Shown here: in pieces, positions 1-64,000 of the stretch
Layout of the letters: each line of letters opens with the position of its first letter
Numbering within the stretch: the stretch's first letter is position 1
NCBI GenBank assembly: GCA_029262235.1
Contig: JAJCZU010000004.1
Coordinates: forward strand, 124,001 to 188,000
Direction of reading: 5' to 3'
DNA: 64,000 nt
DNA from: Candidatus Eiseniibacteriota bacterium
GTDB taxonomy: Bacteria > Orphanbacterota > Orphanbacteria > Orphanbacterales > Orphanbacteraceae
Position numbers and translations under genes: made by a program
The notes under the pieces: generated by a model
Told to the model about the DNA's origin: nothing
The model's input: the letters and a program-made list of their open reading frames with translations, nothing else
Databases searched by the model: none

Positions 1-140
1 GCGCAATCATGGGCCCGCTGAACTGAGGGAAAGTGTCTTTTAGCTGAGTGCGTGGAGAGTCTCATCTTCTTTGATGAGGGACAGCGATTGCAGTACCGCT
101 TTTGATCAGAAAGAGTGTTGGATCTGGAGGCTGTTGACGG

Positions 141-2174
141 TTGTCTGCCTTTCGCTCTGATTTTGCTGTGACGTTGGCGCGTGATCCAGTGCGTCTCTTT
201 GCTGCTGCGCGTTATTGGGTTAATCAGTTCGAGCAGGATAGTGCGGTGCACGGGACAACTCTGCCGTCTTTTCTCTTCCCTCCCCTTCAGACCCCGGCAA
301 ACGGGATACAGAGCCTTTCAGAGTATCTTACTCGGTACCGGCGGCTCTGGGAGCATCCGCGGACTTCGTGGCGATTGTACGTGTTTGGACAGAACCGACA
401 CGGTTTTGATGAAACCCTAAAGCAGTCGGATTGCCTCCTGTCTCTAGTGGAACTTGCGGAGCATGTTGGTGCGCCCTCTTCCACGGAATTGCTGACTTCT
501 GTGGAACAATTTCTCGCCCTAGCCGAAAAGCCGCCTTCTGCCCTGCAGAACCTCACGGAAGATGAGATCTTCCGCATGGCTCAAGCAATACGCGGAACTC
601 GAGAGCTACTAGACCTATTGAGACGCATTCGCTTTGCCCAACTCAACAGCAACAACGAGACAAGTGTTGCCGAATGTCTCGCGCTACACCGTTGGGAGGG
701 AGCATTCACGTTGCCGCCCTCGATGAACAGCATGCGCCATGCCCCGTTTGTCATCACGAAGAAAGGAACATGTCGAACCCCCGAGACCACTGCAGGCGAT
801 ATGACGATTTCCCGTGAGGGGTTCATGTTGCGTGTTCCCGTAGATGACTTCGATACTATTGGCCGTACATCGTTCGACCTCAGCGCACACCTCCTACGAG
901 CAAACCTCGTTACCCAGGCCGGACTTGACCGAATTGCAAACAACCACCTCGACAGTCATTTTTTCGATGAAAGCGTTCGTTGTATCATTTCCGCTTTCTA
1001 CTACGGCGATCTTCGCGAACAACTCACGACAGCACTTCAACCCCTATTCCCAAGCATCACAACAGTCGGCCCCGAGGCACCAAGTCAGAACCAGATGCGG
1101 TGGTTCATTCTCCAATTCCTGCCCAACCTGCTCATACACGACATCGACCAAATGGAATCACCCCGGAGTCTCTCCTACCATCTTGAGAGGATCGTTAACC
1201 GTGCCGCGCGTCTACTGAATTGGCACGAAGCAACCCCTGTGCCGTTGCCCGTACGCTCTGGCCCCATTTATCTTTTGGGAGATGACCGAGCGCATGCAGC
1301 TCGCGAAACTCTCGCCCTGCAAAGTGAGTGGTTCAGTTCACGCCGAAGCCTCCACACTATCCTTAGTCACACTGATCGGCCAGCATACACAAACGTCACT
1401 CCGCTCACCCCTTTCATGACTTACCTCCGATTCAACGCAGGCGACGAAATTTTCATGGGAATTCTCCTGCGCACGCTCGTACAAGCCTGGCCCAAACTCC
1501 TCAAATATTGGAAGTCCAAGGGACAAAGCACATCTGTCCCTGCGAAAGCACGACAAGAAGTAAGAAACGCACTTGACGCAACACCCAGTCCCACACTCAC
1601 GCAAGAAGAAGTAGCAACTCTCAAACAAGCGCTCGATCATTGGCGCACAAGTGTCCACTCAAGCTGTCCGCCAAAGGACGCCCGGAACCCCAATCACCGG
1701 GGCAAGACCTACTGGGGAAGCATCGGACTCATTGACATGCTCCAAACGCAGGACCATATGGCTTGGCTTGGAAGGGCCTTTGCGACAGCTGATGAATTTG
1801 TTGCGTTTTGGAGGGCCACATCGTGGAAAGCTCGCAGCACAGGACGCATATATCTAAGCGCCGATCAAAGAGATTGGGACCTCTGCCCCCGGCAACCCCC
1901 ACGATGGACTCCGCAAGAAGGGGAAAACCACCGAAATACGCTCCTGACTACTGCGGAGTACGCACGCAATACAGTTGACCTTCTTCAAGCTAAACATCTC
2001 ATTCCACTCCTATGCTTGTTCCTCGAGCTCACCCCCATGGAACAACTCCGCGGTATGAAGGCAATCCCCACACCAAACAAGGACTGGCGCGATGAAGCTC
2101 CGCTCCGGCGCTCACACGCCTTCGAAAGCCTTCGAATCATCTACGAATCGGGCCTAACGCACACGAGTATATAA
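141..2174 (+). CDS. Large hypothetical protein, cytoplasmic-looking
   Basis: A 677-residue protein that I do not recognise. The start is a TTG: an in-frame TGA lies two codons upstream (135-137) and a GGAGG sits at 126-130, about 10 nt before it, so the reading frame cannot begin earlier. There is no signal peptide or membrane segment. The composition is soluble, with many Leu, Arg and Trp residues and a helical look (for example LLDLLRRIRFAQL near residue 160). Only 22 nt separate it from the next gene on the same strand, so the two are probably co-transcribed and functionally linked. No catalytic motif is visible. The 140 bases before it show nothing I can name. Confidence 0.8.
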   Translation: MSAFRSDFAVTLARDPVRLFAAARYWVNQFEQDSAVHGTTLPSFLFPPLQTPANGIQSLSEYLTRYRRLWEHPRTSWRLYVFGQNRHGFDETLKQSDCLLSLVELAEHVGAPSSTELLTSVEQFLALAEKPPSALQNLTEDEIFRMAQAIRGTRELLDLLRRIRFAQLNSNNETSVAECLALHRWEGAFTLPPSMNSMRHAPFVITKKGTCRTPETTAGDMTISREGFMLRVPVDDFDTIGRTSFDLSAHLLRANLVTQAGLDRIANNHLDSHFFDESVRCIISAFYYGDLREQLTTALQPLFPSITTVGPEAPSQNQMRWFILQFLPNLLIHDIDQMESPRSLSYHLERIVNRAARLLNWHEATPVPLPVRSGPIYLLGDDRAHAARETLALQSEWFSSRRSLHTILSHTDRPAYTNVTPLTPFMTYLRFNAGDEIFMGILLRTLVQAWPKLLKYWKSKGQSTSVPAKARQEVRNALDATPSPTLTQEEVATLKQALDHWRTSVHSSCPPKDARNPNHRGKTYWGSIGLIDMLQTQDHMAWLGRAFATADEFVAFWRATSWKARSTGRIYLSADQRDWDLCPRQPPRWTPQEGENHRNTLLTTAEYARNTVDLLQAKHLIPLLCLFLELTPMEQLRGMKAIPTPNKDWRDEAPLRRSHAFESLRIIYESGLTHTSI

Positions 2175-2196
2175 TAGTCTAACAGAAAGGGAAACC

Positions 2197-4659
2197 ATGA
2201 CAACATCACTGCGCCGCTTCCAAGACGCTTACGCATCTATGGTCGTTGCCCAATACGAGCCAGTTGTGCTCCGGTGGGTATCCTTTCAAGGGCTCAACCT
2301 CACAGCAGGGTTCCTCGCCCCACGCCACGCGATCGCCCGACGTACTCCCCCACAAGATGTTGTCTCGACCACTCATCTCCTTTCACATCGCAACACCGAA
2401 CGCCTTCCCAGAATTGAGAAGGGCGATTCCCTTCCACCCGCGCGGCTTCTCAATGCGGCGGGCCAGCCCTTGCTTGAACAACACACACGAAACATCGAAG
2501 CACTTCGAAATGCCAAAGGCTATAAGAACGCAGTGGCGATCGGCGGAGAAATCCACCGCTTCGGCGTAACCACCAAAATCAGCGGGCAAGAAGAGCGCAA
2601 CCCTTCTCTGGGTAACCCGGCTGAAGGCGGAAAGCAGATTCCGCTCCTTACAGAGTACGGACTAGAAATCGACGATGTCCTTCAAGATCGAACGCATGAC
2701 ACCAATGTTCTCTTGGAGCAACTACTCACGAAAGCAAAGGACTGGGCACGCCCCAACATCAACGCCTCCCTCGCGGACTCATTGATGGCGGGTATCGCGA
2801 TCGCACACCCACGTCTCCCACAATTCCTCGGCACCGACACGGTTGAGGAATCACTTTCCCCCATAGGAATTGCTCACTACTACCGCCAACTCTACTTTAA
2901 TCTCGAAGAAGGAGTTGGGCCGATCGAACAAGCCATGACAGTTGCCCCGCTTGAGTCTCTTGAAGTCGTTTATGAAACGACACAGCGCCAAACGTTCGAA
3001 GAAGAGATCGAAACCGGAAGCGAACACACGACGGAATCGAGCGAGGAACGTTCTCTCACACGAGAAGTCTCCGACAAGACCTCCTCGATGATGAAACGCG
3101 ACATCAGCGCATCCTTCTCTGCAGGAGGGTCGTACAACGCGATCGTGTTCAAGAGCAATCTTAAGGCAAGCGCTTCCTACGCGAACAGTCGTCAGCGCAA
3201 TGACTCACGTGCTAGTGCAACGGTACGTGGGTTCAACAAGAAAGCAGCTGAACGGATTACGAACAGTTCCTCCGTTCGAACGCGTCAAGTAACGGATGTT
3301 ACGACAACCAATGAAACCCGTCGAATCATTCGCAATGATCTAGCATATCCGGTTAGTTACGGATTGCGTCGTGTGTATCGCCGCGTGCAAGTGAAAGTAC
3401 AATCGCTTGGTCCGCGTCTGGTTTGGCAGGTTTATGTCATGGACCCAGGTCGCAGATTGGCTGTCCCAAACTTTCTCCACTATCGCCCCGAGGAGTTCAT
3501 TGCGACGGGTGGTACAGAACGTCCCAAATCTGGTTCGGTAGAAGCCACCATCACAACCGCTGCGTTTCAGTCCGAGACTGAGCTTTTTGGCCAGGATGTT
3601 GGGACGTGGTGGATAAAGATCCCCGTTACCCCAGGACCGGACCGCGAGCCGATATCATTGTTAGTGAATGACTTGCAGCCCGCAAAGGCGGGAAAGTATC
3701 ATCCTCTGGCCGTATACGCAGATTCCTTTGCTCCAGAGGTGTCAGAGAATGGGGATACCTACACGTTCTACGTGCGGGTAGGCTATCACGATGGGTACAC
3801 GAGTCACGCCAACGTTTCATACACGTGGCGTTTTAGGCCAACGCAAAAGGCGATCACTGACTGGGAAGCCGCCCAGGCTGCGCAAACAGAGGAAAATCGA
3901 CAGTCTTTCTACACAGAGCAGTTCGAACGCGAAAAGGAACTTGTTGCGGAGAAACGCGCACTCGGAGTCCGTCCTGCCAACGATTTACGGCAAGAAGAAC
4001 GGTATTCAGTCTTGTCTCGGATTGTTGGAGATATACTGAAGGGGTTCGATGTTGCTTCGCGGTCCGCTCCACTGGAGATGGAACTCTTCAATCGGTACTT
4101 CGACGTGGATGGCATGTTCACGTACGTCCATCCCTCGTGGTGGGTGCCGCGCACTCATATTCCTCCCTATGAGATCACGGCGGAATCTAATCCTGCCCCT
4201 ATGGGGAGCAGTCTTGGTTGGCGCATGCAACTCGACGGGGATCGTCACCGCAATGCCTTCCTCAATAGCCCTTGGGCACGCGCTTGCCTGCCCATTCGGC
4301 CTGGCCTGGAACGGGAAGCCCTCGCCTGGCTCGCAAAGCACGTAGAAGGAGATATTGGCTATGATGCGAACAATGGTCCCGTAGCAGATATCCTGCAAGA
4401 AATCCAAACGTTCCGTCAATCGGAGGATACGCTTGGATCCGGTGATGGACCCGATTGGATCCGCGTAGACTCCACAACTGGGGCTCCTAACAACCCCCAG
4501 AGTTCAGAGGGTGTATATCCGATGGTTGACGAGTTTGACGTGACTCTGCCAACGGAAGGGTTTGTGTACGAGCGCCTCGTTGTCCACGGAGATGAACCCC
4601 CCGCAACAAATGGGACGACTGACGGCGGAAATGGCGGAAACGGCGGGGATGGGGGGTGA
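2197..4659 (+). CDS. Large hypothetical protein with Ser/Thr/Glu-rich core and Gly-rich C terminus
   Basis: An 820-residue protein of unknown function, downstream partner of the gene ending at 2174. RBS AGAAAGGGAAACC precedes the ATG. No signal peptide is visible. Residues about 250-400 are rich in Glu, Ser, Thr and Arg with alternating polar residues (EEEIETGSEHTTESSEE, then NSSSVRTRQVTDVTTTNE), which suggests a long coiled or beta-fibrous stretch. It is followed by a YGLRRVYRRVQVKVQ...VWQVYV segment that looks like a beta-rich conserved core. The last 20 residues are almost only Gly, Asn, Asp and Thr. A structural or assembly role is possible, but I see no motif that proves it. Confidence 0.8.
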   Translation: MTTSLRRFQDAYASMVVAQYEPVVLRWVSFQGLNLTAGFLAPRHAIARRTPPQDVVSTTHLLSHRNTERLPRIEKGDSLPPARLLNAAGQPLLEQHTRNIEALRNAKGYKNAVAIGGEIHRFGVTTKISGQEERNPSLGNPAEGGKQIPLLTEYGLEIDDVLQDRTHDTNVLLEQLLTKAKDWARPNINASLADSLMAGIAIAHPRLPQFLGTDTVEESLSPIGIAHYYRQLYFNLEEGVGPIEQAMTVAPLESLEVVYETTQRQTFEEEIETGSEHTTESSEERSLTREVSDKTSSMMKRDISASFSAGGSYNAIVFKSNLKASASYANSRQRNDSRASATVRGFNKKAAERITNSSSVRTRQVTDVTTTNETRRIIRNDLAYPVSYGLRRVYRRVQVKVQSLGPRLVWQVYVMDPGRRLAVPNFLHYRPEEFIATGGTERPKSGSVEATITTAAFQSETELFGQDVGTWWIKIPVTPGPDREPISLLVNDLQPAKAGKYHPLAVYADSFAPEVSENGDTYTFYVRVGYHDGYTSHANVSYTWRFRPTQKAITDWEAAQAAQTEENRQSFYTEQFEREKELVAEKRALGVRPANDLRQEERYSVLSRIVGDILKGFDVASRSAPLEMELFNRYFDVDGMFTYVHPSWWVPRTHIPPYEITAESNPAPMGSSLGWRMQLDGDRHRNAFLNSPWARACLPIRPGLEREALAWLAKHVEGDIGYDANNGPVADILQEIQTFRQSEDTLGSGDGPDWIRVDSTTGAPNNPQSSEGVYPMVDEFDVTLPTEGFVYERLVVHGDEPPATNGTTDGGNGGNGGDGG

Positions 4660-4910
4660 TGCGGGATCGGGGGACTTCCAACGGAGTTGTCTGCGATAAC
4701 TGGTCACCCGATGGGGTGATGAGTACGAAATGTCCTTTGTAACTCGATCGGTCCAGTGACAGTCTCTCCCCGCTGACTCACCCCTTCCAGCCCCCCCGGG
4801 GAAGCCAGAACCAGCCCTTTTGGATTCAGGCAGAGGGTGTAGCCAGACTCCGGCAGTCGCATCTCTTCCATATTATATAGACGAGCAGGGGAAGAGCCGG
4901 AGTGGTGCCG

Positions 4911-5160
4911 CTGTTAACCGCTGGGTCGTAGGTTCGAGTCCTAGCCGGGGAGCCAGGTGGGAAGGGGCTTTGCAGACGTGCAAGGCCCTTTTCTTTGTTT
5001 CGGGCGGGAGGGGGGTGGAATGGGGCGGTACAGGGGGAGTGGGAAGGTGAGGCTGGCTCGCCCGGTCCTGTGGAAAGGCGAGGTGAGAGGCGCGCGGGCA
5101 ACATGTCTCGATGTCTCGCCCGCAGAGACCCACGGCGATGGGCCACGGGCGACGCGCAGA
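4911..5160 (+). repeat. Composite tRNA-3'/terminator/CCTGTGG repeat, copy 1
   Basis: This fills most of the 588-base gap between the genes ending at 4659 and starting at 5248. 4911-4955 matches the 3' half of a tRNA: anticodon GTT at 4913-4915 (Asn-like), variable loop, T-arm GTAGG-TTCGAGT-CCTAG, acceptor strand CCGGGGA, G and CCA. The 5' half has no pairing acceptor strand, so it is not a functional tRNA. 4962-4998 is a terminator hairpin. 5067-5080 has the CCTGTGGAAAGGCG box and 5104-5129 the GTCTCGATGTCTC...GAGAC end. Bases 4660-4910 show no other feature I can name. Confidence 0.8.
4962..4998 (+). terminator. Rho-independent terminator inside repeat copy 1
   Basis: The arms AGGGGCTTTGCA and TGCAAGGCCCTT pair around a GACG loop, followed by TTTCTTTG. 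It directly follows the tRNA CCA end, as a tRNA gene terminator would. Confidence 0.7.
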
Positions 5161-5171
5161 ATGAGAGCCAC

Positions 5172-5200
5172 TTGCTCACCCACAGTCCCAGTGGTACAAT
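5172..5200 (+). promoter_or_regulatory. Sigma-70-like promoter for the beta-helix gene at 5248
   Basis: TTGCTC (5172-5177), a 17-base spacer and TACAAT (5195-5200) lie 47 bases before the ATG, immediately after the repeat. Confidence 0.45.
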
Positions 5201-5247
5201 TACTTTGGTCTTTACAGTTTCAGCAGTAGCCCTGAATAGAGGCACCA

Positions 5248-6324
5248 ATGCCAAATCTACACCACCTAATTGCAGTTCTTTTCTCACTCATGGTTTCTAC
5301 ACAAGCGATTGCCACGACGTGGGTCGTTCATCCGGAGGGCACCGGTGACGCGCCGACGATTCAGGCGGCGATCGATTCCGCCTCGAACGGAGATTCGATT
5401 CTAGTGGCACCTGGCAATTACTACGTGAACCTGCAGATCGTCGGCCTGACCGACCTCGTGCTCGTGAGCGAAGCTGGCTCTCTAGCGACCATCCTGGACG
5501 GAAGCGGTTTTCCTGCAGAGCAAGTGATCACGATCGCATCCTCTGACGACATTCTCATCGAGGGTTTCACAATTCAGAAAGGGAAACCGAATGTGATCGG
5601 AGGCAGCTTTGGGGGCGGAGTACTCGTGAACGCCTCACGAGTGCGGCTGGAGCGATGCCGATTTTACGATAACCGGAATCAAAGGGGCGGCGCCATTTCG
5701 CTGTTCGGGGATTGCGCGGGAACACGCATTCGAAAATGTACATTCGAACAGAACACAACCACGTACGAGGGATCAGCCCTGTGGAGCAACTCCGAGGGGG
5801 ATCTGGAGATGCACGAGTGCATCTTCTTGGGAAACAGCGGCCCACAGGTCCTCCACGCAAATACAACCGAACCGTTCCTCGTCACGGACTGCACGTTTGT
5901 CGACAATGTCGAGGCATGGTGCTTTTACGGGGGCGATTTTCATGGCTACAACTGCACCGCCGTGCGGAACCGGGGCTTTCACGCTGTGGGCGCATCCGCT
6001 TTTTGGAATTGTCTTGTGACTCACAACGAATTCGGAATCGCGACCGGATGTGTGCTGCATTGCAACAACATTTGGGGTAACGCCGTATACGATCTTCATG
6101 AAGGATGTAGCCCGCCCGCTGGTAACGGGAACTTCTCGGCTGATCCTCTCTACTGCGGCTTCGAACAGGACGACTTCACGATTGCACAGGAATCGCCCTG
6201 CGCTCCTTCGAACTCAAACTGCGGCCTGGTCGGCGCTTTTGATGTGGGCTGCACTGCTACCAGCGTCCCCTCAGGACGATTCGAGAATACTTCCTGGAGC
6301 GGAGTAAAGAACCTCTTTCGGTAA
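5248..6324 (+). CDS. Secreted right-handed beta-helix protein with short C-terminal tail
   Basis: A 358-residue secreted protein. Residues 1-23 form a signal peptide (HLIAVLFSLMVSTQAIA). It then starts with the family signature TWVVHPEGTGDAPTIQAAIDSA, seen in all the beta-helix proteins of this window, followed by parallel beta-helix rungs (ILIEGFTIQKG, VRLERCRFYDN, LEMHECIFLGN). The chain ends TSWSGVKNLFR-stop, a divergent copy of the window's shared C-terminal tag. Such helices commonly bind or cut polysaccharide, but no catalytic residues can be assigned. An AGAGGC RBS precedes the ATG. Likely exported and held at the surface. Confidence 0.88.
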   Translation: MPNLHHLIAVLFSLMVSTQAIATTWVVHPEGTGDAPTIQAAIDSASNGDSILVAPGNYYVNLQIVGLTDLVLVSEAGSLATILDGSGFPAEQVITIASSDDILIEGFTIQKGKPNVIGGSFGGGVLVNASRVRLERCRFYDNRNQRGGAISLFGDCAGTRIRKCTFEQNTTTYEGSALWSNSEGDLEMHECIFLGNSGPQVLHANTTEPFLVTDCTFVDNVEAWCFYGGDFHGYNCTAVRNRGFHAVGASAFWNCLVTHNEFGIATGCVLHCNNIWGNAVYDLHEGCSPPAGNGNFSADPLYCGFEQDDFTIAQESPCAPSNSNCGLVGAFDVGCTATSVPSGRFENTSWSGVKNLFR

Positions 6325-6355
6325 ATGATAATGTTAGGGGGTTCCGCGCGGAATT

Positions 6356-6560
6356 GGTGTAGGCGCTCAGCGACCGTGAGGCAGGGTCGGGTGTACCGTG
6401 TCTCGCGAACAGAACCCGACGCCCCGCTGGCCACTCCACAGGCGGGGGGATGGGAGGGCTTGGTCTGGCTGCTCTGCCCCTGTGGAAAGGGCAGTTGCCA
6501 GTGCTCGGGCCAACCGTCTCGATGTCTCACGCGCAGATTCCACCTCCGACAAGGTCGACT
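6356..6560 (+). repeat. Composite repeat, copy 2 (no tRNA part)
   Basis: 6356-6391 matches 42424-42460 (GTGTAGGC..TCAGCGA.CGTGAG.CAGGG). TCCACAGGCGGGG at 6435 pairs with CCCCTGTGG at 6477. The CGTCTCGATGTCTC end lies at 6515-6540. It lacks the tRNA-like segment and the terminator. Confidence 0.65.
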
Positions 6561-6564
6561 TCTG

Positions 6565-6570
6565 TATAAT
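6565..6570 (+). promoter_or_regulatory. Perfect -10 box TATAAT for the lipoprotein gene at 6577
   Basis: The hexamer ends only 6 bases before the ATG, so transcription would start at or next to the start codon and the mRNA would be leaderless. No convincing -35 box is seen. No ribosome binding site fits in the space. Confidence 0.5.
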
Positions 6571-6576
6571 CGAGTC

Positions 6577-6981
6577 ATGCGGTTCCTTCGCTCCCAAACT
6601 CCTTCCCGCTCCAAGACCAGCCTTCTGACGATTGCATCCCGCGTCGGACTCGCCTTTCTCGTGGTATTCTCAGGAGGCTGTGCTGTCAGTAAGCCGAGAG
6701 ATCTTGCAGGTGAGACGCTTACCCGCGAGGATATCGATCGAAGGGTCTCTGTTTGGGATCACGACGACAATCGAACGCATGGCCGCCTGGCAGCGTACGA
6801 CAGCGAGAAAGTGATCCTGCGAACGGGGCAAGACGAACATGCTATTGCGTGGGACGAGATTGACCGGCTCGAGGTAGAAGAGCCGATGGGAGCAGGTCGG
6901 AAGTTCCTCACAGTTCTTATCCTGATCTATGCTGCCGTGGGCTTCGCCATTGCGGCCATTTATAACACTCCGCATACCTGA
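6577..6981 (+). CDS. Small lipoprotein with C-terminal membrane segment
   Basis: A 134-residue predicted lipoprotein. The frame is open upstream to 6325, but the ATG at 6577 is chosen because the upstream part lies in repeat sequence and a TATAAT sits just before this ATG. Residues about 12-32 give a signal sequence with lipobox VFSGGC. A polar middle follows (VSVWDHDDNRTHGRLAAYDSEKV, a small beta-barrel-like stretch), and a hydrophobic helix near the end (FLTVLILIYAAVGFAIAAIY). The middle resembles short domains that respond to a charged ligand, but I do not recognise a family. It has no C-terminal tag. Confidence 0.65.
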   Translation: MRFLRSQTPSRSKTSLLTIASRVGLAFLVVFSGGCAVSKPRDLAGETLTREDIDRRVSVWDHDDNRTHGRLAAYDSEKVILRTGQDEHAIAWDEIDRLEVEEPMGAGRKFLTVLILIYAAVGFAIAAIYNTPHT

Positions 6982-7015
6982 TAGCCGAAGACTGAAATGG
7001 TCAGCGGATTCGGGC

Positions 7016-7113
7016 ACCACAGAGGGGGGGAATGAGGCTGGCGCGCTCTGGCCCTGTGGAAATGGCGAATGAGAGTCTCAAGGACCGATTGTCTCGATGT
7101 CTCAGGGGAGAGG
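7016..7113 (+). repeat. Composite repeat, copy 3 (no tRNA part)
   Basis: CCACAGAGGGG at 7016, CCCTGTGGAAATGGCGAATG from 7052 and TGTCTCGATGTCTC from 7090 match the other copies in order and spacing. It lies in the 222-base gap before the next secreted protein. Confidence 0.65.
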
Positions 7114-7203
7114 GAGGTGTGCCCATTCCGCACCTCAGCCGTGATACACTTCATATAGCTGTTAAGATACTGTGTCACAATTACCATTGAACGAGGTGTC
7201 TCC

Positions 7204-8427
7204 GTGCTTCGTTTTCTAACACTCTCGCTCGTTGCTACCATCTCTCTCACACTTGAACCCGCCCATGCCGCTACATGGCTCATCAAACCAGACGGAACAG
7301 GAGATGCCCCGACCATTCAGGCAGCTGTGGACAGTGCTGCTTATGGAGATACACTTCTGCTGGCGAATGGAGAGTACTCTGGTGTTGGAAACACACGCGT
7401 GGAAATCAACACATCTTTGTATATTCGATCAGAGAGTGACGATCCTACTCTATGTGTGATACGGCCAAGCGGTGAGCGCGGACTCTGGTTCAAGTCGATC
7501 AGCGCGCCAGGTGAGCTTCGCGGGGTAACTATTACAGAAGCAGATGGAGGAGCCCTGATCACGTACGGTAACACTCTTGTAGAGAACTGTGTATTTGTGA
7601 GAAACCATGACGATCACAACGGTGCCGCGTTGGGGATCAGCTACGGCACTGTATCCATACGTGATTGCGATTTTCGTGAAAATCTTGCCGGCGACGGTGG
7701 AGCTGCGATCTACTGCCTCGCTCGAATCTTGACTATCAGTAACTGCCAATTCATCGACAATTCGGCCGGGCAATCCGGTGGGGCGATCTTATGCGCAAGA
7801 GAGCCAATCGATGTCATGAGCAATCTGACGGTAGAGGACTGCGCGTTCATTGGAAACTCGTCTGGTGATGGAGGGGGAGCAATTCGATTCCGAAACAACA
7901 CTTCCGGACTTCTGCGAAACTCCCTGTTCATCGACAATAGTAGCGGGGGCCCCGGCGGAGCAATTCTGGCTCAACAACTTCCGTTTTCGGTGGGCTCCAT
8001 ACATGTTGATGTTAGAGGCTGTACGATCATTCGGAACAATGCACTTGAAGGCGCGGGCATTGCACTCGATGGTGCCACTGCAGACGTGTTCAGGACCATT
8101 ATCGCCTTCTCGACGAATGGCGAGGCTGCCACATGTGGTGTCACTTTACCCATGATTTCGTGCAGTAATATCTACGGGAATGCTGATGGTGATTGGGTCG
8201 GGTGTATTGCTGGAATGGACAGCACAAGCGACAACTTTTCACTCGATCCAGGTTTCTGCGATGAAATGGGTGATGACTTCACGCTACAGGACAGCTCTCC
8301 CTGCGCTCCAGGCAACCACCCGGATGGGGCCAACTGCGGGCTGATCGGTGCTTTTCCAGTGGCTTGCGGAGGTACCACAGCAACCGAGTCAGCAAGTTGG
8401 ACCGAGGTGAAAGAGATGTTTCGCTAG
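7204..8427 (+). CDS. Secreted beta-helix protein with SWTEVKEMFR tail
   Basis: A 407-residue protein starting at GTG, with GAGG 8-10 bases upstream. Residues 1-23 are a signal peptide (FLTLSLVATISLTLEPAHA), followed by the TWLIKPDGTGDAPTIQAAVDSA signature. Rungs with GGG/GGA turns (NSAGQSGGAILCA, NSSGDGGGAIRF) form the parallel beta-helix. A conserved C-terminal block (SCSNIYGNADGDWVGC, then LDPGFCD...DSSPCAPGNHPDGANCGLIGAFPVACGG) is shared with the protein at 44189. The chain ends TATESASWTEVKEMFR. A surface polysaccharide-binding or structural role is likely; enzymatic activity cannot be shown. Confidence 0.9.
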   Translation: MLRFLTLSLVATISLTLEPAHAATWLIKPDGTGDAPTIQAAVDSAAYGDTLLLANGEYSGVGNTRVEINTSLYIRSESDDPTLCVIRPSGERGLWFKSISAPGELRGVTITEADGGALITYGNTLVENCVFVRNHDDHNGAALGISYGTVSIRDCDFRENLAGDGGAAIYCLARILTISNCQFIDNSAGQSGGAILCAREPIDVMSNLTVEDCAFIGNSSGDGGGAIRFRNNTSGLLRNSLFIDNSSGGPGGAILAQQLPFSVGSIHVDVRGCTIIRNNALEGAGIALDGATADVFRTIIAFSTNGEAATCGVTLPMISCSNIYGNADGDWVGCIAGMDSTSDNFSLDPGFCDEMGDDFTLQDSSPCAPGNHPDGANCGLIGAFPVACGGTTATESASWTEVKEMFR

Positions 8428-8432
8428 CGAGT

Positions 8433-8677
8433 GCCCGTTCGAGCCTACCCGGGGAGCCAGGTGGGAGGGGCGTCAGTGATGGCGGCCCTCCTTTTTTTGT
8501 CATTCAGCGAATGGCAGTGGGATTCGGGCGACACAGGGGGAGTAGTGAAGCGCGGTCCGCTTGCCGCCCTGTGGAACTGGCAGCTTGTAGCGTAAAGTGG
8601 CCCACTGTCTCAGAGTCTCGCGAGCAGAGACAGAATCAGCCCGCCAACCTCCGGAAAAGTCGGGGCGGTTCTCCAGC
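8433..8677 (+). repeat. Composite tRNA-3'/terminator/CCTGTGG repeat, copy 4 (near full length)
   Basis: It occupies most of the 323-base gap 8428-8750. 8433-8459 is the T-loop to CCA part of the tRNA-like segment, and 8464-8498 is a terminator (GGAGGG...CCCTCC then seven T). ACACAGGGGG at 8531 and CCCTGTGGAACTGG at 8568 form the inverted pair. 8606-8632 is the GTCTC/GAGAC end. 8655-8677 carries CCTCCGGAA..GTCGGGGCGGTTCT, shared with 16573-16618 and 19415-19461. Confidence 0.8.
8464..8498 (+). terminator. Rho-independent terminator after the beta-helix gene
   Basis: GGAGGG-GCGTCA / TGGCGG-CCCTCC stem around GTGA, then TTTTTTT. It lies 37 bases after the stop codon of the gene ending at 8427. 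Confidence 0.75.
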
Positions 8678-8703
8678 TACATTCAAGGCGTTTTGGAATC
8701 TGC

Positions 8704-8709
8704 TATAAT
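8704..8709 (+). promoter_or_regulatory. -10 box TATAAT for the subtilase gene
   Basis: A consensus hexamer directly after the repeat and 41 bases before the TTG start. Only a weak -35 (ATTCAA, 8681) is present. Confidence 0.4.
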
Positions 8710-8750
8710 CTATCGTAGTTCACTGGCGGGCATCTTTTGAGGAGTTTGAA

Positions 8751-11471
8751 TTGAGACTGCAATCCTCTGGCAACTGGGTCTTCTGGATTTCGCTCTGCAC
8801 GGTGCTGGCCTCTCCATGGTGGCCTGCTCCGGCAAGCGCACAAGGTCTCCCCATGGCCGAGACTGGTGGAGAGTTGCCTTTTCATGCAATCGCCGACAAA
8901 GAACAGTCCCAGTTTCATCCTTCGCGAGCAGTTCTCTTGCTAAGAGAAGGATCTGATATCCGTGAAGCGGACAAGAAGCGTGACGGCATCGCTTTGGCTC
9001 ACTTGCAGGGCTTCCCTGAAGCGATCTCAAGCTCGAACGTGACACTCATTCGACCCATGTTCGCATACCGAGACCGAGGGCCAGAATGGGAAACACTCAA
9101 TCGGTACTTTGTTGTCGAGTTCGATGGCTCGGATTCCGAGTTCGGCGCGCAACAGTTTCGCAAACTCCCGGACGTGGAAGCATCCTCTGCTGATTTTCTG
9201 GGTCACCTGGGGTTCATGCCGAACGATCCCGGTCTTGATGTTGAGCCGCATTTTAACCCGCCGGCGTCCAACTACCCTTATCAATGGTATTTGCTTGATG
9301 CGCCAGGGATTGATGCCCCCAAGGCATGGGATTTCGTAAAAGGCGATTCTAGCGTGGTGATTGGCATCGTCGATACAGGGATTCGTTACGACCATGTAGA
9401 ACTCAGCCTACTAGACCCGCCGGGGCCCAATGACAACCAAACGGTCGGCAACATCTGGGTAAATCCAGGGGAGATCCCCGGAAACGCGATCGATGACGAC
9501 TCGAACGGGTACGTGGATGACGTCATCGGCTGGGACTTTGAAGATGGAGATAATGATCCAATCGATACGAGTAACAGCCACGGAACCTTTATCGCCGGAG
9601 AAATCGCCGGCCTTTCGAATAACTCCTATGGTATGTCCGGTCTCGCGGGAGGGGGAGGCGACGGGTCTTCGTTGTTCAAACGCGTACCCGGTACGAAAGT
9701 GATCCCTTGTGGCGTGGACTTCGGTGGCGTAGACGCGGTCGTAGCCTTATCAAAGGTATCAGAGGCCTTCGTGTACTTGGGCGATCTAAGAGCCGACGGA
9801 ACAAATCTCGTGGCGGTGAATTGTTCCTTTGGTTTCTTTGGCCCGCCCGGCCTTGCTGATTTTTATGGTGGGGCAGCGCTGAGCTACTTGCTTTCGCAGG
9901 ACGTGCTTGTCGTGGCCAGTGCAATGAACGAGAACGAAGATGACAACTGGTGGCCGGCAGAGAGATCAGATGTATTGGCTGTCGGCGCTACCGATACCAC
10001 CGCGACACCAACTACGTTCACGAACTATGGATCCTGGGTAAATGTCGCTGCGCCGGGTGAAGCCATTTTCAGTATTGGCGCTCAGTCGATCACTCGCTTC
10101 AATTTTGGCTTCGGTACATCTTACGCAGCACCACTCGTCGTCGGAATCGCAGCCCTCCTAAAGTCCTACGATCCCAGCCTGACCAAGCAACAACTTTGGG
10201 ATTTGATCGTCAATAACACAACCCCATACGTACCTACGAAGAACGTCGGTTCGGGTATTGCTAACGCCTGGCTCGCTCTCTCACAGATCCTGGACGAAGT
10301 AGTAGTGGGACACACTGGAACCAAGAGCTTGATTCTGCCACTTCCCCAGGATGTCGTTTTCACGGCTGAATCCTACGGGGGAGGAACGGTTCAGGCACAA
10401 GACACCGAAGTCTACTATCGAACGAATGGTGGCTCCTTCACATCAGTCACCTGTTCGGGCACAGGTTCTCCGGATGAGTTCCGGGGAACGATCCCGGCAC
10501 AGGCTCTGGGCACGACCGTCGACTACTATATTCGCGCCGAGAACACGGAAGGCCAGGTGCAGTTGCATCCGAAAGATGCACCTGCATCCTTCCACACGTA
10601 TCGCTTGGACAGCGCTTTCGTGGACGATATGGAAACCCCCTCCGGCTGGTATGTAGCGAGCACAGATGAAGGGAATGGCGGGCCGGGTTGGGAGTGGGCT
10701 GACCCGGTCGGTTCCGCAATTCAGCCGGAAGATGATCACAGTGCAACTGGTACGCACTGCTGGGTAACGGGCGCCTTGGCTGGCGGTACGTCCGAGCCAG
10801 CCTACGATGTCGATGGTGGGGCAGCCGTTCTGTATTCACCGTGTTTCGATTTGGCCGGAGCGACGGACGTTGTCGCCAGCTATTGGTTCTATTTGCATGC
10901 GGAGGAGAGGTTCACAGCTTACCCAGGGAACGAGCCGTTCTGGCGTGTGGAAGTGACCAACGACTCTGGCTCTTCGTGGACTGTCTTGGAGGATACCGAT
11001 AGCAGTTCTGCTGGTTGGGAGTTCCGCGAGGTAGATTTGGACAGCCTGTTTGGATGGACAGACCAGATCCAGTTTCGATTCACAGCCTCGGATCCACAAC
11101 GAACCAGCTGGATTGAGGGGCTCGTCGATGACTTTCAGCTGGTCGGCGTTTTTGAAACCGCCACTTCGGTGGTCGAGGGAGTTGACCTGCGTATTGAGAC
11201 GACGCTTGGAAAAAATGCTCCCAACCCATTCAATCCCATTACTTCGATTCGCTTCTCGCTCTCCAAGTCTGGCCCTGCCTCGATTATGGTCTACGACATT
11301 GCTGGACGACTCGTACGAGTTCTTGCAGACCGAGAGTTCAGCGATGGAGAGCATCGAGTCTCTTGGGACGGGCTGAACGAGAGCGGGGCACCTGTAACCT
11401 CAGGCACCTACTTCTATCGGCTTGAGGCGGCAGATCAGGTACTGAGCAAGAAGATGGCTCTGCTTCGGTGA
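8751..11471 (+). CDS. Secreted subtilisin-like serine protease with FlgD-like C-terminal domain
   Basis: A 906-residue S8-family peptidase. TTG start with GAGGAG at 8739-8744. Residues 1-31 are a signal peptide ending ASAQ. About 85 residues then resemble an inhibitor-like propeptide. The catalytic triad is visible: Asp208 in GIVDTGI, His277 in NSHGTFIAGEIAG and Ser457 in GTSYAAPLVVG. A fibronectin-like region and a jelly-roll-like region (about 620-790) follow. The last 85 residues are a FlgD/T9SS type-A-like domain: APNPFNPITSIRF, VYDIAGRLVRVL, WDGLNESG, SGTYFYRL, ending KKMALLR. Likely exported, matured and surface-held or released. The start matches others that lie directly after a repeat. 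Confidence 0.93.
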   Translation: MRLQSSGNWVFWISLCTVLASPWWPAPASAQGLPMAETGGELPFHAIADKEQSQFHPSRAVLLLREGSDIREADKKRDGIALAHLQGFPEAISSSNVTLIRPMFAYRDRGPEWETLNRYFVVEFDGSDSEFGAQQFRKLPDVEASSADFLGHLGFMPNDPGLDVEPHFNPPASNYPYQWYLLDAPGIDAPKAWDFVKGDSSVVIGIVDTGIRYDHVELSLLDPPGPNDNQTVGNIWVNPGEIPGNAIDDDSNGYVDDVIGWDFEDGDNDPIDTSNSHGTFIAGEIAGLSNNSYGMSGLAGGGGDGSSLFKRVPGTKVIPCGVDFGGVDAVVALSKVSEAFVYLGDLRADGTNLVAVNCSFGFFGPPGLADFYGGAALSYLLSQDVLVVASAMNENEDDNWWPAERSDVLAVGATDTTATPTTFTNYGSWVNVAAPGEAIFSIGAQSITRFNFGFGTSYAAPLVVGIAALLKSYDPSLTKQQLWDLIVNNTTPYVPTKNVGSGIANAWLALSQILDEVVVGHTGTKSLILPLPQDVVFTAESYGGGTVQAQDTEVYYRTNGGSFTSVTCSGTGSPDEFRGTIPAQALGTTVDYYIRAENTEGQVQLHPKDAPASFHTYRLDSAFVDDMETPSGWYVASTDEGNGGPGWEWADPVGSAIQPEDDHSATGTHCWVTGALAGGTSEPAYDVDGGAAVLYSPCFDLAGATDVVASYWFYLHAEERFTAYPGNEPFWRVEVTNDSGSSWTVLEDTDSSSAGWEFREVDLDSLFGWTDQIQFRFTASDPQRTSWIEGLVDDFQLVGVFETATSVVEGVDLRIETTLGKNAPNPFNPITSIRFSLSKSGPASIMVYDIAGRLVRVLADREFSDGEHRVSWDGLNESGAPVTSGTYFYRLEAADQVLSKKMALLR

Positions 11472-11498
11472 CCCAAATCTAAACTTCGTTTTGGTCTG

Positions 11499-11530
11499 GG
11501 ACCTCGCCACAGCGGTTGAGGTCCTTTTCT
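11499..11530 (+). terminator. Rho-independent terminator after the subtilase gene
   Basis: GGACCTC (11499) pairs with GAGGTCC (11518-11524), followed by TTTTCTCTT. It lies 28 bases after the stop codon. Confidence 0.75.
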
Positions 11531-11654
11531 CTTGCTTGCCACTACTCCACCCCTCAACCATCCCCCCACTAAGTACGCCTACCTATTCCCCCCCAGGGCT
11601 AGGTGCGGTAGCATGGGAATAGTCAGAAAACCACATCAGCACAGGGGGAATACT

Positions 11655-13319
11655 ATGGCCACGGCTACTCGGCGGTTCAGTATCACGAGCATTCTCTTCC
11701 TGACTCTCCTTGCAATCGCCACGGTCAATTCGATCCAAGCATCTACCTGGCAGCTCTTCCCAGACGGATCTGGAGATGCCGAGACAATCCAAGCCGCAAT
11801 AGACTCGGCTGTGCCGGGTGACACGGTGCTCCTGAACTCGGGTACATATCTTTGGGCGGGTAACACTGGCGTCTACTTTCGTGGCAAGGCAATCACGGTG
11901 AGATCTGCGATGGGTCCAGAACTTACTGAGATCGATTGCCGTGATGTATCAAGTGGAATTGTGTTCAATGGAAAAGAAACCGCACAGAGCGTTCTTGAGG
12001 GGATAACGATTCGCGGAGGCAATGGATCGGGCATCTCGGTAATGGCTTCCTCGCCTACAATTCGAGATTGTAAGGTCCTCGACTGCTTCGGTGGGGGCAT
12101 ATACATAGATAGCAGCAGCGCCTCTCCTGATTTCTTTGACTGCGAAGTTAAGAATAATCAGTCAAGCAGTGACGGTGGTGGTGTGCTTGTTCGAGACGGA
12201 GCGAAGCCACGCTTTGTTCGCTGCTTGATTCGAGACAACACGGCAGATAGGTCTGGCGGGGGACTATACAGCGAAGACAACAACGATTCCATCTATCTCG
12301 ACAGCTGTACATTAGTGAACAATTCTGCGCAGGACAATGGAGGCGGAGTTTTCTCAAGAGGTTTCATTACCATGACGGATTGTCTCGTGGACTCGAATTT
12401 CGCTGATGTAGGGGGAGGTGTCTATACTCAGAACGCAGGCGCGGTGCTTGCCGAGTGCATCTTCAACGAAAACGCGGCCAATACTCGGGGTGGAGGTGTG
12501 TACGCTTCTGTGACCCTGACTTTGACCGAGTGCATCTTTCTGGGAAATTCGGCGAATACTCAGGGTGGAGGTTTGTACTTTAGTAGTGGATCTCCTTCCA
12601 CTATTGTCGGTTGTACCTTCGCTGGAAACTCTGGGGCGGATGGCGCTGGTCTGTACTGTCAATCTGCGAGTAGTTTGGAGGTTTCGCAATGTACCTTCAA
12701 CGCGAATGTCGGAGACGCAATCCTTGTCAGTGGCGGCTCCCCTTCAATACATAACTGCATCCTAGCCAATAGCACAATCGGGTACGGGATCAAGACCTTG
12801 GGATCCGCAGTACCCCCGATCACATGCTGCGATGTCTTTGGCAACGCCACTGGCAACTATGGAGGCACAGCGCCAGTGCTTACAGGAATTCGAGGCAACA
12901 TATCAGCAGACCCCCTATTCTGCGATCCTGTTGCTGGGGACTTTACATTGGACGCAGCCTCGCCATGCCTTAACCCTGGCTTCGCCTGTGGGCTTATGGG
13001 TGCATACCCGCAAGGGTGTAGTGGTGTCATTGGTGTCAACGAGGGTTTTCCTAGCCTCGCATCTTTTAGCATCTATCCGAATCCATTCAACGGAGTACTC
13101 CGAATGAGTGGGATCGAATCGCATGCTCCAGGGGCGAGACTAGAAGTGTTTGATATTCGAGGGCGACTCGTTCGAAGTATCGAGCTTAGTTCAAGCATGT
13201 CTAGTGTGGAATGGGACGGAAGAGACGGTTCGGGGAAGGACGCCCCCTCGGGCAAGTACTTTATTCGCCTGAATGGTCTTGAAAGGAAGTCAGTACAACA
13301 AGCGATTTTGACAAGATAA
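11655..13319 (+). CDS. Secreted beta-helix protein with FlgD-like C-terminal domain
   Basis: A 554-residue protein. The frame extends upstream to 11532, but ATG 11655 has a GGGGG RBS and begins a signal peptide (ITSILFLTLLAIATVNSIQA). The family signature TWQLFPDGSGDAETIQAAIDSA follows, then about 15 rungs with repeated NS/GGGVY turns. In place of the short tag found on its relatives at 5248, 7204, 16835 and 44189, it ends in a FlgD-like domain (YPNPFNG, VFDIRGRLVRS, WDGRDGSG, SGKYFIRL, ending QQAILTR). It is the clearest case here of one fold carrying either kind of C terminus. Confidence 0.9.
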   Translation: MATATRRFSITSILFLTLLAIATVNSIQASTWQLFPDGSGDAETIQAAIDSAVPGDTVLLNSGTYLWAGNTGVYFRGKAITVRSAMGPELTEIDCRDVSSGIVFNGKETAQSVLEGITIRGGNGSGISVMASSPTIRDCKVLDCFGGGIYIDSSSASPDFFDCEVKNNQSSSDGGGVLVRDGAKPRFVRCLIRDNTADRSGGGLYSEDNNDSIYLDSCTLVNNSAQDNGGGVFSRGFITMTDCLVDSNFADVGGGVYTQNAGAVLAECIFNENAANTRGGGVYASVTLTLTECIFLGNSANTQGGGLYFSSGSPSTIVGCTFAGNSGADGAGLYCQSASSLEVSQCTFNANVGDAILVSGGSPSIHNCILANSTIGYGIKTLGSAVPPITCCDVFGNATGNYGGTAPVLTGIRGNISADPLFCDPVAGDFTLDAASPCLNPGFACGLMGAYPQGCSGVIGVNEGFPSLASFSIYPNPFNGVLRMSGIESHAPGARLEVFDIRGRLVRSIELSSSMSSVEWDGRDGSGKDAPSGKYFIRLNGLERKSVQQAILTR

Positions 13320-13371
13320 CAGTGGGTCTGGTAGAGCGAACTACCTCATCCGCGCACAAGGAGGTACCCCT

Positions 13372-13764
13372 ATGGCCAAAAACTTCTTCTACTTCTCCCT
13401 CGGCATGCTGTGCATGATGGTCACGTACAACCTCGGAGCGAGGGAGGCAAGTGCAGACTTCGAAAACATCGGCTGCATTGTCGCTGCCGACGAAAGCACC
13501 ATATTCGTTTCTGCGGCTGGCCAGGGCTACCGACTTCAGTCATACGGTGGCGGGAGCTTCGTCTGGAATGAAGACAATGATTTGAACCCGCCAGTCCCAG
13601 TAAGTGAGATCAAGTTCTACAGCCAGGCCAAGGTCGTAACTACCTCAGACGTGGTTTGGGCACGCGACGAGGCAGGCTGGCATGAGGTTCCACAGTTCCC
13701 GGGCTGCACAACCACCAATACCGAAGACGCCTCGTGGGGTGAGGTGAAGGAGATGTTTCGCTAG
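13372..13764 (+). CDS. Small secreted protein with SWGEVKEMFR tail
   Basis: A 130-residue protein with a textbook AAGGAGG RBS. The signal peptide is MAKNFFYFSLGMLCMMVTYNL. The core of about 80 residues is small and beta-rich (IVAADESTIFVSAAGQGYRLQ), and I do not recognise it. One Cys pair (Cys35 and Cys112) could form a disulfide. The C terminus is NTEDASWGEVKEMFR. It is followed after 48 bases by a second small protein with a similar signal sequence and the same tag, so the two form a tandem pair with different cores. Confidence 0.82.
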   Translation: MAKNFFYFSLGMLCMMVTYNLGAREASADFENIGCIVAADESTIFVSAAGQGYRLQSYGGGSFVWNEDNDLNPPVPVSEIKFYSQAKVVTTSDVVWARDEAGWHEVPQFPGCTTTNTEDASWGEVKEMFR

Positions 13765-13812
13765 GAGTGCTATCATTGGTTGAGACCTATTCAACTCAAC
13801 CAGGAGGCACAC

Positions 13813-14097
13813 ATGAAACGCTTCTTCTACGCATCTATGGGGATTCTGGCGCTGGCAGCGAGCTTCCAATTAGGAACGCAGAGCGTGAAAGCATCGGGAA
13901 TGGGGACCGTTGCCACAATGACATCAGAGACGCGGAGCGGAACTACCTACATATATACACTAACGGACGAAGGCGATCTGTACTATGCGGTCGGCGGCTC
14001 GACTGTGAACTCATATCAGCTTAAAGGAAACATCTTCAACCAAACCACTAAGACCAAAGACGCCACCTGGGGCGAGGTGAAGGAGATGTTTCGGTAG
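13813..14097 (+). CDS. Very small secreted protein with TWGEVKEMFR tail
   Basis: A 94-residue protein; GGAGG at 13803 fixes the ATG at 13813. The signal peptide MKRFFYASMGILALAA is nearly identical, also at DNA level, to the start of the protein at 59387 (MKRFFCASMGILLF), although the cores are unrelated. The mature part is only about 65 residues (TSETRSGTTYIYTLTDEGDLYYAVGG, a beta-hairpin repeat like a small WD/DUF-type strand pair) before KDATWGEVKEMFR. The tag therefore makes up about one sixth of the mature chain, which argues that the protein exists to be displayed or delivered by it. Confidence 0.82.
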   Translation: MKRFFYASMGILALAASFQLGTQSVKASGMGTVATMTSETRSGTTYIYTLTDEGDLYYAVGGSTVNSYQLKGNIFNQTTKTKDATWGEVKEMFR

Positions 14098-14202
14098 CGT
14101 GACACGATCGCTGCTCTAAGCCGCCCGTTGGGCTTTCGCCAATGTGCTATGCTTATATGAGTCGTAAACATCCTGGATTGACCACCTTTGGAGACGCGTA
14201 AG

Positions 14203-14769
14203 ATGTTGCCCAGGCATCACCCCTTTTTTCTCCTCCTATGGATATTAAGCACCAGCGTTGCGATAACACCCGTAGAGAAAGCACCGGACTACACCTTGGT
14301 GCAGGATGCTATGGCGGCAGCTGGAGGGGCCGCGTATTCGGCTACCTACTCTCTAGTAGCCTCGAGTCTTGCCGAACCGGTCACCGTGGGCATAGCAAAG
14401 AACAGTCAGTATTCAGTTTGGTCGGGGTTTTCACCAGCGACTCATCCTGCCTATACGGGAGTTGAGGATCAGCAAACACCCACACCCCCTGCGGTGACGG
14501 AGCTATTCCCGCCAAGCCCGAATCCCTTCAATCCGAGAACGCGGCTCCAGTATTCTTTGTCTGAACCTGCCCATGTCAGCCTCCACATCTATTCAGTTGC
14601 AGGCCAGCTTGTACGGAGCATCGAGCTTGGAAAGAAGGCGGCGGGACACTTCCATTACGACTGGAACGGGACAAACAATTCTGCGAAACCGCTCGGCTCC
14701 GGTTTGTACTTCGCAATTCTGAATGCCGGAAACGTAAGGTCAACTCAGCGTTTGGTATTGATCCGATAG
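14203..14769 (+). CDS. Secreted protein with FlgD-like C-terminal domain, short N-terminal part
   Basis: A 188-residue protein. The ATG at 14203 is preferred over TTG 14188 because TTTGGAGA lies 8 bases before it. The signal peptide is FFLLLWILSTSVAI. About 75 residues of unknown fold follow (DYTLVQDAMAAAGGAAYSATYSLVASSLAEPV, a pattern often seen before such domains in FCB proteins). The FlgD-like domain has PPSPNPFNPRTRLQYSL, IYSVAGQLVRSI, DWNGTNNSAKPLGSGLYFAIL, ending QRLVLIR. It is 7 bases before the next ATG region and most likely in an operon with it. Confidence 0.85.
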   Translation: MLPRHHPFFLLLWILSTSVAITPVEKAPDYTLVQDAMAAAGGAAYSATYSLVASSLAEPVTVGIAKNSQYSVWSGFSPATHPAYTGVEDQQTPTPPAVTELFPPSPNPFNPRTRLQYSLSEPAHVSLHIYSVAGQLVRSIELGKKAAGHFHYDWNGTNNSAKPLGSGLYFAILNAGNVRSTQRLVLIR

Positions 14770-14788
14770 TTAACAGGTGGGGGTTACG

Positions 14789-15784
14789 ATGAGATCTGCG
14801 ATTTGCATCACACTGGCGACCCTGATCTGGCTCGCTTCACACACAGCATCGAGCGCGGCCCCAGCTCAAATGAACTACCAGGGCCTGCTGAGAAACGACT
14901 CGGGCCAGTTTGTAAACGACAGCCTGAATCTCGCCTTCTACATCTATCCCGATGCGGTCGGGGGAGTCGCCTGCTGGGGGCCGGAGAATCACTTTGATGT
15001 GCCCATAGCGCAAGGGCTCTTCGAAGTAGTACTCGGTGACAGCACGCCGATCCCGGACACCTGCTTCACGGGGGCGCGCATGTGGCTGGAGATATGGGTC
15101 CAGGGCGCTCCTCTGAGCCCGCGGAAACCAATACTGTCGGCAGCCTATTCGATAGCGTCATCCAGCGTCAGTGCCATTTCGAGTCTCGATGGGGTGAGCA
15201 ACGATGGAGGAGATATCGACCTGGTGGAGGGGTCAAACATAACGATCGTTCCTGACGACGGAGCGAATACGATAACCATTTCATCTTCCGGCGGATCCGG
15301 TGGAGTCTACTTTGTGGCCGATGCGAAGAAAACGGTGGAGACGAGTACGACCACAGTACCGACTTGGGAACCGACCCACACGTGGACATTTACGCCCGGG
15401 TCGGCCATCAATCTTCTCCTGGCGGTTGACATATCGGTCGAAAATCGATCCTCTGACGGTTTGTATTATAGCAACGCAAGAATAAGAATCATTGGGAATG
15501 ATAGTGAGATCATTTGGACAACAAACGAGTTTGGTAACGAAACCAATAGCTACTTTTCAACACAGAGCACTTCAGACGTGACATTTCGCAAATACTGTTA
15601 CCTTGGAAATTTTGACAACACAAATAATCGGAAAGTGCTGCATACCGGTCTCATGGACGAATCGTCCTACGAAATCTCCCTAGAGCAGCGAGTCACAGGC
15701 GGAACGGGAACGGTCGGTGATGTCACAATTCGCCTTCACTTTTTGGACGGTGGCATGCAGGTAAGTGATATTCCGTCGCCGTAG
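14789..15784 (+). CDS. Secreted tail-fibre-like surface protein
   Basis: A 331-residue protein with AGGTGGGGG before the ATG at 14789. The signal peptide ends SSAAPAQ. Residues about 28-140 show the pattern common in FCB tail-fibre-like exported proteins: MNYQGLLRNDSGQFV, LNLAFYIYPDAVGGVACW, VPIAQGLFEVVLGD and LSPRKPILSAAYSIASSS. A Ser/Gly/Asp-rich neck (SSLDGVSNDGGDIDLVEGSNITI) precedes a C-terminal beta domain that may trimerise, like phage receptor-binding proteins. It has neither the short tag nor a FlgD domain, so it probably stays periplasmic, is released, or pairs with the protein at 14203, which directly precedes it. Confidence 0.82.
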   Translation: MRSAICITLATLIWLASHTASSAAPAQMNYQGLLRNDSGQFVNDSLNLAFYIYPDAVGGVACWGPENHFDVPIAQGLFEVVLGDSTPIPDTCFTGARMWLEIWVQGAPLSPRKPILSAAYSIASSSVSAISSLDGVSNDGGDIDLVEGSNITIVPDDGANTITISSSGGSGGVYFVADAKKTVETSTTTVPTWEPTHTWTFTPGSAINLLLAVDISVENRSSDGLYYSNARIRIIGNDSEIIWTTNEFGNETNSYFSTQSTSDVTFRKYCYLGNFDNTNNRKVLHTGLMDESSYEISLEQRVTGGTGTVGDVTIRLHFLDGGMQVSDIPSP

Positions 15785-15801
15785 CTTTGTTGAGCGCCCA
15801 C

Positions 15802-15834
15802 TTTCCACAGGCGAAGGCGGGTGAGGCTGGCGAG
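15802..15834 (+). repeat. Fragment of the composite repeat
   Basis: TTTCCACAGGCGAAGGCGGGTGAGGCTGGCGAG matches only the CCACAGG arm and following bases of the full element. It lies 18 bases after a stop codon. Confidence 0.45.
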
Positions 15835-15951
15835 TCTGAAACGCGGCCCAAATCATAAGGACACGGTAGTGGAACTGGAAGAGGCGATCGAGAGAGCACT
15901 CTCCGGGGGAGCCGAGTCCTCGCTGCTTGCTAAAAACCTTGGAGCTGTCTG

Positions 15952-16380
15952 ATGGAAATTCTGCTGATTGCTGCGATCATTGGCTTGCTCCCAGCCGCAA
16001 TCGCCTCAAGCAAGGGCCGGAGCTTCGTCTTGTGGTGGTTATACGGGGCGGGACTCTTTCTCTTCGCGATGATTCATGCAATCGTATTGAAGCCGACGCA
16101 AAATGCGATTTTGAGGGATCCGAGCTTTCGGCAATGCCCGCATTGTGCGGAGGCGATCAAGCGAGAGGCGCGTGTCTGCAGGTATTGCGGGCGTGAGTCG
16201 ATTGATAAATTCTCAGATGGTGATTCAACGGTAGACCTGGTTTGTCCGCGCTGTCACAGCGAGGTGCTGCTAACCCACACGCAGTGCCATTCTTGCGGAG
16301 CGAGGATTCTGGATGCTCGCAGAGATCTAGAGCGGGCAAATCGTTTGCGAAAGTCGCGGATTTTTGTTCGGGTTGGCTGA
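15952..16380 (+). CDS. Membrane-anchored zinc-ribbon protein
   Basis: A 142-residue protein with two N-terminal membrane segments (LLIAAIIGLLPAAIA and WWLYGAGLFLFAMIHAIVL). Two zinc ribbons follow: CPHCAEAIKREARVCRYCG and CPRCHSEVLLTHTQCHSCG. The same layout (membrane pair, then KCPFCAELVKREAIKCRYCG, then a second ribbon) occurs at 42643, so these are paralogues. The ribbons should face the cytoplasm; partner unknown. The RBS is weak, GGAGCTGTCTG, and the ATG follows a short open stretch ending TGA at the same place. Confidence 0.8.
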   Translation: MEILLIAAIIGLLPAAIASSKGRSFVLWWLYGAGLFLFAMIHAIVLKPTQNAILRDPSFRQCPHCAEAIKREARVCRYCGRESIDKFSDGDSTVDLVCPRCHSEVLLTHTQCHSCGARILDARRDLERANRLRKSRIFVRVG

Positions 16381-16572
16381 CGCTACGCTGGGCTTCCAGG
16401 AGTGAAAGTGGGCACGGAATGTCGAAGCTCCGTTCATTGCACCACCTAGTCTGAGAATTCAGGAGGGAGCTCTCTGGCTGGGAGCGCGAGTCTCTGGCGG
16501 CGCACGCCCGAGTTGGGTGGTTCTTTCATGCTCATAAAAAAGGAAGATGGACGGCATATCCGCACACTGTTG

Positions 16573-16618
16573 CAGATTCTCGCGAGAAGGGCCTCCGGAA
16601 TAACCGGGGCGGTTCACT
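16573..16618 (+). repeat. Right-end fragment of the composite repeat
   Basis: CAGATTCTCGCGAGAAGGG..CTCCGGAATAACCGGGGCGG differs from 19415-19461 at about three positions. It contains the palindrome TCTCGCGAGA and a CCGG..CCGG hairpin. The rest of the 454-base gap 16381-16834 holds no gene I can support. Confidence 0.6.
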
Positions 16619-16781
16619 ATCCTGTAGATCTTCTCGTAGACAACATTCTAGCTAAGGCGAAGTCACCGGGAGGCCGCATGAACGGTTCGTTTGAGTTTTC
16701 GGACACTACGCCCTCTCCCTTCGAGTTCGTTGCTGGTCTGCATCCTCCGCAGTTCCCAAATGTAGGGGCGCACCGATATGC

Positions 16782-16787
16782 TATACT
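16782..16787 (+). promoter_or_regulatory. -10 box TATACT for the beta-helix gene at 16835
   Basis: GCTATACTT lies 47 bases before the chosen ATG. This also argues against the upstream in-frame ATG at 16778, which overlaps the box. Confidence 0.4.
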
Positions 16788-16834
16788 TGAACTTTAGACT
16801 TTCGCTTCACTCTCTGAGCCAAGAGCAACTGCCT

Positions 16835-18610
16835 ATGCGTATTTCTGTATCCTACCTTGTTCTCTTCGTACTTACCTTGTGCGCTCCTCCGCTCCATGCC
16901 GACACGTGGATCATTGCGCCTGACAGCTCGGGAGATGCACCAACCGTCCAGGCTGGCGTAGACTCGGCATCGCCAGGCGATACGCTTTTGCTTACGGATG
17001 GCACGTTTAGCGGTCCGGGTAATCGTGAGATCGACTTCCTCGGCAAGGGAATTGTCGTTCGTTCGCAGAACGGTGCGTCGAGTACGACTCTGGACGGCCA
17101 GGCCACTCACCGCCTGTTTACGATTCAGGGAGGTGAAGGCCCGCAGCTTGTGATCGAGGGCCTCACCCTGACCAACGGATTTCACGACGAGTTTGGCGGG
17201 GCAATTTGTTGTATCAATGGTTCCGCACCCACGATACGGGCCTGCATCATTGAAAACTCTCATACGAACCGGCGCGGAGGCGGCGTCTCCATTCGCGCGG
17301 ATTCCAACCCTGCGATCGAGGGATGTATAATCCGCGGGAATACGGCGGACGAAGATGGAGCGGGTGTAGAGGTTCACGAATCACACGTCACCATCAGTGG
17401 ATGCACTTTCGAGCGGAATCACGGCGATAACGGTGGCGGTTTGCTCTTCGACGACGGAGCGGGAGGTGAGGTCCGAGACTCCGATTTCATCGCCAACCAT
17501 GCCACGGGTCGGGGGGGCGGTATCTCCATGTGGGCTCAGTCTAACCCCTCCATATCAAACTGCACGTTTGACTCTGATACTGCCGCCACCATCGGCGCCG
17601 CCATCCACGTCCATGCGTCCGCTCCTTCGATCGACAACGTGACCATCCGGAACTGTGTGGGAACCCATGTGGCTGGGGGCGTGGCCTACAAGGAAGGAGC
17701 ATCGGGCACACTTTCGAATTCATTGATCGTGGGGAACAAGGCGCACAGGCGAGGAGGAGGGATCTGGATGCAGGACTCTTCCCCGACGATTACGAACACG
17801 GTGATCTCCGACTGCACGGCCGGAGTGAACAACAACCCGATTTTCTCTTTGCGAGGCGGAGGGATCAACGCCGAAAACTCATCACCGGTTCTGGACGGTG
17901 TCACGGTCGAGGGCTGTTCGACGAGAACGAAGGGTGGGGGGATCTGGCTTTCTTACGGTTCCGGTGCTGAAATCAGGAACTGCATCGTCAGGAACAACTG
18001 GGCAGGAAATCATGCTGGCGGCATCGGACTCCAAGGCGTAAACATCAACGTTACGAATACGGTGATCGCCGGGAACAGCGCGGATCTTTGCGGGGGCGGC
18101 GTTCTTATTGACGACGGGGCGAGTCCGCTCATCGCGAACTCATTGATCTACGAGAATTCCTCGGGGCTGGGTGGAGGTGTATCGTGTTGGGGCGGCTCGA
18201 CGCCCGCGCTTCGAAATGTCACGATAGTGTGCAACGCCGCAGCGGAGGGTGGTGGAATCCACAGCAGAAATTCCACGATCACTCTCGAAAGCAGTATCGT
18301 TGCCTTTTCCTCGAGCGGGGAGGGTGCATTCTGCGAGTCAGGTGGTTCCGTGAGTCTCCAGTGTAGCGACATCTATGGCAATGTTGCGGGTGACTACGTA
18401 GGTTGCTTATCAGGTCAACTTGGCGTCGACGGCAACATATCGGAAGACCCTCTATTTTGCTCCAAAGATGTGAATGACTACACGATCTCGACCATCTCCC
18501 CTGCCGCTACTTCTCAGTGCGGGATCATGGGGTCGGAGGAAGTAGTGAACTGCGGCGTTACTTCCGTGGAACAGAGCAGTTGGTCGGAATTCAAGGAGAT
18601 GTTCAGGTAG
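16835..18610 (+). CDS. Large secreted beta-helix protein with SWSEFKEMFR tail
   Basis: A 591-residue protein, the longest tagged beta-helix here. The start at 16835 gives a clean signal peptide (SYLVLFVLTLCAPPLHA), then TWIIAPDSSGDAPTVQAGVDSA. About 16 rungs carry regular turns: HTNRRGGGVSI, NTADEDGAGVEV, NHGDNGGGLLF, AHRRGGGIWM, SADLCGGGVLI, SSGLGGGVSCW. A Cys-rich end block (QCSDIYGNVAGDYVGC) resembles those at 7204 and 44189. The chain ends TSVEQSSWSEFKEMFR; here Phe replaces the usual Val. Likely an exposed polysaccharide-binding or adhesive helix. Confidence 0.9.
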   Translation: MRISVSYLVLFVLTLCAPPLHADTWIIAPDSSGDAPTVQAGVDSASPGDTLLLTDGTFSGPGNREIDFLGKGIVVRSQNGASSTTLDGQATHRLFTIQGGEGPQLVIEGLTLTNGFHDEFGGAICCINGSAPTIRACIIENSHTNRRGGGVSIRADSNPAIEGCIIRGNTADEDGAGVEVHESHVTISGCTFERNHGDNGGGLLFDDGAGGEVRDSDFIANHATGRGGGISMWAQSNPSISNCTFDSDTAATIGAAIHVHASAPSIDNVTIRNCVGTHVAGGVAYKEGASGTLSNSLIVGNKAHRRGGGIWMQDSSPTITNTVISDCTAGVNNNPIFSLRGGGINAENSSPVLDGVTVEGCSTRTKGGGIWLSYGSGAEIRNCIVRNNWAGNHAGGIGLQGVNINVTNTVIAGNSADLCGGGVLIDDGASPLIANSLIYENSSGLGGGVSCWGGSTPALRNVTIVCNAAAEGGGIHSRNSTITLESSIVAFSSSGEGAFCESGGSVSLQCSDIYGNVAGDYVGCLSGQLGVDGNISEDPLFCSKDVNDYTISTISPAATSQCGIMGSEEVVNCGVTSVEQSSWSEFKEMFR

Positions 18611-18611
18611 T

Positions 18612-18680
18612 CCCCGTTCGAGTCTTACCCGGGAGCCAGAGTGGAGAGACCTCGCAGTGATGCGGGGTCTCTTTCTTTGT
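18612..18680 (+). repeat. tRNA-3'/terminator part of the repeat
   Basis: 18612-18639 has GTTCGAGTC, TTACCCGGGAGCCA (T-loop to CCA, acceptor strand one base short). The hairpin AGAGACCTCGCA/TGCGGGGTCTCT at 18645-18672, then TTTCTTT, ends the gene at 18610. The CCTGTGG part is absent. Confidence 0.7.
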
Positions 18681-18787
18681 GTGGGGCGGATGATGGTGTT
18701 GCGGTCTCGCCTCGCCCACTGTGAACTCCGACACCGGCACATGCCTTGTTGTGGTAGAAGGGACGGACTTAATCCGGACTCGCAGTA

Positions 18788-18826
18788 GACCGCCGGGGCT
18801 CGAAGAACCCCGACGGTCTCTTTTCG
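18788..18826. terminator. Terminator-like hairpin between 18610 and 18829
   Basis: GACCGCCGGGG pairs with CCCCGACGGTC around a CTCGAAGAA loop, followed on the plus strand by TCTTTTC. The stem also lies 3 bases past the stop of the minus-strand gene at 18829, so it may serve both directions. Confidence 0.6.
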
Positions 18827-18828
18827 GA

Positions 18829-19059
18829 TCAGCTTCGCGGTCCCCGCGGTCCCCGCGGCTCCTGCGGTCCCTTGGGCCCCCGCGGCGGAGCGTTGTGGCT
18901 CGGACATGAGAAATCCGAGCGGCAGATCGGACAGAAGGAGTTGCTGAGAACGTTCATCGCCTCGTCTCCCGAGTCAGTCTCCAGGTGACACGCGAAGGTT
19001 GGCTGGGCGGTCACGATGACGGCGACCGCGATGACGAAAAGAAACAGTTGCTTACCCAT
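18829..19059 (-). CDS. Small secreted protein with Pro-Arg-Gly-rich end
   Basis: A 76-residue minus-strand protein. GAGAGG lies 7-12 bases before the ATG, which supports the start. The signal peptide is QLFLFVIAVAVIVTAQPTFA. The mature part has Cys in HLETDSGD and CPICRSDFSCPSH, then a tail of about 18 residues in which Pro, Arg and Gly alternate (PPRGPKGPQEPRGPRGP), a short collagen-like run. It carries no tag. Function unknown. The codons of the tail make the plus strand unusually rich in CCGCGG, so a low-complexity artefact is possible, but the RBS, signal peptide and downstream hairpin favour a real gene. Confidence 0.6.
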   Translation of the reverse strand: MGKQLFLFVIAVAVIVTAQPTFACHLETDSGDEAMNVLSNSFCPICRSDFSCPSHNAPPRGPKGPQEPRGPRGPRS

Positions 19060-19185
19060 GATTTACCTCTCTTGGGTTTGAGGTGATCCCTATTGATCGC
19101 CTTCTAGCCCGGTACAGACAAGGGCCATCACTTCTCGTGGGGTCGTGCATCTTTTTTTACGGCCATCCGGTATCCCGTCGTTCTA

Positions 19186-19461
19186 GCCCGTTCGAGTCCT
19201 GCCCGGGGAGCCAGAGTGGATAGACCTCGCAGTGATATACAAGGCCTCCTTTTTTGGGGGACGGGCGGGGGGTGGATGAGGGCGGTACAGGGGAAGTGGG
19301 ACATGTAGCCCGCCGTGCCCGCCCCTGTGGAAATGGAGGAATGAGGACCGTTCCGCTCGTTGCCTCATTGTCTCTCCCCAGAGACCGCCCGGCACCCCGG
19401 CTCCGCCCACTGTCGTAGATTCTCGCGAGAAGAGGCTCCGGAATAACCGGGGCGGCTCACT
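19186..19461 (+). repeat. Composite repeat, full-length copy
   Basis: The most complete copy, filling half of the 540-base gap 19060-19599. tRNA-like part 19186-19213; decayed hairpin and T run to about 19256; GGGCGG...GGCGGTACAGGGG at 19262-19292; CCCCTGTGGAAATGGAGGAATGAGG from 19322; TTGTCTCTCCCCAGAGACC to 19386; TTCTCGCGAGA and CTCCGGAATAACCGGGGCGG to 19461. Bases 19462-19599 only lead into the next gene. Confidence 0.8.
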
Positions 19462-19599
19462 TGACCGAAATGTGCGAACCTTGTTAGTCTATGCCTCAAA
19501 TCTTCACCTGTAGCTGCCAAAAGCGCGCGCATGTCATCCGACTGCGAGCGTCAGCAATCAGATGAGCAATGACCGCGATTTCGAAAGGAGGAACTGTTC

Positions 19600-20109
19600 A
19601 TGAAGTTTTTGCTATCGACACTTCTCGGAGTCATCCTTGTTGGGCTTGTTGCTTCCCGCGCCGAGGCGCAGCTGGTCAACGGTGACTTCGAGGATGGCGT
19701 GACGGGTTGGACCGTTGGCGGCGTCGTTCTCACGAGTGGCTTCGGCGGATGCCCGCCGTCCACTCATCCCTCAGGCCCAGGGTTGATTCTGGGTTTCCCG
19801 GGGACGGGGAGCATTAGCCAGCAGTTTGAATGCGGAGGCGGCTCGGGTGCTTGCACGATCGTGACCGCTTTCGAAGCCAGTAGTGTTGTTCCCGGCAGTA
19901 CGATCCGCGTTTTCGTAGATGGAGAACTCCTGGACGAACAGAGCGACGTCGCGTGCGGTGTTTCCGAGGTCGTCGTCGATTGTGGTACGCGTACGCTGCT
20001 GATCGAAGGAACCAACCTTGTGAATCTTTATCTCGTGACTGCCAGTTGTGGTCCTTCGACTGCGACAGAGTCCGGCAGCTGGGGAAACGTGAAGGAGCTT
20101 TTCCGGTAA
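19600..20109 (+). CDS. Secreted carbohydrate-binding-like protein with SWGNVKELFR tail
   Basis: A 169-residue protein with an AAAGGAGG RBS. The signal peptide ends SRAEAQ. The mature part begins LVNGDFEDGVTGWTVGGVV, the usual first strand of a CBM-like jelly-roll, and continues through about 130 residues with four or more Cys (GGCPPSTHP, FECGGGSGACTIV, DVACGVSEVVVDCG). It closes with STATESGSWGNVKELFR. Sugar binding is inferred from the fold-like opening only; no binding residues can be named. Confidence 0.82.
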   Translation: MKFLLSTLLGVILVGLVASRAEAQLVNGDFEDGVTGWTVGGVVLTSGFGGCPPSTHPSGPGLILGFPGTGSISQQFECGGGSGACTIVTAFEASSVVPGSTIRVFVDGELLDEQSDVACGVSEVVVDCGTRTLLIEGTNLVNLYLVTASCGPSTATESGSWGNVKELFR

Positions 20110-20122
20110 CTTCCGAATCTCT

Positions 20123-20190
20123 TCTCGAGCCGAACCCCGGGAGCCAGGTGGGAGGTCTTGTAGAGATACAAGGCCTCCTTTTTTTGTGGG
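20123..20190 (+). repeat. tRNA-3'/terminator part of the repeat
   Basis: CTCGAGCCGAACCCCGGGAGCCA (20123-20145) is a diverged T-loop to CCA segment. The terminator at 20151-20185 is the best in the set: GGAGGTCTTGTA and TACAAGGCCTCC around GAGA, then seven T. It ends the gene stopping at 20109. Confidence 0.65.
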
Positions 20191-20391
20191 GCGAAGCTGT
20201 GAACCGCTCTGACTGGGCCGGCGCCCCAACTCGCGCGATTCTGGGTATAGTGATGTTGCGGGGACTCGACCCCAAAGAGCAAAGAGACCACGTGATACGT
20301 ATGGCACTTGGGCAGGCCTGGGCGGTTATCGGGGGGCTCTAAGTTAGTCGGCAATAGAATTCCTGCAAGCTGGAAACACGATAGCGTCTCT

Positions 20392-20448
20392 GCAGTTGTT
20401 CAGAAGGGCGCCGACCGGGAAGTCTCGAAGTTCGTGATTCTCAAGTAG
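20392..20448 (+). pseudogene. Orphan C-terminal end of a FlgD-like domain
   Basis: Translation gives AVVQKGADREVSKFVILK-stop, which is identical to the last 18 residues of the 1583-residue FG-GAP protein ending at 33136. The DNA differs at about 5 of 57 positions, mostly at third codon positions. The upstream sequence in this frame is unrelated to a FlgD domain. It is a relic of a lost or rearranged relative of that gene. The rest of the 405-base gap 20110-20514 holds the repeat at 20123 and nothing else I can name. Confidence 0.75.
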
Positions 20449-20514
20449 CGCCGGGTCGCCGTTCGGCGAAGCGCAGTTCCAGGTTGAGGCCTGCCACGCG
20501 TTCGTCCCCCCTCG

Positions 20515-23061
20515 CTACTCCCCGCCCACCAGCGCCGCCGCCTCCGCATCCCGCCCCAGCTCGCGCAACAGAACCGCATACTGCTGAGCGTTCGCATCGA
20601 GATACGGGTGTTCGTCACCGAGTGACTCGAGCCAGATCTCGTTGGCGCGCTTGTAGTGACCTTCGGCGCGTGCAAGGGAACCGACATCACGCGTGGCGTT
20701 GGCGAGGTTGTGAATCACGAGCCCGCAGTAAGTGTGGTCGGGGCCGAGGGACTGGGACCAGGCGGCGAGTGCTTTCTCGAAGTACGGAATAGCGCGTTCG
20801 GGATCGCCGGAGTCCTGAAGGACGGAACCAATATTGTTCAGGATTCGGCCGACATCGAGGTGCTCGGGGCCGAGCTGCTCTTCGTAAATCGCGAGGGCTC
20901 TTTCGTAGTAGGGAACGGCTTCGTCGAAGTTTTCAGTCTGGTGAAAGAAGTACCCCACGTTGCTGAGACCGCCGGCGAGGTCGATGTGGTCTTCCCCGAG
21001 CACTTTTTCCTGAATGCGAATCGCGCGTTCGAGCAGGGAGCGCACTCCGGCGGTGTCACCGGCGGCGAAGATCGCGTTCGCGGCATTGAACAGACTCTTC
21101 GCGATGAGCGGGTGGTCTTCGGGAAGTGCTTTCTCGCGAATGGCGAGTGCACGTTCCTGACAGAGCCTCGCGCCCGCGTAATCGCCCGTGAGATAGTGCA
21201 GATTGCCGAGGTTCCCCTGGCTTGATGCGACGTTGATATCATCCGGTCCGAAGATCTCCTCTCGAATCGTGAGCGCCTGCTCGAGTAGCTCCCGCGCCTG
21301 TTCGTAGTCACCGCGATCCGTTTGCAGAACGCCGAGGACGTCGAAGGTCGTGGCGGTATGCGCGTGCTTCATCCCCAGGTGTTTCTTCGACAGCGCCAGC
21401 GCCTCTTCGTGAAGCGCGAGAGCGTCATCGAGTTGGCCCTGGAGATGCAACAGCGTCCCGAGACCATTGATGCTTTCAATCAGGTCATCGGCGGGAGCGC
21501 CCTCGTTCCGCCGGATTTCGAGCGCTTCCCGAAAGAGCGGTTCGGCCTGGTCGAGCTCCCCGCGCTTCATGTTGACATCACCCAGAGTGATAAGAATCCG
21601 AGCTTTCTCCAGTGGCTGCCCCTGCAGTTCGGCCTTTGCGCGCGCGGTGCCGGACTCGATGACGTCGTCTACCGTGATCGCCCGCCCGCGCGACTGTTCG
21701 GGGGTGGAGACTTCGAACAGGTTCACGAGGAATCCCTGCAGCTTCTGATACGAGTCGGCGCGCTCGATCGCGTTTTGCTCGGCTTCGACGGCACGGTCGA
21801 GACTCGCATCCGCCCTCTGATAAAGAACGCTCATCCAGATCCCGAAACCGGTGATGAGCGCGAGCACCGTGCCGGCGAAAGCGACCGCACCGCGATGCCT
21901 GGCGGCAATCTTGCGCAATACATAGGAGCCGCTTGGAGGGCGGGCCGCGATGGGCTCGTCGTGCAGGAAGCGCGTGACGTCGGCGGCAAGTTCGGAGGCC
22001 GACGCATAGCGCCGGGCTCGATCTTTCTCCATCGCGCGCATGATGATCCAGTCGAGTTCGCCGTGAAGCTCCCGTCGCAGGGTGGACACCTGCGTCTGTC
22101 GTCGGTCGGCTATCTCGGTCGCCCCGGCGCCGAGGGCCGCGAGCCGTGCGCTCGGCCGGAGGGGCTCCTTCTCGCGAATCGTACTCTGAATCATCTCCCA
22201 GCCGCCGGCGCGCAAGCTCTTCGAGTCGAACGGAAGCGACCCCGTGAGCAGTTCGTAGAGAAGCACGCCGAGGGAGTAGACGTCGGTTGTTGTGTCGACT
22301 TCGAGCGGTGTGATGCCGGCCTGCTCCGGGCTCATGTACTCGGGCGTGCCGATGATCTGGCCCGCCTCGGTATGCATGGTGCGTCCGGGATGGGTGCCGC
22401 CGATCGCCTTCGCCACGCCGAAATCGATGACCTTCGGCACGGGCTTGCGGTCGGAATACGTCACGAGCACGTTCGCGGGCTTCACGTCACGGTGGATGAT
22501 GCCGCGCTGGTGTGCGTGATGAATCCCCTTGCAGACATCGACGAACAGCCCGAGTCGATCGCGGACCGGCAGCCGGTTCTGGTCGCAGAAATCGGTGATC
22601 GCGATTCCCTTCACGTATTCCATCACGAAATACGGGCGGCCTTCGGGCGTGATGCCGGCGTCGTAGACTCTGGCGATCGAGGGGTGGTTCATGAGCGCCA
22701 TGGCCTGCTCTTCGGCCTCGAACCGGGCGACGATCCTGCGCGTATCCATGCCGAGTTTGATGAGCTTGATGGCGACGCGCCTGTGCACGGGGTGATCCTG
22801 ATCGGCGAGGTAGACTTCGCCCATGCCGCCTGTTCCGAGCAGGCGGCGCAGTTGATACGGTCCGATGCGGTCGGTCATGAGGCTGCCGCCCGAGCCCACC
22901 GTGGATTCCCAGTCGGTGCCGGGATCGTTGTCGAGGAGGTCGAGTACTTCGGTGCGGAGCGGTTCGGCGAGCGCGTCGATCGCCTTCTTGCGGTCGGCCT
23001 TCGACATCGCGGCGAGGCTGCAGAAGAGTTCGTACGTGTCTTTGCCTTTGTCTGATGTCAT
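20515..23061 (-). CDS. Hanks-type Ser/Thr protein kinase with membrane segment and TPR repeats
   Basis: An 848-residue kinase. The frame is open up to 23409, but ATG 23061 overlaps the stop of the sigma gene as ATGA, so this start is chosen. The kinase domain (about residues 67-350) has GTGGMGEVY (76-84), Lys99 in [14 protein letters not shown] (190-197), DFG (213-215) and TPEYMSPEQ. One membrane helix ([23 protein letters not shown]) follows. About ten TPR units of about 42 residues ([16 protein letters not shown] type) fill the C-terminal half and should face outside, where they may sense a ligand or partner. Its coupling to an ECF sigma factor suggests it controls that factor. Confidence 0.93.
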
Positions 23062-23612
23062 TCGCTCAGCCTCTTGCGAAGCCACGCGATGCCGAAACGC
23101 GTGTCGTACTCGATCGTGCGCGGAGAGACTTCGAGTTCCTGCGCGACTTCGTCGACCGTGAGGCCGCAGAAGTAGCGAAGCGTGACCACGTCCGCCTGCC
23201 TCTCGTACTTCGCGCGCAGTCGTTCCAGCGCCATGTAGAGAGAGAGGTGATCCGTTTCGTCGATCAGCACGACGCCGGAGCTGTCGTGCAGCGTCGTCTT
23301 GACCGCGCCGCCGCCCCGCTTCGCCGCATTGCGCTTGCGCGCATGATCGATCAGGATCCGGCGCATCGAATTGTGCGCGAGCGCGAAGAAGTGCGAGCGG
23401 CCTTCCCATCGCACGTTCGAATCGCCCACGAGCCGGATGTACGCTTCGTTGACGAGAGCCGTCGGCTGCAGCGTGTGGCCGTCTCTCTCCCCGCGCATGA
23501 GATGCCCCGCGCGCTCTTTCAGGTGCTCATAGAATCGGTTCAGCAATTCCTGTGAAGCGGCGGAGTCGCCCTTCTGGAATCGCTCGAGCAGGTCGAGGGT
23601 CGTGCCCGGCAT
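23058..23612 (-). CDS. ECF sigma factor, TIGR02999-like
   Basis: A 184-residue sigma factor; ATG at 23612 is chosen because the family starts close to LLERFQKGD and the upstream residues look unstructured. Region 2 is ALVNEAYIRL...WEGRSHFFALAHNSMRRILIDHARKR. Region 4 is RQADVVTLRYFCGLTVDEVAQELEVSPRTIEYD, a helix-turn-helix. This type is common in bacteria rich in Hanks kinases and is often encoded beside one. It directly precedes, and overlaps by 4 bases, the kinase gene. It is divergent from the FG-GAP genes starting at 23911, which are the obvious candidates for its regulon, although no promoter motif proves this. Confidence 0.93.
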   Translation of the reverse strand: MPGTTLDLLERFQKGDSAASQELLNRFYEHLKERAGHLMRGERDGHTLQPTALVNEAYIRLVGDSNVRWEGRSHFFALAHNSMRRILIDHARKRNAAKRGGGAVKTTLHDSSGVVLIDETDHLSLYMALERLRAKYERQADVVTLRYFCGLTVDEVAQELEVSPRTIEYDTRFGIAWLRKRLSE

Positions 23613-23910
23613 AGGCCCCGCTTTCTGCTGGTCTGAGACTGGAACTCCGGTTGCGCTCGCTGCAGGCGGCAACCTGGTTCGCTTCGTCGGTGCGTTGCAG
23701 CCTTCTTTCAATTTTACAGTTCGAAAAAACTTTTGCGCCTCGCGACTCATTCCCGCGCACCTCATATCAGAAGGGAGGTACGGCGATGTTACCTGAATCG
23801 AGCCCGGCCCGCGTTTGCGGGCGACCGGCGCTGCTGATATCATAACATTGCCGTATCAAATACATAATAGCGAAACAAGCTTCAGATATCTGAAGTCTGG
23901 GGAGAAGTAC

Positions 23911-26058
23911 ATGCGAAACCGAGCGCTATGGATCCTGATCGCAGCATTGGTGCCGTTTCAGTTCATTCATGCCGGCCCGCTGGATACGGTGCTGCTCGGC
24001 GGCGTTCCTGATGACTTTCAGGGCGGCGCGGATCCGTCCTTCCCGAGCGCTCAGGCGGAGAGCCTGGTAACATGGCCGCTGCAGGATTTTGACCAGTCCT
24101 ATCATATCAATGGTGGGGCACAAAACACTTCAACACTACATACTTTCAGTGGGATCCCGATCCCGATTGTCGCCGCCACCCTGCGAGTACACCTCAAGGC
24201 CAGTGAATGGAGCTCGGGTCTCGAGACGGACAACGTCAGCGTGTTATTCGTTGAACCGTCGGATACGATCCTTCCTCCACGGTACATATCAGAGTTCTTC
24301 GCAGACGCCATCGGGTCCTGGGCGAGCAAAGATACCGCTACGATCACCTACGACCTGTCAGCCTTTCCCTTGAACGGGGGAGGCACCGTAAACTTGATTC
24401 CCGAGATCAACCAGCACGGCTTTATCGATATCAACATCGGTGATGAAACCGCCACGGACTTTGCCGAGTTGACCGTGAGTAAGGCTCCAAACTGCAGCCC
24501 CCTCGCCAGCATGCACAAGATCAGCTCGACCACGGGAAACCTGACCGGCCCGCTTTCCGACTCCGATCGTTTCGGGAATTCGATGGTCGCAATCGGCGAT
24601 TTGAACGACGACGGTGTAGTTGATCTCGCCGTCGGCGCTACGGGCGACAGCGACGGCGAAGTTTCGGGCGGTGCGGTCTACGTTCTGTTCCTCGACAGCA
24701 CGGCTGCCGTCATCGGCGAACAGAAGATCAGTGCGACTGCGGGAAGCCTGGGCGTGAACCTGATCTTCGCCGAACATTTCGGGAACGAGATCGCCGCACT
24801 CGGCGACCTCGACGGGGACGGTGTCGAAGACATCGCCGTCGGCGCCCCGGGCAATGATCCTCCGATCCTTGCCGGCAAGGGTTCCGTGTACATCTGCTTC
24901 CTGCACTCGGACGGCACCGTGAAGGCCACGACGAAGATTACGGACGGCGAAGGCGGTTTCACGGGATCGCTGCAGGAAGGCGATGAGTTCGGCAACGGCG
25001 TCGCCTGTCTGGGCGACATCGACGGGGATTCGATTCCGGATCTTGCGGTCGGCGCGATTCGCGACGGCAATGCCGGATCCGTGTACCTGCTCTTCCTGAA
25101 CACGGACGGAACGGTCCGTGAGCATCGGCGCATTACAACAGGTACGAACGGCTTCGTCGGCCCCCTCACGTCGGGGGACTTCTTCGGCGCCAGCGTTTCG
25201 CGGCTCGGTGATCTCGACGGCAACGGAACGGTCGACCTGCTAGTAGGTTCCCCCTTCGACAACACGGCCGCGCACGACGCGGGAGCGGTCTGGATCTGCT
25301 ATCTCGATTCGACGGGACTGGTGATCGATGAAAAGCGTGTTGCCTCCGACGAAACATACTTTAGCGGCTATCTCGATCCGAATGACCGCTGGGGATCCAC
25401 TGTCTGCTACATGGGAGACATGGACCAGGACGGCATCGTCGAGATCGCCGTTGGATCGGGAGAAGACACTGACGGCGGTCCGCAGCACGGTGCGATCTAC
25501 ATTTTGTCGATCGATCCCGACGGGACCGTATTGCGAACGATGAAGATCAGCGACACGGTCGGCTGCCTGCCCGCGACGCTCGATGACGGAGACCAGTTCG
25601 GGAGCGGCTGCGCCGCAATCGGCGACATTGACGGGAACGGCACCGGAGATCTCCTTGTAGGCGCGCCCCATGACGACGACGGCGGTCTGAACCGCGGCGC
25701 GGCGTACATCATGCTTCTGACAAGCCCGCCCGCGGTCCCGACATCGGTTGCCGGTGCCGGCATCGATCGAAGGGCGCTCCGTTACCTGGGCCCCGCTTCA
25801 CCGAACCCGTTCAACCCCACGACCCGGGTCCGTTTCAGCGTACCCGAAGACGCCGGGCTCGTGCGTCTCAACGTGCACGATGTCCGCGGCAGGCTCGTAC
25901 GGGAGCTTCTGCAGTTCCCGAACATGCCGGCGGGGTCTCACGAAGCGGTCTGGCGGGGACGGAACGACGCCGGCAGCGCCGTCGCATCGGGCGTCTACTT
26001 CTTCCGCCTGGAGGGGGATGGTTTTACGGAGACGCGCAAAGTTGTTCTGGTTCGATAA
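23911..26058 (+). CDS. Secreted FG-GAP repeat protein with FlgD-like C-terminal domain
   Basis: A 715-residue protein with GGGGAGAAG before ATG 23911. Signal peptide LWILIAALVPFQFIHA. Residues about 20-190 form a jelly-roll-like N-terminal domain (VAATLRVHLKASEWSS, TATITYDLSAF). Seven FG-GAP repeats follow, each with a calcium-loop DxDxDGxxD motif (GDLNDDGVVDLAVGA, GDLDGDGVEDIAVGA), as in the integrin alpha propeller. The FlgD-like end has ASPNPFNPTTRVRFSV, VHDVRGRLVREL and VASGVYFFRLEG, ending RKVVLVR. It is the first of three tandem related genes. Confidence 0.92.
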   Translation: MRNRALWILIAALVPFQFIHAGPLDTVLLGGVPDDFQGGADPSFPSAQAESLVTWPLQDFDQSYHINGGAQNTSTLHTFSGIPIPIVAATLRVHLKASEWSSGLETDNVSVLFVEPSDTILPPRYISEFFADAIGSWASKDTATITYDLSAFPLNGGGTVNLIPEINQHGFIDINIGDETATDFAELTVSKAPNCSPLASMHKISSTTGNLTGPLSDSDRFGNSMVAIGDLNDDGVVDLAVGATGDSDGEVSGGAVYVLFLDSTAAVIGEQKISATAGSLGVNLIFAEHFGNEIAALGDLDGDGVEDIAVGAPGNDPPILAGKGSVYICFLHSDGTVKATTKITDGEGGFTGSLQEGDEFGNGVACLGDIDGDSIPDLAVGAIRDGNAGSVYLLFLNTDGTVREHRRITTGTNGFVGPLTSGDFFGASVSRLGDLDGNGTVDLLVGSPFDNTAAHDAGAVWICYLDSTGLVIDEKRVASDETYFSGYLDPNDRWGSTVCYMGDMDQDGIVEIAVGSGEDTDGGPQHGAIYILSIDPDGTVLRTMKISDTVGCLPATLDDGDQFGSGCAAIGDIDGNGTGDLLVGAPHDDDGGLNRGAAYIMLLTSPPAVPTSVAGAGIDRRALRYLGPASPNPFNPTTRVRFSVPEDAGLVRLNVHDVRGRLVRELLQFPNMPAGSHEAVWRGRNDAGSAVASGVYFFRLEGDGFTETRKVVLVR

Positions 26059-26107
26059 GTGTGCCGGAGTCACTAGACCGCGAGATGAATCAGGAGGGGT
26101 GAACGAC

Positions 26108-28294
26108 ATGCGAGGACTGTTCCTTTTCGTCTTGATCTTGTTGGGTGCAGATAGAGAGACTGCGCTAGGTACTCAGACATTTGTAGACCCAACTCCTGGG
26201 GAATCATTCCAGCTGGTACAAGAACAAGCCTTTCTTGCCGCGGTTGATACATTGTATGTTCTTCGTTTCGATGACTTGCCTTCGGGGACGATCACCGGTT
26301 CGGAGTGGTCCAGCCTGGGAGTTACTCTTTCAAATCCAGGCGGCACGGGATTGAGGTTGCGAGAGAACTGGGGAAACGGAGTTCCCCGGTCAAATCCGAA
26401 CGCTCTCTATTCCGATGCTACATCGCCAAACTCCAATGTTTGTTTCCAACTTGATCCGCCAAGGCTCGCCGTGGCGGTATGGGTGATCGACTCGGAGATA
26501 GAAGAGGGCGTCGAAGACATCAGCGTCTTTGACACACACGATTCTCTTCTTGCTTCAGTTCCTCTTCCAGCTTTGGGCGCTTTTTCTTCAGGACAGGACG
26601 CAAATTTCTTTGTCGGCTTCCTGTCAGAGGTGCCGATTGCGCGTCTTTTTATGAACGAGTCACCTACGGATGGAGACGGCGTTGGAATAGACAACTATAT
26701 CGCAGCCCATACTCCTCAGGCAGGTCTGTGCGTCGTCAATCAGGAAGAGAAAATCAGCTCTACTCAGGGAGGATTCACCGGCCCGCTCGACAACTCGGAC
26801 GCGTTCGGCGTCGAGATGACCGCGATCGGTGACCTCAACGATGACGGTGTCATCGATCTCGCCGTAGGTGCCGCGAGCGACGGTGATGGACAAGTCGACG
26901 CAGGGGCCGTGTACGTTCTATTCCTCGACAATACGGGTGCCGTCATCGACGAGCAGAAGATCAGCGCTGTCGCAGGAAGCCTCGGCGTTTCGTTGGTCCA
27001 GGGGGAGCACTTCGGGTCCGACATTGCGGCGCTTGGCGATCTCGACGGCGACGGCGTGGAAGACATTGCCGTCGGCGCTCCTGGTACGGATCCGCCCGCC
27101 GCCACCGGAAAAGGGGCGGTGTATGTACTCCTTCTCAATACAGACGGCACGGTCAAGAGTACGATGAAGATCACGGATGGCGACGGCGGATTCACGGGGG
27201 CCTTGCAGGATGGCGATGAATTCGGCTACTCCGTCGCGTGTCTCGGCGATGTCGACGGCGACTCGATTCCAGATCTTGCAGTAGGCGCCATTCGAGACGG
27301 CAACACGGGTTCGGCCTACGTTCTGCTCATGAATGCGAACGGCACGGTCAAGTCGCACAACAAGATCGCGACCGGTGCGGGAGGGTTCGTCGGTCCGCTC
27401 ACGCCGGGTGATTTCTTCGGAGACAGCGTGTCTCCGCTGGACGATCTGAACGGGGACGGGGTCCCGGATCTCGTCATCGGCGCCACGTTCGACAACACGG
27501 CGGCTCCCAATGGTGGAGCAATCTGGATCTGCTTCCTCGATTCGACGGGGCAGGTGATTGCCGACCATCGTGTCACTTCGAATGTTCCGGCCTTCAGCGG
27601 TGTGCTGAGCGAGGACGACACGTGGGGTGCTTCGATCTCGTACCTCGGCGACTATGATTCAGACGGCTTCATCGATCTCGCCGTCGGGGCGAACGGGGAC
27701 GATGACGGAGGCGCGCCGCTTACCGCCAATCGTGGGGCTGTTCATGTTCTTTCTCTCGACAGTGCGGGCGAAGTTGTCCGCGCCTGGACGATCAGCGATA
27801 CGGCCGGCTGTTTCGGCGGTCTGCTCGAAGATGGCGATCAGTTCGGCCACGGAACGGCCGCTCTTGGTGACCTGAACGGGGACGGGATCGGCGACCTCGC
27901 CGTCGGAGCAATCGGCGATGATGATGGTGGCGAGAACCGCGGCGCGGTCCATGTGCTGTTCCTCGGCAACCCGCCACCCATTCCGACGGATGTTGCGGTC
28001 GCGAACGAATCAGTGCCGGCGACAGGACGACTTCGCATCGCCCCGAATCCTTTCAACCCGACCACTCTCATCAGTTTTGACGCGCCCGCGAGAGCAAGGG
28101 TCGAGCTCGATGTTTATGACCTGCGAGGAAGGCTCGTGAAGACTCTCATCTCAGGCAATCAGACTTCCGAGCAACGGGCCGTCGCTTGGGATGGGTCGAC
28201 GAACCGCGGGACGCGAGCCGCATCAGGTACGTATTTCATGCGGCTCGTGATCGATGGTTCCTCCGAGACACAGAAGGTGACGCTGATCAAGTAA
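26108..28294 (+). CDS. Secreted FG-GAP repeat protein, tandem paralogue
   Basis: A 728-residue protein. AGGAGGGG lies about 10 bases before ATG 26108; the reading frame runs far upstream but overlaps the previous gene. Signal peptide LFLFVLILLGADRETALG. The N-terminal domain (VLRFDDLPSGTITGSEWSSLGVTL..., about 170 residues) differs from the one at 23911. The seven FG-GAP repeats are, however, very similar block by block (KITDGDGGFTGALQDGDEFGYSVACLGD and so on). FlgD-like end: APNPFNPTTLISF, VYDLRGRLVKTL, ASGTYFMRL, ending QKVTLIK. The pattern shows domain shuffling on a shared propeller plus tail. Confidence 0.9.
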   Translation: MRGLFLFVLILLGADRETALGTQTFVDPTPGESFQLVQEQAFLAAVDTLYVLRFDDLPSGTITGSEWSSLGVTLSNPGGTGLRLRENWGNGVPRSNPNALYSDATSPNSNVCFQLDPPRLAVAVWVIDSEIEEGVEDISVFDTHDSLLASVPLPALGAFSSGQDANFFVGFLSEVPIARLFMNESPTDGDGVGIDNYIAAHTPQAGLCVVNQEEKISSTQGGFTGPLDNSDAFGVEMTAIGDLNDDGVIDLAVGAASDGDGQVDAGAVYVLFLDNTGAVIDEQKISAVAGSLGVSLVQGEHFGSDIAALGDLDGDGVEDIAVGAPGTDPPAATGKGAVYVLLLNTDGTVKSTMKITDGDGGFTGALQDGDEFGYSVACLGDVDGDSIPDLAVGAIRDGNTGSAYVLLMNANGTVKSHNKIATGAGGFVGPLTPGDFFGDSVSPLDDLNGDGVPDLVIGATFDNTAAPNGGAIWICFLDSTGQVIADHRVTSNVPAFSGVLSEDDTWGASISYLGDYDSDGFIDLAVGANGDDDGGAPLTANRGAVHVLSLDSAGEVVRAWTISDTAGCFGGLLEDGDQFGHGTAALGDLNGDGIGDLAVGAIGDDDGGENRGAVHVLFLGNPPPIPTDVAVANESVPATGRLRIAPNPFNPTTLISFDAPARARVELDVYDLRGRLVKTLISGNQTSEQRAVAWDGSTNRGTRAASGTYFMRLVIDGSSETQKVTLIK

Positions 28295-28384
28295 GAACAC
28301 GAGATTCGCGACGTATCGACCGAGCTGCAGATGCACTGGGACGGCCGGACGGTGCGGCGATTACTCCAACCCAAAGGGCGAACG

Positions 28385-31300
28385 ATGAACTGTTCTTTGA
28401 AACGAAAGCAAATGGATGGCCAGGCAAAACCAGGACCAGGAGGATTCCTCTCGCGTATTCATGCGAAGAATACCTGGCTCGCGCTCTTTGTGGTGCTCCT
28501 ATGCTCTCTCCCTGTGGGTTCTGCTATTGCAGTCGAAGTTACAATTACATTCGATGGAATGACTTCATCATCTCCGTATACCGAGAGCGGGTTTACATTC
28601 ACTGGCCCACTGACTCCGAATCTTGGCGGTTTCTTCATGGGTGGCTCTCAGGCGCCTGTGAACGTAGCCTACACGGGTGCCCCATTCGACTTAGTAAGTG
28701 TCGACGTAATTGATGGCGCCGGATCACACTTTCAGTTTGACGGTGACGGATGTCTTCAACAGGGCAGCACGGCTCATGTCGGGTCGACGCTTGTCTTCAG
28801 CACAACTTGTCATGGAATCACAGGGTTTCGTTTGTTTGCCGCCAGTTTCAGTAACTTCACGATTGACAACCTAGTTATCAATGTCCCCGGAGATCCAGGT
28901 GTCATACCGATGGAAAGTTCGGTAGGACCGCCCCCAGGATACTCTGGGAATGGCCTCACAGGAGAGTACTACGACGTCCCCGCCACCTCGACAGGGCAAG
29001 CTGAGACGATTGTCGCATCCAACAACCCCGATGCGAGTTTTCTTGCAAGTAGTATCGATTATCCGAACGGAGGGCCTGATGTTCTTTTTTCGGGGGACAC
29101 GATTGGTCAATTTCTTGGGACAGATGCTTTTGGCGCACCTCATGACTCAGATCCGATGCCAGGCTTTGTGTTCACATTCAATGGATACATTGAGGTGACA
29201 TCCGAAATGGACACGGACACGGCATCTCCTGCGATCGACATACTCTTTGCTCTCGGGTCAGACGATGGCAGCCGGCTCTTAGTTGCAGGGAACACTGTCG
29301 TGGACAATGGCGGTGAACACCCCTTCGGATCGCAAGTCGGTTTCGCAAGCTTTGAGTCTGCCGGACTCTACCCTGTCGATATTATTTACTACAACAACAC
29401 TTTCGGAGGCGGGCTGGAATGGAGCTCAAGCATTCCAGGTGGGGCCCTGTCGGGCGGACCGGCTGGGGCTGAAGCCATCCTGCCTCCTTCGGTACTCTAT
29501 AGCCAGATACCATCCACGCAAACATGCGACCTCGACCTCGTCCTCGACCTCGACGGCACCGATGCTCATGTTCTTATCCCCGACTCCGCCTCCCTCGATG
29601 GCATGGCCGATTTAACTGTCGAGGCCGAAGCGAGTATCCGCTCTTTCGGCGATACCGTCGACGTCGCTACCAAGTGGAAGTCGGAACTCAGTGGTGAAGG
29701 AAGTTGGATGCTTGGTGCGACCCCCGATGGGCGCCCCTTCTTCACCGTGAGCGGCGATGGCAACAATGGAACGACGGTCACATCCTCACAGGCCATGATT
29801 CTCGATGAATGCCATCACATCGCCGGAGTCTATTCCTCCTCGCTCGAATCCCTGTGGGTCTATCTCGATGGTCAGTTGGTCGGGTCGAGTGGAAGCGTTA
29901 CAGAAGGATCGGTTTTCGATTCCGATTCCAAAGTTCTGATCGGCGCCGTCGATCACACCGGTGCCACGCGAGAGGCGGACGCTGAGATCGACGAGGTTCG
30001 TATCTGGAATAGAGAGCTTCCGGCAGCATCGATTCAACAGAACCTCGGAGTGGCACTGGACTCCGCGTATTTCGCCACAACAGACAGTGGCCTTGTCGGC
30101 TATTGGCGATTTGACTGCTCCGCTGACCTCGGAATTGGTGGAGACGGGACCGACGATGTCATGGATCTTTCCGTGCAAGGAAATCACGGTGACCTGGAGA
30201 GCGATGCAAGGCTGTGGCCGGGGACATGCAACAACTCGACATTTCCGTGTACGCCGCTACTCGGGAGCTACCCGTGCATGGCCACGTCTGAGTTCCTGAT
30301 CAACAACGCAACGCCGGCTCTCGCCGGCTCCCTCCAAACGGAAGATGTCTTTGGAACAAGCGTCGCTTCACTCGGTGACCTGAATGGCGACCTCTACCCC
30401 GAACTCGCAGTGGGTGCAAAGGATTTTGACGGCACGGGAACAAAGCAGGGCGCTATCTGGATTCTGTTCTCGGACTCGCTGGGCGGTGTTGAATCTGCTC
30501 GCCGGATCTCCAATGGTACGTCGGGCCTGCTCCTTGACGACGGCGACCGATTCGGCACATCCGTAGCCGCCCTCGGCGACCTCGATTCGAACGGGGTCAT
30601 CGATATCGCTGTCGGATCGCCGCACCACAACAACGAGGGGGCGATCTGGGTTGTGTACCTTGACAGCCTGGGCTCAGCGGACAGCCTGAAGAAGCTGACG
30701 GGGCCGGGTACGCCGAACTCCGCCTTTGGACGATCCGTTTGTTCACTCGGGGATCTCGACGAAGCAGGGCCGGGTGCGTTGACGCTTGCTGTGGGTGCCG
30801 ACAGCGAAACCATGGCCGGTTCACCATCTGGAGCGGTATACATCCTGACGCTGAACGGCATGGAGGACACGATCAGCACGAAGCGAATCGGGGCGAATGC
30901 CGGAATCCCGGCAGGTGAACTGGACGCCAACGACGAGTTCGGTTGGGCGGTGACTCATGTTGCCGGACACGCACCGCTGGGACAGGCAACCCTCGCAGTC
31001 TCCGCCGTGAACGACGACGACGGTGCATTCAGTAACAGTGGTTTCGAACGCGGAGCGGTTTGGCTTCTCACTCTCGACTCAACTGCAACTGTAGTCGCAT
31101 ATCAGAAAGTCAGCGACTCCGAGGGACAATCTGAACTCGACCTCAACGATCTTGACGGCTTCGGTTACTCACTCGCGTCACTGGGCGATTTCGACGGCGA
31201 CGGGCTTCACGACGTAGCTGTCGGCGCGATTCGAGACTGTGATGGCGGCAATCAACACGGCGCGGTCTATGTCTTCTCTATCGATACAACGGGTATAGCC

Positions 31301-33136
31301 GTTGACTTTCGCAAGATCAGCGACACACATGGCGGCTTCGATGGAGCTCTGGACGACAAAGATCGCTTCGGCCGTTCGATCGCTCTACTTGGCGACCTCG
31401 ACTCCAATGGTGTTGTCGACATCGCTGTCGGGGCATCGGGCGATGACGGAACCTCCGGCTCGCCCTCGGAAAACTATGGTGGGGTCTGGATACTCGGACT
31501 CGCGGATTCATGTTTGATTCAGCCGCCAGATCCCTGTGATCTACCCTCTCCAGTTGAGTCGTTCACAAAGATCGATAATCGTGCACTGCAATCGCTGCCC
31601 GAGCAGATCTCGGACACGGATGCGTTTGGCAGCGCAGTGACATCAGTGGGGGATCTCGACGGCAACGGAGTCACTGACCTGGCGATCGGTTTGCCTGGAT
31701 TCAGCATCGAACCTGCTCTTAGCTGGGGAGCAGTGTGGATCGTATTCCGAGACTCCCTGGGTGCCGTCACGAGCGTGACGCCAATCACTGATGGCGAGGG
31801 AGGTTTCAGTTCCGGAATACTTGAAGATAACGCCTCTCTTGGGAAGTCGGTTGCAAACCTTGGAGACTGGAATGGAGATGGTTTCCCTGAGCTCGGTGTC
31901 GGTGCACCTGTCATGGACGGTGGCCAGGGAAGAATGTTCGTACTCTACCTGAACGGCACGGGCGCCGCAGACTCGAGCAAGATGTATGGCGGCAATCTCG
32001 GAGGGTTCCCCGATTCATTGGACCCGACGGACGAGTTTGGCAGTTCGATTGCGGCTCTCGGTGATCTTGATGGGAATGGGATTGCCGAGATTGCAGTAGG
32101 GGCCCAGAATTCGGACGCATCACGCGGATCAATATGGATCGTATTCCCCACCGATTCGGGGACGGTAGGATCAGCAACAGAGATTGGAAACGGAATGGGA
32201 GGAGTCTCCCTGGACGTTGGGGATGTGTTCGGTTCGAATCTCGCGTCCCTCGGAGATCTTGATGGCGACGGAACATGGGAGTTGGCTGTCGGCGCTCCAG
32301 ATGACGATGACTTGCCTACGAATTCGGGTGCGGTCTGGATTCTCTCAATAGACTCGACGGGATCGGCGCAGTCGTCACAGAAGATCAGTGCCACGCAAGG
32401 TGGCCTTCCCGCGGGCATTCTTGAGCCGGCCGATCATTTCGGCAGTTCGATCAGCGCAATCGACGACCTGAACGATGATGGTGTCCCGGACATGATCGTG
32501 GGCGCTCCGCTCGATGATCTTGGAGAACCCACGAATCCCAACGCCGATCGTGGAGCGGTTTGGATACTTCTAATGAATACAGATGGAACCGTGAATGGAG
32601 TGTCCAAGATAGGTGATGGCCTGAACGGATTTCCTGAGGACTCCCTGGAGACGCAAGACTGGTTTGGGGCTTCGGTTGCCTCTGTCGGCGATCTTAATGG
32701 CGACGGCATTGTCGATCTTGCTGTGGGCGCATCGAGAGATGATGACTCGACGGCTACCAATTCCGGCGCGGTTTGGATTCTAGAGCTGAATGCACTGTGT
32801 GCGATCGCGACGACGGTCAGCGGCCCTGACGACGAAGCGGGCGGCTCGGTGCCCTGGGCCACTGCCAAACGTTTGCAAATCAGGCCGAACCCTGCAAATC
32901 CTTCGATACAGTTGCGATTCACAATGGAGCGCAAAGAACGGGTTTCGCTTTCTATCTACGACATTCGTGGTAGGGAAATCAAACGCTTACTCGATGGCGT
33001 ATTGGACGCCGGTTCTCATGAAACGACGTGGAATGGTAGCGGTCACGATGGGCGAACTGTGTCATCCGGAATCTACTTCGCTGTGGTGCAGAAGGGCGCC
33101 GATCGTGAAGTCTCGAAGTTCGTGATTCTCAAGTAG
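28385..33136 (+). CDS. Giant secreted PA14-LamG-FG-GAP protein with FlgD-like end
   Basis: A 1583-residue protein. ATG 28385 has AAAGGGCG upstream; the signal helix is TWLALFVVLLCSLPVGSAIA after a long charged n-region. Order: an unknown beta domain (about 50-180); a PA14-like domain (GLTGEYYDV to GLEWSSSIPGG, about 200-355) with DDGSRLLVAGNTVVDNGGEH; a LamG/concanavalin-like domain (LDLDGTDAHVLIPDSASLD to EIDEVRIWNREL, about 385-560); about fourteen FG-GAP repeats in two propellers (about 650-1480); a FlgD-like end (IRPNPANPSIQLRF, IYDIRGREIKRL, SSGIYFAVV, ending KFVILK). Likely a sugar-binding surface adhesin. Confidence 0.92.
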   Translation: MNCSLKRKQMDGQAKPGPGGFLSRIHAKNTWLALFVVLLCSLPVGSAIAVEVTITFDGMTSSSPYTESGFTFTGPLTPNLGGFFMGGSQAPVNVAYTGAPFDLVSVDVIDGAGSHFQFDGDGCLQQGSTAHVGSTLVFSTTCHGITGFRLFAASFSNFTIDNLVINVPGDPGVIPMESSVGPPPGYSGNGLTGEYYDVPATSTGQAETIVASNNPDASFLASSIDYPNGGPDVLFSGDTIGQFLGTDAFGAPHDSDPMPGFVFTFNGYIEVTSEMDTDTASPAIDILFALGSDDGSRLLVAGNTVVDNGGEHPFGSQVGFASFESAGLYPVDIIYYNNTFGGGLEWSSSIPGGALSGGPAGAEAILPPSVLYSQIPSTQTCDLDLVLDLDGTDAHVLIPDSASLDGMADLTVEAEASIRSFGDTVDVATKWKSELSGEGSWMLGATPDGRPFFTVSGDGNNGTTVTSSQAMILDECHHIAGVYSSSLESLWVYLDGQLVGSSGSVTEGSVFDSDSKVLIGAVDHTGATREADAEIDEVRIWNRELPAASIQQNLGVALDSAYFATTDSGLVGYWRFDCSADLGIGGDGTDDVMDLSVQGNHGDLESDARLWPGTCNNSTFPCTPLLGSYPCMATSEFLINNATPALAGSLQTEDVFGTSVASLGDLNGDLYPELAVGAKDFDGTGTKQGAIWILFSDSLGGVESARRISNGTSGLLLDDGDRFGTSVAALGDLDSNGVIDIAVGSPHHNNEGAIWVVYLDSLGSADSLKKLTGPGTPNSAFGRSVCSLGDLDEAGPGALTLAVGADSETMAGSPSGAVYILTLNGMEDTISTKRIGANAGIPAGELDANDEFGWAVTHVAGHAPLGQATLAVSAVNDDDGAFSNSGFERGAVWLLTLDSTATVVAYQKVSDSEGQSELDLNDLDGFGYSLASLGDFDGDGLHDVAVGAIRDCDGGNQHGAVYVFSIDTTGIAVDFRKISDTHGGFDGALDDKDRFGRSIALLGDLDSNGVVDIAVGASGDDGTSGSPSENYGGVWILGLADSCLIQPPDPCDLPSPVESFTKIDNRALQSLPEQISDTDAFGSAVTSVGDLDGNGVTDLAIGLPGFSIEPALSWGAVWIVFRDSLGAVTSVTPITDGEGGFSSGILEDNASLGKSVANLGDWNGDGFPELGVGAPVMDGGQGRMFVLYLNGTGAADSSKMYGGNLGGFPDSLDPTDEFGSSIAALGDLDGNGIAEIAVGAQNSDASRGSIWIVFPTDSGTVGSATEIGNGMGGVSLDVGDVFGSNLASLGDLDGDGTWELAVGAPDDDDLPTNSGAVWILSIDSTGSAQSSQKISATQGGLPAGILEPADHFGSSISAIDDLNDDGVPDMIVGAPLDDLGEPTNPNADRGAVWILLMNTDGTVNGVSKIGDGLNGFPEDSLETQDWFGASVASVGDLNGDGIVDLAVGASRDDDSTATNSGAVWILELNALCAIATTVSGPDDEAGGSVPWATAKRLQIRPNPANPSIQLRFTMERKERVSLSIYDIRGREIKRLLDGVLDAGSHETTWNGSGHDGRTVSSGIYFAVVQKGADREVSKFVILK

Positions 33137-33219
33137 CCCCCCGCTGGGTCGTAGGTTCGAGTCCTACCCGGGCAGCCAGATGACAAAGCCCCGCGCACAG
33201 ATGCGCGGGGCTTTGTCGT
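33137..33219 (+). repeat. tRNA-3'/terminator part of the repeat
   Basis: The segment begins at the base after the stop codon of the FG-GAP gene: CCGCTGGGTCGTAGG, TTCGAGT, CCTAC, CGGGCAG, CCA to 33178. An exact T-arm is kept; the acceptor strand has one change. The terminator that follows has a different sequence from the other copies. Confidence 0.75.
33182..33217. terminator. Strong bidirectional terminator
   Basis: GACAAAGCCCCGCGC pairs perfectly with GCGCGGGGCTTTGTC around ACAGAT. It lies between the ends of convergent genes at 33136 and 33243 and likely stops both. Confidence 0.8.
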
Positions 33220-33242
33220 TCCAAGGCAAGTTCGGGCAGGGC

Positions 33243-33983
33243 TCACGGGCAGGGAATCGCGTCCATGATCGCCTGAGCGGCCGCGATCAGCGCATCGGCC
33301 TGATCCTCGGTGAGCTGGTTTCCGCGAAAGACTTCCACACAGGTGATGAAGGCGCGGAGCTCACGACAGGCAGTATCGATGTCGTTGTTGTCCAGTGCGT
33401 CCGCGGCCCGCTCCAGTTTGGCGCAGAGCGTGGTCTTCACCGGCGGATCGATCGGCAGGTTTAGAATTTCCTCCTTCAGATTATCGATCATCTCTTCGGC
33501 GGGAGGAAGTTCGATCGTCACATGAAATGTGATCGGGGGTTCGCAGGGGCCGCTGATGCAGTTGGCGGTGATCGTAAACGTGTCCGTCGTACTGTTGTCC
33601 GCGGCATCGTTGGTGTACATGAAGCCTGGCTCGCAGTTCAGCGCCATGCTGCCGCCCAGTTGCAGTGTGTTCATGGTGCCGTGGCTGGGCAGCGTCGTGA
33701 CATTGATGGTCGTAATGGCGCCGCCCTCACCGGGTACCGCCCACGGAACCGGCAGACACGCACTGGTGCCGCCGTTCGGCACTGTGATGTTCATGATGGT
33801 GGCCTGGGAACTGGTGGCGGGGCGGAACCTCTCCGCCCCCCGGCCACCGGCGGGTCTCGTTTCGAGCTTGTCGGCGGAGACGCTGCTCGTGATCGGGGCC
33901 GTCGTTTCGCTGCACGACTGCAGGAACAGCGGCAGGCCGGCGAAAAGCGTAACGGGAATCAATAGCTGAAGTTGGCGTCGCAT
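33243..33983 (-). CDS. Lipoprotein with cadherin-like and FIMAH-like domains
   Basis: A 246-residue minus-strand lipoprotein. AGGAGG lies 8 bases before ATG 33983. The lipobox is LPLFLQSC. Residues about 65-160 look like a bacterial cadherin/Ig domain (NVTTLPSHGTMNTLQLGGSMALNCEPGFMYTNDAADNSTTDTFTIT). The last 75 residues (LKEEILNLPIDPPVKTTLCAKLERAADALDNNDIDTACRELRAF) are helical and match the FIMAH-type domain found at the ends of many secreted bacterial proteins. Surface binding is inferred. It converges on the giant FG-GAP gene and shares its terminator. Confidence 0.85.
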   Translation of the reverse strand: MRRQLQLLIPVTLFAGLPLFLQSCSETTAPITSSVSADKLETRPAGGRGAERFRPATSSQATIMNITVPNGGTSACLPVPWAVPGEGGAITTINVTTLPSHGTMNTLQLGGSMALNCEPGFMYTNDAADNSTTDTFTITANCISGPCEPPITFHVTIELPPAEEMIDNLKEEILNLPIDPPVKTTLCAKLERAADALDNNDIDTACRELRAFITCVEVFRGNQLTEDQADALIAAAQAIMDAIPCP

Positions 33984-34228
33984 GGTGCGTCCTCCTGACT
34001 CGACCCCTCGCGCGGGGGAGCCTGTGTGCGGTATCGGGTCCGTGTCTTTCACGTCTACTAAACCAACCGCAAAAGGCCGCCCGGACCCGACACGGGAAAA
34101 CAGGGGACATTATTGTGCTCGATTCGGGCCTGGAGCCCGCGCGGATCCATGAAGCAAATCGATCATAGTGCGGCGGGGATCCCCATGACAATAGAGCGGG
34201 AGCGATGCGGAGCGGCCCTCGGCCCTCT

Positions 34229-35038
34229 TTATCCATTGATGTTCACAAGGCCCATCTCAAAGCTGCCTGCCTTGCGGTACTGAACGGCCGGGAAGTCTCT
34301 CGCCCACTTCCCGGGGGCGAGCCCCTCGATGATGAAGGAGAATTCGGCTCTGTCTTTCAGGCTGGCGCTCGAGAAGCGGACAATGAGGCGATAGCCGTCG
34401 TCGTGGACGTAGTCTGCCGGATTCAGTTGAATCGAATCAGTGCCGACGCTCACGAACTTGTGCGTTGAGATCGTGTCGCTTGGTGTCGTGCCTTGCAGAG
34501 TCTCGGAAACCTGCCCCGGAAGTCCTTTGACCACACCGGAAATTTTTCGTCTTCGAACGATGCTCTTTATCTCGAGACTGCTCGGGCGCAGGACGAGATC
34601 CCGATCGGAAAACTTCAGGTACACGCGAGCCGGGTCAATGGTGTGCTCTTCCGTTTCAGGATTCACAAGAATGTCGAATGTCACGGAAGGCTCGGAGTTG
34701 TCAAACAGCGCTGCGATCCATTCGACTGGAAACACCGGGACTACTGGCAGCACAGGGCCCACGAGAATCAGAAAGTCGGAGTCTCTGCACGAAATCCGGA
34801 TATGCAGAGAGTCATTGTCAACGACGAGGGCTTCCGGCGGTCCGGTATCCATCCACTTCCAATGCGCGCTGACAGTCGGGTTACGCTCGGGGTTTCCCTG
34901 GTTTTCGGCCGGCGTGAAATAATCCATGCTTGCGACATAACCACACCCGAACAGTTGCAGGCAGACGCAGACGCTCGTAATCAAACATGCCCATGCCGCC
35001 CGGCGCTTTCGATCGGACCGTAAGGGTGCGCGAGTCAC
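34229..35038 (-). CDS. Predicted lipoprotein, unknown function
   Basis: A 269-residue protein. The GTG at 35038 overlaps the previous stop as GTGA and has GGAGAA 5 bases upstream, so it is preferred to the GTG at 35056. The lipobox is VCLQLFGC. The mature part is beta-rich (ALVVDNDSLHIRISCRDSDFLILVG, PSVTFDILVNPETEEHTIDPARVYLKFSD), with a proline-rich loop (GPVLPVVPVFPVEW). I do not recognise a family. Translational coupling ties it to the lipoprotein gene at 35035. Confidence 0.78.
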   Translation of the reverse strand: MTRAPLRSDRKRRAAWACLITSVCVCLQLFGCGYVASMDYFTPAENQGNPERNPTVSAHWKWMDTGPPEALVVDNDSLHIRISCRDSDFLILVGPVLPVVPVFPVEWIAALFDNSEPSVTFDILVNPETEEHTIDPARVYLKFSDRDLVLRPSSLEIKSIVRRRKISGVVKGLPGQVSETLQGTTPSDTISTHKFVSVGTDSIQLNPADYVHDDGYRLIVRFSSASLKDRAEFSFIIEGLAPGKWARDFPAVQYRKAGSFEMGLVNING

Positions 35039-35439
35039 TCGACTTCTCCGGACCACCGGATCAGGGTCGCCGACACATAGCGGGTCGTTGTAGAGCCATT
35101 CTCCGTCTTTGTCGTGATCTCTTCGTCTCCGATCATGATCAGCGCGTCGCCTCCAGCCTGGCAGGCCTCCTGTATCATCTCCGGTAACACATCTCCGCTA
35201 CCCAGAAGCATGACGGTTTCTTTTCCCTCGACCACTCCGAGCTCCTCATAGGGTCGATCGGGCAGTTTCGCTGCGAATATTTCGATCGGACACTCTTCGG
35301 GCTTGGGGGGATACGTGTTGCCAAAGGAGACATACTTTGCCGAAGTTCCGATTTCGACGAACTTGGAATACGCGGAACATCCGGCGAGTACGAGAACAAG
35401 AGCGAGGCAGGATGATAGCAACACCCCTGCGCTTTTCAT
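35035..35439 (-). CDS. Small lipoprotein, paralogue A
   Basis: A 134-residue lipoprotein. ATG 35439 follows GAGGAGG; the lipobox is VLVLAGC. The mature part has the block YVSFGNTYPPKPEECPIEIFAAKLPDRPYEELGVVEGKE...ACQAGGDALIMIGDEE, shared with the neighbour at 35485 (about 50% identical by eye over 80 residues). The repeated CPIEI and GGDALIM motifs resemble small periplasmic sensors of the YbjQ/RcsF-like kind, but this is only a resemblance. It lies 45 bases after its paralogue, which argues for tandem duplication. Confidence 0.82.
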   Translation of the reverse strand: MKSAGVLLSSCLALVLVLAGCSAYSKFVEIGTSAKYVSFGNTYPPKPEECPIEIFAAKLPDRPYEELGVVEGKETVMLLGSGDVLPEMIQEACQAGGDALIMIGDEEITTKTENGSTTTRYVSATLIRWSGEVE

Positions 35440-35484
35440 GCAAGGCCTCCTCGGCAAACGTTCATCTGCACCTTGAACGGCCTG

Positions 35485-35841
35485 TCAGTCTTCGTCGATC
35501 CATCGAACTACAGTTGCCGTGACACTGTGCTCCGAGTTCTGTCCGCGCTGGTTCGCCGTCATGATGAGTGCATCACCACCCGCCGCACACGCTTGCTGTT
35601 TCAGCTTGGGGAGAATGCTCTCGAGAGACTCCATGGGCCAGCTGCCTGCCCCTTCGACAATCCCGATTTCATCGTAAGCCCGTGTGGGAAGTTTAGTCGT
35701 ATAAATTTCAATAGGGCAGTCTTCGGCGCGGGCGGGATATGTGTTGCCGGTGGATATGTAGGTTGCCTTCGCGCATGCACCACAAAACACGAGGGAAATT
35801 GTCATGATGAGATTGCGTGTCCATTTCGATCTTGAAGACAT
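35485..35841 (-). CDS. Small lipoprotein, paralogue B
   Basis: A 118-residue protein; ATG 35841 is chosen from the signal sequence (WTRNLIMTISLVFCGAC) and an upstream AAAGG. The longer frame to 36171 runs into non-coding sequence. The lipobox is VFCGAC. The core is TYISTGNTYPARAEDCPIEIYTTKLPTRAYDEIGIVEGAGS, then LKQQACAAGGDALIM. It is first in the minus-strand group and divergent from the kinase gene at 36110. Confidence 0.8.
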   Translation of the reverse strand: MSSRSKWTRNLIMTISLVFCGACAKATYISTGNTYPARAEDCPIEIYTTKLPTRAYDEIGIVEGAGSWPMESLESILPKLKQQACAAGGDALIMTANQRGQNSEHSVTATVVRWIDED

Positions 35842-36050
35842 GCGGTGCCTTTCTGGAGAGGAGTGCGCTGTCCAGCTTATTGAATGGAGAGCGATTGTTG
35901 AAGCACAATCTAAAAAAGGTGCTGCATTCAGATGCCCCCTCAGGTTATCTCCCTGGCGATCGCCCATGAGGGGCATGGACGGCGGTGATCCGCCTGTACT
36001 CCTGTGGAGCTCATGCAGGGGGACAGTCGCTCTCTGTGGTCGCTGTATCA

Positions 36051-36072
36051 GCGTCTCGCCTCGCCGAGACTC
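36051..36072 (+). repeat. Possible right-end fragment of the composite repeat
   Basis: GCGTCTCGCCTCGCCGAGAC resembles the GTCTC...GAGAC end. Just upstream, CCTGTGGAGCTC is a weak form of the CTGTGG box. It lies in the 268-base gap between divergent genes. Confidence 0.35.
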
Positions 36073-36096
36073 CGCCTCACCATGATCCGGTTCTGC

Positions 36097-36102
36097 TATG
36101 CT
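36097..36102 (+). promoter_or_regulatory. -10 box TATGCT directly before the second kinase gene
   Basis: GCTATGCTTTGATTC places the hexamer 7 bases before ATG 36110, which would again give a leaderless mRNA. No RBS is visible before this ATG. Confidence 0.4.
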
Positions 36103-36109
36103 TTGATTC

Positions 36110-38797
36110 ATGACTCCCGATCGCCCCAGCGACGACCAGGACCGGACGCTGCCGCCGGACGGGGAACGCACACTTCCTCCGGACAGCGACCGGACGGTCC
36201 CGTCCGACCCGCAGACGACGCCGTCCGCAGACGGCGCGCCCGGTCACACGCCGGCCACCGCCACTCCCGCCTCCATCGGCAACTACACCATCCTCGGGAA
36301 ACTCGGCGAAGGGGGAATGGGTGTCGTTTACGAGGCGGAGCAGCGGAACCCGCATCGCAAAGTCGCGCTCAAGGTCGTGCGGGGCGGGCACTTCGTCGAT
36401 GAAGTCTCGATCAGGATGTTCCAGCGGGAAGCGGAGACGCTCGGTCGTCTCAAACATCCGGGGATCGGCGCGATCTACGAGTCGGGCCGCACGGACGAAG
36501 GACAGCACTTCTTCGCGATGGAGCTCGTGCGGGGGGCGACGCTCGACGCCTATAGAATAGAGAAGGATCCGTCTGTCACCGACCGACTCGCCGTCTTCCG
36601 CCAGATCTGCGGAGCGGTCAACTACGCGCATCAGCGCGGCGTGATCCATCGCGACCTCAAACCCTCAAATATCCTGATCGACGAGGACGGCGCGCCCAGG
36701 ATCCTCGACTTCGGCCTCGCGCGCATCACGGACACGGACACGAACGCCGCGAGCATGGCGACGGAAGTCGGCGCGATCAAGGGCACACTCCCCTACATGA
36801 GTCCCGAACAGGCGCGCGGCAATCCCGATGAGATTGATCTTCGTACGGACGTCTACTCGCTCGGTGTGATCCTCTACGAATTGCTCACGGGCGCGCGACC
36901 CTACGACACGGACAAGAGCTCGATTATGGAGGCGATTCGCGTCATCGCGGAAGAGTCGCCCGCGCCGTTTGCGACCTTCGAACACACCCGCCGCATCACA
37001 AACGGCGAACTCGAAACCATCACACGCAAGGCCCTCGAGAAGGATCCGGACCGGCGTTTCCAGTCCGCCACCGCGTTTTCCGACGACATCGAGCGCCACC
37101 TCACGAACCAGCCGATTCTCGCCCGCCCGCCGTCAACCATCTACCAGCTCAAGAAACTCGTCGTGCGCAACAAGCTGCCGTTCGCGTTCGCCTCGACGCT
37201 CGTCGCGCTCCTGATCGGCTTCGGCATCTGGATGAGCGTGCTCTTCACCCGCGCTGAAACCGCCCGCCAGGAATCGGAAGCCGTCACCGACTTCCTCTCG
37301 AACATGTTGGCAGCCGTCGACCCCGGCGAGCAAGGGCGCGACGTCACCGTTCGCGAAGTGCTCGACGAGGGCGCGAAGACGATCGCCGAGCAGTTCACGG
37401 AACAACCGCTGGTCAAGGCACGGCTGATGGGAACGATGGGGGATGTCTACCGGGTGCTTGGTCACTACGATGAGGGAGACCCGTTACTCGGTCGCGCGCT
37501 CTCGATTCGGGAAGAGGCACTGAGCCTCGATCATCCCGACGTCTCGAAGAGTCGGAATGCTCTCGGGCTCCTGCGTTTGGTGCAGGGGGATCTCCACGAG
37601 GCGCGGCGACTATTCGAGCGCACTCTTACGATCCAGGAAGAGCATTTGGGGCCGGACCACTTCGAGGTGGCCAAGACACTGGCGTTGCTGGGCTATCTTT
37701 TTGCCGAGGCCGGGGAGTACGGAGAAGCGAGGCCGCTCTACGAGCGCTCGCTCGCGATTCAGCAGGTGGTGCTCGGGCCGGATCACCCGGAGCTCGCAGA
37801 GATATTATGCGACTTCGGTACCCTCCTGTGGAGAACAGGAGACCACGAGGAAGGGAAGAAGATCCTGGAGCGTTCGCTGGCGATTCAGGAGACGGCACGA
37901 GGGTCGGATCACCCCCTGGTAACGCGACAACTGGGCGCCCTCGCGAACCTGTTTCAGAGAACCGGGGATCTCGCCCAGTCACGAGCGCTTCACGAGCGCA
38001 GTCTCGCGATCTCGGAAAAGGCGTTCGGGCCGGATCACCCGAACGTCGCCATGGACCTGCACAATCTCGGGCAGGTGTTGGAAGACATGGGGAAGTACTC
38101 CGAGGCGCGCGAGTTGTACGAGCGGGCGCTCGAAATCCGGGAGGGATCGCTCGGGCCCGATCATCGCAGCGTGGGTTCGACGCTGCATAACCTCGGTAAC
38201 CTGTTTCAAGAAACCGGCGATCTCGACGCGGCGCGTTCGGCTTTCGAGCGAGCGATCGCAATTCAGGAGAAGTCGCTGGGACCCGATCATCCGAGACTGG
38301 CGCGCAGCATCAATGGGCTGGGGATACTGCTCAAGAACGCGGGAGACTACGCTGGGGCGCGCCGCGCCTATGAGCGCGCGTTCGAGATCATGGAGAAGGA
38401 GTTCGGCTCCGACTATTCGGAGCTCGGCGCGATCCTGGACAATCTTGCGACGGTCCGACGGTTGGAGGGTGACGAGGCCGCGGCACGCGAGCTGCACGAG
38501 CGCGGTCTCGCCATCCGGGAAAAGGCGCTCGGGCCCGACCATCCGGAACTGGCTCCGAGCTTGTACAACCTGGGTGATCTCCTTGCGTCCATGGACGACA
38601 ATCGGGGGGCTCGACCCCTGCTCGAGAGAGCTCTCGCGATCGACGAGGCCAGACTCGGGCCGGAGCATTCGTATGTGGCCGAAGATTGTGAGGCGCTCGC
38701 CGCAGTTCTTCGCAAGCTGGGAGAACATGACGAGGCGGAAGAGTTGGAGTCACGCGCGAAGGGGATTCGGGAGAAGGCGGAAGCGAGGGAGAAGTAG
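36110..38797 (+). CDS. Second Hanks-type Ser/Thr kinase with TPR repeats
   Basis: An 895-residue protein built like the one at 20515. Residues 1-35 hold an acidic-Pro repeat (DRTLPPDGERTLPPDSDRTVPSD), a likely phosphorylation or linker region. The kinase domain has GEGGMGVVY (66-74), Lys88, HRDLKPSN (180-187), DFG (200-202) and LPYMSPEQ. The membrane helix [22 protein letters not shown] lies near residue 365. About eleven TPR units follow, nearly all of the form ERxLxIxExxLGPDHPxxA. No sigma gene is next to it. Probably an ancient paralogue that now receives a different signal. Confidence 0.93.
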   Translation: MTPDRPSDDQDRTLPPDGERTLPPDSDRTVPSDPQTTPSADGAPGHTPATATPASIGNYTILGKLGEGGMGVVYEAEQRNPHRKVALKVVRGGHFVDEVSIRMFQREAETLGRLKHPGIGAIYESGRTDEGQHFFAMELVRGATLDAYRIEKDPSVTDRLAVFRQICGAVNYAHQRGVIHRDLKPSNILIDEDGAPRILDFGLARITDTDTNAASMATEVGAIKGTLPYMSPEQARGNPDEIDLRTDVYSLGVILYELLTGARPYDTDKSSIMEAIRVIAEESPAPFATFEHTRRITNGELETITRKALEKDPDRRFQSATAFSDDIERHLTNQPILARPPSTIYQLKKLVVRNKLPFAFASTLVALLIGFGIWMSVLFTRAETARQESEAVTDFLSNMLAAVDPGEQGRDVTVREVLDEGAKTIAEQFTEQPLVKARLMGTMGDVYRVLGHYDEGDPLLGRALSIREEALSLDHPDVSKSRNALGLLRLVQGDLHEARRLFERTLTIQEEHLGPDHFEVAKTLALLGYLFAEAGEYGEARPLYERSLAIQQVVLGPDHPELAEILCDFGTLLWRTGDHEEGKKILERSLAIQETARGSDHPLVTRQLGALANLFQRTGDLAQSRALHERSLAISEKAFGPDHPNVAMDLHNLGQVLEDMGKYSEARELYERALEIREGSLGPDHRSVGSTLHNLGNLFQETGDLDAARSAFERAIAIQEKSLGPDHPRLARSINGLGILLKNAGDYAGARRAYERAFEIMEKEFGSDYSELGAILDNLATVRRLEGDEAAARELHERGLAIREKALGPDHPELAPSLYNLGDLLASMDDNRGARPLLERALAIDEARLGPEHSYVAEDCEALAAVLRKLGEHDEAEELESRAKGIREKAEAREK

Positions 38798-38873
38798 GGT
38801 CTCCATTACTCGTAACGCAGGGCCTCCTTTTTTTGTGGGTGGGCCTGTCTCGGATGAAGGGGGCAGGTCACAA

Positions 38874-39284
38874 GTGAATAGGATGATCGGACTCCTAGGA
38901 AGATCATTGGGCCTGACACTGATAATCTACATAGTATCCCTTGGATTCTTTGTTGCGATCGCCTCATATCGAATCTGGGTCAACCAGGAAGTCTACTCAA
39001 AGTTCGGAACCGAGTGGCAGAACCTCTGGATCCAAACTAGATTTGCCGCTGTAGTACTCGTAGTGAAATGCTCAATTCTGTTTCTTGGCAATAGCGTCTC
39101 GGCCACAATTCTCGGCAGTGCCTTCAACCGAATTGTGATTGCAGTTGGCGTGGTGTTTGTTCTCGGCAACTCAATTCTTGCACTTCGCTCAACGAGTTTC
39201 GGGATTCAACTAGTCTGGCTTCCCTTTAGCTGTGCAATACTTGTTATTGGTATTGCGATTCTGAAGAAAAAGGGGGAGCTATAG
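38874..39284 (+). CDS. Small integral membrane protein
   Basis: A 136-residue protein with four predicted membrane helices (LTLIIYIVSLGFFVAIASY, FAAVVLVVKCSILFLG, IVIAVGVVFVLGNSILAL, LVWLPFSCAILVIGIAIL). GTG 38874 follows GGGGGCAGG at a good distance; ATG 38883 is an alternative. The frame is open upstream, but that part is only the shadow of the kinase gene. Its composition is poorer in GC than that of the kinase. Function unknown. Confidence 0.65.
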   Translation: MNRMIGLLGRSLGLTLIIYIVSLGFFVAIASYRIWVNQEVYSKFGTEWQNLWIQTRFAAVVLVVKCSILFLGNSVSATILGSAFNRIVIAVGVVFVLGNSILALRSTSFGIQLVWLPFSCAILVIGIAILKKKGEL

Positions 39285-39309
39285 ACTTGAAAGCAAAGAT
39301 CATCTAACT

Positions 39310-39530
39310 CTCCCCGCTGGGTCGTAGGTTCGAGTCCTACCCGGGGAGCCAGAGTGGGAGGTTCGTCAGTGATGACGGGCCTCCTTTTTTTGTCCTTCTG
39401 CGAAGGGCTGGCGATCTCGGGCTCCACCGGCGAAGTGGTGAAGCGCGCCCCCGCACCGCCCCCCTGTGGAAGTGGCGAATGTTGAGCGATACAGCCCACT
39501 GTCTCAGGGTCTCGCTAGCAGAGATCCGAC
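39310..39530 (+). repeat. Composite repeat with intact acceptor/T-arm minihelix
   Basis: It fills most of the gap 39285-39556. CTCCCCG (39310-39316) pairs exactly with CGGGGAG (39342-39348), followed by CCA, and encloses the T-arm GTAGG-TTCGAGT-CCTAC: a tRNA acceptor minihelix without D or anticodon arms. The terminator at 39357-39391 is GGGAGG...CCTCC, then seven T. CCCCTGTGGAAGTGGCGAATG follows near 39460 and TGTCTCAGGGTCTCGCTAGCAGAGA ends at 39525. Confidence 0.8.
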
Positions 39531-39556
39531 ACTCGACCTCAGGCGCCACTGGTCGA

Positions 39557-40078
39557 CTACCGAAACAGCGTCTTAACACTTCCCCAGCTACTTTTTTCGG
39601 TTGATGTGGTTGCTCCGATGCGTTCGATGATTCCCATTCTCTCTGGGTACTGATCGTTTCCTTCGTCGTCCCAGTCACCCCTTCGATAGTCCATCACTGC
39701 GTAGAATTGGGATCCGCCAAGGTTGTTCGGCTCTCCTGGCTGCCAGTTTGTATACACGACCGGCTCGCCGCTTTCCCACTCGTACGCCTGACTGTTATGA
39801 TTCAACGAGAATCCGATCCACCAATGAATTGACATGCCACGGTACGTCTCAAAAACCCAATCGTTCTCCTCAGCGCTGCCGATACAGGCAAGATACCCCC
39901 CAGCATCTATCGCAAGGGCTCTCGCTTCGGTCCATGTGACGTTGACGGGTGTCGGAGCGTAGTAGTTGCCAGTCAATGGCGAGTAGGTCCAAGTATAGCT
40001 GGGGGCTGCTGCCGCCATACAAGGAATAGCCAGTGCAAGGATTGCGAGCAGAGCCAAGGATCGTTTCATTGAGAACAT
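39557..40078 (-). CDS. Secreted C-type-lectin-like protein with SWGSVKTLFR tail
   Basis: A 173-residue minus-strand protein. GGAAGGGG lies 6 bases before the ATG; signal peptide LALLAILALAIPCMAAAA. The C-type lectin pattern is clear: VTWTEARALAIDAGGYLACIGSAEENDWV, WWIGF, EWESGEPVVYTNWQPGEPNN, and a final WDDEGNDQYPE in place of the usual WNDxxC. EPN is the calcium-dependent sugar motif. The end is TTSTEKSSWGSVKTLFR. It is the only tagged gene on the minus strand, and it is close to a repeat on the other strand. Confidence 0.9.
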   Translation of the reverse strand: MFSMKRSLALLAILALAIPCMAAAAPSYTWTYSPLTGNYYAPTPVNVTWTEARALAIDAGGYLACIGSAEENDWVFETYRGMSIHWWIGFSLNHNSQAYEWESGEPVVYTNWQPGEPNNLGGSQFYAVMDYRRGDWDDEGNDQYPERMGIIERIGATTSTEKSSWGSVKTLFR

Positions 40079-40149
40079 GTCTTTCCCCTTCCTTTTGTAT
40101 CTTTTCGCTTCAGAACAACGACTACTCTCAGAATTAGCTTTGGGCGTTA

Positions 40150-40788
40150 TTAGTTATCTTCTTTCAAGTAGAGACCCACGACGCGATCCGCAAACTCGGG
40201 GATCTCGGTGTAGACTTCGGAAAGGGCGCGGATCTTCTCCTGAGCGGAGGAGTGCTGATCCTCAGGAACGGAAAGGAGACTCATGAGCGACTCCAGATAA
40301 GGTCCTTCGCCAGCAGAAATGTCGCTCAGAATATTGTTGTAGCCTATCACGATGAACTCTTTGGCCTTTTGCGCTGCGGGCTTGGTTGCCTGGCCATCAA
40401 GAGGTCCAACACGAGCCTGTTCTAGCGTTACCATATACTGCTGAGGAGAGTACTCATAGATTGCCCCCGAAATGGCATCAGTCGAACTGCCGAAGAAGCC
40501 CCCAATAACTATGTTTCCCCAAAACCAGGAGTTCGTCGAGGTTTCAAGGCGTGCGCTGAACGGCTTGTATCCTTCTTTCTCGAAAACTAGAGACTGGCCC
40601 GACTCCTTCTTCAGATTCATTGAGAGGGGAGTCTTTCCAAGAATCTTGCCGCCTACCAAAACGGTTGCCCCCTCAGGAGATGAATAGAAAGTAACCGTCT
40701 GGCTCGTGCCGCTTACAATTGTCGCGCAGGCGACTAGAGTAGATACAGTGGAAATCAATACACCCGCTCGAAGCGTAGAAATAGTCAT
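40150..40788 (-). CDS. PEGA-domain lipoprotein
   Basis: A 212-residue lipoprotein. GGAGAGA lies 6 bases before ATG 40788; the GTG two codons upstream is too close to it. Lipobox STLVAC. The PEGA domain is QTVTFYSSPEGATVLVGGKILGKTPLSMNLKKESGQSLVFEKEGYKPF (about 30-80), a surface or peptidoglycan-side domain. A Trp-Gly-Phe-rich hinge (NSWFWGNIVIGGFFGSSTDAI) and a helical C-terminal half follow. It may anchor or organise the envelope; no enzyme motif. Confidence 0.85.
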   Translation of the reverse strand: MTISTLRAGVLISTVSTLVACATIVSGTSQTVTFYSSPEGATVLVGGKILGKTPLSMNLKKESGQSLVFEKEGYKPFSARLETSTNSWFWGNIVIGGFFGSSTDAISGAIYEYSPQQYMVTLEQARVGPLDGQATKPAAQKAKEFIVIGYNNILSDISAGEGPYLESLMSLLSVPEDQHSSAQEKIRALSEVYTEIPEFADRVVGLYLKEDN

Positions 40789-40833
40789 GGGCACTCTCTC
40801 CTATCTGTCGGTGTGTATATATTCGATGTGAAA

Positions 40834-40839
40834 ATGATA
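40834..40839 (-). promoter_or_regulatory. -10 box TATCAT for the PEGA lipoprotein gene
   Basis: GGTATCATTTT on the minus strand lies 46 bases before the ATG. The same GSTATCATT occurs before the genes at 43041 and 56712. Confidence 0.35.
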
Positions 40840-40968
40840 CCATAAGTGGGCTATGTTGCGCCGATGCCGTGGAGGCACTTTCGCTGCCTTGGTTTTGGCC
40901 TTAGTATTCGAAAGCTTGATCGACCACACACTGCAAGCCTGCACACCTCTAGGACCTAGCCCACGCTC

Positions 40969-41076
40969 CTCCACAGGGGGGGGAGGGGGGGATGGCGGCT
41001 CGCAGCCTGTGGAAATGGCGATACGCAGAGGGAAAGCGACGCCGCGGTCCGATTTGTCTGCCCCTGTGGAAAGGGG
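40969..41076 (+). repeat. CCACAGG/CCTGTGG part of the repeat
   Basis: TCCACAGGGGG at 40969, CCTGTGGAAATGGCGATACGC from 41006 and CCCCTGTGGAAAGGGG at 41061 give one left arm and two right arms. It lies in the 353-base gap 40789-41141; the remainder holds only short promoter-like AT patches. Confidence 0.6.
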
Positions 41077-41141
41077 GCTAGGAGTTCTATGCTAAACTGA
41101 TCAGAGATACCAGAAGACGCAACTTGTTGGGGGTGCTTGCC

Positions 41142-42365
41142 ATGAGATTGCTACGAGTCTTGGTAGCCATGAAGAGATATCTCAAATTGGGCGCTCTTAT
41201 GTCGACATGTTTGCTGGTCTACGATTCCTTTGGGCGTGGCGCGTGCCTTTATGCGGAAGCGCGCCCTTCAATCGAGCCACGAATCGCATACGGTGGATCC
41301 GAAATCATAGTGACGGATCTGGATGGATCAAATCCCGATACTTTAATTAGTGGTATTTTTGATCTCTTACCAGAAGAAGACACCGTAACCGCACAGCCTC
41401 GAATCGTCTACAATCCCATCCGTCACCAGATTCACTTCACTGTTTGGGTTCAAAGTTCTTGGGGAGAGATTCGCAGCGTTGGTTTAGATGGCACGTACTA
41501 CGGAGCAATCCAGAATGCTCTAGACTATCCTATTGGACTCGCGGTTGATGTCAGAAGGGACATTCTCTTCTGGGGAGAGTTCGGCGGAGTTTACAGCGTC
41601 CTGGGATCGCCCCTTGGGACCAGCGCAAATGCAAGCTACATAGCCGTGGATCCTGCGAGACAAAAGGTCTACTGGAGCGTTGAAGATGGCCCACCCTGGC
41701 AAGGTCAGGTAGTGGACTACGATGGAACTGGGCAACAGAGTTTACCTGGATTGAACCACCTGGGCTTTGTAGTTGATGAATCCACGGGATACTTGTATTG
41801 GCTCTCCTTTCAGTCGGACACCTTGTATCGCTTCAACCCTACCGAGTCGCAACCAGAACCGGTCGCACTCATACCGGGCGGTGTTGCTGGAAGCGAGCTC
41901 CATCTCGATCCGTTCGGGAAGAAGCTATATTGGTATGGTTCGGATGGACTCTATCGAGCAGACATTGATGGGACAAACGTTGAGCTTGTAGTGCAGGGCA
42001 AGCGTGCACAAGAGATGTCAGAAGGTGGGACTTGGTGCCTTGTTCCCTCGCAGTCACTCACGGATGCCCCTATGGGGGAGCGAAACATAGACGATTATCT
42101 ACGCATCGTTGTCTACCCCTCAGTCGCGCAGAGCCGAGTGTGGTTTGAAGTGCCAAATACACCCTCCTACGCCGAGATTGGAATCTATGATGTTCGAGGC
42201 AGGCTGCTTCGTATCCTTATATCAGGATCTGGCAGGCGTGAGAACCAGACCCTTGTTTGGGATCTTAAGGATGATTCAGGGCGAGAGGTCTCCCCGGGAG
42301 CCTATTTTGCGCGTGTCTCTGGAAACATGAAAGCGTTACCGGCGAGATTCTTCGTGGTTCGCTAA
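41142..42365 (+). CDS. Secreted YWTD-type beta-propeller with FlgD-like end
   Basis: A 407-residue protein. ATG 41142 has GGGGG 8 bases upstream; TTG 41124 is an alternative. The signal region is YLKLGALMSTCLLVYDSFG. Repeats with the LDL-receptor YWTD look follow: IVTDLDGSNPDTLISG, IHFTVWVQSSWGEIRSVGLDG, AVDVRRDILFW, AVDPARQKVYWS, VDESTGYLYWLSF and LDPFGKKLYWYGSDGLYRADIDGTNVE. The FlgD-like end is shortened: VYPSVAQSRVWFEV, IYDVRGRLLRIL, SPGAYFARV, ending RFFVVR. The NPFNP motif is lost (YPSVAQS), which is unusual for the class. Confidence 0.85.
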   Translation: MRLLRVLVAMKRYLKLGALMSTCLLVYDSFGRGACLYAEARPSIEPRIAYGGSEIIVTDLDGSNPDTLISGIFDLLPEEDTVTAQPRIVYNPIRHQIHFTVWVQSSWGEIRSVGLDGTYYGAIQNALDYPIGLAVDVRRDILFWGEFGGVYSVLGSPLGTSANASYIAVDPARQKVYWSVEDGPPWQGQVVDYDGTGQQSLPGLNHLGFVVDESTGYLYWLSFQSDTLYRFNPTESQPEPVALIPGGVAGSELHLDPFGKKLYWYGSDGLYRADIDGTNVELVVQGKRAQEMSEGGTWCLVPSQSLTDAPMGERNIDDYLRIVVYPSVAQSRVWFEVPNTPSYAEIGIYDVRGRLLRILISGSGRRENQTLVWDLKDDSGREVSPGAYFARVSGNMKALPARFFVVR

Positions 42366-42423
42366 GAAGGTTGATCCTGCTTGGCCTGAGACTGCTATCA
42401 GCGTTTAGGCCGTAAGTCCTCTC

Positions 42424-42580
42424 GGTGTAGGCCGTCAGCGAGCGTGAGCCAGGGGCGAGTCTTTCGATTTGAGCACCCAAGCTCGTAGTGTCCGCAAACT
42501 CGATCGACATCAAACGTCCGGACCGCCGCGCTCCCTAACCCCTCGCCCACGCTCCTCCACAGGGGGGAGGGGGAGCGGGG
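42424..42580 (+). repeat. Composite repeat fragments (shared 36-base block and CCACAGG arm)
   Basis: 42424-42460 matches 6356-6391. TCCACAGGGGGGAGGGGGAGCGGGG follows at 42556. It lies in the 277-base gap between convergent genes; no terminator hairpin is seen there. Confidence 0.55.
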
Positions 42581-42642
42581 ATCTTTACGTCCAAATGATA
42601 CCATGTGCGCGGTGACGCTCTCGCCCTGACCTGGCAGCTTCT

Positions 42643-43041
42643 TCACAGTTTGCGTTTGCAGTTCGGACATTGCCGATCATCCACATGAACTGTTTGATGG
42701 CAAGCTGGACACTCCTTAAGGTAAGCAGGGAGTGCGGTCTCTTTGACTTCGGGTTCAGCCTCTTCCGCAGTCTCCGGAAGCATCTCGCCACAGTAGCGAC
42801 ACTTGATTGCTTCTCGCTTTACCAGCTCCGCGCAGAAGGGGCATTTCTTGAATTCACCTCCACTCAACTTCGCCTCTTCCACCCCCTTTTCGTTCGCGGG
42901 AATAACTAGAGCCATTATGAGACCGAGAGGGCCAAGCAAGAAGCCGAGAATCGAGTAACCACAGCCGTTCCGGCCCTTGTTGGTTGCTACGATTGCCGTG
43001 ATGATCGCGAAGACGATCCAGATGAAGATCGCGTATTCCAT
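42643..43041 (-). CDS. Membrane-anchored zinc-ribbon protein
   Basis: A 132-residue minus-strand protein, paralogue of 15952. Two membrane segments (FIWIVFAIITAIVATN and GYSILGFLLGPLGLIMALVI) precede CPFCAELVKREAIKCRYCG and then CPACHQTVHVDDRQCPNCK. A Glu-rich linker (PETAEEAEPEVKE) separates the ribbons. The ribbon pairs likely lie in the cytoplasm. GGGGAG lies 7 bases before the ATG. Confidence 0.82.
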   Translation of the reverse strand: MEYAIFIWIVFAIITAIVATNKGRNGCGYSILGFLLGPLGLIMALVIPANEKGVEEAKLSGGEFKKCPFCAELVKREAIKCRYCGEMLPETAEEAEPEVKETALPAYLKECPACHQTVHVDDRQCPNCKRKL

Positions 43042-43071
43042 CGAAGCTCCCCGAGTGAAAAATCTGGACGA

Positions 43072-43077
43072 ATGATA
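43072..43077 (-). promoter_or_regulatory. -10 box TATCAT for the zinc-ribbon gene
   Basis: GCTATCATTCG on the minus strand lies 31 bases before the ATG at 43041. Confidence 0.35.
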
Positions 43078-43103
43078 GCATGGCGGTTGGCACTCGCTGC
43101 CTT

Positions 43104-43307
43104 TTAGCGAGAGTCGTTCATGACTATTTCATCTTTCCAGTGAATCTGCAATCGGTCCCCGTCATAGTCGAGTCGGAGGACTACGCGGGTTGGTTTGCGA
43201 CTGGTTCCCTCGCGCTTCCAGACTTGCTCGTCGACAAACGCCTCGATTTGAGTGGCAGCCACCCCTTCGGGAGCAACGCCAAATCGCTTGCAATCTGGTC
43301 TCGGATG
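43104..43307 (-). pseudogene. Possible gene fragment on the minus strand
   Basis: A 67-codon open frame bounded by TAA on both sides, with protein-like sequence (GVAATQIEAFVDEQVWKREG, RVVLRLDYDGDRLQIHWKDE). It lacks an ATG and a good RBS; the only start is GTG at 43262, for 52 residues. It looks like the C-terminal end of a lost gene. The rest of the 324-base gap 43042-43365 shows nothing else. Confidence 0.35.
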
Positions 43308-43365
43308 TTATTCCTCAACGGTGTAGGGGCGCGGTGCCCACCACCCAACCGGAGGAGGGATCAAG

Positions 43366-44118
43366 ATGAGGCTATTTCTGGCAATCATGATCGGATGGTT
43401 AGTTCTGCTTTTCTTTCTCCACCCGCTTTTGGCTCAGGCTGGCGATCTCGAAGTGATCGATTCATTCGCTTCACCTCTAGACGATTGCCGTGGGCTCACA
43501 TCGGATGGAACGTTCCTCTATGTTGCCGACATTGTCGATGACCCTCCAGGTTCGCTCCGAAGACTCTCGAAGCTGGACAAGGATGGAAATGTCTTAACGG
43601 ACGTAGAAGCTAATTCATGGTGCCTGACGCATCAGGGCTCGTTCTTCTATTCCACACTCATCCACGTTCATGGCTACCAGCGATATGATCAGAATCTGGA
43701 GTACATAGACAACACTGAGTTGTCAGGTTGGAATCACAGTCCACGACGCGTGGCCTGGGATGGTCAATACCTCTGGATGACGTTTCCAGCCGCTGGAGAG
43801 AGCCTGCTTCGTAAGATCGATGTGGGCACCCAGTCGACGGTGGCGACGTTCGCGCTTCCGTTCTCGCCGATGGCGATCGCATGGGATGGCTCGAACCTCT
43901 GGATCTCTGACTTGGCAGGTAGTCAGATCCATCAAGTCTCAACGGCGGCAGTGGTTCTTCAATCGATCCCCAGCCCCGGGCCATCGCCTCAGGGACTGGC
44001 ATGGGACGGGGATGGGCTCTGGGTATGTGACGATGTTACCGACACGATTTACCTGTTGGGAGAGGCGACCGCGACAGAAAAGAGCTCGTGGAGTGGTCTC
44101 AAGTCCATGTTCAGATAG
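43366..44118 (+). CDS. Secreted beta-propeller protein with SWSGLKSMFR tail
   Basis: A 250-residue protein. GGAGGAGGG precedes the ATG; the signal peptide MIGWLVLLFFLHPLLAQA is clear. The repeats LTSDGTFLYVADI, RVAWDGQYLWMTF, AIAWDGSNLWISDL and LAWDGDGLWVCDD are blades of a small WDG propeller, here only about four to five. The end is ATATEKSSWSGLKSMFR. The blades repeat the same Asp-Gly-x-x-Leu-Trp motif used in many ligand-binding exported propellers; the ligand is not evident. It is 70 bases before the next tagged gene. Confidence 0.88.
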   Translation: MRLFLAIMIGWLVLLFFLHPLLAQAGDLEVIDSFASPLDDCRGLTSDGTFLYVADIVDDPPGSLRRLSKLDKDGNVLTDVEANSWCLTHQGSFFYSTLIHVHGYQRYDQNLEYIDNTELSGWNHSPRRVAWDGQYLWMTFPAAGESLLRKIDVGTQSTVATFALPFSPMAIAWDGSNLWISDLAGSQIHQVSTAAVVLQSIPSPGPSPQGLAWDGDGLWVCDDVTDTIYLLGEATATEKSSWSGLKSMFR

Positions 44119-44188
44119 ACAACTCACCCGTTGTGAGCGACGACTGTCCGTAGCGCGACGGCCCAATTCTCTAATCTAGGAGGGGTTC

Positions 44189-45349
44189 ATGAGAAGCATG
44201 CTAATTACTGTGATGTCACTTACTATCGCGACCGTGCCTGTCGGCTCTGTCTCGGCCAAGACATGGTACGTGAATGCCGGAGGTACCGGAGATGCGTTGA
44301 CGATTCAGGCCGGTATTGATTCCTCGGCCGCCGGCGACACTGTCGAAGTGGCGTGCGGTACCTATTCGAATTGCGTTCATTCCACGCCCGAAGGTGAACT
44401 CAACTGCGTCATTCTGAAGTCTGGTGTCGTTTTGATCTCAGAATCGGACGATCCTGCCTGCGTGACGATAGATGCACAGAGTGCGGGAAGAGTTGTCTAC
44501 GCCGAGAGCCTCGATGCGACGACCGTCATTTCCGGTTTTACGCTCACGGGCGGCCTCACCACAGTGGGCTGGCCATATGGGCAGGGAGCCGGCTTGTTCT
44601 GTCGAGCGGATGCGAATCTCGAGATCAGAAACTGTTTGATCGAGTCGAACCATTCTACATTCGTTTCCGGTGGACTGACGGTCGGGTGGGCGTCCAGCCC
44701 CTATATCCATGACGTCACTATTCAGAACAACTCCTCGGTAGAAGGTGTCGGCGGAATCACCATCAATCACTTCTCGAGCCCCACAATCGAGGACTGCCTG
44801 ATCCAGGGGAATACCGGTGCAAATGCCGGTGGCTTGTATAGCGGATCTCAGGCTACACCTGCTGTCAGTCGTGTGGTCATTGCAGGGAACACCGGTCCTG
44901 AAGGTGGTGGCGTTGTCTGCAACCTGAGCTCCCCGACATTCAATCAATGCACTGTTGTTGAGAATATTGGTCATGGTCTTACCACTGTGAACTCGGCCGA
45001 TGTCAGCATCACTTCCTCCATCATTGCAGACAATACGGGGCTCGGCGTCTATTGCTATGCAAGTGGTCAGGCGACTCTTCAATGCTCCAACCTCTTCGGA
45101 AACGGCGATGGTGACTGGGTTGATTGCCTGGCAGGACAAGAAGGCACGAACGACAACTTCTCGTCAGACCCGCTATTTTGTAATGCCGCTGTCGGCGACT
45201 TTGCACTTAACGCAAACTCACCCTGCGCCCCTGGCAATCATCCGGACGGGGCGAGCTGCGGACTCGTCGGTGCCCTTCCTGTGGCTTGCGGTGGCTCCAC
45301 GGCGACGGAGGAAGTGAGCTGGGGCGAGGTGAAGGAGATGTTTCGGTAG
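44189..45349 (+). CDS. Secreted beta-helix protein with SWGEVKEMFR tail
   Basis: A 386-residue protein with CTAGGAGGGG before the ATG. The signal peptide ends GSVSAK, followed by TWYVNAGGTGDALTIQAGIDSS. The rungs include SNHSTFVSGGLTV, NNSSVEGVGGITI and GNTGANAGGLYSG. The C-terminal block (QCSNLFGNGDGDWVDC, ANSPCAPGNHPDGASCGLVGALPVACGG) is close to that of the protein at 7204. The final residues are STATEEVSWGEVKEMFR, and the DNA of the tail is nearly identical to that at 13764, 14097 and 60028. Confidence 0.9.
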   Translation: MRSMLITVMSLTIATVPVGSVSAKTWYVNAGGTGDALTIQAGIDSSAAGDTVEVACGTYSNCVHSTPEGELNCVILKSGVVLISESDDPACVTIDAQSAGRVVYAESLDATTVISGFTLTGGLTTVGWPYGQGAGLFCRADANLEIRNCLIESNHSTFVSGGLTVGWASSPYIHDVTIQNNSSVEGVGGITINHFSSPTIEDCLIQGNTGANAGGLYSGSQATPAVSRVVIAGNTGPEGGGVVCNLSSPTFNQCTVVENIGHGLTTVNSADVSITSSIIADNTGLGVYCYASGQATLQCSNLFGNGDGDWVDCLAGQEGTNDNFSSDPLFCNAAVGDFALNANSPCAPGNHPDGASCGLVGALPVACGGSTATEEVSWGEVKEMFR

Positions 45350-45387
45350 CCAGTGGAACAGCAGCAGGTGCAAGAAAGGACTATCCA

Positions 45388-46011
45388 ATGAAGAACGTTA
45401 CGGTAGCAATATTGCTGGCTCTCATGAGCAGCAGTGTCCAGGCTCAACTCTTTCAGGAAGGGTTCGAGTCCGGCCTGGGTGCCTGGGTTGGCAAGTCGAA
45501 TGGTTCGCATAGAGGCGTCATAGTCCCGGACCCGCATGATTCAAGCAACCACGTACTGACCTTCTCGGGGTTGATGGATAGCGGAGACATTTTCAGCACT
45601 GAGATCGCAGTCAATCCGTCGTCTACATACCTGCTTCAATTCGACTATCTGGGGTTACCGTTAGCGGGGAGTCCCGACGGAAACTACGGAGGGTATATCG
45701 GGTACTTTGATGGTGAGACCGGTGGTGGGTGGAACGGCAGATGGCTCGCAGGAACCATCAATGTTGTCGTGGACCTGATCGATGACGGCGAGTGGCACTC
45801 GTACGAGATCGAATTCATACCAGAAGACGGCGTGACAGTTACGAACGAAACCATTCGAATCATGTTGGAGGATTGGAATGGGTCAGGGTGTTCGAGCTGT
45901 CCTCCCGGCGTGCCCGGGGATGCTTTCTTTGACAACATTGTTCTTGGTGCCATTCAGACTACTGCCACGGGCAACGCTTCCTGGACTGATGTGAAGGAGC
46001 TGTTTCGCTAG
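45388..46011 (+). CDS. Secreted jelly-roll-like protein with SWTDVKELFR tail
   Basis: A 207-residue protein. AAGAAAGGA lies 7 bases before ATG 45388; signal peptide VAILLALMSSSVQA. It begins QLFQEGFESGLGAWVGKSNGS, the usual opening of a CBM-like or MAM-like sandwich, and continues YLLQFDYLGLP...GYFDGETGGGW...FIPEDGVTVTNETIRIMLED. A Cys pair lies near the end (CSSC). The end is TTATGNASWTDVKELFR, with Gly replacing Glu in the linker. Confidence 0.85.
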   Translation: MKNVTVAILLALMSSSVQAQLFQEGFESGLGAWVGKSNGSHRGVIVPDPHDSSNHVLTFSGLMDSGDIFSTEIAVNPSSTYLLQFDYLGLPLAGSPDGNYGGYIGYFDGETGGGWNGRWLAGTINVVVDLIDDGEWHSYEIEFIPEDGVTVTNETIRIMLEDWNGSGCSSCPPGVPGDAFFDNIVLGAIQTTATGNASWTDVKELFR

Positions 46012-46146
46012 CATGACGCCGTCTCCTCCGACTACGAGTGGTCTCATTTCATTCTCGGTGATGCGCAGATAGCTTGCCTGGTCAACAGATAAGCATGGCG
46101 CAGCTATCGCTGAGGATCGCAAGGCTTGGGGACGCTCCGATCAGCA

Positions 46147-46176
46147 TTGTATCGCTTTAGGGACGAATGATAGAAT
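46147..46176 (+). promoter_or_regulatory. Possible promoter for the DUF4236 gene
   Basis: TTGTAT (46147-46152), an 18-base spacer and TAGAAT (46171-46176), about 100 bases before the ATG at 46279. Confidence 0.35.
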
Positions 46177-46278
46177 CCAATGAGTTGATCGAAAAGATAC
46201 CTCTATGCCCTAGTGGGACATCGGAGCAACTCAGCATCCCTTCCGGTTCGTGTTCGACCTCAATTCCTGGAGATGTAA

Positions 46279-47577
46279 ATGGGCTTCTACATACGTAAGG
46301 CGTTCCGTTTGGGCCCGGTACGTTTGAACCTTTCTAAGAGCGGGCTTGGTGTATCCGCTGGCGTGCGCGGAGCAAGGCTGGGAATCACAAGCCAAGGACG
46401 AGCATATGGACATGCAGGGCGTGGTGGACTCTATGTGCGAGAGTACTTCACAAACAGTGGGGGTACTCAGAAACGAAGCATTGGACGGGTCGGTGAACCG
46501 ATCATCTACGAACAAGAGTCGGAATACACGTACGGTCAAGGACGAGAGCAGACTCCTGCCACGAATTCAGGCACTCAACTTGCCGGCGTGAAACGAGGGC
46601 TGGGGTTAGCCGGGGTAGTTGGTGTTGTCCTGGGGCTGGTAGGGATCCTGACGTTACTGATCGGCCTGGCCATGCTTGCTTCTCAGGGTCTGGCAAGTAT
46701 TCCAACCCTGCTACTTGGCGCAGGTATCCTGGGCGGCTCGATTTTCCTGTATGCAAGAGACAGTAAGAGACTTCGTGCGGAATTGAGCTTGAGGTCTCTC
46801 ATGTTCGAAAGTGCAGAAGGGATCAGTGTCGGAGAACTCGAAGCAGGCAAGCTTGTAGAGGCGCTCGGCGAATGCAGCTTGAAGAAGGACAAGAAAGACG
46901 CTTTCACGAAGGCTGCCTACTTGAAAGCGATCGAGGCGCTAGCCGCCAGAACACGACCCAGCGCGTCGAGCATCGCGCTATTGCATCGCTTCGCAGACAT
47001 TCTGAGTGTGGACGATACGTTTCGGCTACAAGCGGATCGCGATCTATTTGACCAAATCTATTTTGAGGCCATTTGTGACCACGAACTTTCTCATGAAGAG
47101 GAAGAGGATCTGGAGATGTTGCGAAGCAAGCTGCAGATTCCCGATTCAGAGATTCAAGGCGAACTGGCTTTCATAGAAGAATTGAAGTCGATTCGTGGCA
47201 TCCAGAGCGGCAATCTCACCGAGACTCAAACGGAGCAAAAGCTGCAGAGGGGTGAGGTTTGCTACTTTGAGGGCGTTGGTCGCATCCTGAAGTCAAAACA
47301 GATCGAGACATTTAGGAGAGAAGGACAACAGTACAAGATTCGCCAGCTTGTCCTGAAGAAGGAAGGAACTCTTCTGGTGACAAGCAAACGGCTCGTTCTA
47401 CTTAATAGTGGAACGAGCAATGTCCGCCTGGATGTCATCTCAGACTTTGAACTCGATTATGATCGAAAGTTGTTGTGCATTCAGAAGGAGGGTGTGCAGA
47501 CTCCGACTTACGTAACCACTCCCAAAGCCTTAGTAGTTGGGGCCTTGCTAGAGGCGTTGACGAGTCGGACTTCGTAA
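46279..47577 (+). CDS. DUF4236 protein with membrane pair and C-terminal PH-like domain
   Basis: A 432-residue protein. The first 55 residues are a typical DUF4236 domain: MGFYIRKAFRLGPVRLNLSKSGLGVS, GHAGRGGLYVREYF. Two membrane helices follow (GVVGVVLGLVGILTLLIGLAML, IPTLLLGAGILGGSIFLYA). A helical TerB-like middle (about 175-300) includes LFDQIYFEAICDHELSHEEEEDLEMLRSKLQI. The last 100 residues look like a PH-like fold (GTLLVTSKRLVLLNSGTSNVRLDVISDFEL). Membrane-linked, mostly cytoplasmic; function unknown. GGAGATGTAA precedes the ATG. Confidence 0.85.
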   Translation: MGFYIRKAFRLGPVRLNLSKSGLGVSAGVRGARLGITSQGRAYGHAGRGGLYVREYFTNSGGTQKRSIGRVGEPIIYEQESEYTYGQGREQTPATNSGTQLAGVKRGLGLAGVVGVVLGLVGILTLLIGLAMLASQGLASIPTLLLGAGILGGSIFLYARDSKRLRAELSLRSLMFESAEGISVGELEAGKLVEALGECSLKKDKKDAFTKAAYLKAIEALAARTRPSASSIALLHRFADILSVDDTFRLQADRDLFDQIYFEAICDHELSHEEEEDLEMLRSKLQIPDSEIQGELAFIEELKSIRGIQSGNLTETQTEQKLQRGEVCYFEGVGRILKSKQIETFRREGQQYKIRQLVLKKEGTLLVTSKRLVLLNSGTSNVRLDVISDFELDYDRKLLCIQKEGVQTPTYVTTPKALVVGALLEALTSRTS

Positions 47578-47719
47578 TCTCACACTACGAGAGCTTGGGA
47601 AGCCTTTTCGTCTTCCCCAATGCGCACAAGGACATATGGAAAAGGCTTGCCGTGACAAAGTCGTCGTTCACACTACAGCTTTTTGGGCCGCTCTTTGATA
47701 GGCGCGCAGGTGACAAATC

Positions 47720-48505
47720 ATGACGCTTCGAAGACGAGTCTCTGACATTATTCGAAGCACCGGCACGGGTGTCAGACTTAGCCGCGTATTCGACACGTTT
47801 ATCCTGACTCTCATCACACTGAATGTAATCGCGCTTCTGCTCGAATCGGTTCGCCCGCTGCACGACGCCTACGCGCCCTACTTCTACTACTTCGAAGCCT
47901 TCTCGGTCGCCATCTTCACCGTCGAGTATCTGCTGAGGCTGTGGTCAGCGGTCGAGCGACCCGAGTTTCAGCGACCCATCGCTGGCCGGGCGCGCTGGGC
48001 AAGAACACCATTCGCGGTAATCGACCTGCTGGCCATCCTGCCGTTCTACCTGCCACTGCTAGGCGTCGATCTTCGCATCGTCCGTATCGTGAGGCTGATG
48101 CGCGTGTTCCGCGTTGCCAAGCTGGCGCGCTACTCTTCCGCGCTGCAGGCGATCGGCCGTGTAATGAAAGAAAAGCGGGAAGAACTGCTGATCGTCGTGT
48201 CCGTCTGCGTCCTGCTCCTCCTTCTCTCCTCGACGCTGATCTACTTCGCCGAGAACGAGCAGCAGCCCGAAGACTTCTCGAGCATCCCGGCGGCCATGTG
48301 GTGGGGTGTATGTACGCTGACGACCGTGGGCTATGGCGACGTCACCCCGGTCACACCATTCGGCAAGGTGATCGCGTCATTCATTGCGCTGCTCGGCATC
48401 GGACTCTTCGCCCTGCCGGCGGGAATTCTCGGGGCGGGGTTTGTGGAGTCGTTGTCAGAGAAGGGCGGCGGGAGTCGGTGTCCTCATTGCGGGAAGGAGA
48501 TCTAG
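47720..48505 (+). CDS. Voltage-gated potassium channel with C-terminal zinc-binding tail
   Basis: A 261-residue, six-helix channel subunit. S4 carries Arg at every third place (R119, R122, R125, R128, R131) in DLRIVRIVRLMRVFRVAK. The pore filter TLTTVGYGDVTP (199-210) fits K+. The final residues RCPHCGKEI form half a zinc ribbon, an unusual addition for this family. It would form a tetramer in the inner membrane. Its base composition is clearly richer in GC than its neighbours on both sides, which suggests a different origin. No partner is in its immediate operon. Confidence 0.93.
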   Translation: MTLRRRVSDIIRSTGTGVRLSRVFDTFILTLITLNVIALLLESVRPLHDAYAPYFYYFEAFSVAIFTVEYLLRLWSAVERPEFQRPIAGRARWARTPFAVIDLLAILPFYLPLLGVDLRIVRIVRLMRVFRVAKLARYSSALQAIGRVMKEKREELLIVVSVCVLLLLLSSTLIYFAENEQQPEDFSSIPAAMWWGVCTLTTVGYGDVTPVTPFGKVIASFIALLGIGLFALPAGILGAGFVESLSEKGGGSRCPHCGKEI

Positions 48506-48573
48506 GGGGCGAGTCGACCGCTTCGGTCACCCCGCAATATCCCATTTTGTCTGGAACATATGGTTGAGATCGG

Positions 48574-48579
48574 TACAAT
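48574..48579 (+). promoter_or_regulatory. -10 box TACAAT for the CHASE2-caspase-FecR operon
   Basis: GGTACAATAGC lies 47 bases before the ATG at 48627, the same spacing as the TACAAT before the gene at 5248. No good -35 box is found. Confidence 0.35.
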
Positions 48580-48626
48580 AGCTGTCAACCCACTGGATCC
48601 AACGAGAGTTCTTCGCCGGAGATAGT

Positions 48627-49850
48627 ATGGCTTCCCCTTCGAGTCAGGAAACCCCGGAAAAGTATTTTACTGGTCAGCGCCTCCTCATTCTATTGCTTGC
48701 CGCTATTCTGATTAACTTTCTCGCTACTCGACCTCCCTATCGTGGCGTCGAGGACCGAGTCACCTTCTACCTCCTGAAAAACTTCACGGACAGGAAGGAA
48801 GATCGTGACGATTCGATTGGGATCGCAGCGATTCTACCGGAAGACTGGGAAGATCCTGCGCTGTTTGGAGGATGCGTCCCGCTTCGTCCGGTGCTCGTCA
48901 AAAATCTGTTTGAAGCAATCCTCAGCGACGGGCCATCTGTGATGTACGCAGATCTCCTCCTTGGCCCGCCAAGTCGGTTCGATGCGGAGCTTGCGGAAGA
49001 ACAGGCTGATCTGTATAGATTCCTGCTCAAAGTGAATCGCGAGCTGCAAGAAACAACGATCATTCTCGCGCTCGACTCCTCGGAGTGTGCTCCGGAGCCG
49101 ATCGGTCTCAACGGCTATGAGAGGACAGTGGCAGACACGCTTTGGGACTCTCTGCTGTTTCAATCTCCAGTTGAGGGTCGAGTGCGATTCGGGTTCGCGG
49201 AATTTACGACTGTTCTGGGCCGAGTGTTTGCGTTACCAAGAGCCATAGAAAGCACTCATGGCAAATCACGGACGATGTTGGCCGCGTTCGAAGACGTGAT
49301 CGGAAGGCAGTCGTTGGAGAGGGAGCTGTACTTTCGATTTTCGAGGAAGTACGGGGATCAGTGTTTCCCAAACTACAAGAACACGATCTCTTCGGGAGAG
49401 ATTCTTCGAGCGTGGCACGGATCCGGCCAGCTTGGGAAGTTTACGGATCGATCAACCGTACTCATAGGGGGACTCTACCCTCAGGGCAGGGACTACCATG
49501 AAACCCCGCTGGGGAGAATGGCCGGAGTGCAGATCCACGCTGAAGCGATTGCGGCCGTTCTATCGAATCGCACACTCCGGAATCTGGGGTTTTGGCTCAA
49601 CTCTCTTCTCGACTTCCTGATCGGTTGCGTGACTGGCTGGACGATGTTCATAGTGATGCGTTTCGGAAAGTCGTTCGCTTGGGGACAGGTAGGTGGTGCC
49701 GTGGCCGGCATTTCGGGAGGACTCTCCAGTGCGTTGATTCTCTTTCACCTCGGTTTCATCGCGGCGGGATTCATCTGGATGCCTTTCGCGATTCTCGCCG
49801 AGCAGTGGGTAGAGGACTTAATCTCCGATTTGAGGGGGAACCATTCATGA
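48627..49850 (+). CDS. CHASE2-domain membrane sensor
   Basis: A 407-residue protein, first of a three-gene operon. One N-terminal helix (LLILLLAAILINFLA), then an extracytoplasmic CHASE2 domain (about 35-320) with DDSIGIAAI, PLRPVLVKNLFEAILSDGPSVMYADLL and the end block FTDRSTVLIGGLYPQGRDYHETPLGRMAGVQIHAEAIAAVL. Three C-terminal helices follow, with only a short tail (VEDLISDLRGNHS), so there is no kinase or cyclase output domain. It must signal through a partner; the ATGA overlap with the next gene makes that exported caspase the best candidate. Confidence 0.9.
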   Translation: MASPSSQETPEKYFTGQRLLILLLAAILINFLATRPPYRGVEDRVTFYLLKNFTDRKEDRDDSIGIAAILPEDWEDPALFGGCVPLRPVLVKNLFEAILSDGPSVMYADLLLGPPSRFDAELAEEQADLYRFLLKVNRELQETTIILALDSSECAPEPIGLNGYERTVADTLWDSLLFQSPVEGRVRFGFAEFTTVLGRVFALPRAIESTHGKSRTMLAAFEDVIGRQSLERELYFRFSRKYGDQCFPNYKNTISSGEILRAWHGSGQLGKFTDRSTVLIGGLYPQGRDYHETPLGRMAGVQIHAEAIAAVLSNRTLRNLGFWLNSLLDFLIGCVTGWTMFIVMRFGKSFAWGQVGGAVAGISGGLSSALILFHLGFIAAGFIWMPFAILAEQWVEDLISDLRGNHS

Positions 49851-52800
49851 AACAAACAAGTAAATTCGTTCTTGCCCTGGTGCTGTCAAGTTGGCCTTGG
49901 AGTCTGGCGGCATTTGCCTCCGAATCGGTAGAGCCGTTTGAAGTTCATGTGCGATCCGGACCTGTAGGCGATATTCGCAGCGTCGAAATGAGCACGGACG
50001 GGACCTTTCTTGCGATCCAGGAAGAAGTGAATCTTCAAGCGCCTCTGCACCGAGTGAGAATATGGGATCTGCTTGCCAATCGAGAAGTGGGGGTGCTGGA
50101 CTTGCCGTTCGCGGCGTTCGTGAAGTTCCTCCCTGATAGCCACGTCCTTGTCTACAGAGACAATGATCGCGGATTCGTCTATTTTGACGCAGATGATTTT
50201 CGCGAGACCAAGACCGTGAAGGTAGATGGTGGCGGGCACTATTTATTCTCTGGTGACGGGAAGACTTGGGTCAGGATGCACGAGGGACGCGTTGATCGGT
50301 TCGATATGCTGTCAAGTACTGCAGCACAACGAAAGCTGCAGATGGACTCGTGGAGTCCTCTCGCGGTTAGTGCCGTGAATCACAATGGCTCAGCGGTCGC
50401 GATCGCGGGAACATATGATGCGTCGCAGGAAGTCATCGTGTGTCGAGAGTCGAGGAGCCCCGTCAGCCTTTCCAAAGCGGAGGATGCTCGTGTCTTTGAC
50501 CAAGCGACGCGTGGGCCGTTGGGTGTTCTCGGTGGCGTGGGCCGGCAAGAGTTGCTCTTCCACCCATCTCAGCCCTGGCTGTTGGATGTACGGCATGCTC
50601 CGCTCTATTCAGCGCGTGTGTGGGATACCGAGTCGGGTTCACTGCTAAGAGAATATGCTCGGCATCGTTCAGGCGAGGAATTCGTACAACTATTTATCTC
50701 GAGTGATGAATTCGCCCGCACACCAAACAGTGAATATGTAGCGATTACCGTTTCTTATATTGAGACGACATTCCCAGACAATTCCTATGAGCTCACACAA
50801 AAGGAACAGGTAATAGTCTGGAACACAAACGGAAACTGGATGGATCTTCGTGGAGAGCTTGAGCGGGCTGTAAAGCTTGACATACCGAGTGTCCGATCTG
50901 CGGCGGTCACGGCCGATGGACAATACGTAGCGGCGGTGTGTGGAGACCCTCGCAGAATCGAATTGTGGTCCGTGGCGAGAAAGCAAAAGATCAGGGATCT
51001 GGGGGAGCGATCTTCGCGTGTAGTACGAGTTGTTCCCAATGCCGACTTCAGTCGATTTGCTACTCAGGATGAGTCCGGCCGCTTCAGCGTCTGGGATCTC
51101 CGCAACGGCCGTCGTCGAGCAGATGATGTCTCAACGGGTGTCTTGACCCATGGATCGACGCTGGGCCGATCCTACTCGATCATTCAGGATTCACCTGCCG
51201 GAATCAGTCTCTTTGACCTCGAAAAACAGCTTTCGCCTGTCAAGATTGACTTTGATTCCTCGCCGAAGAAAAGCGCGACCTATTCCAGCGAAGCGAAGCG
51301 CAGCAGCGACGCTTTGTGGGAAAGCTTTGGACTCACGGATGTGATGGCAAAACTGACCGAATCTCAACCCGACAAGTCTCTGGATGCGTGGCTTTCAGGG
51401 GATGGTTCCAAGCTGGCGGTTCGACGAGGGCGTCCTGAGGCTCTCGAAATCTACTCGCTTCCAGACGGCGTCCTCTTGACCCGGCACGAACCCGAGCAGT
51501 TAAACTTTATTGCGGCAATGAATTCGACCGGTTCGATCTACGCCTTTTCGAACACACAGCCTACAGGAGACGATTCGAGGTCGCTGGCGTCGGTAGTGCA
51601 AGTTTATCGTCTTCATAAGGAGAAGCCTTTTGCTGTGATTTCTGTGTCGACGGAACCGGATGTGCTTGAGATCAGCCCCGATGGAGACCTCATTGCTATC
51701 GGTGATGGGGCGAACGAGAGAGTCATCGTTTACTCGACGAAGACACAGCAGCCCTTGTGGGAAGCGCGGGCTGATGTTCCATTCTCCCCTGCGGTCTTTG
51801 CTTTCATGGAGCTAAGCGCTCGTCGCGGTGATGCAGAGGCCAAGCGTATTGTCGAGGACGAGGAGATTCGCCGCCGCGTGTACGAGAATTCCTGGGGGAA
51901 CATACGCGGGATGGAGTTTGCGCCGGTATCGGGAGATCTGATGATTGGTTCGGACGATGGGAACATCCGGCGCTGGAGTCAGGAGGGTTCTCTCTTGGAA
52001 GAGTTAGAAGGGGCCTGGGGTGCGGTTTCGGGCCTGCGTGTCTCAGAGAACGGAGAGAAGACTCTTGCCTGGTACGCCGATGGTCGAGTTTGTCTCTGGG
52101 AAAGCGGTCGAGACATTCCGCTTGCTTCGTTCTATCAATACGATCGCGAAGACTTTCTTATCACGATGGAGGACCGGTACTACAAAGGGTCACGCCAGGG
52201 TCTTCGCGCGTTTAGCTTCAGTATTGACGATCAACCGGTCCCACTCCCGCTACTCGATCTGGAGCGAAATCGTCCCGAGTATATTCTCGAGCAACTGGGG
52301 TTTGCATCCTCGTTCCGGGTCCAGAACCACCGGAAGGCTGCTCAGTTGAGGCAGACATGGGTCGGAAATGCTCTGAAGCTTATGGAAGGATCGACGATTA
52401 AGATCGATCGCACAAACCTCGAGCCGCAATCCGAATTGATTCAGATCCGCCTCCCCTTCACCGCTTCCGTTCCCGCCGGCTATGAAGCACGAGTCATTGT
52501 GCGTGTAAACGGCGTTGTCGATGACGCCGCGGGATCGAATTCAACGATCATCGGAGGATCAACCTCATTTGTTGAAGTCGCGCTTACAGAAGGACTCAAT
52601 CGTATTGACCTGAGCCTTGAAACTGCAGATGCGACAGAGATTGCGCAGGACGACGTTTTGATTGACTGCCTTTCAGCCACGCCCGGCAAGACTCACATTC
52701 TCACGATCGGGGTAGCGCAATACGAACCGGAAGCATCCGACCTGAAATATCCGGGTAGTGATGCGGAGCGAATCGCAAGACTGCTCATGAGTACTCAACG

Positions 52801-53476
52801 CGATATCGGAATCGCCAAGACGATCCGAAACGCTCGAGCGAACAAGGAGGCCATAGTCGCCTGCTTGAATGAACTGGCACAATCAAAGCGCGAAGACCTT
52901 GTCGTTGTCTTCTATTCCGGTCACGGTTTCCGTGATCAGTCCGGGCAATATGTCATGGGTGCATCGGGAATCGACCGCAAGAACATTGAGTCGACCGGAA
53001 TCTCTTACACAGAACTTGATTCACTGATGAGACTGGTGCCGGCGAGAAAGAAAGTCTTGCTGCTGGACTCCTGTGAGTCTGGCGCTCGAGAAGGTGGACA
53101 GATCGCTATGGCGATTGCGGATGAAGGGTATACAGGAAGCAAGGGAGATGGTTCTCGACCGCCGCTGCGGAGCTGGGACCCTGTGGTACTGGCCGAGGAC
53201 CTATTCGTGGATCTGCTGCCGGAGTCAGGAATCAGTGTGCTTGCTGCTGGACGAAGTTCAGCACAGGAACTCGACAAGTTCGGGAGTGGCGCCTTCACCT
53301 ACTTTCTCGAGAAGGGATGCCGTGAGTATCTTGCTGATCAAAACGGAGACCGACGGATTACGGTATCGGAGCTTGCCGATTACATTGGACTGCACGTAAA
53401 GGAGGAGACGAATGGCCTGCAGGAGGTCGTTGTTAGGAAGAAGAATCCTTATGTTGATGCGGTTCTGTATCCGTAG
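49847..53476 (+). CDS. Exported WD40-like propeller fused to a caspase-like (C14) protease
   Basis: A 1209-residue protein. ATG 49847 overlaps the previous stop (ATGA) and has GAGGGGGAA upstream. A signal peptide (FVLALVLSSWPWSLAAFA) is present. Residues about 30-840 form WD40-like propellers (VRIWDLLANREVGVLD, RFSVWDLRNGR, IRRWSQEGSLLEELEGAWGAVSGLRVSENGE). A beta domain follows. The caspase domain (about 940-1209) has ILTIGVAQY, His1026 in FYSGHGF and Cys1076 in LLLDSCESG. The dyad is intact, so activity is likely. A signal peptide on such a protease is notable. Confidence 0.92.
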   Translation: MKQTSKFVLALVLSSWPWSLAAFASESVEPFEVHVRSGPVGDIRSVEMSTDGTFLAIQEEVNLQAPLHRVRIWDLLANREVGVLDLPFAAFVKFLPDSHVLVYRDNDRGFVYFDADDFRETKTVKVDGGGHYLFSGDGKTWVRMHEGRVDRFDMLSSTAAQRKLQMDSWSPLAVSAVNHNGSAVAIAGTYDASQEVIVCRESRSPVSLSKAEDARVFDQATRGPLGVLGGVGRQELLFHPSQPWLLDVRHAPLYSARVWDTESGSLLREYARHRSGEEFVQLFISSDEFARTPNSEYVAITVSYIETTFPDNSYELTQKEQVIVWNTNGNWMDLRGELERAVKLDIPSVRSAAVTADGQYVAAVCGDPRRIELWSVARKQKIRDLGERSSRVVRVVPNADFSRFATQDESGRFSVWDLRNGRRRADDVSTGVLTHGSTLGRSYSIIQDSPAGISLFDLEKQLSPVKIDFDSSPKKSATYSSEAKRSSDALWESFGLTDVMAKLTESQPDKSLDAWLSGDGSKLAVRRGRPEALEIYSLPDGVLLTRHEPEQLNFIAAMNSTGSIYAFSNTQPTGDDSRSLASVVQVYRLHKEKPFAVISVSTEPDVLEISPDGDLIAIGDGANERVIVYSTKTQQPLWEARADVPFSPAVFAFMELSARRGDAEAKRIVEDEEIRRRVYENSWGNIRGMEFAPVSGDLMIGSDDGNIRRWSQEGSLLEELEGAWGAVSGLRVSENGEKTLAWYADGRVCLWESGRDIPLASFYQYDREDFLITMEDRYYKGSRQGLRAFSFSIDDQPVPLPLLDLERNRPEYILEQLGFASSFRVQNHRKAAQLRQTWVGNALKLMEGSTIKIDRTNLEPQSELIQIRLPFTASVPAGYEARVIVRVNGVVDDAAGSNSTIIGGSTSFVEVALTEGLNRIDLSLETADATEIAQDDVLIDCLSATPGKTHILTIGVAQYEPEASDLKYPGSDAERIARLLMSTQRDIGIAKTIRNARANKEAIVACLNELAQSKREDLVVVFYSGHGFRDQSGQYVMGASGIDRKNIESTGISYTELDSLMRLVPARKKVLLLDSCESGAREGGQIAMAIADEGYTGSKGDGSRPPLRSWDPVVLAEDLFVDLLPESGISVLAAGRSSAQELDKFGSGAFTYFLEKGCREYLADQNGDRRITVSELADYIGLHVKEETNGLQEVVVRKKNPYVDAVLYP

Positions 53477-54212
53477 TGAATTCGCGTTGCTGCTTGTTGT
53501 GGCAATCTGGATGTCACTTTCTGAAAAGGTTCGGGCTGAGGATGCGATCGTGACTGCAGTAGATGGCATCGCCATGGTTCAATTGGCAGGTACCACGAAA
53601 TTTGACCGAGTGGCGGCAGTCCAATACAGCAGGTTGAGTAGCGGCGACAGTCTGTTTCTCGGCGGCGGCACTCTGGTATACGTGGACATGAGGACTCAAG
53701 AAGTAGTGCGATTGCAGAGTCCGGTTTCTCATGCCATCCCGAAAGTTCCGACAGAAAAGCGCAGTGGTCTGTTCGGACGGTTAGGATCGTTCGTCATGGA
53801 CGTTGTGAGACCCGACCCCCCGATTCAAGTGCCCGGTGCCGTAAAGGGCGGATGGTTGTTTCCGGATGGACAAGCCTATGCTGACTCTGTTCCTGTCAGA
53901 TTCAACTGGCTCTCCGATGAAACTCCCGACTACCTCGTGCTGTTTGGCAGTCATGGATTTGAAAAATTGATTGAGGAACCAGTCGCGCCTTACATCCACG
54001 AATCACGACTTGCGCCGGGAGAGTATGGCTGGGCGCTCTTGGGACGAGCTGGGACCAAGATAGAGCAGGGCAGGTTTGCGGTTCTGGACAATGATGAGGT
54101 CCGCGCTATCATCGAGGAAGGAATGGATGAAGCCCCCGAAGCTGTGCGCGCGCTTCCCAGAGAGCAAGGAGAAGTTCTTGTAGCTGGCTCGAAGTGGTTG
54201 ATAGTTAATTAG
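53412..54212 (+). CDS. FecR-domain exported protein
   Basis: A 266-residue protein. The ATG at 53412 has GGAGGAG 4 bases upstream and overlaps the caspase gene by 65 bases; ATG 53457 would give a tighter signal peptide (FALLLVVAIWMSLSEKVRA). The FecR-like domain is IVTAVDGIAMVQLAGTTKFDRVAAVQYSRLSSGDSLFLGGGTLVYVDMRTQEVVRLQSP (about 45-105). Residues 155-245 look like an Ig-like or DUF domain (VPVRFNWLSDETPDYLVLFG). FecR domains often bind regulators or peptidoglycan. It closes the CHASE2-caspase operon. Confidence 0.87.
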   Translation: MACRRSLLGRRILMLMRFCIRSEFALLLVVAIWMSLSEKVRAEDAIVTAVDGIAMVQLAGTTKFDRVAAVQYSRLSSGDSLFLGGGTLVYVDMRTQEVVRLQSPVSHAIPKVPTEKRSGLFGRLGSFVMDVVRPDPPIQVPGAVKGGWLFPDGQAYADSVPVRFNWLSDETPDYLVLFGSHGFEKLIEEPVAPYIHESRLAPGEYGWALLGRAGTKIEQGRFAVLDNDEVRAIIEEGMDEAPEAVRALPREQGEVLVAGSKWLIVN

Positions 54213-54279
54213 AAGAAACGCCACCACAAGCCCTGGCGTTCAAGACAGAGAATGGCACTGTCCTGGTTGCCTGGAGCCC

Positions 54280-54475
54280 GCCCGTTCGAGTCCTACCCAG
54301 GGAGCCAGAGTGGAGAGGGTCTTGTGGTAACACAAGGCCCTCTTTTTCTGTTTTGGAGAATGCGCGGCGAAACGGGGCTCCACAGGGGAAGGGTGATGTT
54401 GTGGTCTAGCCCTCTCCCTGTGAAAATGCCGAAATGCTAGCCCATGCCACTACTGTCTCAGAGTCTCACGGGTCG
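54280..54475 (+). repeat. Composite tRNA-3'/terminator/CCTGTGG repeat
   Basis: It accounts for most of the 478-base gap 54213-54690. tRNA-like T-loop to CCA at 54280-54306; terminator at 54315-54348 (GAGGGTCTTGTG/CACAAGGCCCTC around GTAA, then TTTTTCT); CTCCACAGGGG at 54379 and CCCTGTGAAAATGCC at 54416; TGTCTCAGAGTCTCACGGG to 54472. Bases 54476-54690 contain a doubtful minus-strand frame only. Confidence 0.78.
54315..54348 (+). terminator. Rho-independent terminator after the FecR gene
   Basis: A perfect 12-base stem apart from one G-T step, a GTAA loop and a T-rich tail, 100 bases past the stop of the operon. Confidence 0.7.
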
Positions 54476-54690
54476 CCCCCCTTCGCATCTTGCATCAAGC
54501 ATTGAGGGCGCGAAAGCGCAGCGCTGGTGAGTAGGCGATGCAAGTGAGACGTCGTCCATGCCAACGGTCCCCTGTTTCGCTACCAGAAGAGCCCCGAGCC
54601 AAGTCACTGCCCCCATGATGCTTCCAGATCCTATTATGTTAAACTTATAGCCATTCCAGAATCCAATGGGAAACACGCTCGCGTGCCGCC

Positions 54691-55704
54691 CTAGCGAAAG
54701 TGGAACGAGCATTCATCGCGGGCAACTCTCTCGAGGTTTCGCTTTGTCGCGCGCAGAAAGGTTTCCGTGCCCATTTCATCTCCACGGACAACGGTTTGGG
54801 ATTTGCGATTCCAGGCAATAACTCGAGCAATCCCATGGTGCGTCCATGAGATCGCCACGATCTTCTTTGTCGGATGAGCCTCGGCTAACGATAGGAGTTC
54901 ACGTGCCTGATTCGGCGACCCGTACATCTCATCGACGGACCTGGACACTCTAATTTCACCCTGCAACCTATGGCTTGGCTCAACAGCATCGCCCACTCTG
55001 TTCTTTTCAAGGAGCGCTTTCTTCCACTCTGCACGTTGCCTCTCTATTACTCGCTGTTCTTCTTCCTCGACTTTGGCTGCGTAGTGATTTGCCTTTTGAC
55101 TGAAGACATCGCTATCGGGAAAGAGTGAAACAAGTCGTCGGTAGAGTACCAAGTTCTCCTCGTACTCTCTTGATGGAATGGTCTTGAGTTGCGCGAGGAT
55201 TCCATCCGCTTCTTTCTTCTTAATCCCTTCCTGGATTTGGACTTCAAGTTCGCTCAGTTCAGTATCATTCGTCGCTCGGTATTCAGTTGTTATCGTCAAG
55301 GCCGCTTCATACTTGGCCCCGGCTATAGCTGTAGTTATCTCAGTAAGGATCGAGTCCCGATGCGTATTAAAGAAGTCCCTAAGGTGCTGCTCCTTCTGTA
55401 CGCGTTCACGAGTCTCGATCTCTAGTAAGGCTGCGGCCTCCTTGGAGTCTTTGCTAGCTGCAAATCCTGCCCCGCACACTAGCAGGAATAGAACGCCGAT
55501 GGCCCTGGCTAGAGGATGCAACCGCATGCCTGTTCTTGTGAACGTGAGCTGACGAACGGGTGGTAGGAATAGCGCTGAAATCCCACCAAAGCAAAGGGCT
55601 GCAAGTGGGTAGCTCGCGAACAAACCGACACCACACGCCAAGAAGACGACTCCTGGAAACCAGCTAAGCATCCTCCCCCCCTTTACTCTTCCGAGAGGTG
55701 TCAC
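54691..55704 (-). CDS. Membrane protein with long coiled-coil domain
   Basis: A 337-residue minus-strand protein. GTG 55704 follows AGGA; ATG 55671 has GGGGGG too near to it. Two membrane pairs near the N terminus (WFPGVVFLACGVGLFASYPLAALCFGG, LARAIGVLFLLVCGAGFAA). Residues about 95-245 are strongly helical and charged (IETRERVQKEQHLRDFF, KVEEEEQRVIERQRAEWKKALLEKN). The end is a small alpha/beta fold (ISWTHHGIARVIAWNRKSQTVVRGDEMGT). It shares an operon with the SH3 gene 7 bases upstream. Confidence 0.8.
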   Translation of the reverse strand: MTPLGRVKGGRMLSWFPGVVFLACGVGLFASYPLAALCFGGISALFLPPVRQLTFTRTGMRLHPLARAIGVLFLLVCGAGFAASKDSKEAAALLEIETRERVQKEQHLRDFFNTHRDSILTEITTAIAGAKYEAALTITTEYRATNDTELSELEVQIQEGIKKKEADGILAQLKTIPSREYEENLVLYRRLVSLFPDSDVFSQKANHYAAKVEEEEQRVIERQRAEWKKALLEKNRVGDAVEPSHRLQGEIRVSRSVDEMYGSPNQARELLSLAEAHPTKKIVAISWTHHGIARVIAWNRKSQTVVRGDEMGTETFLRATKRNLERVARDECSFHFR

Positions 55705-55710
55705 AGATTC

Positions 55711-56712
55711 CTAGTCCTGCCACGACGTCACAACTCCGTCGTCGAAGTACACGTACTCGTCATTATATACCCATTGCTCATGAGTTCTGAGCTGAGTGAC
55801 AGTTCTGTTCACATCATCTGGCTGACCCCAGCTCGCGATAACCATTTCCCTCGTCATTCCGAAGGTGATCTTGCCATCTCGGATGAGTGATCTAAACTTA
55901 AGCGGCGTATCTGGGTTCTCGAGAAGGAAGAGGTCCCTTCGGCCAAGGCGCACCACAGGCGAGTTAGAGATAAGCGAGTTGTGAATCCAGCCAGTAAGGC
56001 AGGAGTCCGTGAGCGTCTTGGCCGCCAGGGTGTCAAGGGAACGATAGTAGCCTGGAAGAAAGTGCACCTTGGACCAAGAAGGGCTAGATTCTGAGACAAG
56101 CAATGGATGACCCTTGCTCAGTAAACCGAGGGAGCCGGATTCGGTGCTTGCAGCCTTTCGAACTCGCGCTCGATCGCTTGAGACCCATGCCGGGTCTTGT
56201 TTGCATCCAGACCAGTACCGTTCCAATGAGTCGCTAAGGGCAATCTGCGACGCCAGCTTACCGGCCTCTATCTCCTCGCCGAGTCCTAGTTCGTCAAAGA
56301 GCCGCTCCATTTCGGTCATAGACTCGTTCATCTCGAGCTTCGACTTCGTGTAGTAGCCTTCCGAAGTCCCATCCGAAACTCGAAAATAGCCCGACTGATA
56401 GCCGAGAACGACGAGTGTAGCGCCCTTTCCGACTGATCCAATGGCCTCTCCGAAGATCGATGGCTCCGCTCTGAGGCTTCCCCCGAGACTGGCTGTGGTC
56501 TTGATGGGGCCACCCCCCAGAGAGCGAACTTCCTGAATCCTGAGTTGGACCTCAAGTTCAGAGATTCTTGCCTGCACAGCGCTCAGATTCTTCTGCAGTG
56601 ACGCCTCCACTCCTCTCAGGGAGTCCAGGTTATCGGACCGAGAGACCGAATGAGCCGTTTCGGGCGTTCCCAAGAAAAGGAGAACAAGGCAAGCCTTGAG
56701 AAGATGGGTCAA
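55711..56712 (-). CDS. Secreted SH3b and BamE/DUF2845-like protein
   Basis: A 333-residue protein. TTG 56712 has AGGAGG 9 bases upstream and starts the signal peptide (HLLKACLVLLFLGTPETAHS); the frame is open upstream but without an RBS. A short coiled coil (about 30-70), an SH3b domain (LRAEPSIFGEAIGSVGKGATLVVLGYQSGYFRVSDG), a second SH3-like region (VRKAASTESGSLGLLSKGHPLLVSE) and a C-terminal BamE/DUF2845-like domain (ITFGMTREMVIASWGQPDDVNRT..EQWVYNDEYVYFDDG) follow in order. Likely binds peptidoglycan or peptides in the periplasm. Confidence 0.85.
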   Translation of the reverse strand: MTHLLKACLVLLFLGTPETAHSVSRSDNLDSLRGVEASLQKNLSAVQARISELEVQLRIQEVRSLGGGPIKTTASLGGSLRAEPSIFGEAIGSVGKGATLVVLGYQSGYFRVSDGTSEGYYTKSKLEMNESMTEMERLFDELGLGEEIEAGKLASQIALSDSLERYWSGCKQDPAWVSSDRARVRKAASTESGSLGLLSKGHPLLVSESSPSWSKVHFLPGYYRSLDTLAAKTLTDSCLTGWIHNSLISNSPVVRLGRRDLFLLENPDTPLKFRSLIRDGKITFGMTREMVIASWGQPDDVNRTVTQLRTHEQWVYNDEYVYFDDGVVTSWQD

Positions 56713-56947
56713 GGAATCGATACCTCCTGAATAAAATTTGCGCTGGCTAGGAAAAGGTTCGCATATTCGGGCCAATTGGACAGCAGTTCCCTCCCCGAAT
56801 CGCCTCCTTGCATCAATTGAGGTACGAATGATATCATCCCTAACATTGCCGACTCAACACCGATAATACAAAGGAGAGTGCTGATGATCCTGGAGGCTAT
56901 TCCAGCCGCTTATGGCGCCATCCTGGGGACGAAAGGATGTAATAGTG

Positions 56948-57601
56948 ATGCGCAATTCTTGGTTCCGAATCGCTGCATTTATCCTGCTTAGTACGGCGCC
57001 GGCCAATCTATACGCTTGTACTCTCGTCAGTGATGACTTTGAAGATGGCAATGACGCTGGATGGACTCGGATTTGTGAGAACGGGTCTGGCGTCGACTGT
57101 CTGTTTGAAGTATCAGGGGGCACGTACAAACTTCAGCAAGTTGACGTCAATGCTCGCGTGTGGAGTATCCTGGACGCCTCCCATGGTGCTTGCGACTTCG
57201 TGTTTCAGGCGGACTTCAAATCCAACTCATACGACAAGAAAGTGATCTTCCGCGCTGACCCGGCGGGTCCCAGATACGAACTGAATCTTAGAGCAAACCC
57301 CTTCAATGATCTGTTCCTCCACAGCCCTATCGGGGATCTTGCTCACATCACCGGAATTTCCAACACCGTTGGTAGCTGGTACACGATACGAGTGCAGGTG
57401 GTGGGATCGCACATTCAGGTCTGGGTGGACGATACACTAAAGATTGACCTTCATGACACGACTCTCGTTTCCGGGGCGGTTGGAGTGCGTGCACATAAAC
57501 ATGGTGCTGTCTGCGAGTACGACAACGTTCAGTTCACGCCTCTTGGTTTGACGGCCGTTGGGGAAAGTTCGTGGAGTTACCTGAAAGAGATCTTCAGGTA
57601 G
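56948..57601 (+). CDS. Secreted ConA-like protein with SWSYLKEIFR tail
   Basis: A 217-residue protein; AAAGGA lies 8-13 bases before ATG 56948. Signal peptide FILLSTAPANLYA. It starts CTLVSDDFEDGNDAGWTRICEN, then a DUF1080/3-keto-glucoside-hydrolase-like jelly-roll (SHGACDFVFQADFKSNSYDKKVIFRAD, WYTIRVQVVGSHIQVWVDDTLKIDLHDTTLVSGAVGVRAHKHGAVCEYDNVQF). No active-site residues can be named with certainty. The end is LTAVGESSWSYLKEIFR. Only 29 bases separate it from the next tagged gene. Confidence 0.87.
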   Translation: MRNSWFRIAAFILLSTAPANLYACTLVSDDFEDGNDAGWTRICENGSGVDCLFEVSGGTYKLQQVDVNARVWSILDASHGACDFVFQADFKSNSYDKKVIFRADPAGPRYELNLRANPFNDLFLHSPIGDLAHITGISNTVGSWYTIRVQVVGSHIQVWVDDTLKIDLHDTTLVSGAVGVRAHKHGAVCEYDNVQFTPLGLTAVGESSWSYLKEIFR

Positions 57602-57630
57602 GTGCCCATCAAGGCCAGAAGGAGTCGGCA

Positions 57631-58371
57631 ATGAATACCTCACGATTTGGGACCTTAATGCCAGTTCCTCGAGCCGTTTCGATTTATGCGTTTGTCTTGG
57701 CAGTCTGTCTGTCTGATCTGGCGGTCGGCGATGCACCGGCTCAGGATTTCTACATTGACTTTGGAGTTGCCGACGCGAACCCTCCTATCTCCAGCAACCT
57801 CAATGAAGTGTTCCCCGGGTATTCTGACTACTCCCTATTGGAGGAGTCGGTCAACAACCTGGGTGATAAGGCTGGGACCGTCGAGGCAACTACTCAAGTC
57901 GTGAATGGTGTTTCCTTCACACTCAATTCCTTAGCGGGAGAGGGCACGGCCTGGCGCGACAGACCGGGTGATGTCACTCACGCTCAGGGTGATTTGCTCG
58001 AAGACCATGTAGCTGCTAACACCTCAACAGGGGGCCTGGTCCTAACGATCTCCGGGTTACCACAGAGCTCCTACTCCATGACCACATATCACCACGATGC
58101 ACAGTGGGCGAACGTAATTGAAAGCGTAAGTGTCGATGTCGGCAGTGGAGAGACAACGGTAGCCTCAAACTTCCCGGCGAGCACTGGCTGGTCTCCAACA
58201 TCAATTTCTACTGTCACATTTTCCGTTGTTGTTAGCGGTACAGAGGACGTGACAGTACGATTCATCCCACAGACCTTCTCTGTAACACTGAATGGACTTG
58301 ACTTGATCGACACCGGTACCACAGCCACGGAGGAGACGAGCTGGACCGAAGTGAAGGAGTGGTTTCGATAA
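57631..58371 (+). CDS. Secreted protein with SWTEVKEWFR tail
   Basis: A 246-residue protein with AGAAGGAG before ATG 57631. The signal peptide is IYAFVLAVCLSDLAVGDAPA. The mature chain starts QDFYIDFGVADANPPISSNLNEVF, a pattern seen in FCB secreted proteins resembling glycoside-binding or LamG-type sandwiches (AWRDRPGDVTHAQGDLLEDHV, TTYHHDAQW, FIPQTFSVTLNGLDLIDTGT). The end is TTATEETSWTEVKEWFR, with Trp in place of Met. It probably forms an operon with the gene ending at 57601. Confidence 0.83.
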   Translation: MNTSRFGTLMPVPRAVSIYAFVLAVCLSDLAVGDAPAQDFYIDFGVADANPPISSNLNEVFPGYSDYSLLEESVNNLGDKAGTVEATTQVVNGVSFTLNSLAGEGTAWRDRPGDVTHAQGDLLEDHVAANTSTGGLVLTISGLPQSSYSMTTYHHDAQWANVIESVSVDVGSGETTVASNFPASTGWSPTSISTVTFSVVVSGTEDVTVRFIPQTFSVTLNGLDLIDTGTTATEETSWTEVKEWFR

Positions 58372-58461
58372 ACCGAGGTAGAAAGACTCAGACCGCAATA
58401 CGAATTCCTGAGTCGCTCTCCTAAGGCCTCTCAGCGTGGTGGCACACCCAGGAAAGGAGTC

Positions 58462-59316
58462 ATGCTCATGTATCAGAAGCAGGGCGCAATCTTGTTTGCT
58501 CTCTTCGCACTGATTGGATGTCTACCGGATGATGCAACGAGAAACGATACTGACCCGAAGGAACAGATCAATTCAGCTATTCTGATGTATGAACATGGCC
58601 TCGGTAGCGCAAGCAAGCAGATCTTCGTCCAAACGTACTTGTCCGGTGCAGCAACTGACTCCATTCGAGCGGAAGCGCTCTATTGGTTGGGAAGGTCCGC
58701 ATTTGACGAAGGCAACTACGCGACGGCTCTTGAAGACTGGCAGACTCTGACCGAGAAGTATGACTCAAGTCCAAGAGCCTCCCAACTTCTTGAAGACATT
58801 GAGCGAATCGAGGACCTGGTGGCGCGTTCACCTCAAAGCGAACTTAACTCGGTGATTGCTCGGTCCTACCTTCAAAACGGTGATTTTTGGAATGGGTCGA
58901 GCGGTCGATTCACGATCGACTCGTCTTGGTTACCCAAGGTTGAAATGGCGACCCATTGGTACGACCGGATCGTGGAGGAATTTCCGGGGACGATCGCTGC
59001 TGAGACTGCGTATCGGCAGAAGATGTTTGCAATCCTGGGGTGGAAGGCCTTGGGTTCCTATGCTTCCAGCTACGGGCTAGAGGCTAGTCAGAAGTACTTG
59101 GAGCCACTCCTTGAGACCTTCGCCGAGTATGAGTCTGCGTTCCCAGAGAGCAACTACCTCGATGCTTTTCGGTTTCAGATTGCTCAGGCATATTGGAACA
59201 AGAGAGACTGGAATAGTGCCGAACTTTGGTTGGCCAAGATTCAAGGCGGGGACGGGGGGAAGGTGACCTTCTACACAGATCTAGCCGATGCGCGCCTTGA
59301 GAAGCTGCGGTACTAG
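58462..59316 (+). CDS. TPR-like lipoprotein
   Basis: A 284-residue lipoprotein. GAAAGGAG precedes the ATG; lipobox FALIGC. TPR-like helices follow: AEALYWLGRSAFDEGNYATALEDWQTLTEKYDSSPRA and NYLDAFRFQIAQAYWNKRDWNSAELWLAKIQ, the YbgF/BamD-like pattern of periplasmic assembly lipoproteins. The middle (about 125-220) is a longer, unusual helical region with Trp-rich motifs. It lies between two tagged genes, so an assembly role for them is an open possibility with no direct support. Confidence 0.83.
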   Translation: MLMYQKQGAILFALFALIGCLPDDATRNDTDPKEQINSAILMYEHGLGSASKQIFVQTYLSGAATDSIRAEALYWLGRSAFDEGNYATALEDWQTLTEKYDSSPRASQLLEDIERIEDLVARSPQSELNSVIARSYLQNGDFWNGSSGRFTIDSSWLPKVEMATHWYDRIVEEFPGTIAAETAYRQKMFAILGWKALGSYASSYGLEASQKYLEPLLETFAEYESAFPESNYLDAFRFQIAQAYWNKRDWNSAELWLAKIQGGDGGKVTFYTDLADARLEKLRY

Positions 59317-59386
59317 ACAAATCGGGATGCATTCGGAAGGGCATCTTGGACACTTGCAACCGTATTCAGTTACGGAAGGGTACTAC

Positions 59387-60028
59387 ATGAAACGCTTCTT
59401 CTGCGCATCGATGGGAATCTTGCTGTTCGTTCCCGCAGTTTTCGTTGATGCGGGCTTGTCGGTTGGTTTCGATCAAAACGGTGATGGAGTTCTAGAGCCG
59501 CACGAACAGGGAATTCAGAATGCGGTCGCTGGGCAAGAGTACTCGATGGATGTAGTGCTCGACTCCGTCGAGGATCTACCGGACGCAATCATAGGCACCT
59601 ATGTCATGGTCGCCACTCCCGACACGAGCAAAGTCTCAGGTGTGGAGTTCAGTTTTAATGTAGGCGCGATGCCCGACTGGATGCTCGGGCTGTACGTCGT
59701 GCCCGACAGCGCAGGTAGCTGGTTAACCCCTCAATTTATCGAATACAGATCCTCTGCGGGGAAAGCGTGGCGAGTGTCTGCGTGGGAAATCGTTCCGGTG
59801 GAGTGCGATACGGTTGACCTGACGCTAATAGGTACGCTCAAGTTCACTGCACTAGCAAACGGTTGTATCAGTTGGGGCATTGATCCGGGGTACGAGGGTC
59901 TTGGGACCGTGTTTGTTGACTGCCAGTATGAATATCCACCGTTCATGGTCCCTTTGCCCATCGATTGTAGCGTAACGACTGCAACCGAAGAAGCCTCTTG
60001 GGGCGAGGTGAAGGAGATGTTTCGGTAG
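59387..60028 (+). CDS. Secreted protein with SWGEVKEMFR tail
   Basis: A 213-residue protein. ATG 59387 has GGAAGGG upstream. The signal peptide MKRFFCASMGILLFV matches that of the gene at 13813, also in DNA, while the cores differ. The mature part has DQNGDGVLEPHEQ, an EF-hand/dockerin-like calcium loop, and then a cohesin-like sandwich (EYSMDVVLDSVEDLPDAIIGTYVMVAT..GVEFSFNVG, TVDLTLIGTLKFTALANGCISWGIDPGYEG). The chain ends VTTATEEASWGEVKEMFR. Confidence 0.88.
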   Translation: MKRFFCASMGILLFVPAVFVDAGLSVGFDQNGDGVLEPHEQGIQNAVAGQEYSMDVVLDSVEDLPDAIIGTYVMVATPDTSKVSGVEFSFNVGAMPDWMLGLYVVPDSAGSWLTPQFIEYRSSAGKAWRVSAWEIVPVECDTVDLTLIGTLKFTALANGCISWGIDPGYEGLGTVFVDCQYEYPPFMVPLPIDCSVTTATEEASWGEVKEMFR

Positions 60029-60234
60029 CGTCACGAGAGACAAGATCATTGCGCAAGTTGGCAAGCGCATATTCAGCGAGCGCACCCTCAAAAATGCCCA
60101 CCGAGACGTGGTAGAGGTGATGGTTCTTCTGAAGTTGCCCGCTTCGATGGACGCCTAGGCGGTGTGTCGACGACCAGGGAGGATCGTCGTCGTGAATCCG
60201 AAGTCTGTGAGATCCCTTTAGAGGAGAACGACGT

Positions 60235-60816
60235 ATGCAGTTTCTTCTTACAGCTGTTCTACTACTCATCGGTATGCTCTTTGTGTTAGTTGGCTGGGCG
60301 ATCCTCGTTGGAGAGAGTCGTAGGATAGGATCTGTCATTGTGCTCATGGGCTTTGGCTTCTTTGCGTTTTCACTCGGCACCTATGATTCCTTCATGACTA
60401 ACGGATCCATGAACTCAACAGTGGGCGCTGATGCTTTCGTGCCGGGACCGGCTTTCGAATCAGTCGAGGCGCTGGGCTCCCCAGCCGACCATGGTGGTCA
60501 GGGAGAGAACAACCTGCAAAAGCAGCCTACGGATTCACCCCCCCAGCTGGTCAACGAAGCGCGAACGACAAGGGCAAGTGGTTACCTATGTGCTAGCTGT
60601 GGCGGTACTACAAGTGATCCTGTGCGCGTAGGAGGGGAGAGGGTTTGCGGCTCCTGCTACACGAGCATTGTGGAGGACGCTCGTTCGATTCAGAGGCAAC
60701 TAGACTCTAGAACCATGACCACCTGTCATTTCTGCGGCTCGCCTGCACCTTCTGGCAGAGGTATGTGTTCCTCATGTCTTCGCGATTACGGAAACGCCTT
60801 GTTGGGAGGCGGATAG
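60235..60816 (+). CDS. Membrane protein with two zinc-ribbon-like modules, followed in frame by a decayed tail
   Basis: A 193-residue protein with GAGGAG before the ATG. Two membrane helices (LLTAVLLLIGMLFVLVGWAIL, GSVIVLMGFGFFAFSLG), a polar linker, then CASCGGTTSDPVRVGGERVCGSC and CHFCGSPAPSGRGMCSSC, two treble-clef/zinc-ribbon modules. It stops at TAG 60814-60816. The same frame continues for 17 codons and ends in a recognisable relic of the shared tag (see the next entry). No signal peptide for export: the N-terminal helices are uncleaved. Confidence 0.8.
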   Translation: MQFLLTAVLLLIGMLFVLVGWAILVGESRRIGSVIVLMGFGFFAFSLGTYDSFMTNGSMNSTVGADAFVPGPAFESVEALGSPADHGGQGENNLQKQPTDSPPQLVNEARTTRASGYLCASCGGTTSDPVRVGGERVCGSCYTSIVEDARSIQRQLDSRTMTTCHFCGSPAPSGRGMCSSCLRDYGNALLGGG

Positions 60817-60870
60817 GCTGCGAACAGGTGCGGTCACTACCTGGGCGAGGTGAAGGATGTGTTTCGGTAA
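60817..60870 (+). other. Decayed C-terminal tag in frame behind TAG
   Basis: Reading on from TAG gives a 17-codon frame ending YLGEVKDVFR-stop. The DNA ACCTGGGCGAGGTGAAGG matches the tag of the genes at 14097 and 60028 except for one missing G, which shifts the Trp codon out of frame. It may be a relic of a tagged gene that was joined to this one, or a rare readthrough extension. I favour the relic. Confidence 0.7.
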
Positions 60871-60939
60871 ACCAAGGAGAGGGGCTCAAGCTGTTGTGCG
60901 AGTTCTTAAGCCATAATCCCTGAGAGAAGGAGTTGTATC

Positions 60940-61428
60940 ATGGCCCTGCGTTTCCTTTGCCAGCAGTGCAATGGCGAGATCGTGACTCAGTTTCTTAACG
61001 TGGGCGATCAGGCAAAGTGCACATTCTGCGGGAGCACGACTCCGGTTCCGCGAGGCTGCGATGAGTTCAACCCTCCACCAGATTACCATCCAAAATCAGG
61101 TCAGCAGTCGGTGGATGGTCCTGCCGGAGAGTTTTTGCCAGATAGCAGTGCTACTAGGAGTCCTGCTCAAGAATCAAAAACCGGGAGCGTAGAGTCTCGA
61201 ATGGATCAGATGGGCATGGCATTTCTGATGCTTGGATTTCTGGGGAGTGCTTTTGGAGTTTGGAACAGCCTGTCGGAGCCGGAGTGGATGTCAGGCATAT
61301 GGCACACGATTGCTTTTGCGTCCCTATTCAATGGATTCGTGACGTGGCTACTATTCAGCGCCGGAGCCACTGTGATTCGGCTCCTCAAGAAACTGAACGA
61401 TCTTCCGTTCAATGGAGAGATTTCGTGA
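60940..61428 (+). CDS. Zinc-ribbon membrane protein
   Basis: A 162-residue protein; AAGGAG lies 7 bases before the ATG. It opens with a ribbon (CQQCNGEIVTQFLNVGDQAKCTFCG), then a disordered Pro/Ser/Gly-rich linker and two membrane helices (GMAFLMLGFLGSAFGVW, IAFASLFNGFVTWLLFSAGATVI). The order is the reverse of the zinc-ribbon proteins at 15952, 42643 and 60235. It starts 70 bases after the relic tail. Function unknown. Confidence 0.78.
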   Translation: MALRFLCQQCNGEIVTQFLNVGDQAKCTFCGSTTPVPRGCDEFNPPPDYHPKSGQQSVDGPAGEFLPDSSATRSPAQESKTGSVESRMDQMGMAFLMLGFLGSAFGVWNSLSEPEWMSGIWHTIAFASLFNGFVTWLLFSAGATVIRLLKKLNDLPFNGEIS

Positions 61429-61460
61429 GACACCGAGAATACTCAAACTGAGGTGGTCAA

Positions 61461-61811
61461 GTGGGCAGTCAGTTACTTGTTGTCATTCTTATCTCGACCC
61501 TCTTTGCCAGCCAAACGGCAAGCGCCCGCACCTGGCTCATCGAACCTGACGGCACAGGGGAGGTGCCGACGATTCAGGCGGGGATTGCATTGGCGGTGGA
61601 CGGGGACACTGTGCTGATTGCAGCGGGTACCTACAGCGAACCGCCTAGTCAAACACCCTCCTCTCATTTCAACAAGCAGCCTCTCCATCAAGGAGGATTT
61701 TGTGTACGTGGCCAATGTTTCTTCGACTTCGCCTACCGATCTCTTTTTTTCTTGTTCAATATCGCAATCCGAGCTCAGCGCGCACCAGAACATGACGGAA
61801 GTGTAGAATGA
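61461..61811 (+). pseudogene. Truncated beta-helix gene, N-terminal part only
   Basis: GTG start with GAGG upstream. The signal peptide (LLVVILISTLFASQTASA) and family signature TWLIEPDGTGEVPTIQAGIALAVDGDTVLIAAGTYSE are typical of the beta-helix proteins of this window. After residue 59 the similarity stops abruptly: no rungs and no tag follow, and 57 unrelated residues run to a TGA that overlaps the next ATG (ATGA). The break is near 61640. It is a broken family member. Whether the short product is made is unknown. Confidence 0.75.
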
Positions 61812-62890
61812 CGTTTACGGTTCTACTTTGGTTTGGTGCCGCTCGGCTCTTGTACAGTTTGATTGAAAGGTGGAGTTGGAGATTTGTCATCTCCGAGGTT
61901 TTGGCTATTTCTATCGGCCTAGTAGTTGGGTGGATGTTCCTTGGGATCCAAACCCCAATTGTCCTAGGGCTAGTGCAAGGCGGAATTTTCTTGGCAACTG
62001 CAGTTTCCGCAATACTGGTAGGCCGGCGTGTCCCGATTGACACGGCTCGGGATCCGGGCGCAAGACTAAACCCCCTGAACCTTGGAATTATTGATTTCTC
62101 CTGGTTATCTATCATTGCGGGAACGCTAGCGCTTGTTTGCTTCGCAAGATCATCACCCCCCTTGGCTGCTCAGGGCCCGACGGATCTGTCGGTGGAGAAC
62201 TTGCAGGCGCAGCTGGCGAACCTTCGCTTTCTCCTAGGCCATACGATTGAGAGTATTTTCCTGTTAGGTGGTGTACTGGCTGGATGTATGGCCATCCTCT
62301 GGGCAGGAGAAATCTGGAGAAAGAAGGAAAGCTCCGCGCGCAGCCACTATAGGTTCACTACAATTGCTGCGATTCGAATGGTAGTTGCATACTTCATTGC
62401 AGTGGGCAGTGCAGGTTGCTGGGTCGGAATTCCATTTTTTGAATTGATGAATGATCTAACGAATCAAATCGCTGCGCATGAAACGCCAAAGCGATCCGCC
62501 ATACACAAGTCGAATGTCTTCACGATTGGTCCGTTTCCTAAGGGGATGCCAACGCTAGAGAGCTTAAGGGACCAAAGCAGTTGGCAAGGACTGGAACGGC
62601 ACCTCGTCAATGCGGGGAGAGGATCGGACGTGTTTGTCCTGCTCGTTGGATCAGTCGACGAGGAAGAGCTGACTTCTCGGCTTGGAAGTGGAGAGAGGGT
62701 TTCTCTTAGTAGTGCTCGTGCGAATTGGATTCGACAACAAATTCTCTTGGATAGCATTCCTGGCGTTAATCCCGATGCAGTATTGGCTGTTCAAGGGGGG
62801 GCATCCAATACTGGACCGGAGATTTCAGATGCTGCGCTCGCACGAGATCGAGTTGTGAGAATTAGGGTTGAGCATCGAGAACTCGAGTAG
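61808..62890 (+). CDS. Multi-pass membrane protein with C-terminal OmpA-like domain
   Basis: A 360-residue protein; its ATG overlaps the previous stop. About five membrane helices (TVLLWFGAARLLYSLI, FVISEVLAISIGLVVGWMFLG, IVLGLVQGGIFLATAVSAILV, SIIAGTLALVCFA, SIFLLGGVLAGCMAILWA, then MVVAYFIAVGSAGCWVGIPF). The last 120 residues (VFVLLVGSVDEEELTSRLGSGERVSLSSARANWIRQQIL..VLAVQGGASNT..LARDRVVRIRV) follow the OmpA/MotB pattern of GxxD, NxxLSxxRA and RRV, though the usual Asp-Arg pair is weak. It may bind peptidoglycan. Operon with the next gene. Confidence 0.75.
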   Translation: MTFTVLLWFGAARLLYSLIERWSWRFVISEVLAISIGLVVGWMFLGIQTPIVLGLVQGGIFLATAVSAILVGRRVPIDTARDPGARLNPLNLGIIDFSWLSIIAGTLALVCFARSSPPLAAQGPTDLSVENLQAQLANLRFLLGHTIESIFLLGGVLAGCMAILWAGEIWRKKESSARSHYRFTTIAAIRMVVAYFIAVGSAGCWVGIPFFELMNDLTNQIAAHETPKRSAIHKSNVFTIGPFPKGMPTLESLRDQSSWQGLERHLVNAGRGSDVFVLLVGSVDEEELTSRLGSGERVSLSSARANWIRQQILLDSIPGVNPDAVLAVQGGASNTGPEISDAALARDRVVRIRVEHRELE

Positions 62891-62899
62891 GAGGAAGCC

Positions 62900-63499
62900 G
62901 TGACAAGGGAACAACCTCTGGATTCAGCAAAGCGACAGAGCGAGAGCATCTTGCTAGAAGAGTGGAAGCAGAGATGCGAATCCTATAGGCAGTATCAAAG
63001 TCTCTACTTGACAACGAACAGTATCGTCTTAACCGGTGGATTGATTTCTTTCAGCATTGGAAGCGACAAAGATATGACTCAGTTTAGCGAAGTGGCTGCA
63101 TTGACGCCGGGCTCCCTCTTTTCGTGCTCCGCCCGCTGGCGGGGGCGAGTTCGGGGCGGACAGGCTGCATCGTGGACTCGCGCGACCGGCCCCGCGGCCC
63201 TTGTGGAAAGGGGGAGTGAGAGGTGCTGGGGCAACATGTCTCAATGTCTCTCGGGGAGAGACCCCACGGCACCTTGGTCCACCCCTGTGGAAAGTGAGAT
63301 CGCACCCCCGGAGAGCCAGGTGGGAGACCTCGCAAGTCATGCGGGGTCTCCTCTATTATCCTTTCGCGGATCGAACGAGAATTGGGGCTTCACAGGCCAC
63401 ACGGCGAAGTGCGTCTCGCCCGCTCGCCACCTGTGGAAATGCCGACCCCGCGACAGGCCCCACACGTCTCGATGTCTCGGGGGGAGAGAACACATGTAA
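62900..63499 (+). pseudogene. Small membrane-protein gene cut by the composite repeat
   Basis: GTG start with TAGGAGGAA upstream, 9 bases after the previous stop. The first 67 residues are protein-like: a helical charged start (ILLEEWKQRCESYRQYQSLYLTT) and a membrane helix (NSIVLTGGLISFSIG). From about 63103 the frame runs into repeat sequence and codes low-complexity Arg/Gly/Ser residues to a chance stop. The gene appears truncated at the border of the repeat; the missing C-terminal part is not seen downstream. Confidence 0.65.
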
Positions 63500-63500
63500 G
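63103..63500 (+). repeat. Double composite repeat
   Basis: Two CCTGTGG/GTCTC units flank a tRNA-like end. First unit: GGCTCCCTCTTTTCGTG (terminator relic), CTTGTGGAAAGGGG at 63200, ATGTCTCAATGTCTCTCGGGGAGAGAC to 63262. Then CCCCTGTGGAAAG at 63283, CCCCGGAGAGCCA at 63306-63317 and hairpin GGAGACCTCGC/GCGGGGTCTCC at 63323-63351. Second unit: CTTCACAGG at 63389, CCTGTGGAAATGCCG at 63430, CGTCTCGATGTCTCGGGGGGAGAG to 63488. Confidence 0.75.
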
Positions 63501-63690
63501 CATTACCTCAGTAGGGCATTGGGCATCTCTGCAGCAAAGAGGGGTCTAAGGCACCATGCGGAGTTTCGTCACGGACGATTACCAGGACGCATAGCACTGT
63601 TGCATGTATCAGCAAGGTAGCTCTAGACTGACTATCAACTGGGACAGGGAGAGTCACCTGCACTTACCAACACGAGCCCTTGGGAAGGTT

Positions 63691-64000
63691 GTGAAAACTA
63701 CAAAAGCACACTGCAATCAATGTCTAGATTCTCGGCAGCATGATGTCCTGCATTCGCACTCGGAGAAGTGGAATTCTAACGATGGTGGAATATGCGGATC
63801 TGACGAGTATGACCTTCTTCGGTGTCGCGGATGTGAGTCGATTGCGGTACGACATATCGCGTGGTGCTCGGAGGACATCGACGAATTGGGGGCTCCATAT
63901 AGCACCGTTTTATACTACCCACCCTCAATTTCTCGACCAATGCCACGTTGGGTTCACGACCTTGTAACCAGCGAGGCGACTTCTTTGATGGGGGATCTTC
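63691..64000 (+). CDS. DUF4145-like protein, cut by the window end
   Basis: An open frame of at least 103 codons reaches the last base; GTG 63691 has GGGAAGG 3 bases upstream, closer than usual. The sequence has HCNQCLDSRQHDVL, then YDLLRCRGCESIAVRHIAWCSEDIDELG, then YYPPSISRPMPRWV: the CxxC, H and YPP...RxxPxW pattern of DUF4145 proteins, often found with restriction or defence genes. Bases 63501-63690 hold nothing I can name. Confidence 0.75.
   Translation, partial: MKTTKAHCNQCLDSRQHDVLHSHSEKWNSNDGGICGSDEYDLLRCRGCESIAVRHIAWCSEDIDELGAPYSTVLYYPPSISRPMPRWVHDLVTSEATSLMGDL

Follow-up and report, generated by a model that had tools for sequence, protein, structure and literature searches.

Receptors of the CHASE2 type usually, though not universally, carry a cytoplasmic output domain. 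The occurrence of CHASE2 beside FecR-domain proteins is already known (PMC9239204, PMC5192318). Campylobacterota clusters encode a CHASE2 adenylate cyclase, an outer-membrane protein with a FecR domain, a TPR protein and a phosphodiesterase (PMC9239204). In Sinorhizobium meliloti NsrA is found with CyaD1/D2/CyaK (PMC7529298, PMC13001267). Both systems have an inner-membrane CHASE2 receptor that works with an extracytoplasmic partner, namely the FecR-domain protein in the first and outer-membrane NsrA, shown genetically, in the second. Their output is cAMP, and the accessible text describes no caspase-fold protease. In the BiofilmReg operon of Burkholderia, the gene of a LysM-FecR protein adjoins a CHASE2 gene (PMC5192318). 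In magnetotactic bacteria a CHASE2-cyclase gene follows mtxA (PMC4439547, PDB 4z29); the accessible text on this operon does not mention a C14 protease and reports no phenotype of the mtxA deletion in standard conditions (PMC4439547).

The initial annotation of the locus studied here held that prokaryotic caspase-like proteases are mostly described in the cytoplasm and that an envelope proteolytic signalling device would therefore be new. Export of a prokaryotic caspase homologue is by itself no novelty: a survey from 2012 had placed 98 of 671 prokaryotic caspase homologues (metacaspases/orthocaspases) at the membrane and 30 outside the cell (PMC3501461). Most of those at the membrane begin with a helix, possibly a signal peptide. 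A Trichodesmium metacaspase forms a fusion with CHASE2 in which the protease is predicted to be cytoplasmic (PMC3501461).

Organization of the operon

The window, that is the whole stretch of DNA that was analysed (64,000 nucleotides), contains at 48627-54212 a tight operon of a CHASE2 gene, a C14 protease gene and a small partner gene. We found all three overlapping genes where they had been annotated, on the same strand. The ATG of the protease gene (49847) and the stop codon of the CHASE2 gene share a 4-nt ATGA overlap. The third gene starts (53451 or 53457) inside the end of the protease gene, whose stop codon is 53474-53476. A terminator-like hairpin with a 15-pair stem and a T-rich tail closes the operon (54312-54345, + strand). 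The overlaps and the hairpin after the third gene support operon-linked coupling of the three genes.

The CHASE2 protein (48627-49850, + strand, 407 aa) is a predicted inner-membrane sensor or anchor. Pfam CHASE2 (PF05226, E = 6.9e-13) matched aa 62-335 (48810-49631, + strand), predicted to be extracytoplasmic, with 49.2 bits against a curated cut-off of 26.3. Hydrophobic segments were located at aa 14-32, 326-344 and about 355-391, and by hydropathy the topology fits that of CHASE2 receptors, with one N-terminal transmembrane segment, an extracytoplasmic domain and about three C-terminal transmembrane segments. As only about 15 residues follow the last hydrophobic segment, the protein is without an output domain, and no cyclase, kinase or other domain was found in the translation by Pfam. 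The original reading of a sensor lacking an output domain is therefore retained.

The exported C14 protein

The second gene (49847-53476, + strand) encodes a predicted exported WD40-propeller, Ig-like and Peptidase_C14 protein of 1209 aa. It starts at ATG 49847 and not at TTG 49592 of the mechanical ORF. The sequence pattern and the hydrophobic N-termini of homologues predict a Sec signal peptide, MKQTSKFVLALVLSSWPWSLAAFA (49847-49918, + strand), cleaved at AFA/SE. A beta-propeller region was recognised by Pfam propeller models and PDB WD40 repeat matches at about aa 30-765 (49934-52141, + strand); together with Foldseek and a model of low to moderate confidence, these matches indicate that the protein probably carries at least two propellers. 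It is followed by an Ig-like beta domain at about aa 850-941 (52394-52669, + strand), seen as an AF2 strand pattern in a well-scored region. The protease domain (caspase p20-like, aa 951-1085, 52697-53101, + strand, Pfam E = 4.1e-10) scored 40.2 bits, above the cut-off of 21.4, and NCBIfam caspase_w_EACC1 matched at 6.8e-22, yet under its own cut-off.

The catalytic residues are His1026 (codon 52922-52924, + strand, SGHG motif) and Cys1076 (codon 53072-53074, + strand, DSCESG motif). Both were invariant across an alignment of 20 proteins, in agreement with the intact pair initially annotated. The dyad was also found by motif in 11 of 13 CHASE2-linked C14 genes; in the other two the motif search did not find the Cys motif. 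Caspase-fold proteins often need processing or calcium for activity. The full-length model (pLDDT 63.6) had loosely modelled propellers and its Foldseek matches were mostly propellers, and therefore it gives no information on the active site.

Signal peptides and topology of all parts were judged by hydropathy only. By this measure the N-terminus was hydrophobic in 49 of 61 complete relatives with a C-terminal C14 domain, and operon-linked homologues had clear signal peptides, which was the test that the initial annotation had set for export.

The small partner protein

The third gene (53457-54212, + strand) encodes a small, predicted exported protein of 251 aa from ATG 53457 (53451 is also possible). 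It has an N-terminal FecR-like, retention-module-like beta domain (53538-53741, + strand, AF2 strands 30-93) and an Ig/FN3-like domain (53868-54083, + strand, AF2 strands 139-209, Foldseek FN3 modules). It had been annotated as a FecR-domain protein. We could not uphold this assignment, as Pfam FecR (PF04773) gave no match for the window protein even at E = 0.1 and matched 0 of 27 members of the partner-family alignment, window protein included. NCBIfam was also negative for FecR in the window partner. Direct profile comparison with Pfam FecR was rejected as well (hhalign, 1%), and one Pfam-FecR protein of another genome matched the partner profile at just 0.0018-0.005. A FecR-type anti-sigma regulator, which would adjoin an ECF sigma factor, was discarded because a signal peptide stands in place of the cytoplasmic anti-sigma domain, and no sigma gene of any kind was recognised among the neighbour genes scanned.

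Partner-family profiles built without the window matched the window protein at 4.6e-5 and 1.3e-5. The family profile also found the solved protein MtxA (E = 1e-4), a match that dropped to E = 1.4 once the TPR part was removed. MtxA is a signal-peptide protein with a beta region, an Ig-like domain and TPR. The window protein shares all but a detectable TPR: it has a predicted signal peptide, a beta domain and an Ig-like domain beside a CHASE2 gene, and the domain search gave no match to the C-terminal TPR that is present in some relatives. By Foldseek its beta domain resembled 5ix9, a solved retention module, although the E value was only 0.037 (TM(target) 0.74, 66 columns), and six partner proteins weakly matched the LapA retention-module family (best 9.2e-5). 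Whole-chain Foldseek of the partner model gave FN3/Ig matches, none at E < 0.001, and the viral structure library gave nothing useful. The third protein is a FecR-like beta domain joined to an Ig-like domain, MtxA-like, and not a Pfam FecR protein.

Conservation of the trio across genomes

We analysed 80 loci chosen by the protease alone. CHASE2 was present within 5 kb in six of them (L020, L029, L030, L070, L096, L097), compared with 0.11 expected (Poisson P = 2.4e-9). A partner profile from which the window and these six loci had been left out matched at E < 0.001 only L030, L097, L070 and L020 in this set, each time adjoining CHASE2 and C14; L030 belongs to the cultivable Winogradskyella thalassocola. 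L096 has C14 and a CHASE2-cyclase, but its small neighbour failed the partner profile and we left it out as a trio; L192 (C14 and a truncated CHASE2) was also left out as evidence.

A profile of output-less CHASE2 matched in 31 of 295 Bacteroidia genomes, about 10%. In the 25 neighbourhoods that were read, a FecR-like gene adjoined CHASE2 in 20, and C14 or CHAT was near in six (L202, L210, L211, L212, L213, L215), with 0.22 expected if mean genome size is assumed (P = 1.4e-7). The nearest C14 genes in L210 are on the strand opposite to CHASE2, and we counted them as near, not as an operon. No protease lay near the CHASE2-partner pair in 19 of the 25, therefore the protease is optional or encoded elsewhere. 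Among loci chosen by the partner, CHASE2 was adjacent in L272, L273, L277, L280 and L283, separated from the partner by a protease gene in L291, and one gene away in L287.

The protease slot was occupied by C14, by TPR-CHAT (L213, L199, L200, L212, L215, L274) and once by clostripain C11 (L291, between partner and CHASE2, 1.3e-16). These are three caspase-fold families, most members being predicted exported, and their distribution supports a protease exchangeable within the caspase fold. Gene order was shuffled among loci and adjacency was kept. Conservation of the trio, whose absence elsewhere the initial annotation had named as a refutation, was found across phyla in several gene orders; these comparisons support the view that CHASE2, the FecR-like/MtxA-like protein and a caspase-fold protein with predicted export stay together in more than one phylum.

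Six relatives from the same phylum were searched for CHASE2, C14 and FecR; none had the trio, and other CHASE2/C14 genes were present. None of the six showed the downstream flank of the operon, which precluded the reading of an empty site. Plasmid records gave no match for the CHASE2 protein or the third protein, and C14-only matches in 30 records.

Discussion

Hydropathy supports the prediction that all three products act outside the inner membrane, where the initial annotation had suggested that they could meet. We consider it likely that they act as one extracytoplasmic sensor-protease unit. CHASE2 would be anchored in the inner membrane and sense on the periplasmic side; as it lacks an output in the cytoplasm, it would hold or gate the C14 protease, which is predicted to be exported. 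In the periplasm the FecR-like/Ig-like protein may dock on CHASE2 as an adaptor or carry the signal to it, and the propellers could choose substrates. A signal would then release or activate the protease, which would cut envelope proteins, possibly its own partners too. The output would thus be proteolysis outside the inner membrane, as opposed to the cytoplasmic cyclase or kinase of other CHASE2 receptors. For this direction, from CHASE2 to protease, we would put the chances a little short of even.

The operon differs from the cAMP systems in its CHASE2 without an output domain and its predicted exported C14 protease, and from BiofilmReg, which joins CHASE2 to a histidine kinase, has a response regulator and lacks a protease. 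Its protease shares with prokaryotic caspase homologues the C14 domain, the His/Cys pair and the common N-terminal helices or signal peptides. In the Trichodesmium fusion the protease is part of the CHASE2 protein, whereas here it is separate and predicted exported, carries propellers and has a FecR-like partner. LapD-LapG-LapA works in a way similar to the proposed unit, with a receptor in the inner membrane that governs a cysteine protease of the periplasm. The protease fold is another one, LapG being transglutaminase-like; the receptor also differs, and the operon has no adhesin.

The opposite direction, in which the protease acts upstream and turns the signal on by cutting the CHASE2 ectodomain or its FecR-like partner, seems distinctly less probable. 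Some inner-membrane protein, a CHASE2 cyclase or a different one, would then give the response and would here be encoded elsewhere in the genome, on the model of regulated proteolysis of FecR-type anti-sigma factors or of LapG on LapA. C14 does accompany cyclase-bearing CHASE2 (with C14/CHAT/C11 neighbours in L070, L096 and L097), therefore the protease is not a simple replacement of the cytoplasmic output. The weak retention-module matches and the 5ix9-like domain point the same way, as LapG, a cysteine protease of the periplasm, cuts retention modules. However, the single CHASE2 match of the source genome is the output-less one, therefore there is no CHASE2 cyclase to take the signal, and no cleavage site was identified.

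It is still less likely that C14, CHAT and C11 are exported scaffolds or binding proteins in a CHASE2-FecR-like complex, with proteolysis incidental. The big propeller or TPR parts, the three families filling one slot and the two proteins in which the Cys motif was not found would suit such a role, but scaffold selection alone would not keep His and Cys invariant in 20 proteins and the motif in 11 of 13. We regard as improbable a module for cell death, intoxication or defence in the envelope, a role that has been suggested for bacterial caspases of the cytoplasm. One weak PADLOC 'caspase' match (2.5e-8) was the sole defence match, and caspase homologues with CHASE2 occur in conflict-system architectures (PMC8195603); the protease is, however, predicted to be exported and not cytoplasmic, its partners are FecR-like/MtxA-like sensors, the operon has no immunity or antitoxin-like gene, and a mobile-element context was not seen. 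Chance adjacency of three unrelated genes would suit the negative search for the trio in six members of its phylum, but is extremely unlikely given the enrichment beyond chance in three independently selected locus sets.

In a search of largely open-access papers we found none with CHASE2, caspase and FecR together; as far as open papers show, the link of exported caspase-fold proteases to CHASE2/FecR-like sensors is new. The recurring trio points to a putative envelope device that signals by proteolysis. We tentatively propose, at not quite even chances, that such systems are widespread, in each case combining a CHASE2 receptor and a periplasmic protein of the FecR-like/MtxA-like type with an exported protease of the caspase fold (C14, CHAT and C11 being interchangeable), and that signal-controlled extracytoplasmic proteolysis, unrelated to cell death, is a second main role of the caspase relatives in bacteria.

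In summary, many bacterial caspase homologues have export signals, and this operon suggests both definite partners for them, in the form of a CHASE2 receptor plus a small FecR-like protein, and a candidate function, signal-controlled envelope proteolysis. It links scattered cases, namely MtxA of magnetotactic bacteria, the CHASE2-FecR clusters of Campylobacterota and NsrA of Sinorhizobium, and it offers a purpose for output-less CHASE2 receptors.

Organization of the operon

Three overlapping genes had been described at 48627-54212 in the initial annotation, and we found them on one strand, each overlapping the next. The CHASE2 gene (48627-49850) encodes 407 residues (Pfam, 6.9e-13). Its stop and the protease start at 49847 share an ATGA overlap, and the protease stop lies within the third gene, which starts at 53451 or 53457. 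A terminator-like hairpin lies 100 bases downstream of the third gene. Hydropathy indicated one hydrophobic segment at the N-terminus of the CHASE2 protein and about three towards its C-terminus. Because only some 15 residues follow the last of them, the protein has no cyclase, kinase or other output domain, as had been proposed.

The N-terminus of the protease (1209 residues) resembles a signal peptide; behind it come a long propeller region and an Ig-like domain, and the chain ends with the Peptidase_C14 domain (4.1e-10). The catalytic pair His1026/Cys1076, reported before as intact, did not vary among 20 aligned proteins, and its codons were verified in the DNA.

Conservation of the trio

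The trio is conserved: three independent selections of loci in other genomes, by protease, by CHASE2 and by the third-gene product (the partner), agreed. Among 80 loci for which the C14 protein was the sole query, CHASE2 lay no more than 5 kb from the protease in 6, compared with 0.11 expected from CHASE2 density (P = 2.4e-9, a rough Poisson value that ignores shared ancestry). An independent partner profile matched four of those six below E=0.001 and no other of the 80 loci. These were L030 (Winogradskyella), L020 (a Chitinophagales MAG), L070 (a deltaproteobacterial MAG) and L097, a contig that looks planctomycete-like despite being binned as Bacteroidales. L029 (Bacteroides sp. 214) had the same layout, and its small protein was recognized only if included in the profile.

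The output-less CHASE2 profile matched 31 of 295 Bacteroidia genomes. In 25 Bacteroidia neighbourhoods read, the partner gene adjoined CHASE2 in 20, and C14 or CHAT was near CHASE2 in 6, against 0.22 expected from gene densities for which a mean genome size of 3.6 Mb was assumed (P = 1.4e-7, equally rough). The partner search covered 386 sampled genomes across many families; in 5 of its top 20 loci CHASE2 was next to the partner. One gene separates the two in L287, and in L291 they are parted only by a protease.

A search for a conserved CHASE2-C14-FecR order had been suggested; adjacency was maintained across the trio loci but gene order varied. We observed CHASE2-C14-partner in the window, CHASE2-partner-C14 in L030 and L029, C14-CHASE2-partner in L070 and L097, and C14-CHASE2-partner-C14 in L211. 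Components of a single machine commonly show permuted order with adjacency kept.

Two other arrangements were seen. In the Bacteroidia loci L221-L227, except L225, CHASE2 and a FecR-like gene form a pair in a conserved neighbourhood with no protease nearby; a gene of ~262 aa and a mutS-like gene of ~856 aa lie just downstream. The pair probably belongs to the core genome and was inherited vertically. In L198 (9654-13196) the gene for a CHASE2 protein (613 aa) precedes that of a 1180-aa protein which matches Pfam FecR (1.7e-8) and contains many TPRs; the C-terminal end of this second protein resembles an outer-membrane barrel strand.

The third protein

The third gene encodes a small protein with a predicted signal peptide. 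It had been called a FecR-domain protein, a name which did not hold: it had no Pfam match at E<0.1, and Pfam FecR matched 0 of 27 proteins (the third protein and 26 relatives). Members of the family carry a signal peptide, an N-terminal beta domain and an Ig-like domain, and many end in TPRs. A partner profile built without the window protein found it at 4.6e-5, and at 1.3e-5 when the protease-selected loci were also left out. The family profile matched MtxA (PDB entry 4z29) at 1e-4 over nearly the full length of the entry. The match fell to 1.4 when the TPR part was removed, therefore architecture and gene neighbourhood count for as much as sequence in the MtxA link. A Pfam-positive FecR protein of another genome matched the profile weakly (0.0018-0.005).

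Two beta domains are visible in the AF2 model (pLDDT 70.6). The second is similar to FN3/Ig modules and the first to the cell-surface anchoring (retention) domain 5ix9, with a target TM of 0.74, though E was 0.037. Weak NCBIfam LapA-retention matches in six partner relatives agree with the latter likeness. We refer to the protein as FecR-like/MtxA-like.

Proteases at the same position

C14 occupied the protease position in the window and in L020, L029, L030, L070, L097, L202 and L211, and TPR-CHAT proteins (Pfam, 1e-48 to 1e-74) in L213, L199, L200, L212, L215 and L274; no CHASE2 was recognized beside the TPR-CHAT gene of L274. In L291 a clostripain-family C11 protein (7770-10919, 1.3e-16), predicted to be exported, lies between the FecR-like partner and CHASE2 genes and is, by its domain match, a third caspase-fold family at this position. 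C14, CHAT and C11 share a caspase-type fold (clan CD), and most of these proteins start with a signal-peptide-like segment. CHASE2 was joined to a cyclase domain in L070, L096 and L097 and lacked one in the window and most Bacteroidia read; therefore what stays constant in the system is its extracytoplasmic part.

Other genes of the genome

A striking C-terminal tag, [ST]W-x-x-[VLF]-K-x-[LMI]-F-R-stop, is shared by many exported proteins. The DNA pattern for W-x-x-[VLIF]-K-x-[LMI]-F-R-stop matched this genome 78 times and each of six relatives 20-47 times, and the reversed pattern gave 0 matches. The tag probably serves the whole phylum as a sorting or anchoring signal. In the window the tag closes the genes at 5248-6324, 7204-8427, 16778-18610, 43366-44118, 44189-45349, 45286-46011, 56912-57601, 57571-58371 and 59288-60028; one copy has W before F. 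The trio proteins are without it. Behind the operon, a convergent pair on the minus strand (54691-56775), encoding an unknown membrane protein and a bacterial-SH3 protein, matched none of the six relatives of the phylum at the DNA level. Reading by eye also showed two genes for TPR-tailed Ser/Thr protein kinases (20515-23843 and 36110-38797), one of them with an ECF-type sigma gene next to it.

A possible sensor-protease unit

Our best reading is that the trio may work as a sensor-protease unit in the periplasm: CHASE2 would anchor and gate the exported protease, and the FecR-like protein would serve as adaptor or signal carrier. Co-conservation, gene overlap and intact catalytic residues are supported by comparison, and export, topology, complex formation, direction of control and substrates are inferred. 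The main alternative is that the protease acts upstream of the signal and clips the partner or CHASE2. Proteases adjoining cyclase-bearing CHASE2 favour it, but a genome search gave no CHASE2 match besides the output-less one of the trio, which argues against it in this genome.

CHASE2 adjoining FecR-domain or MtxA proteins is already documented (PMC9239204, PMC5192318, PMC4439547), and the outer-membrane protein NsrA signals only with CHASE2 cyclases (PMC7529298, PMC13001267). Export had been thought to set the protease apart, but exported caspase homologues are on record from a survey, which also lists a CHASE2-metacaspase fusion with the protease part predicted to be intracellular (PMC3501461). 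Among the open papers searched, none combines CHASE2, caspase and FecR. Against those papers, what is new is the recurrent tie of predicted exported caspase-fold proteases to CHASE2/FecR-like sensors, and also the exchange of C14, CHAT and C11 in this setting.
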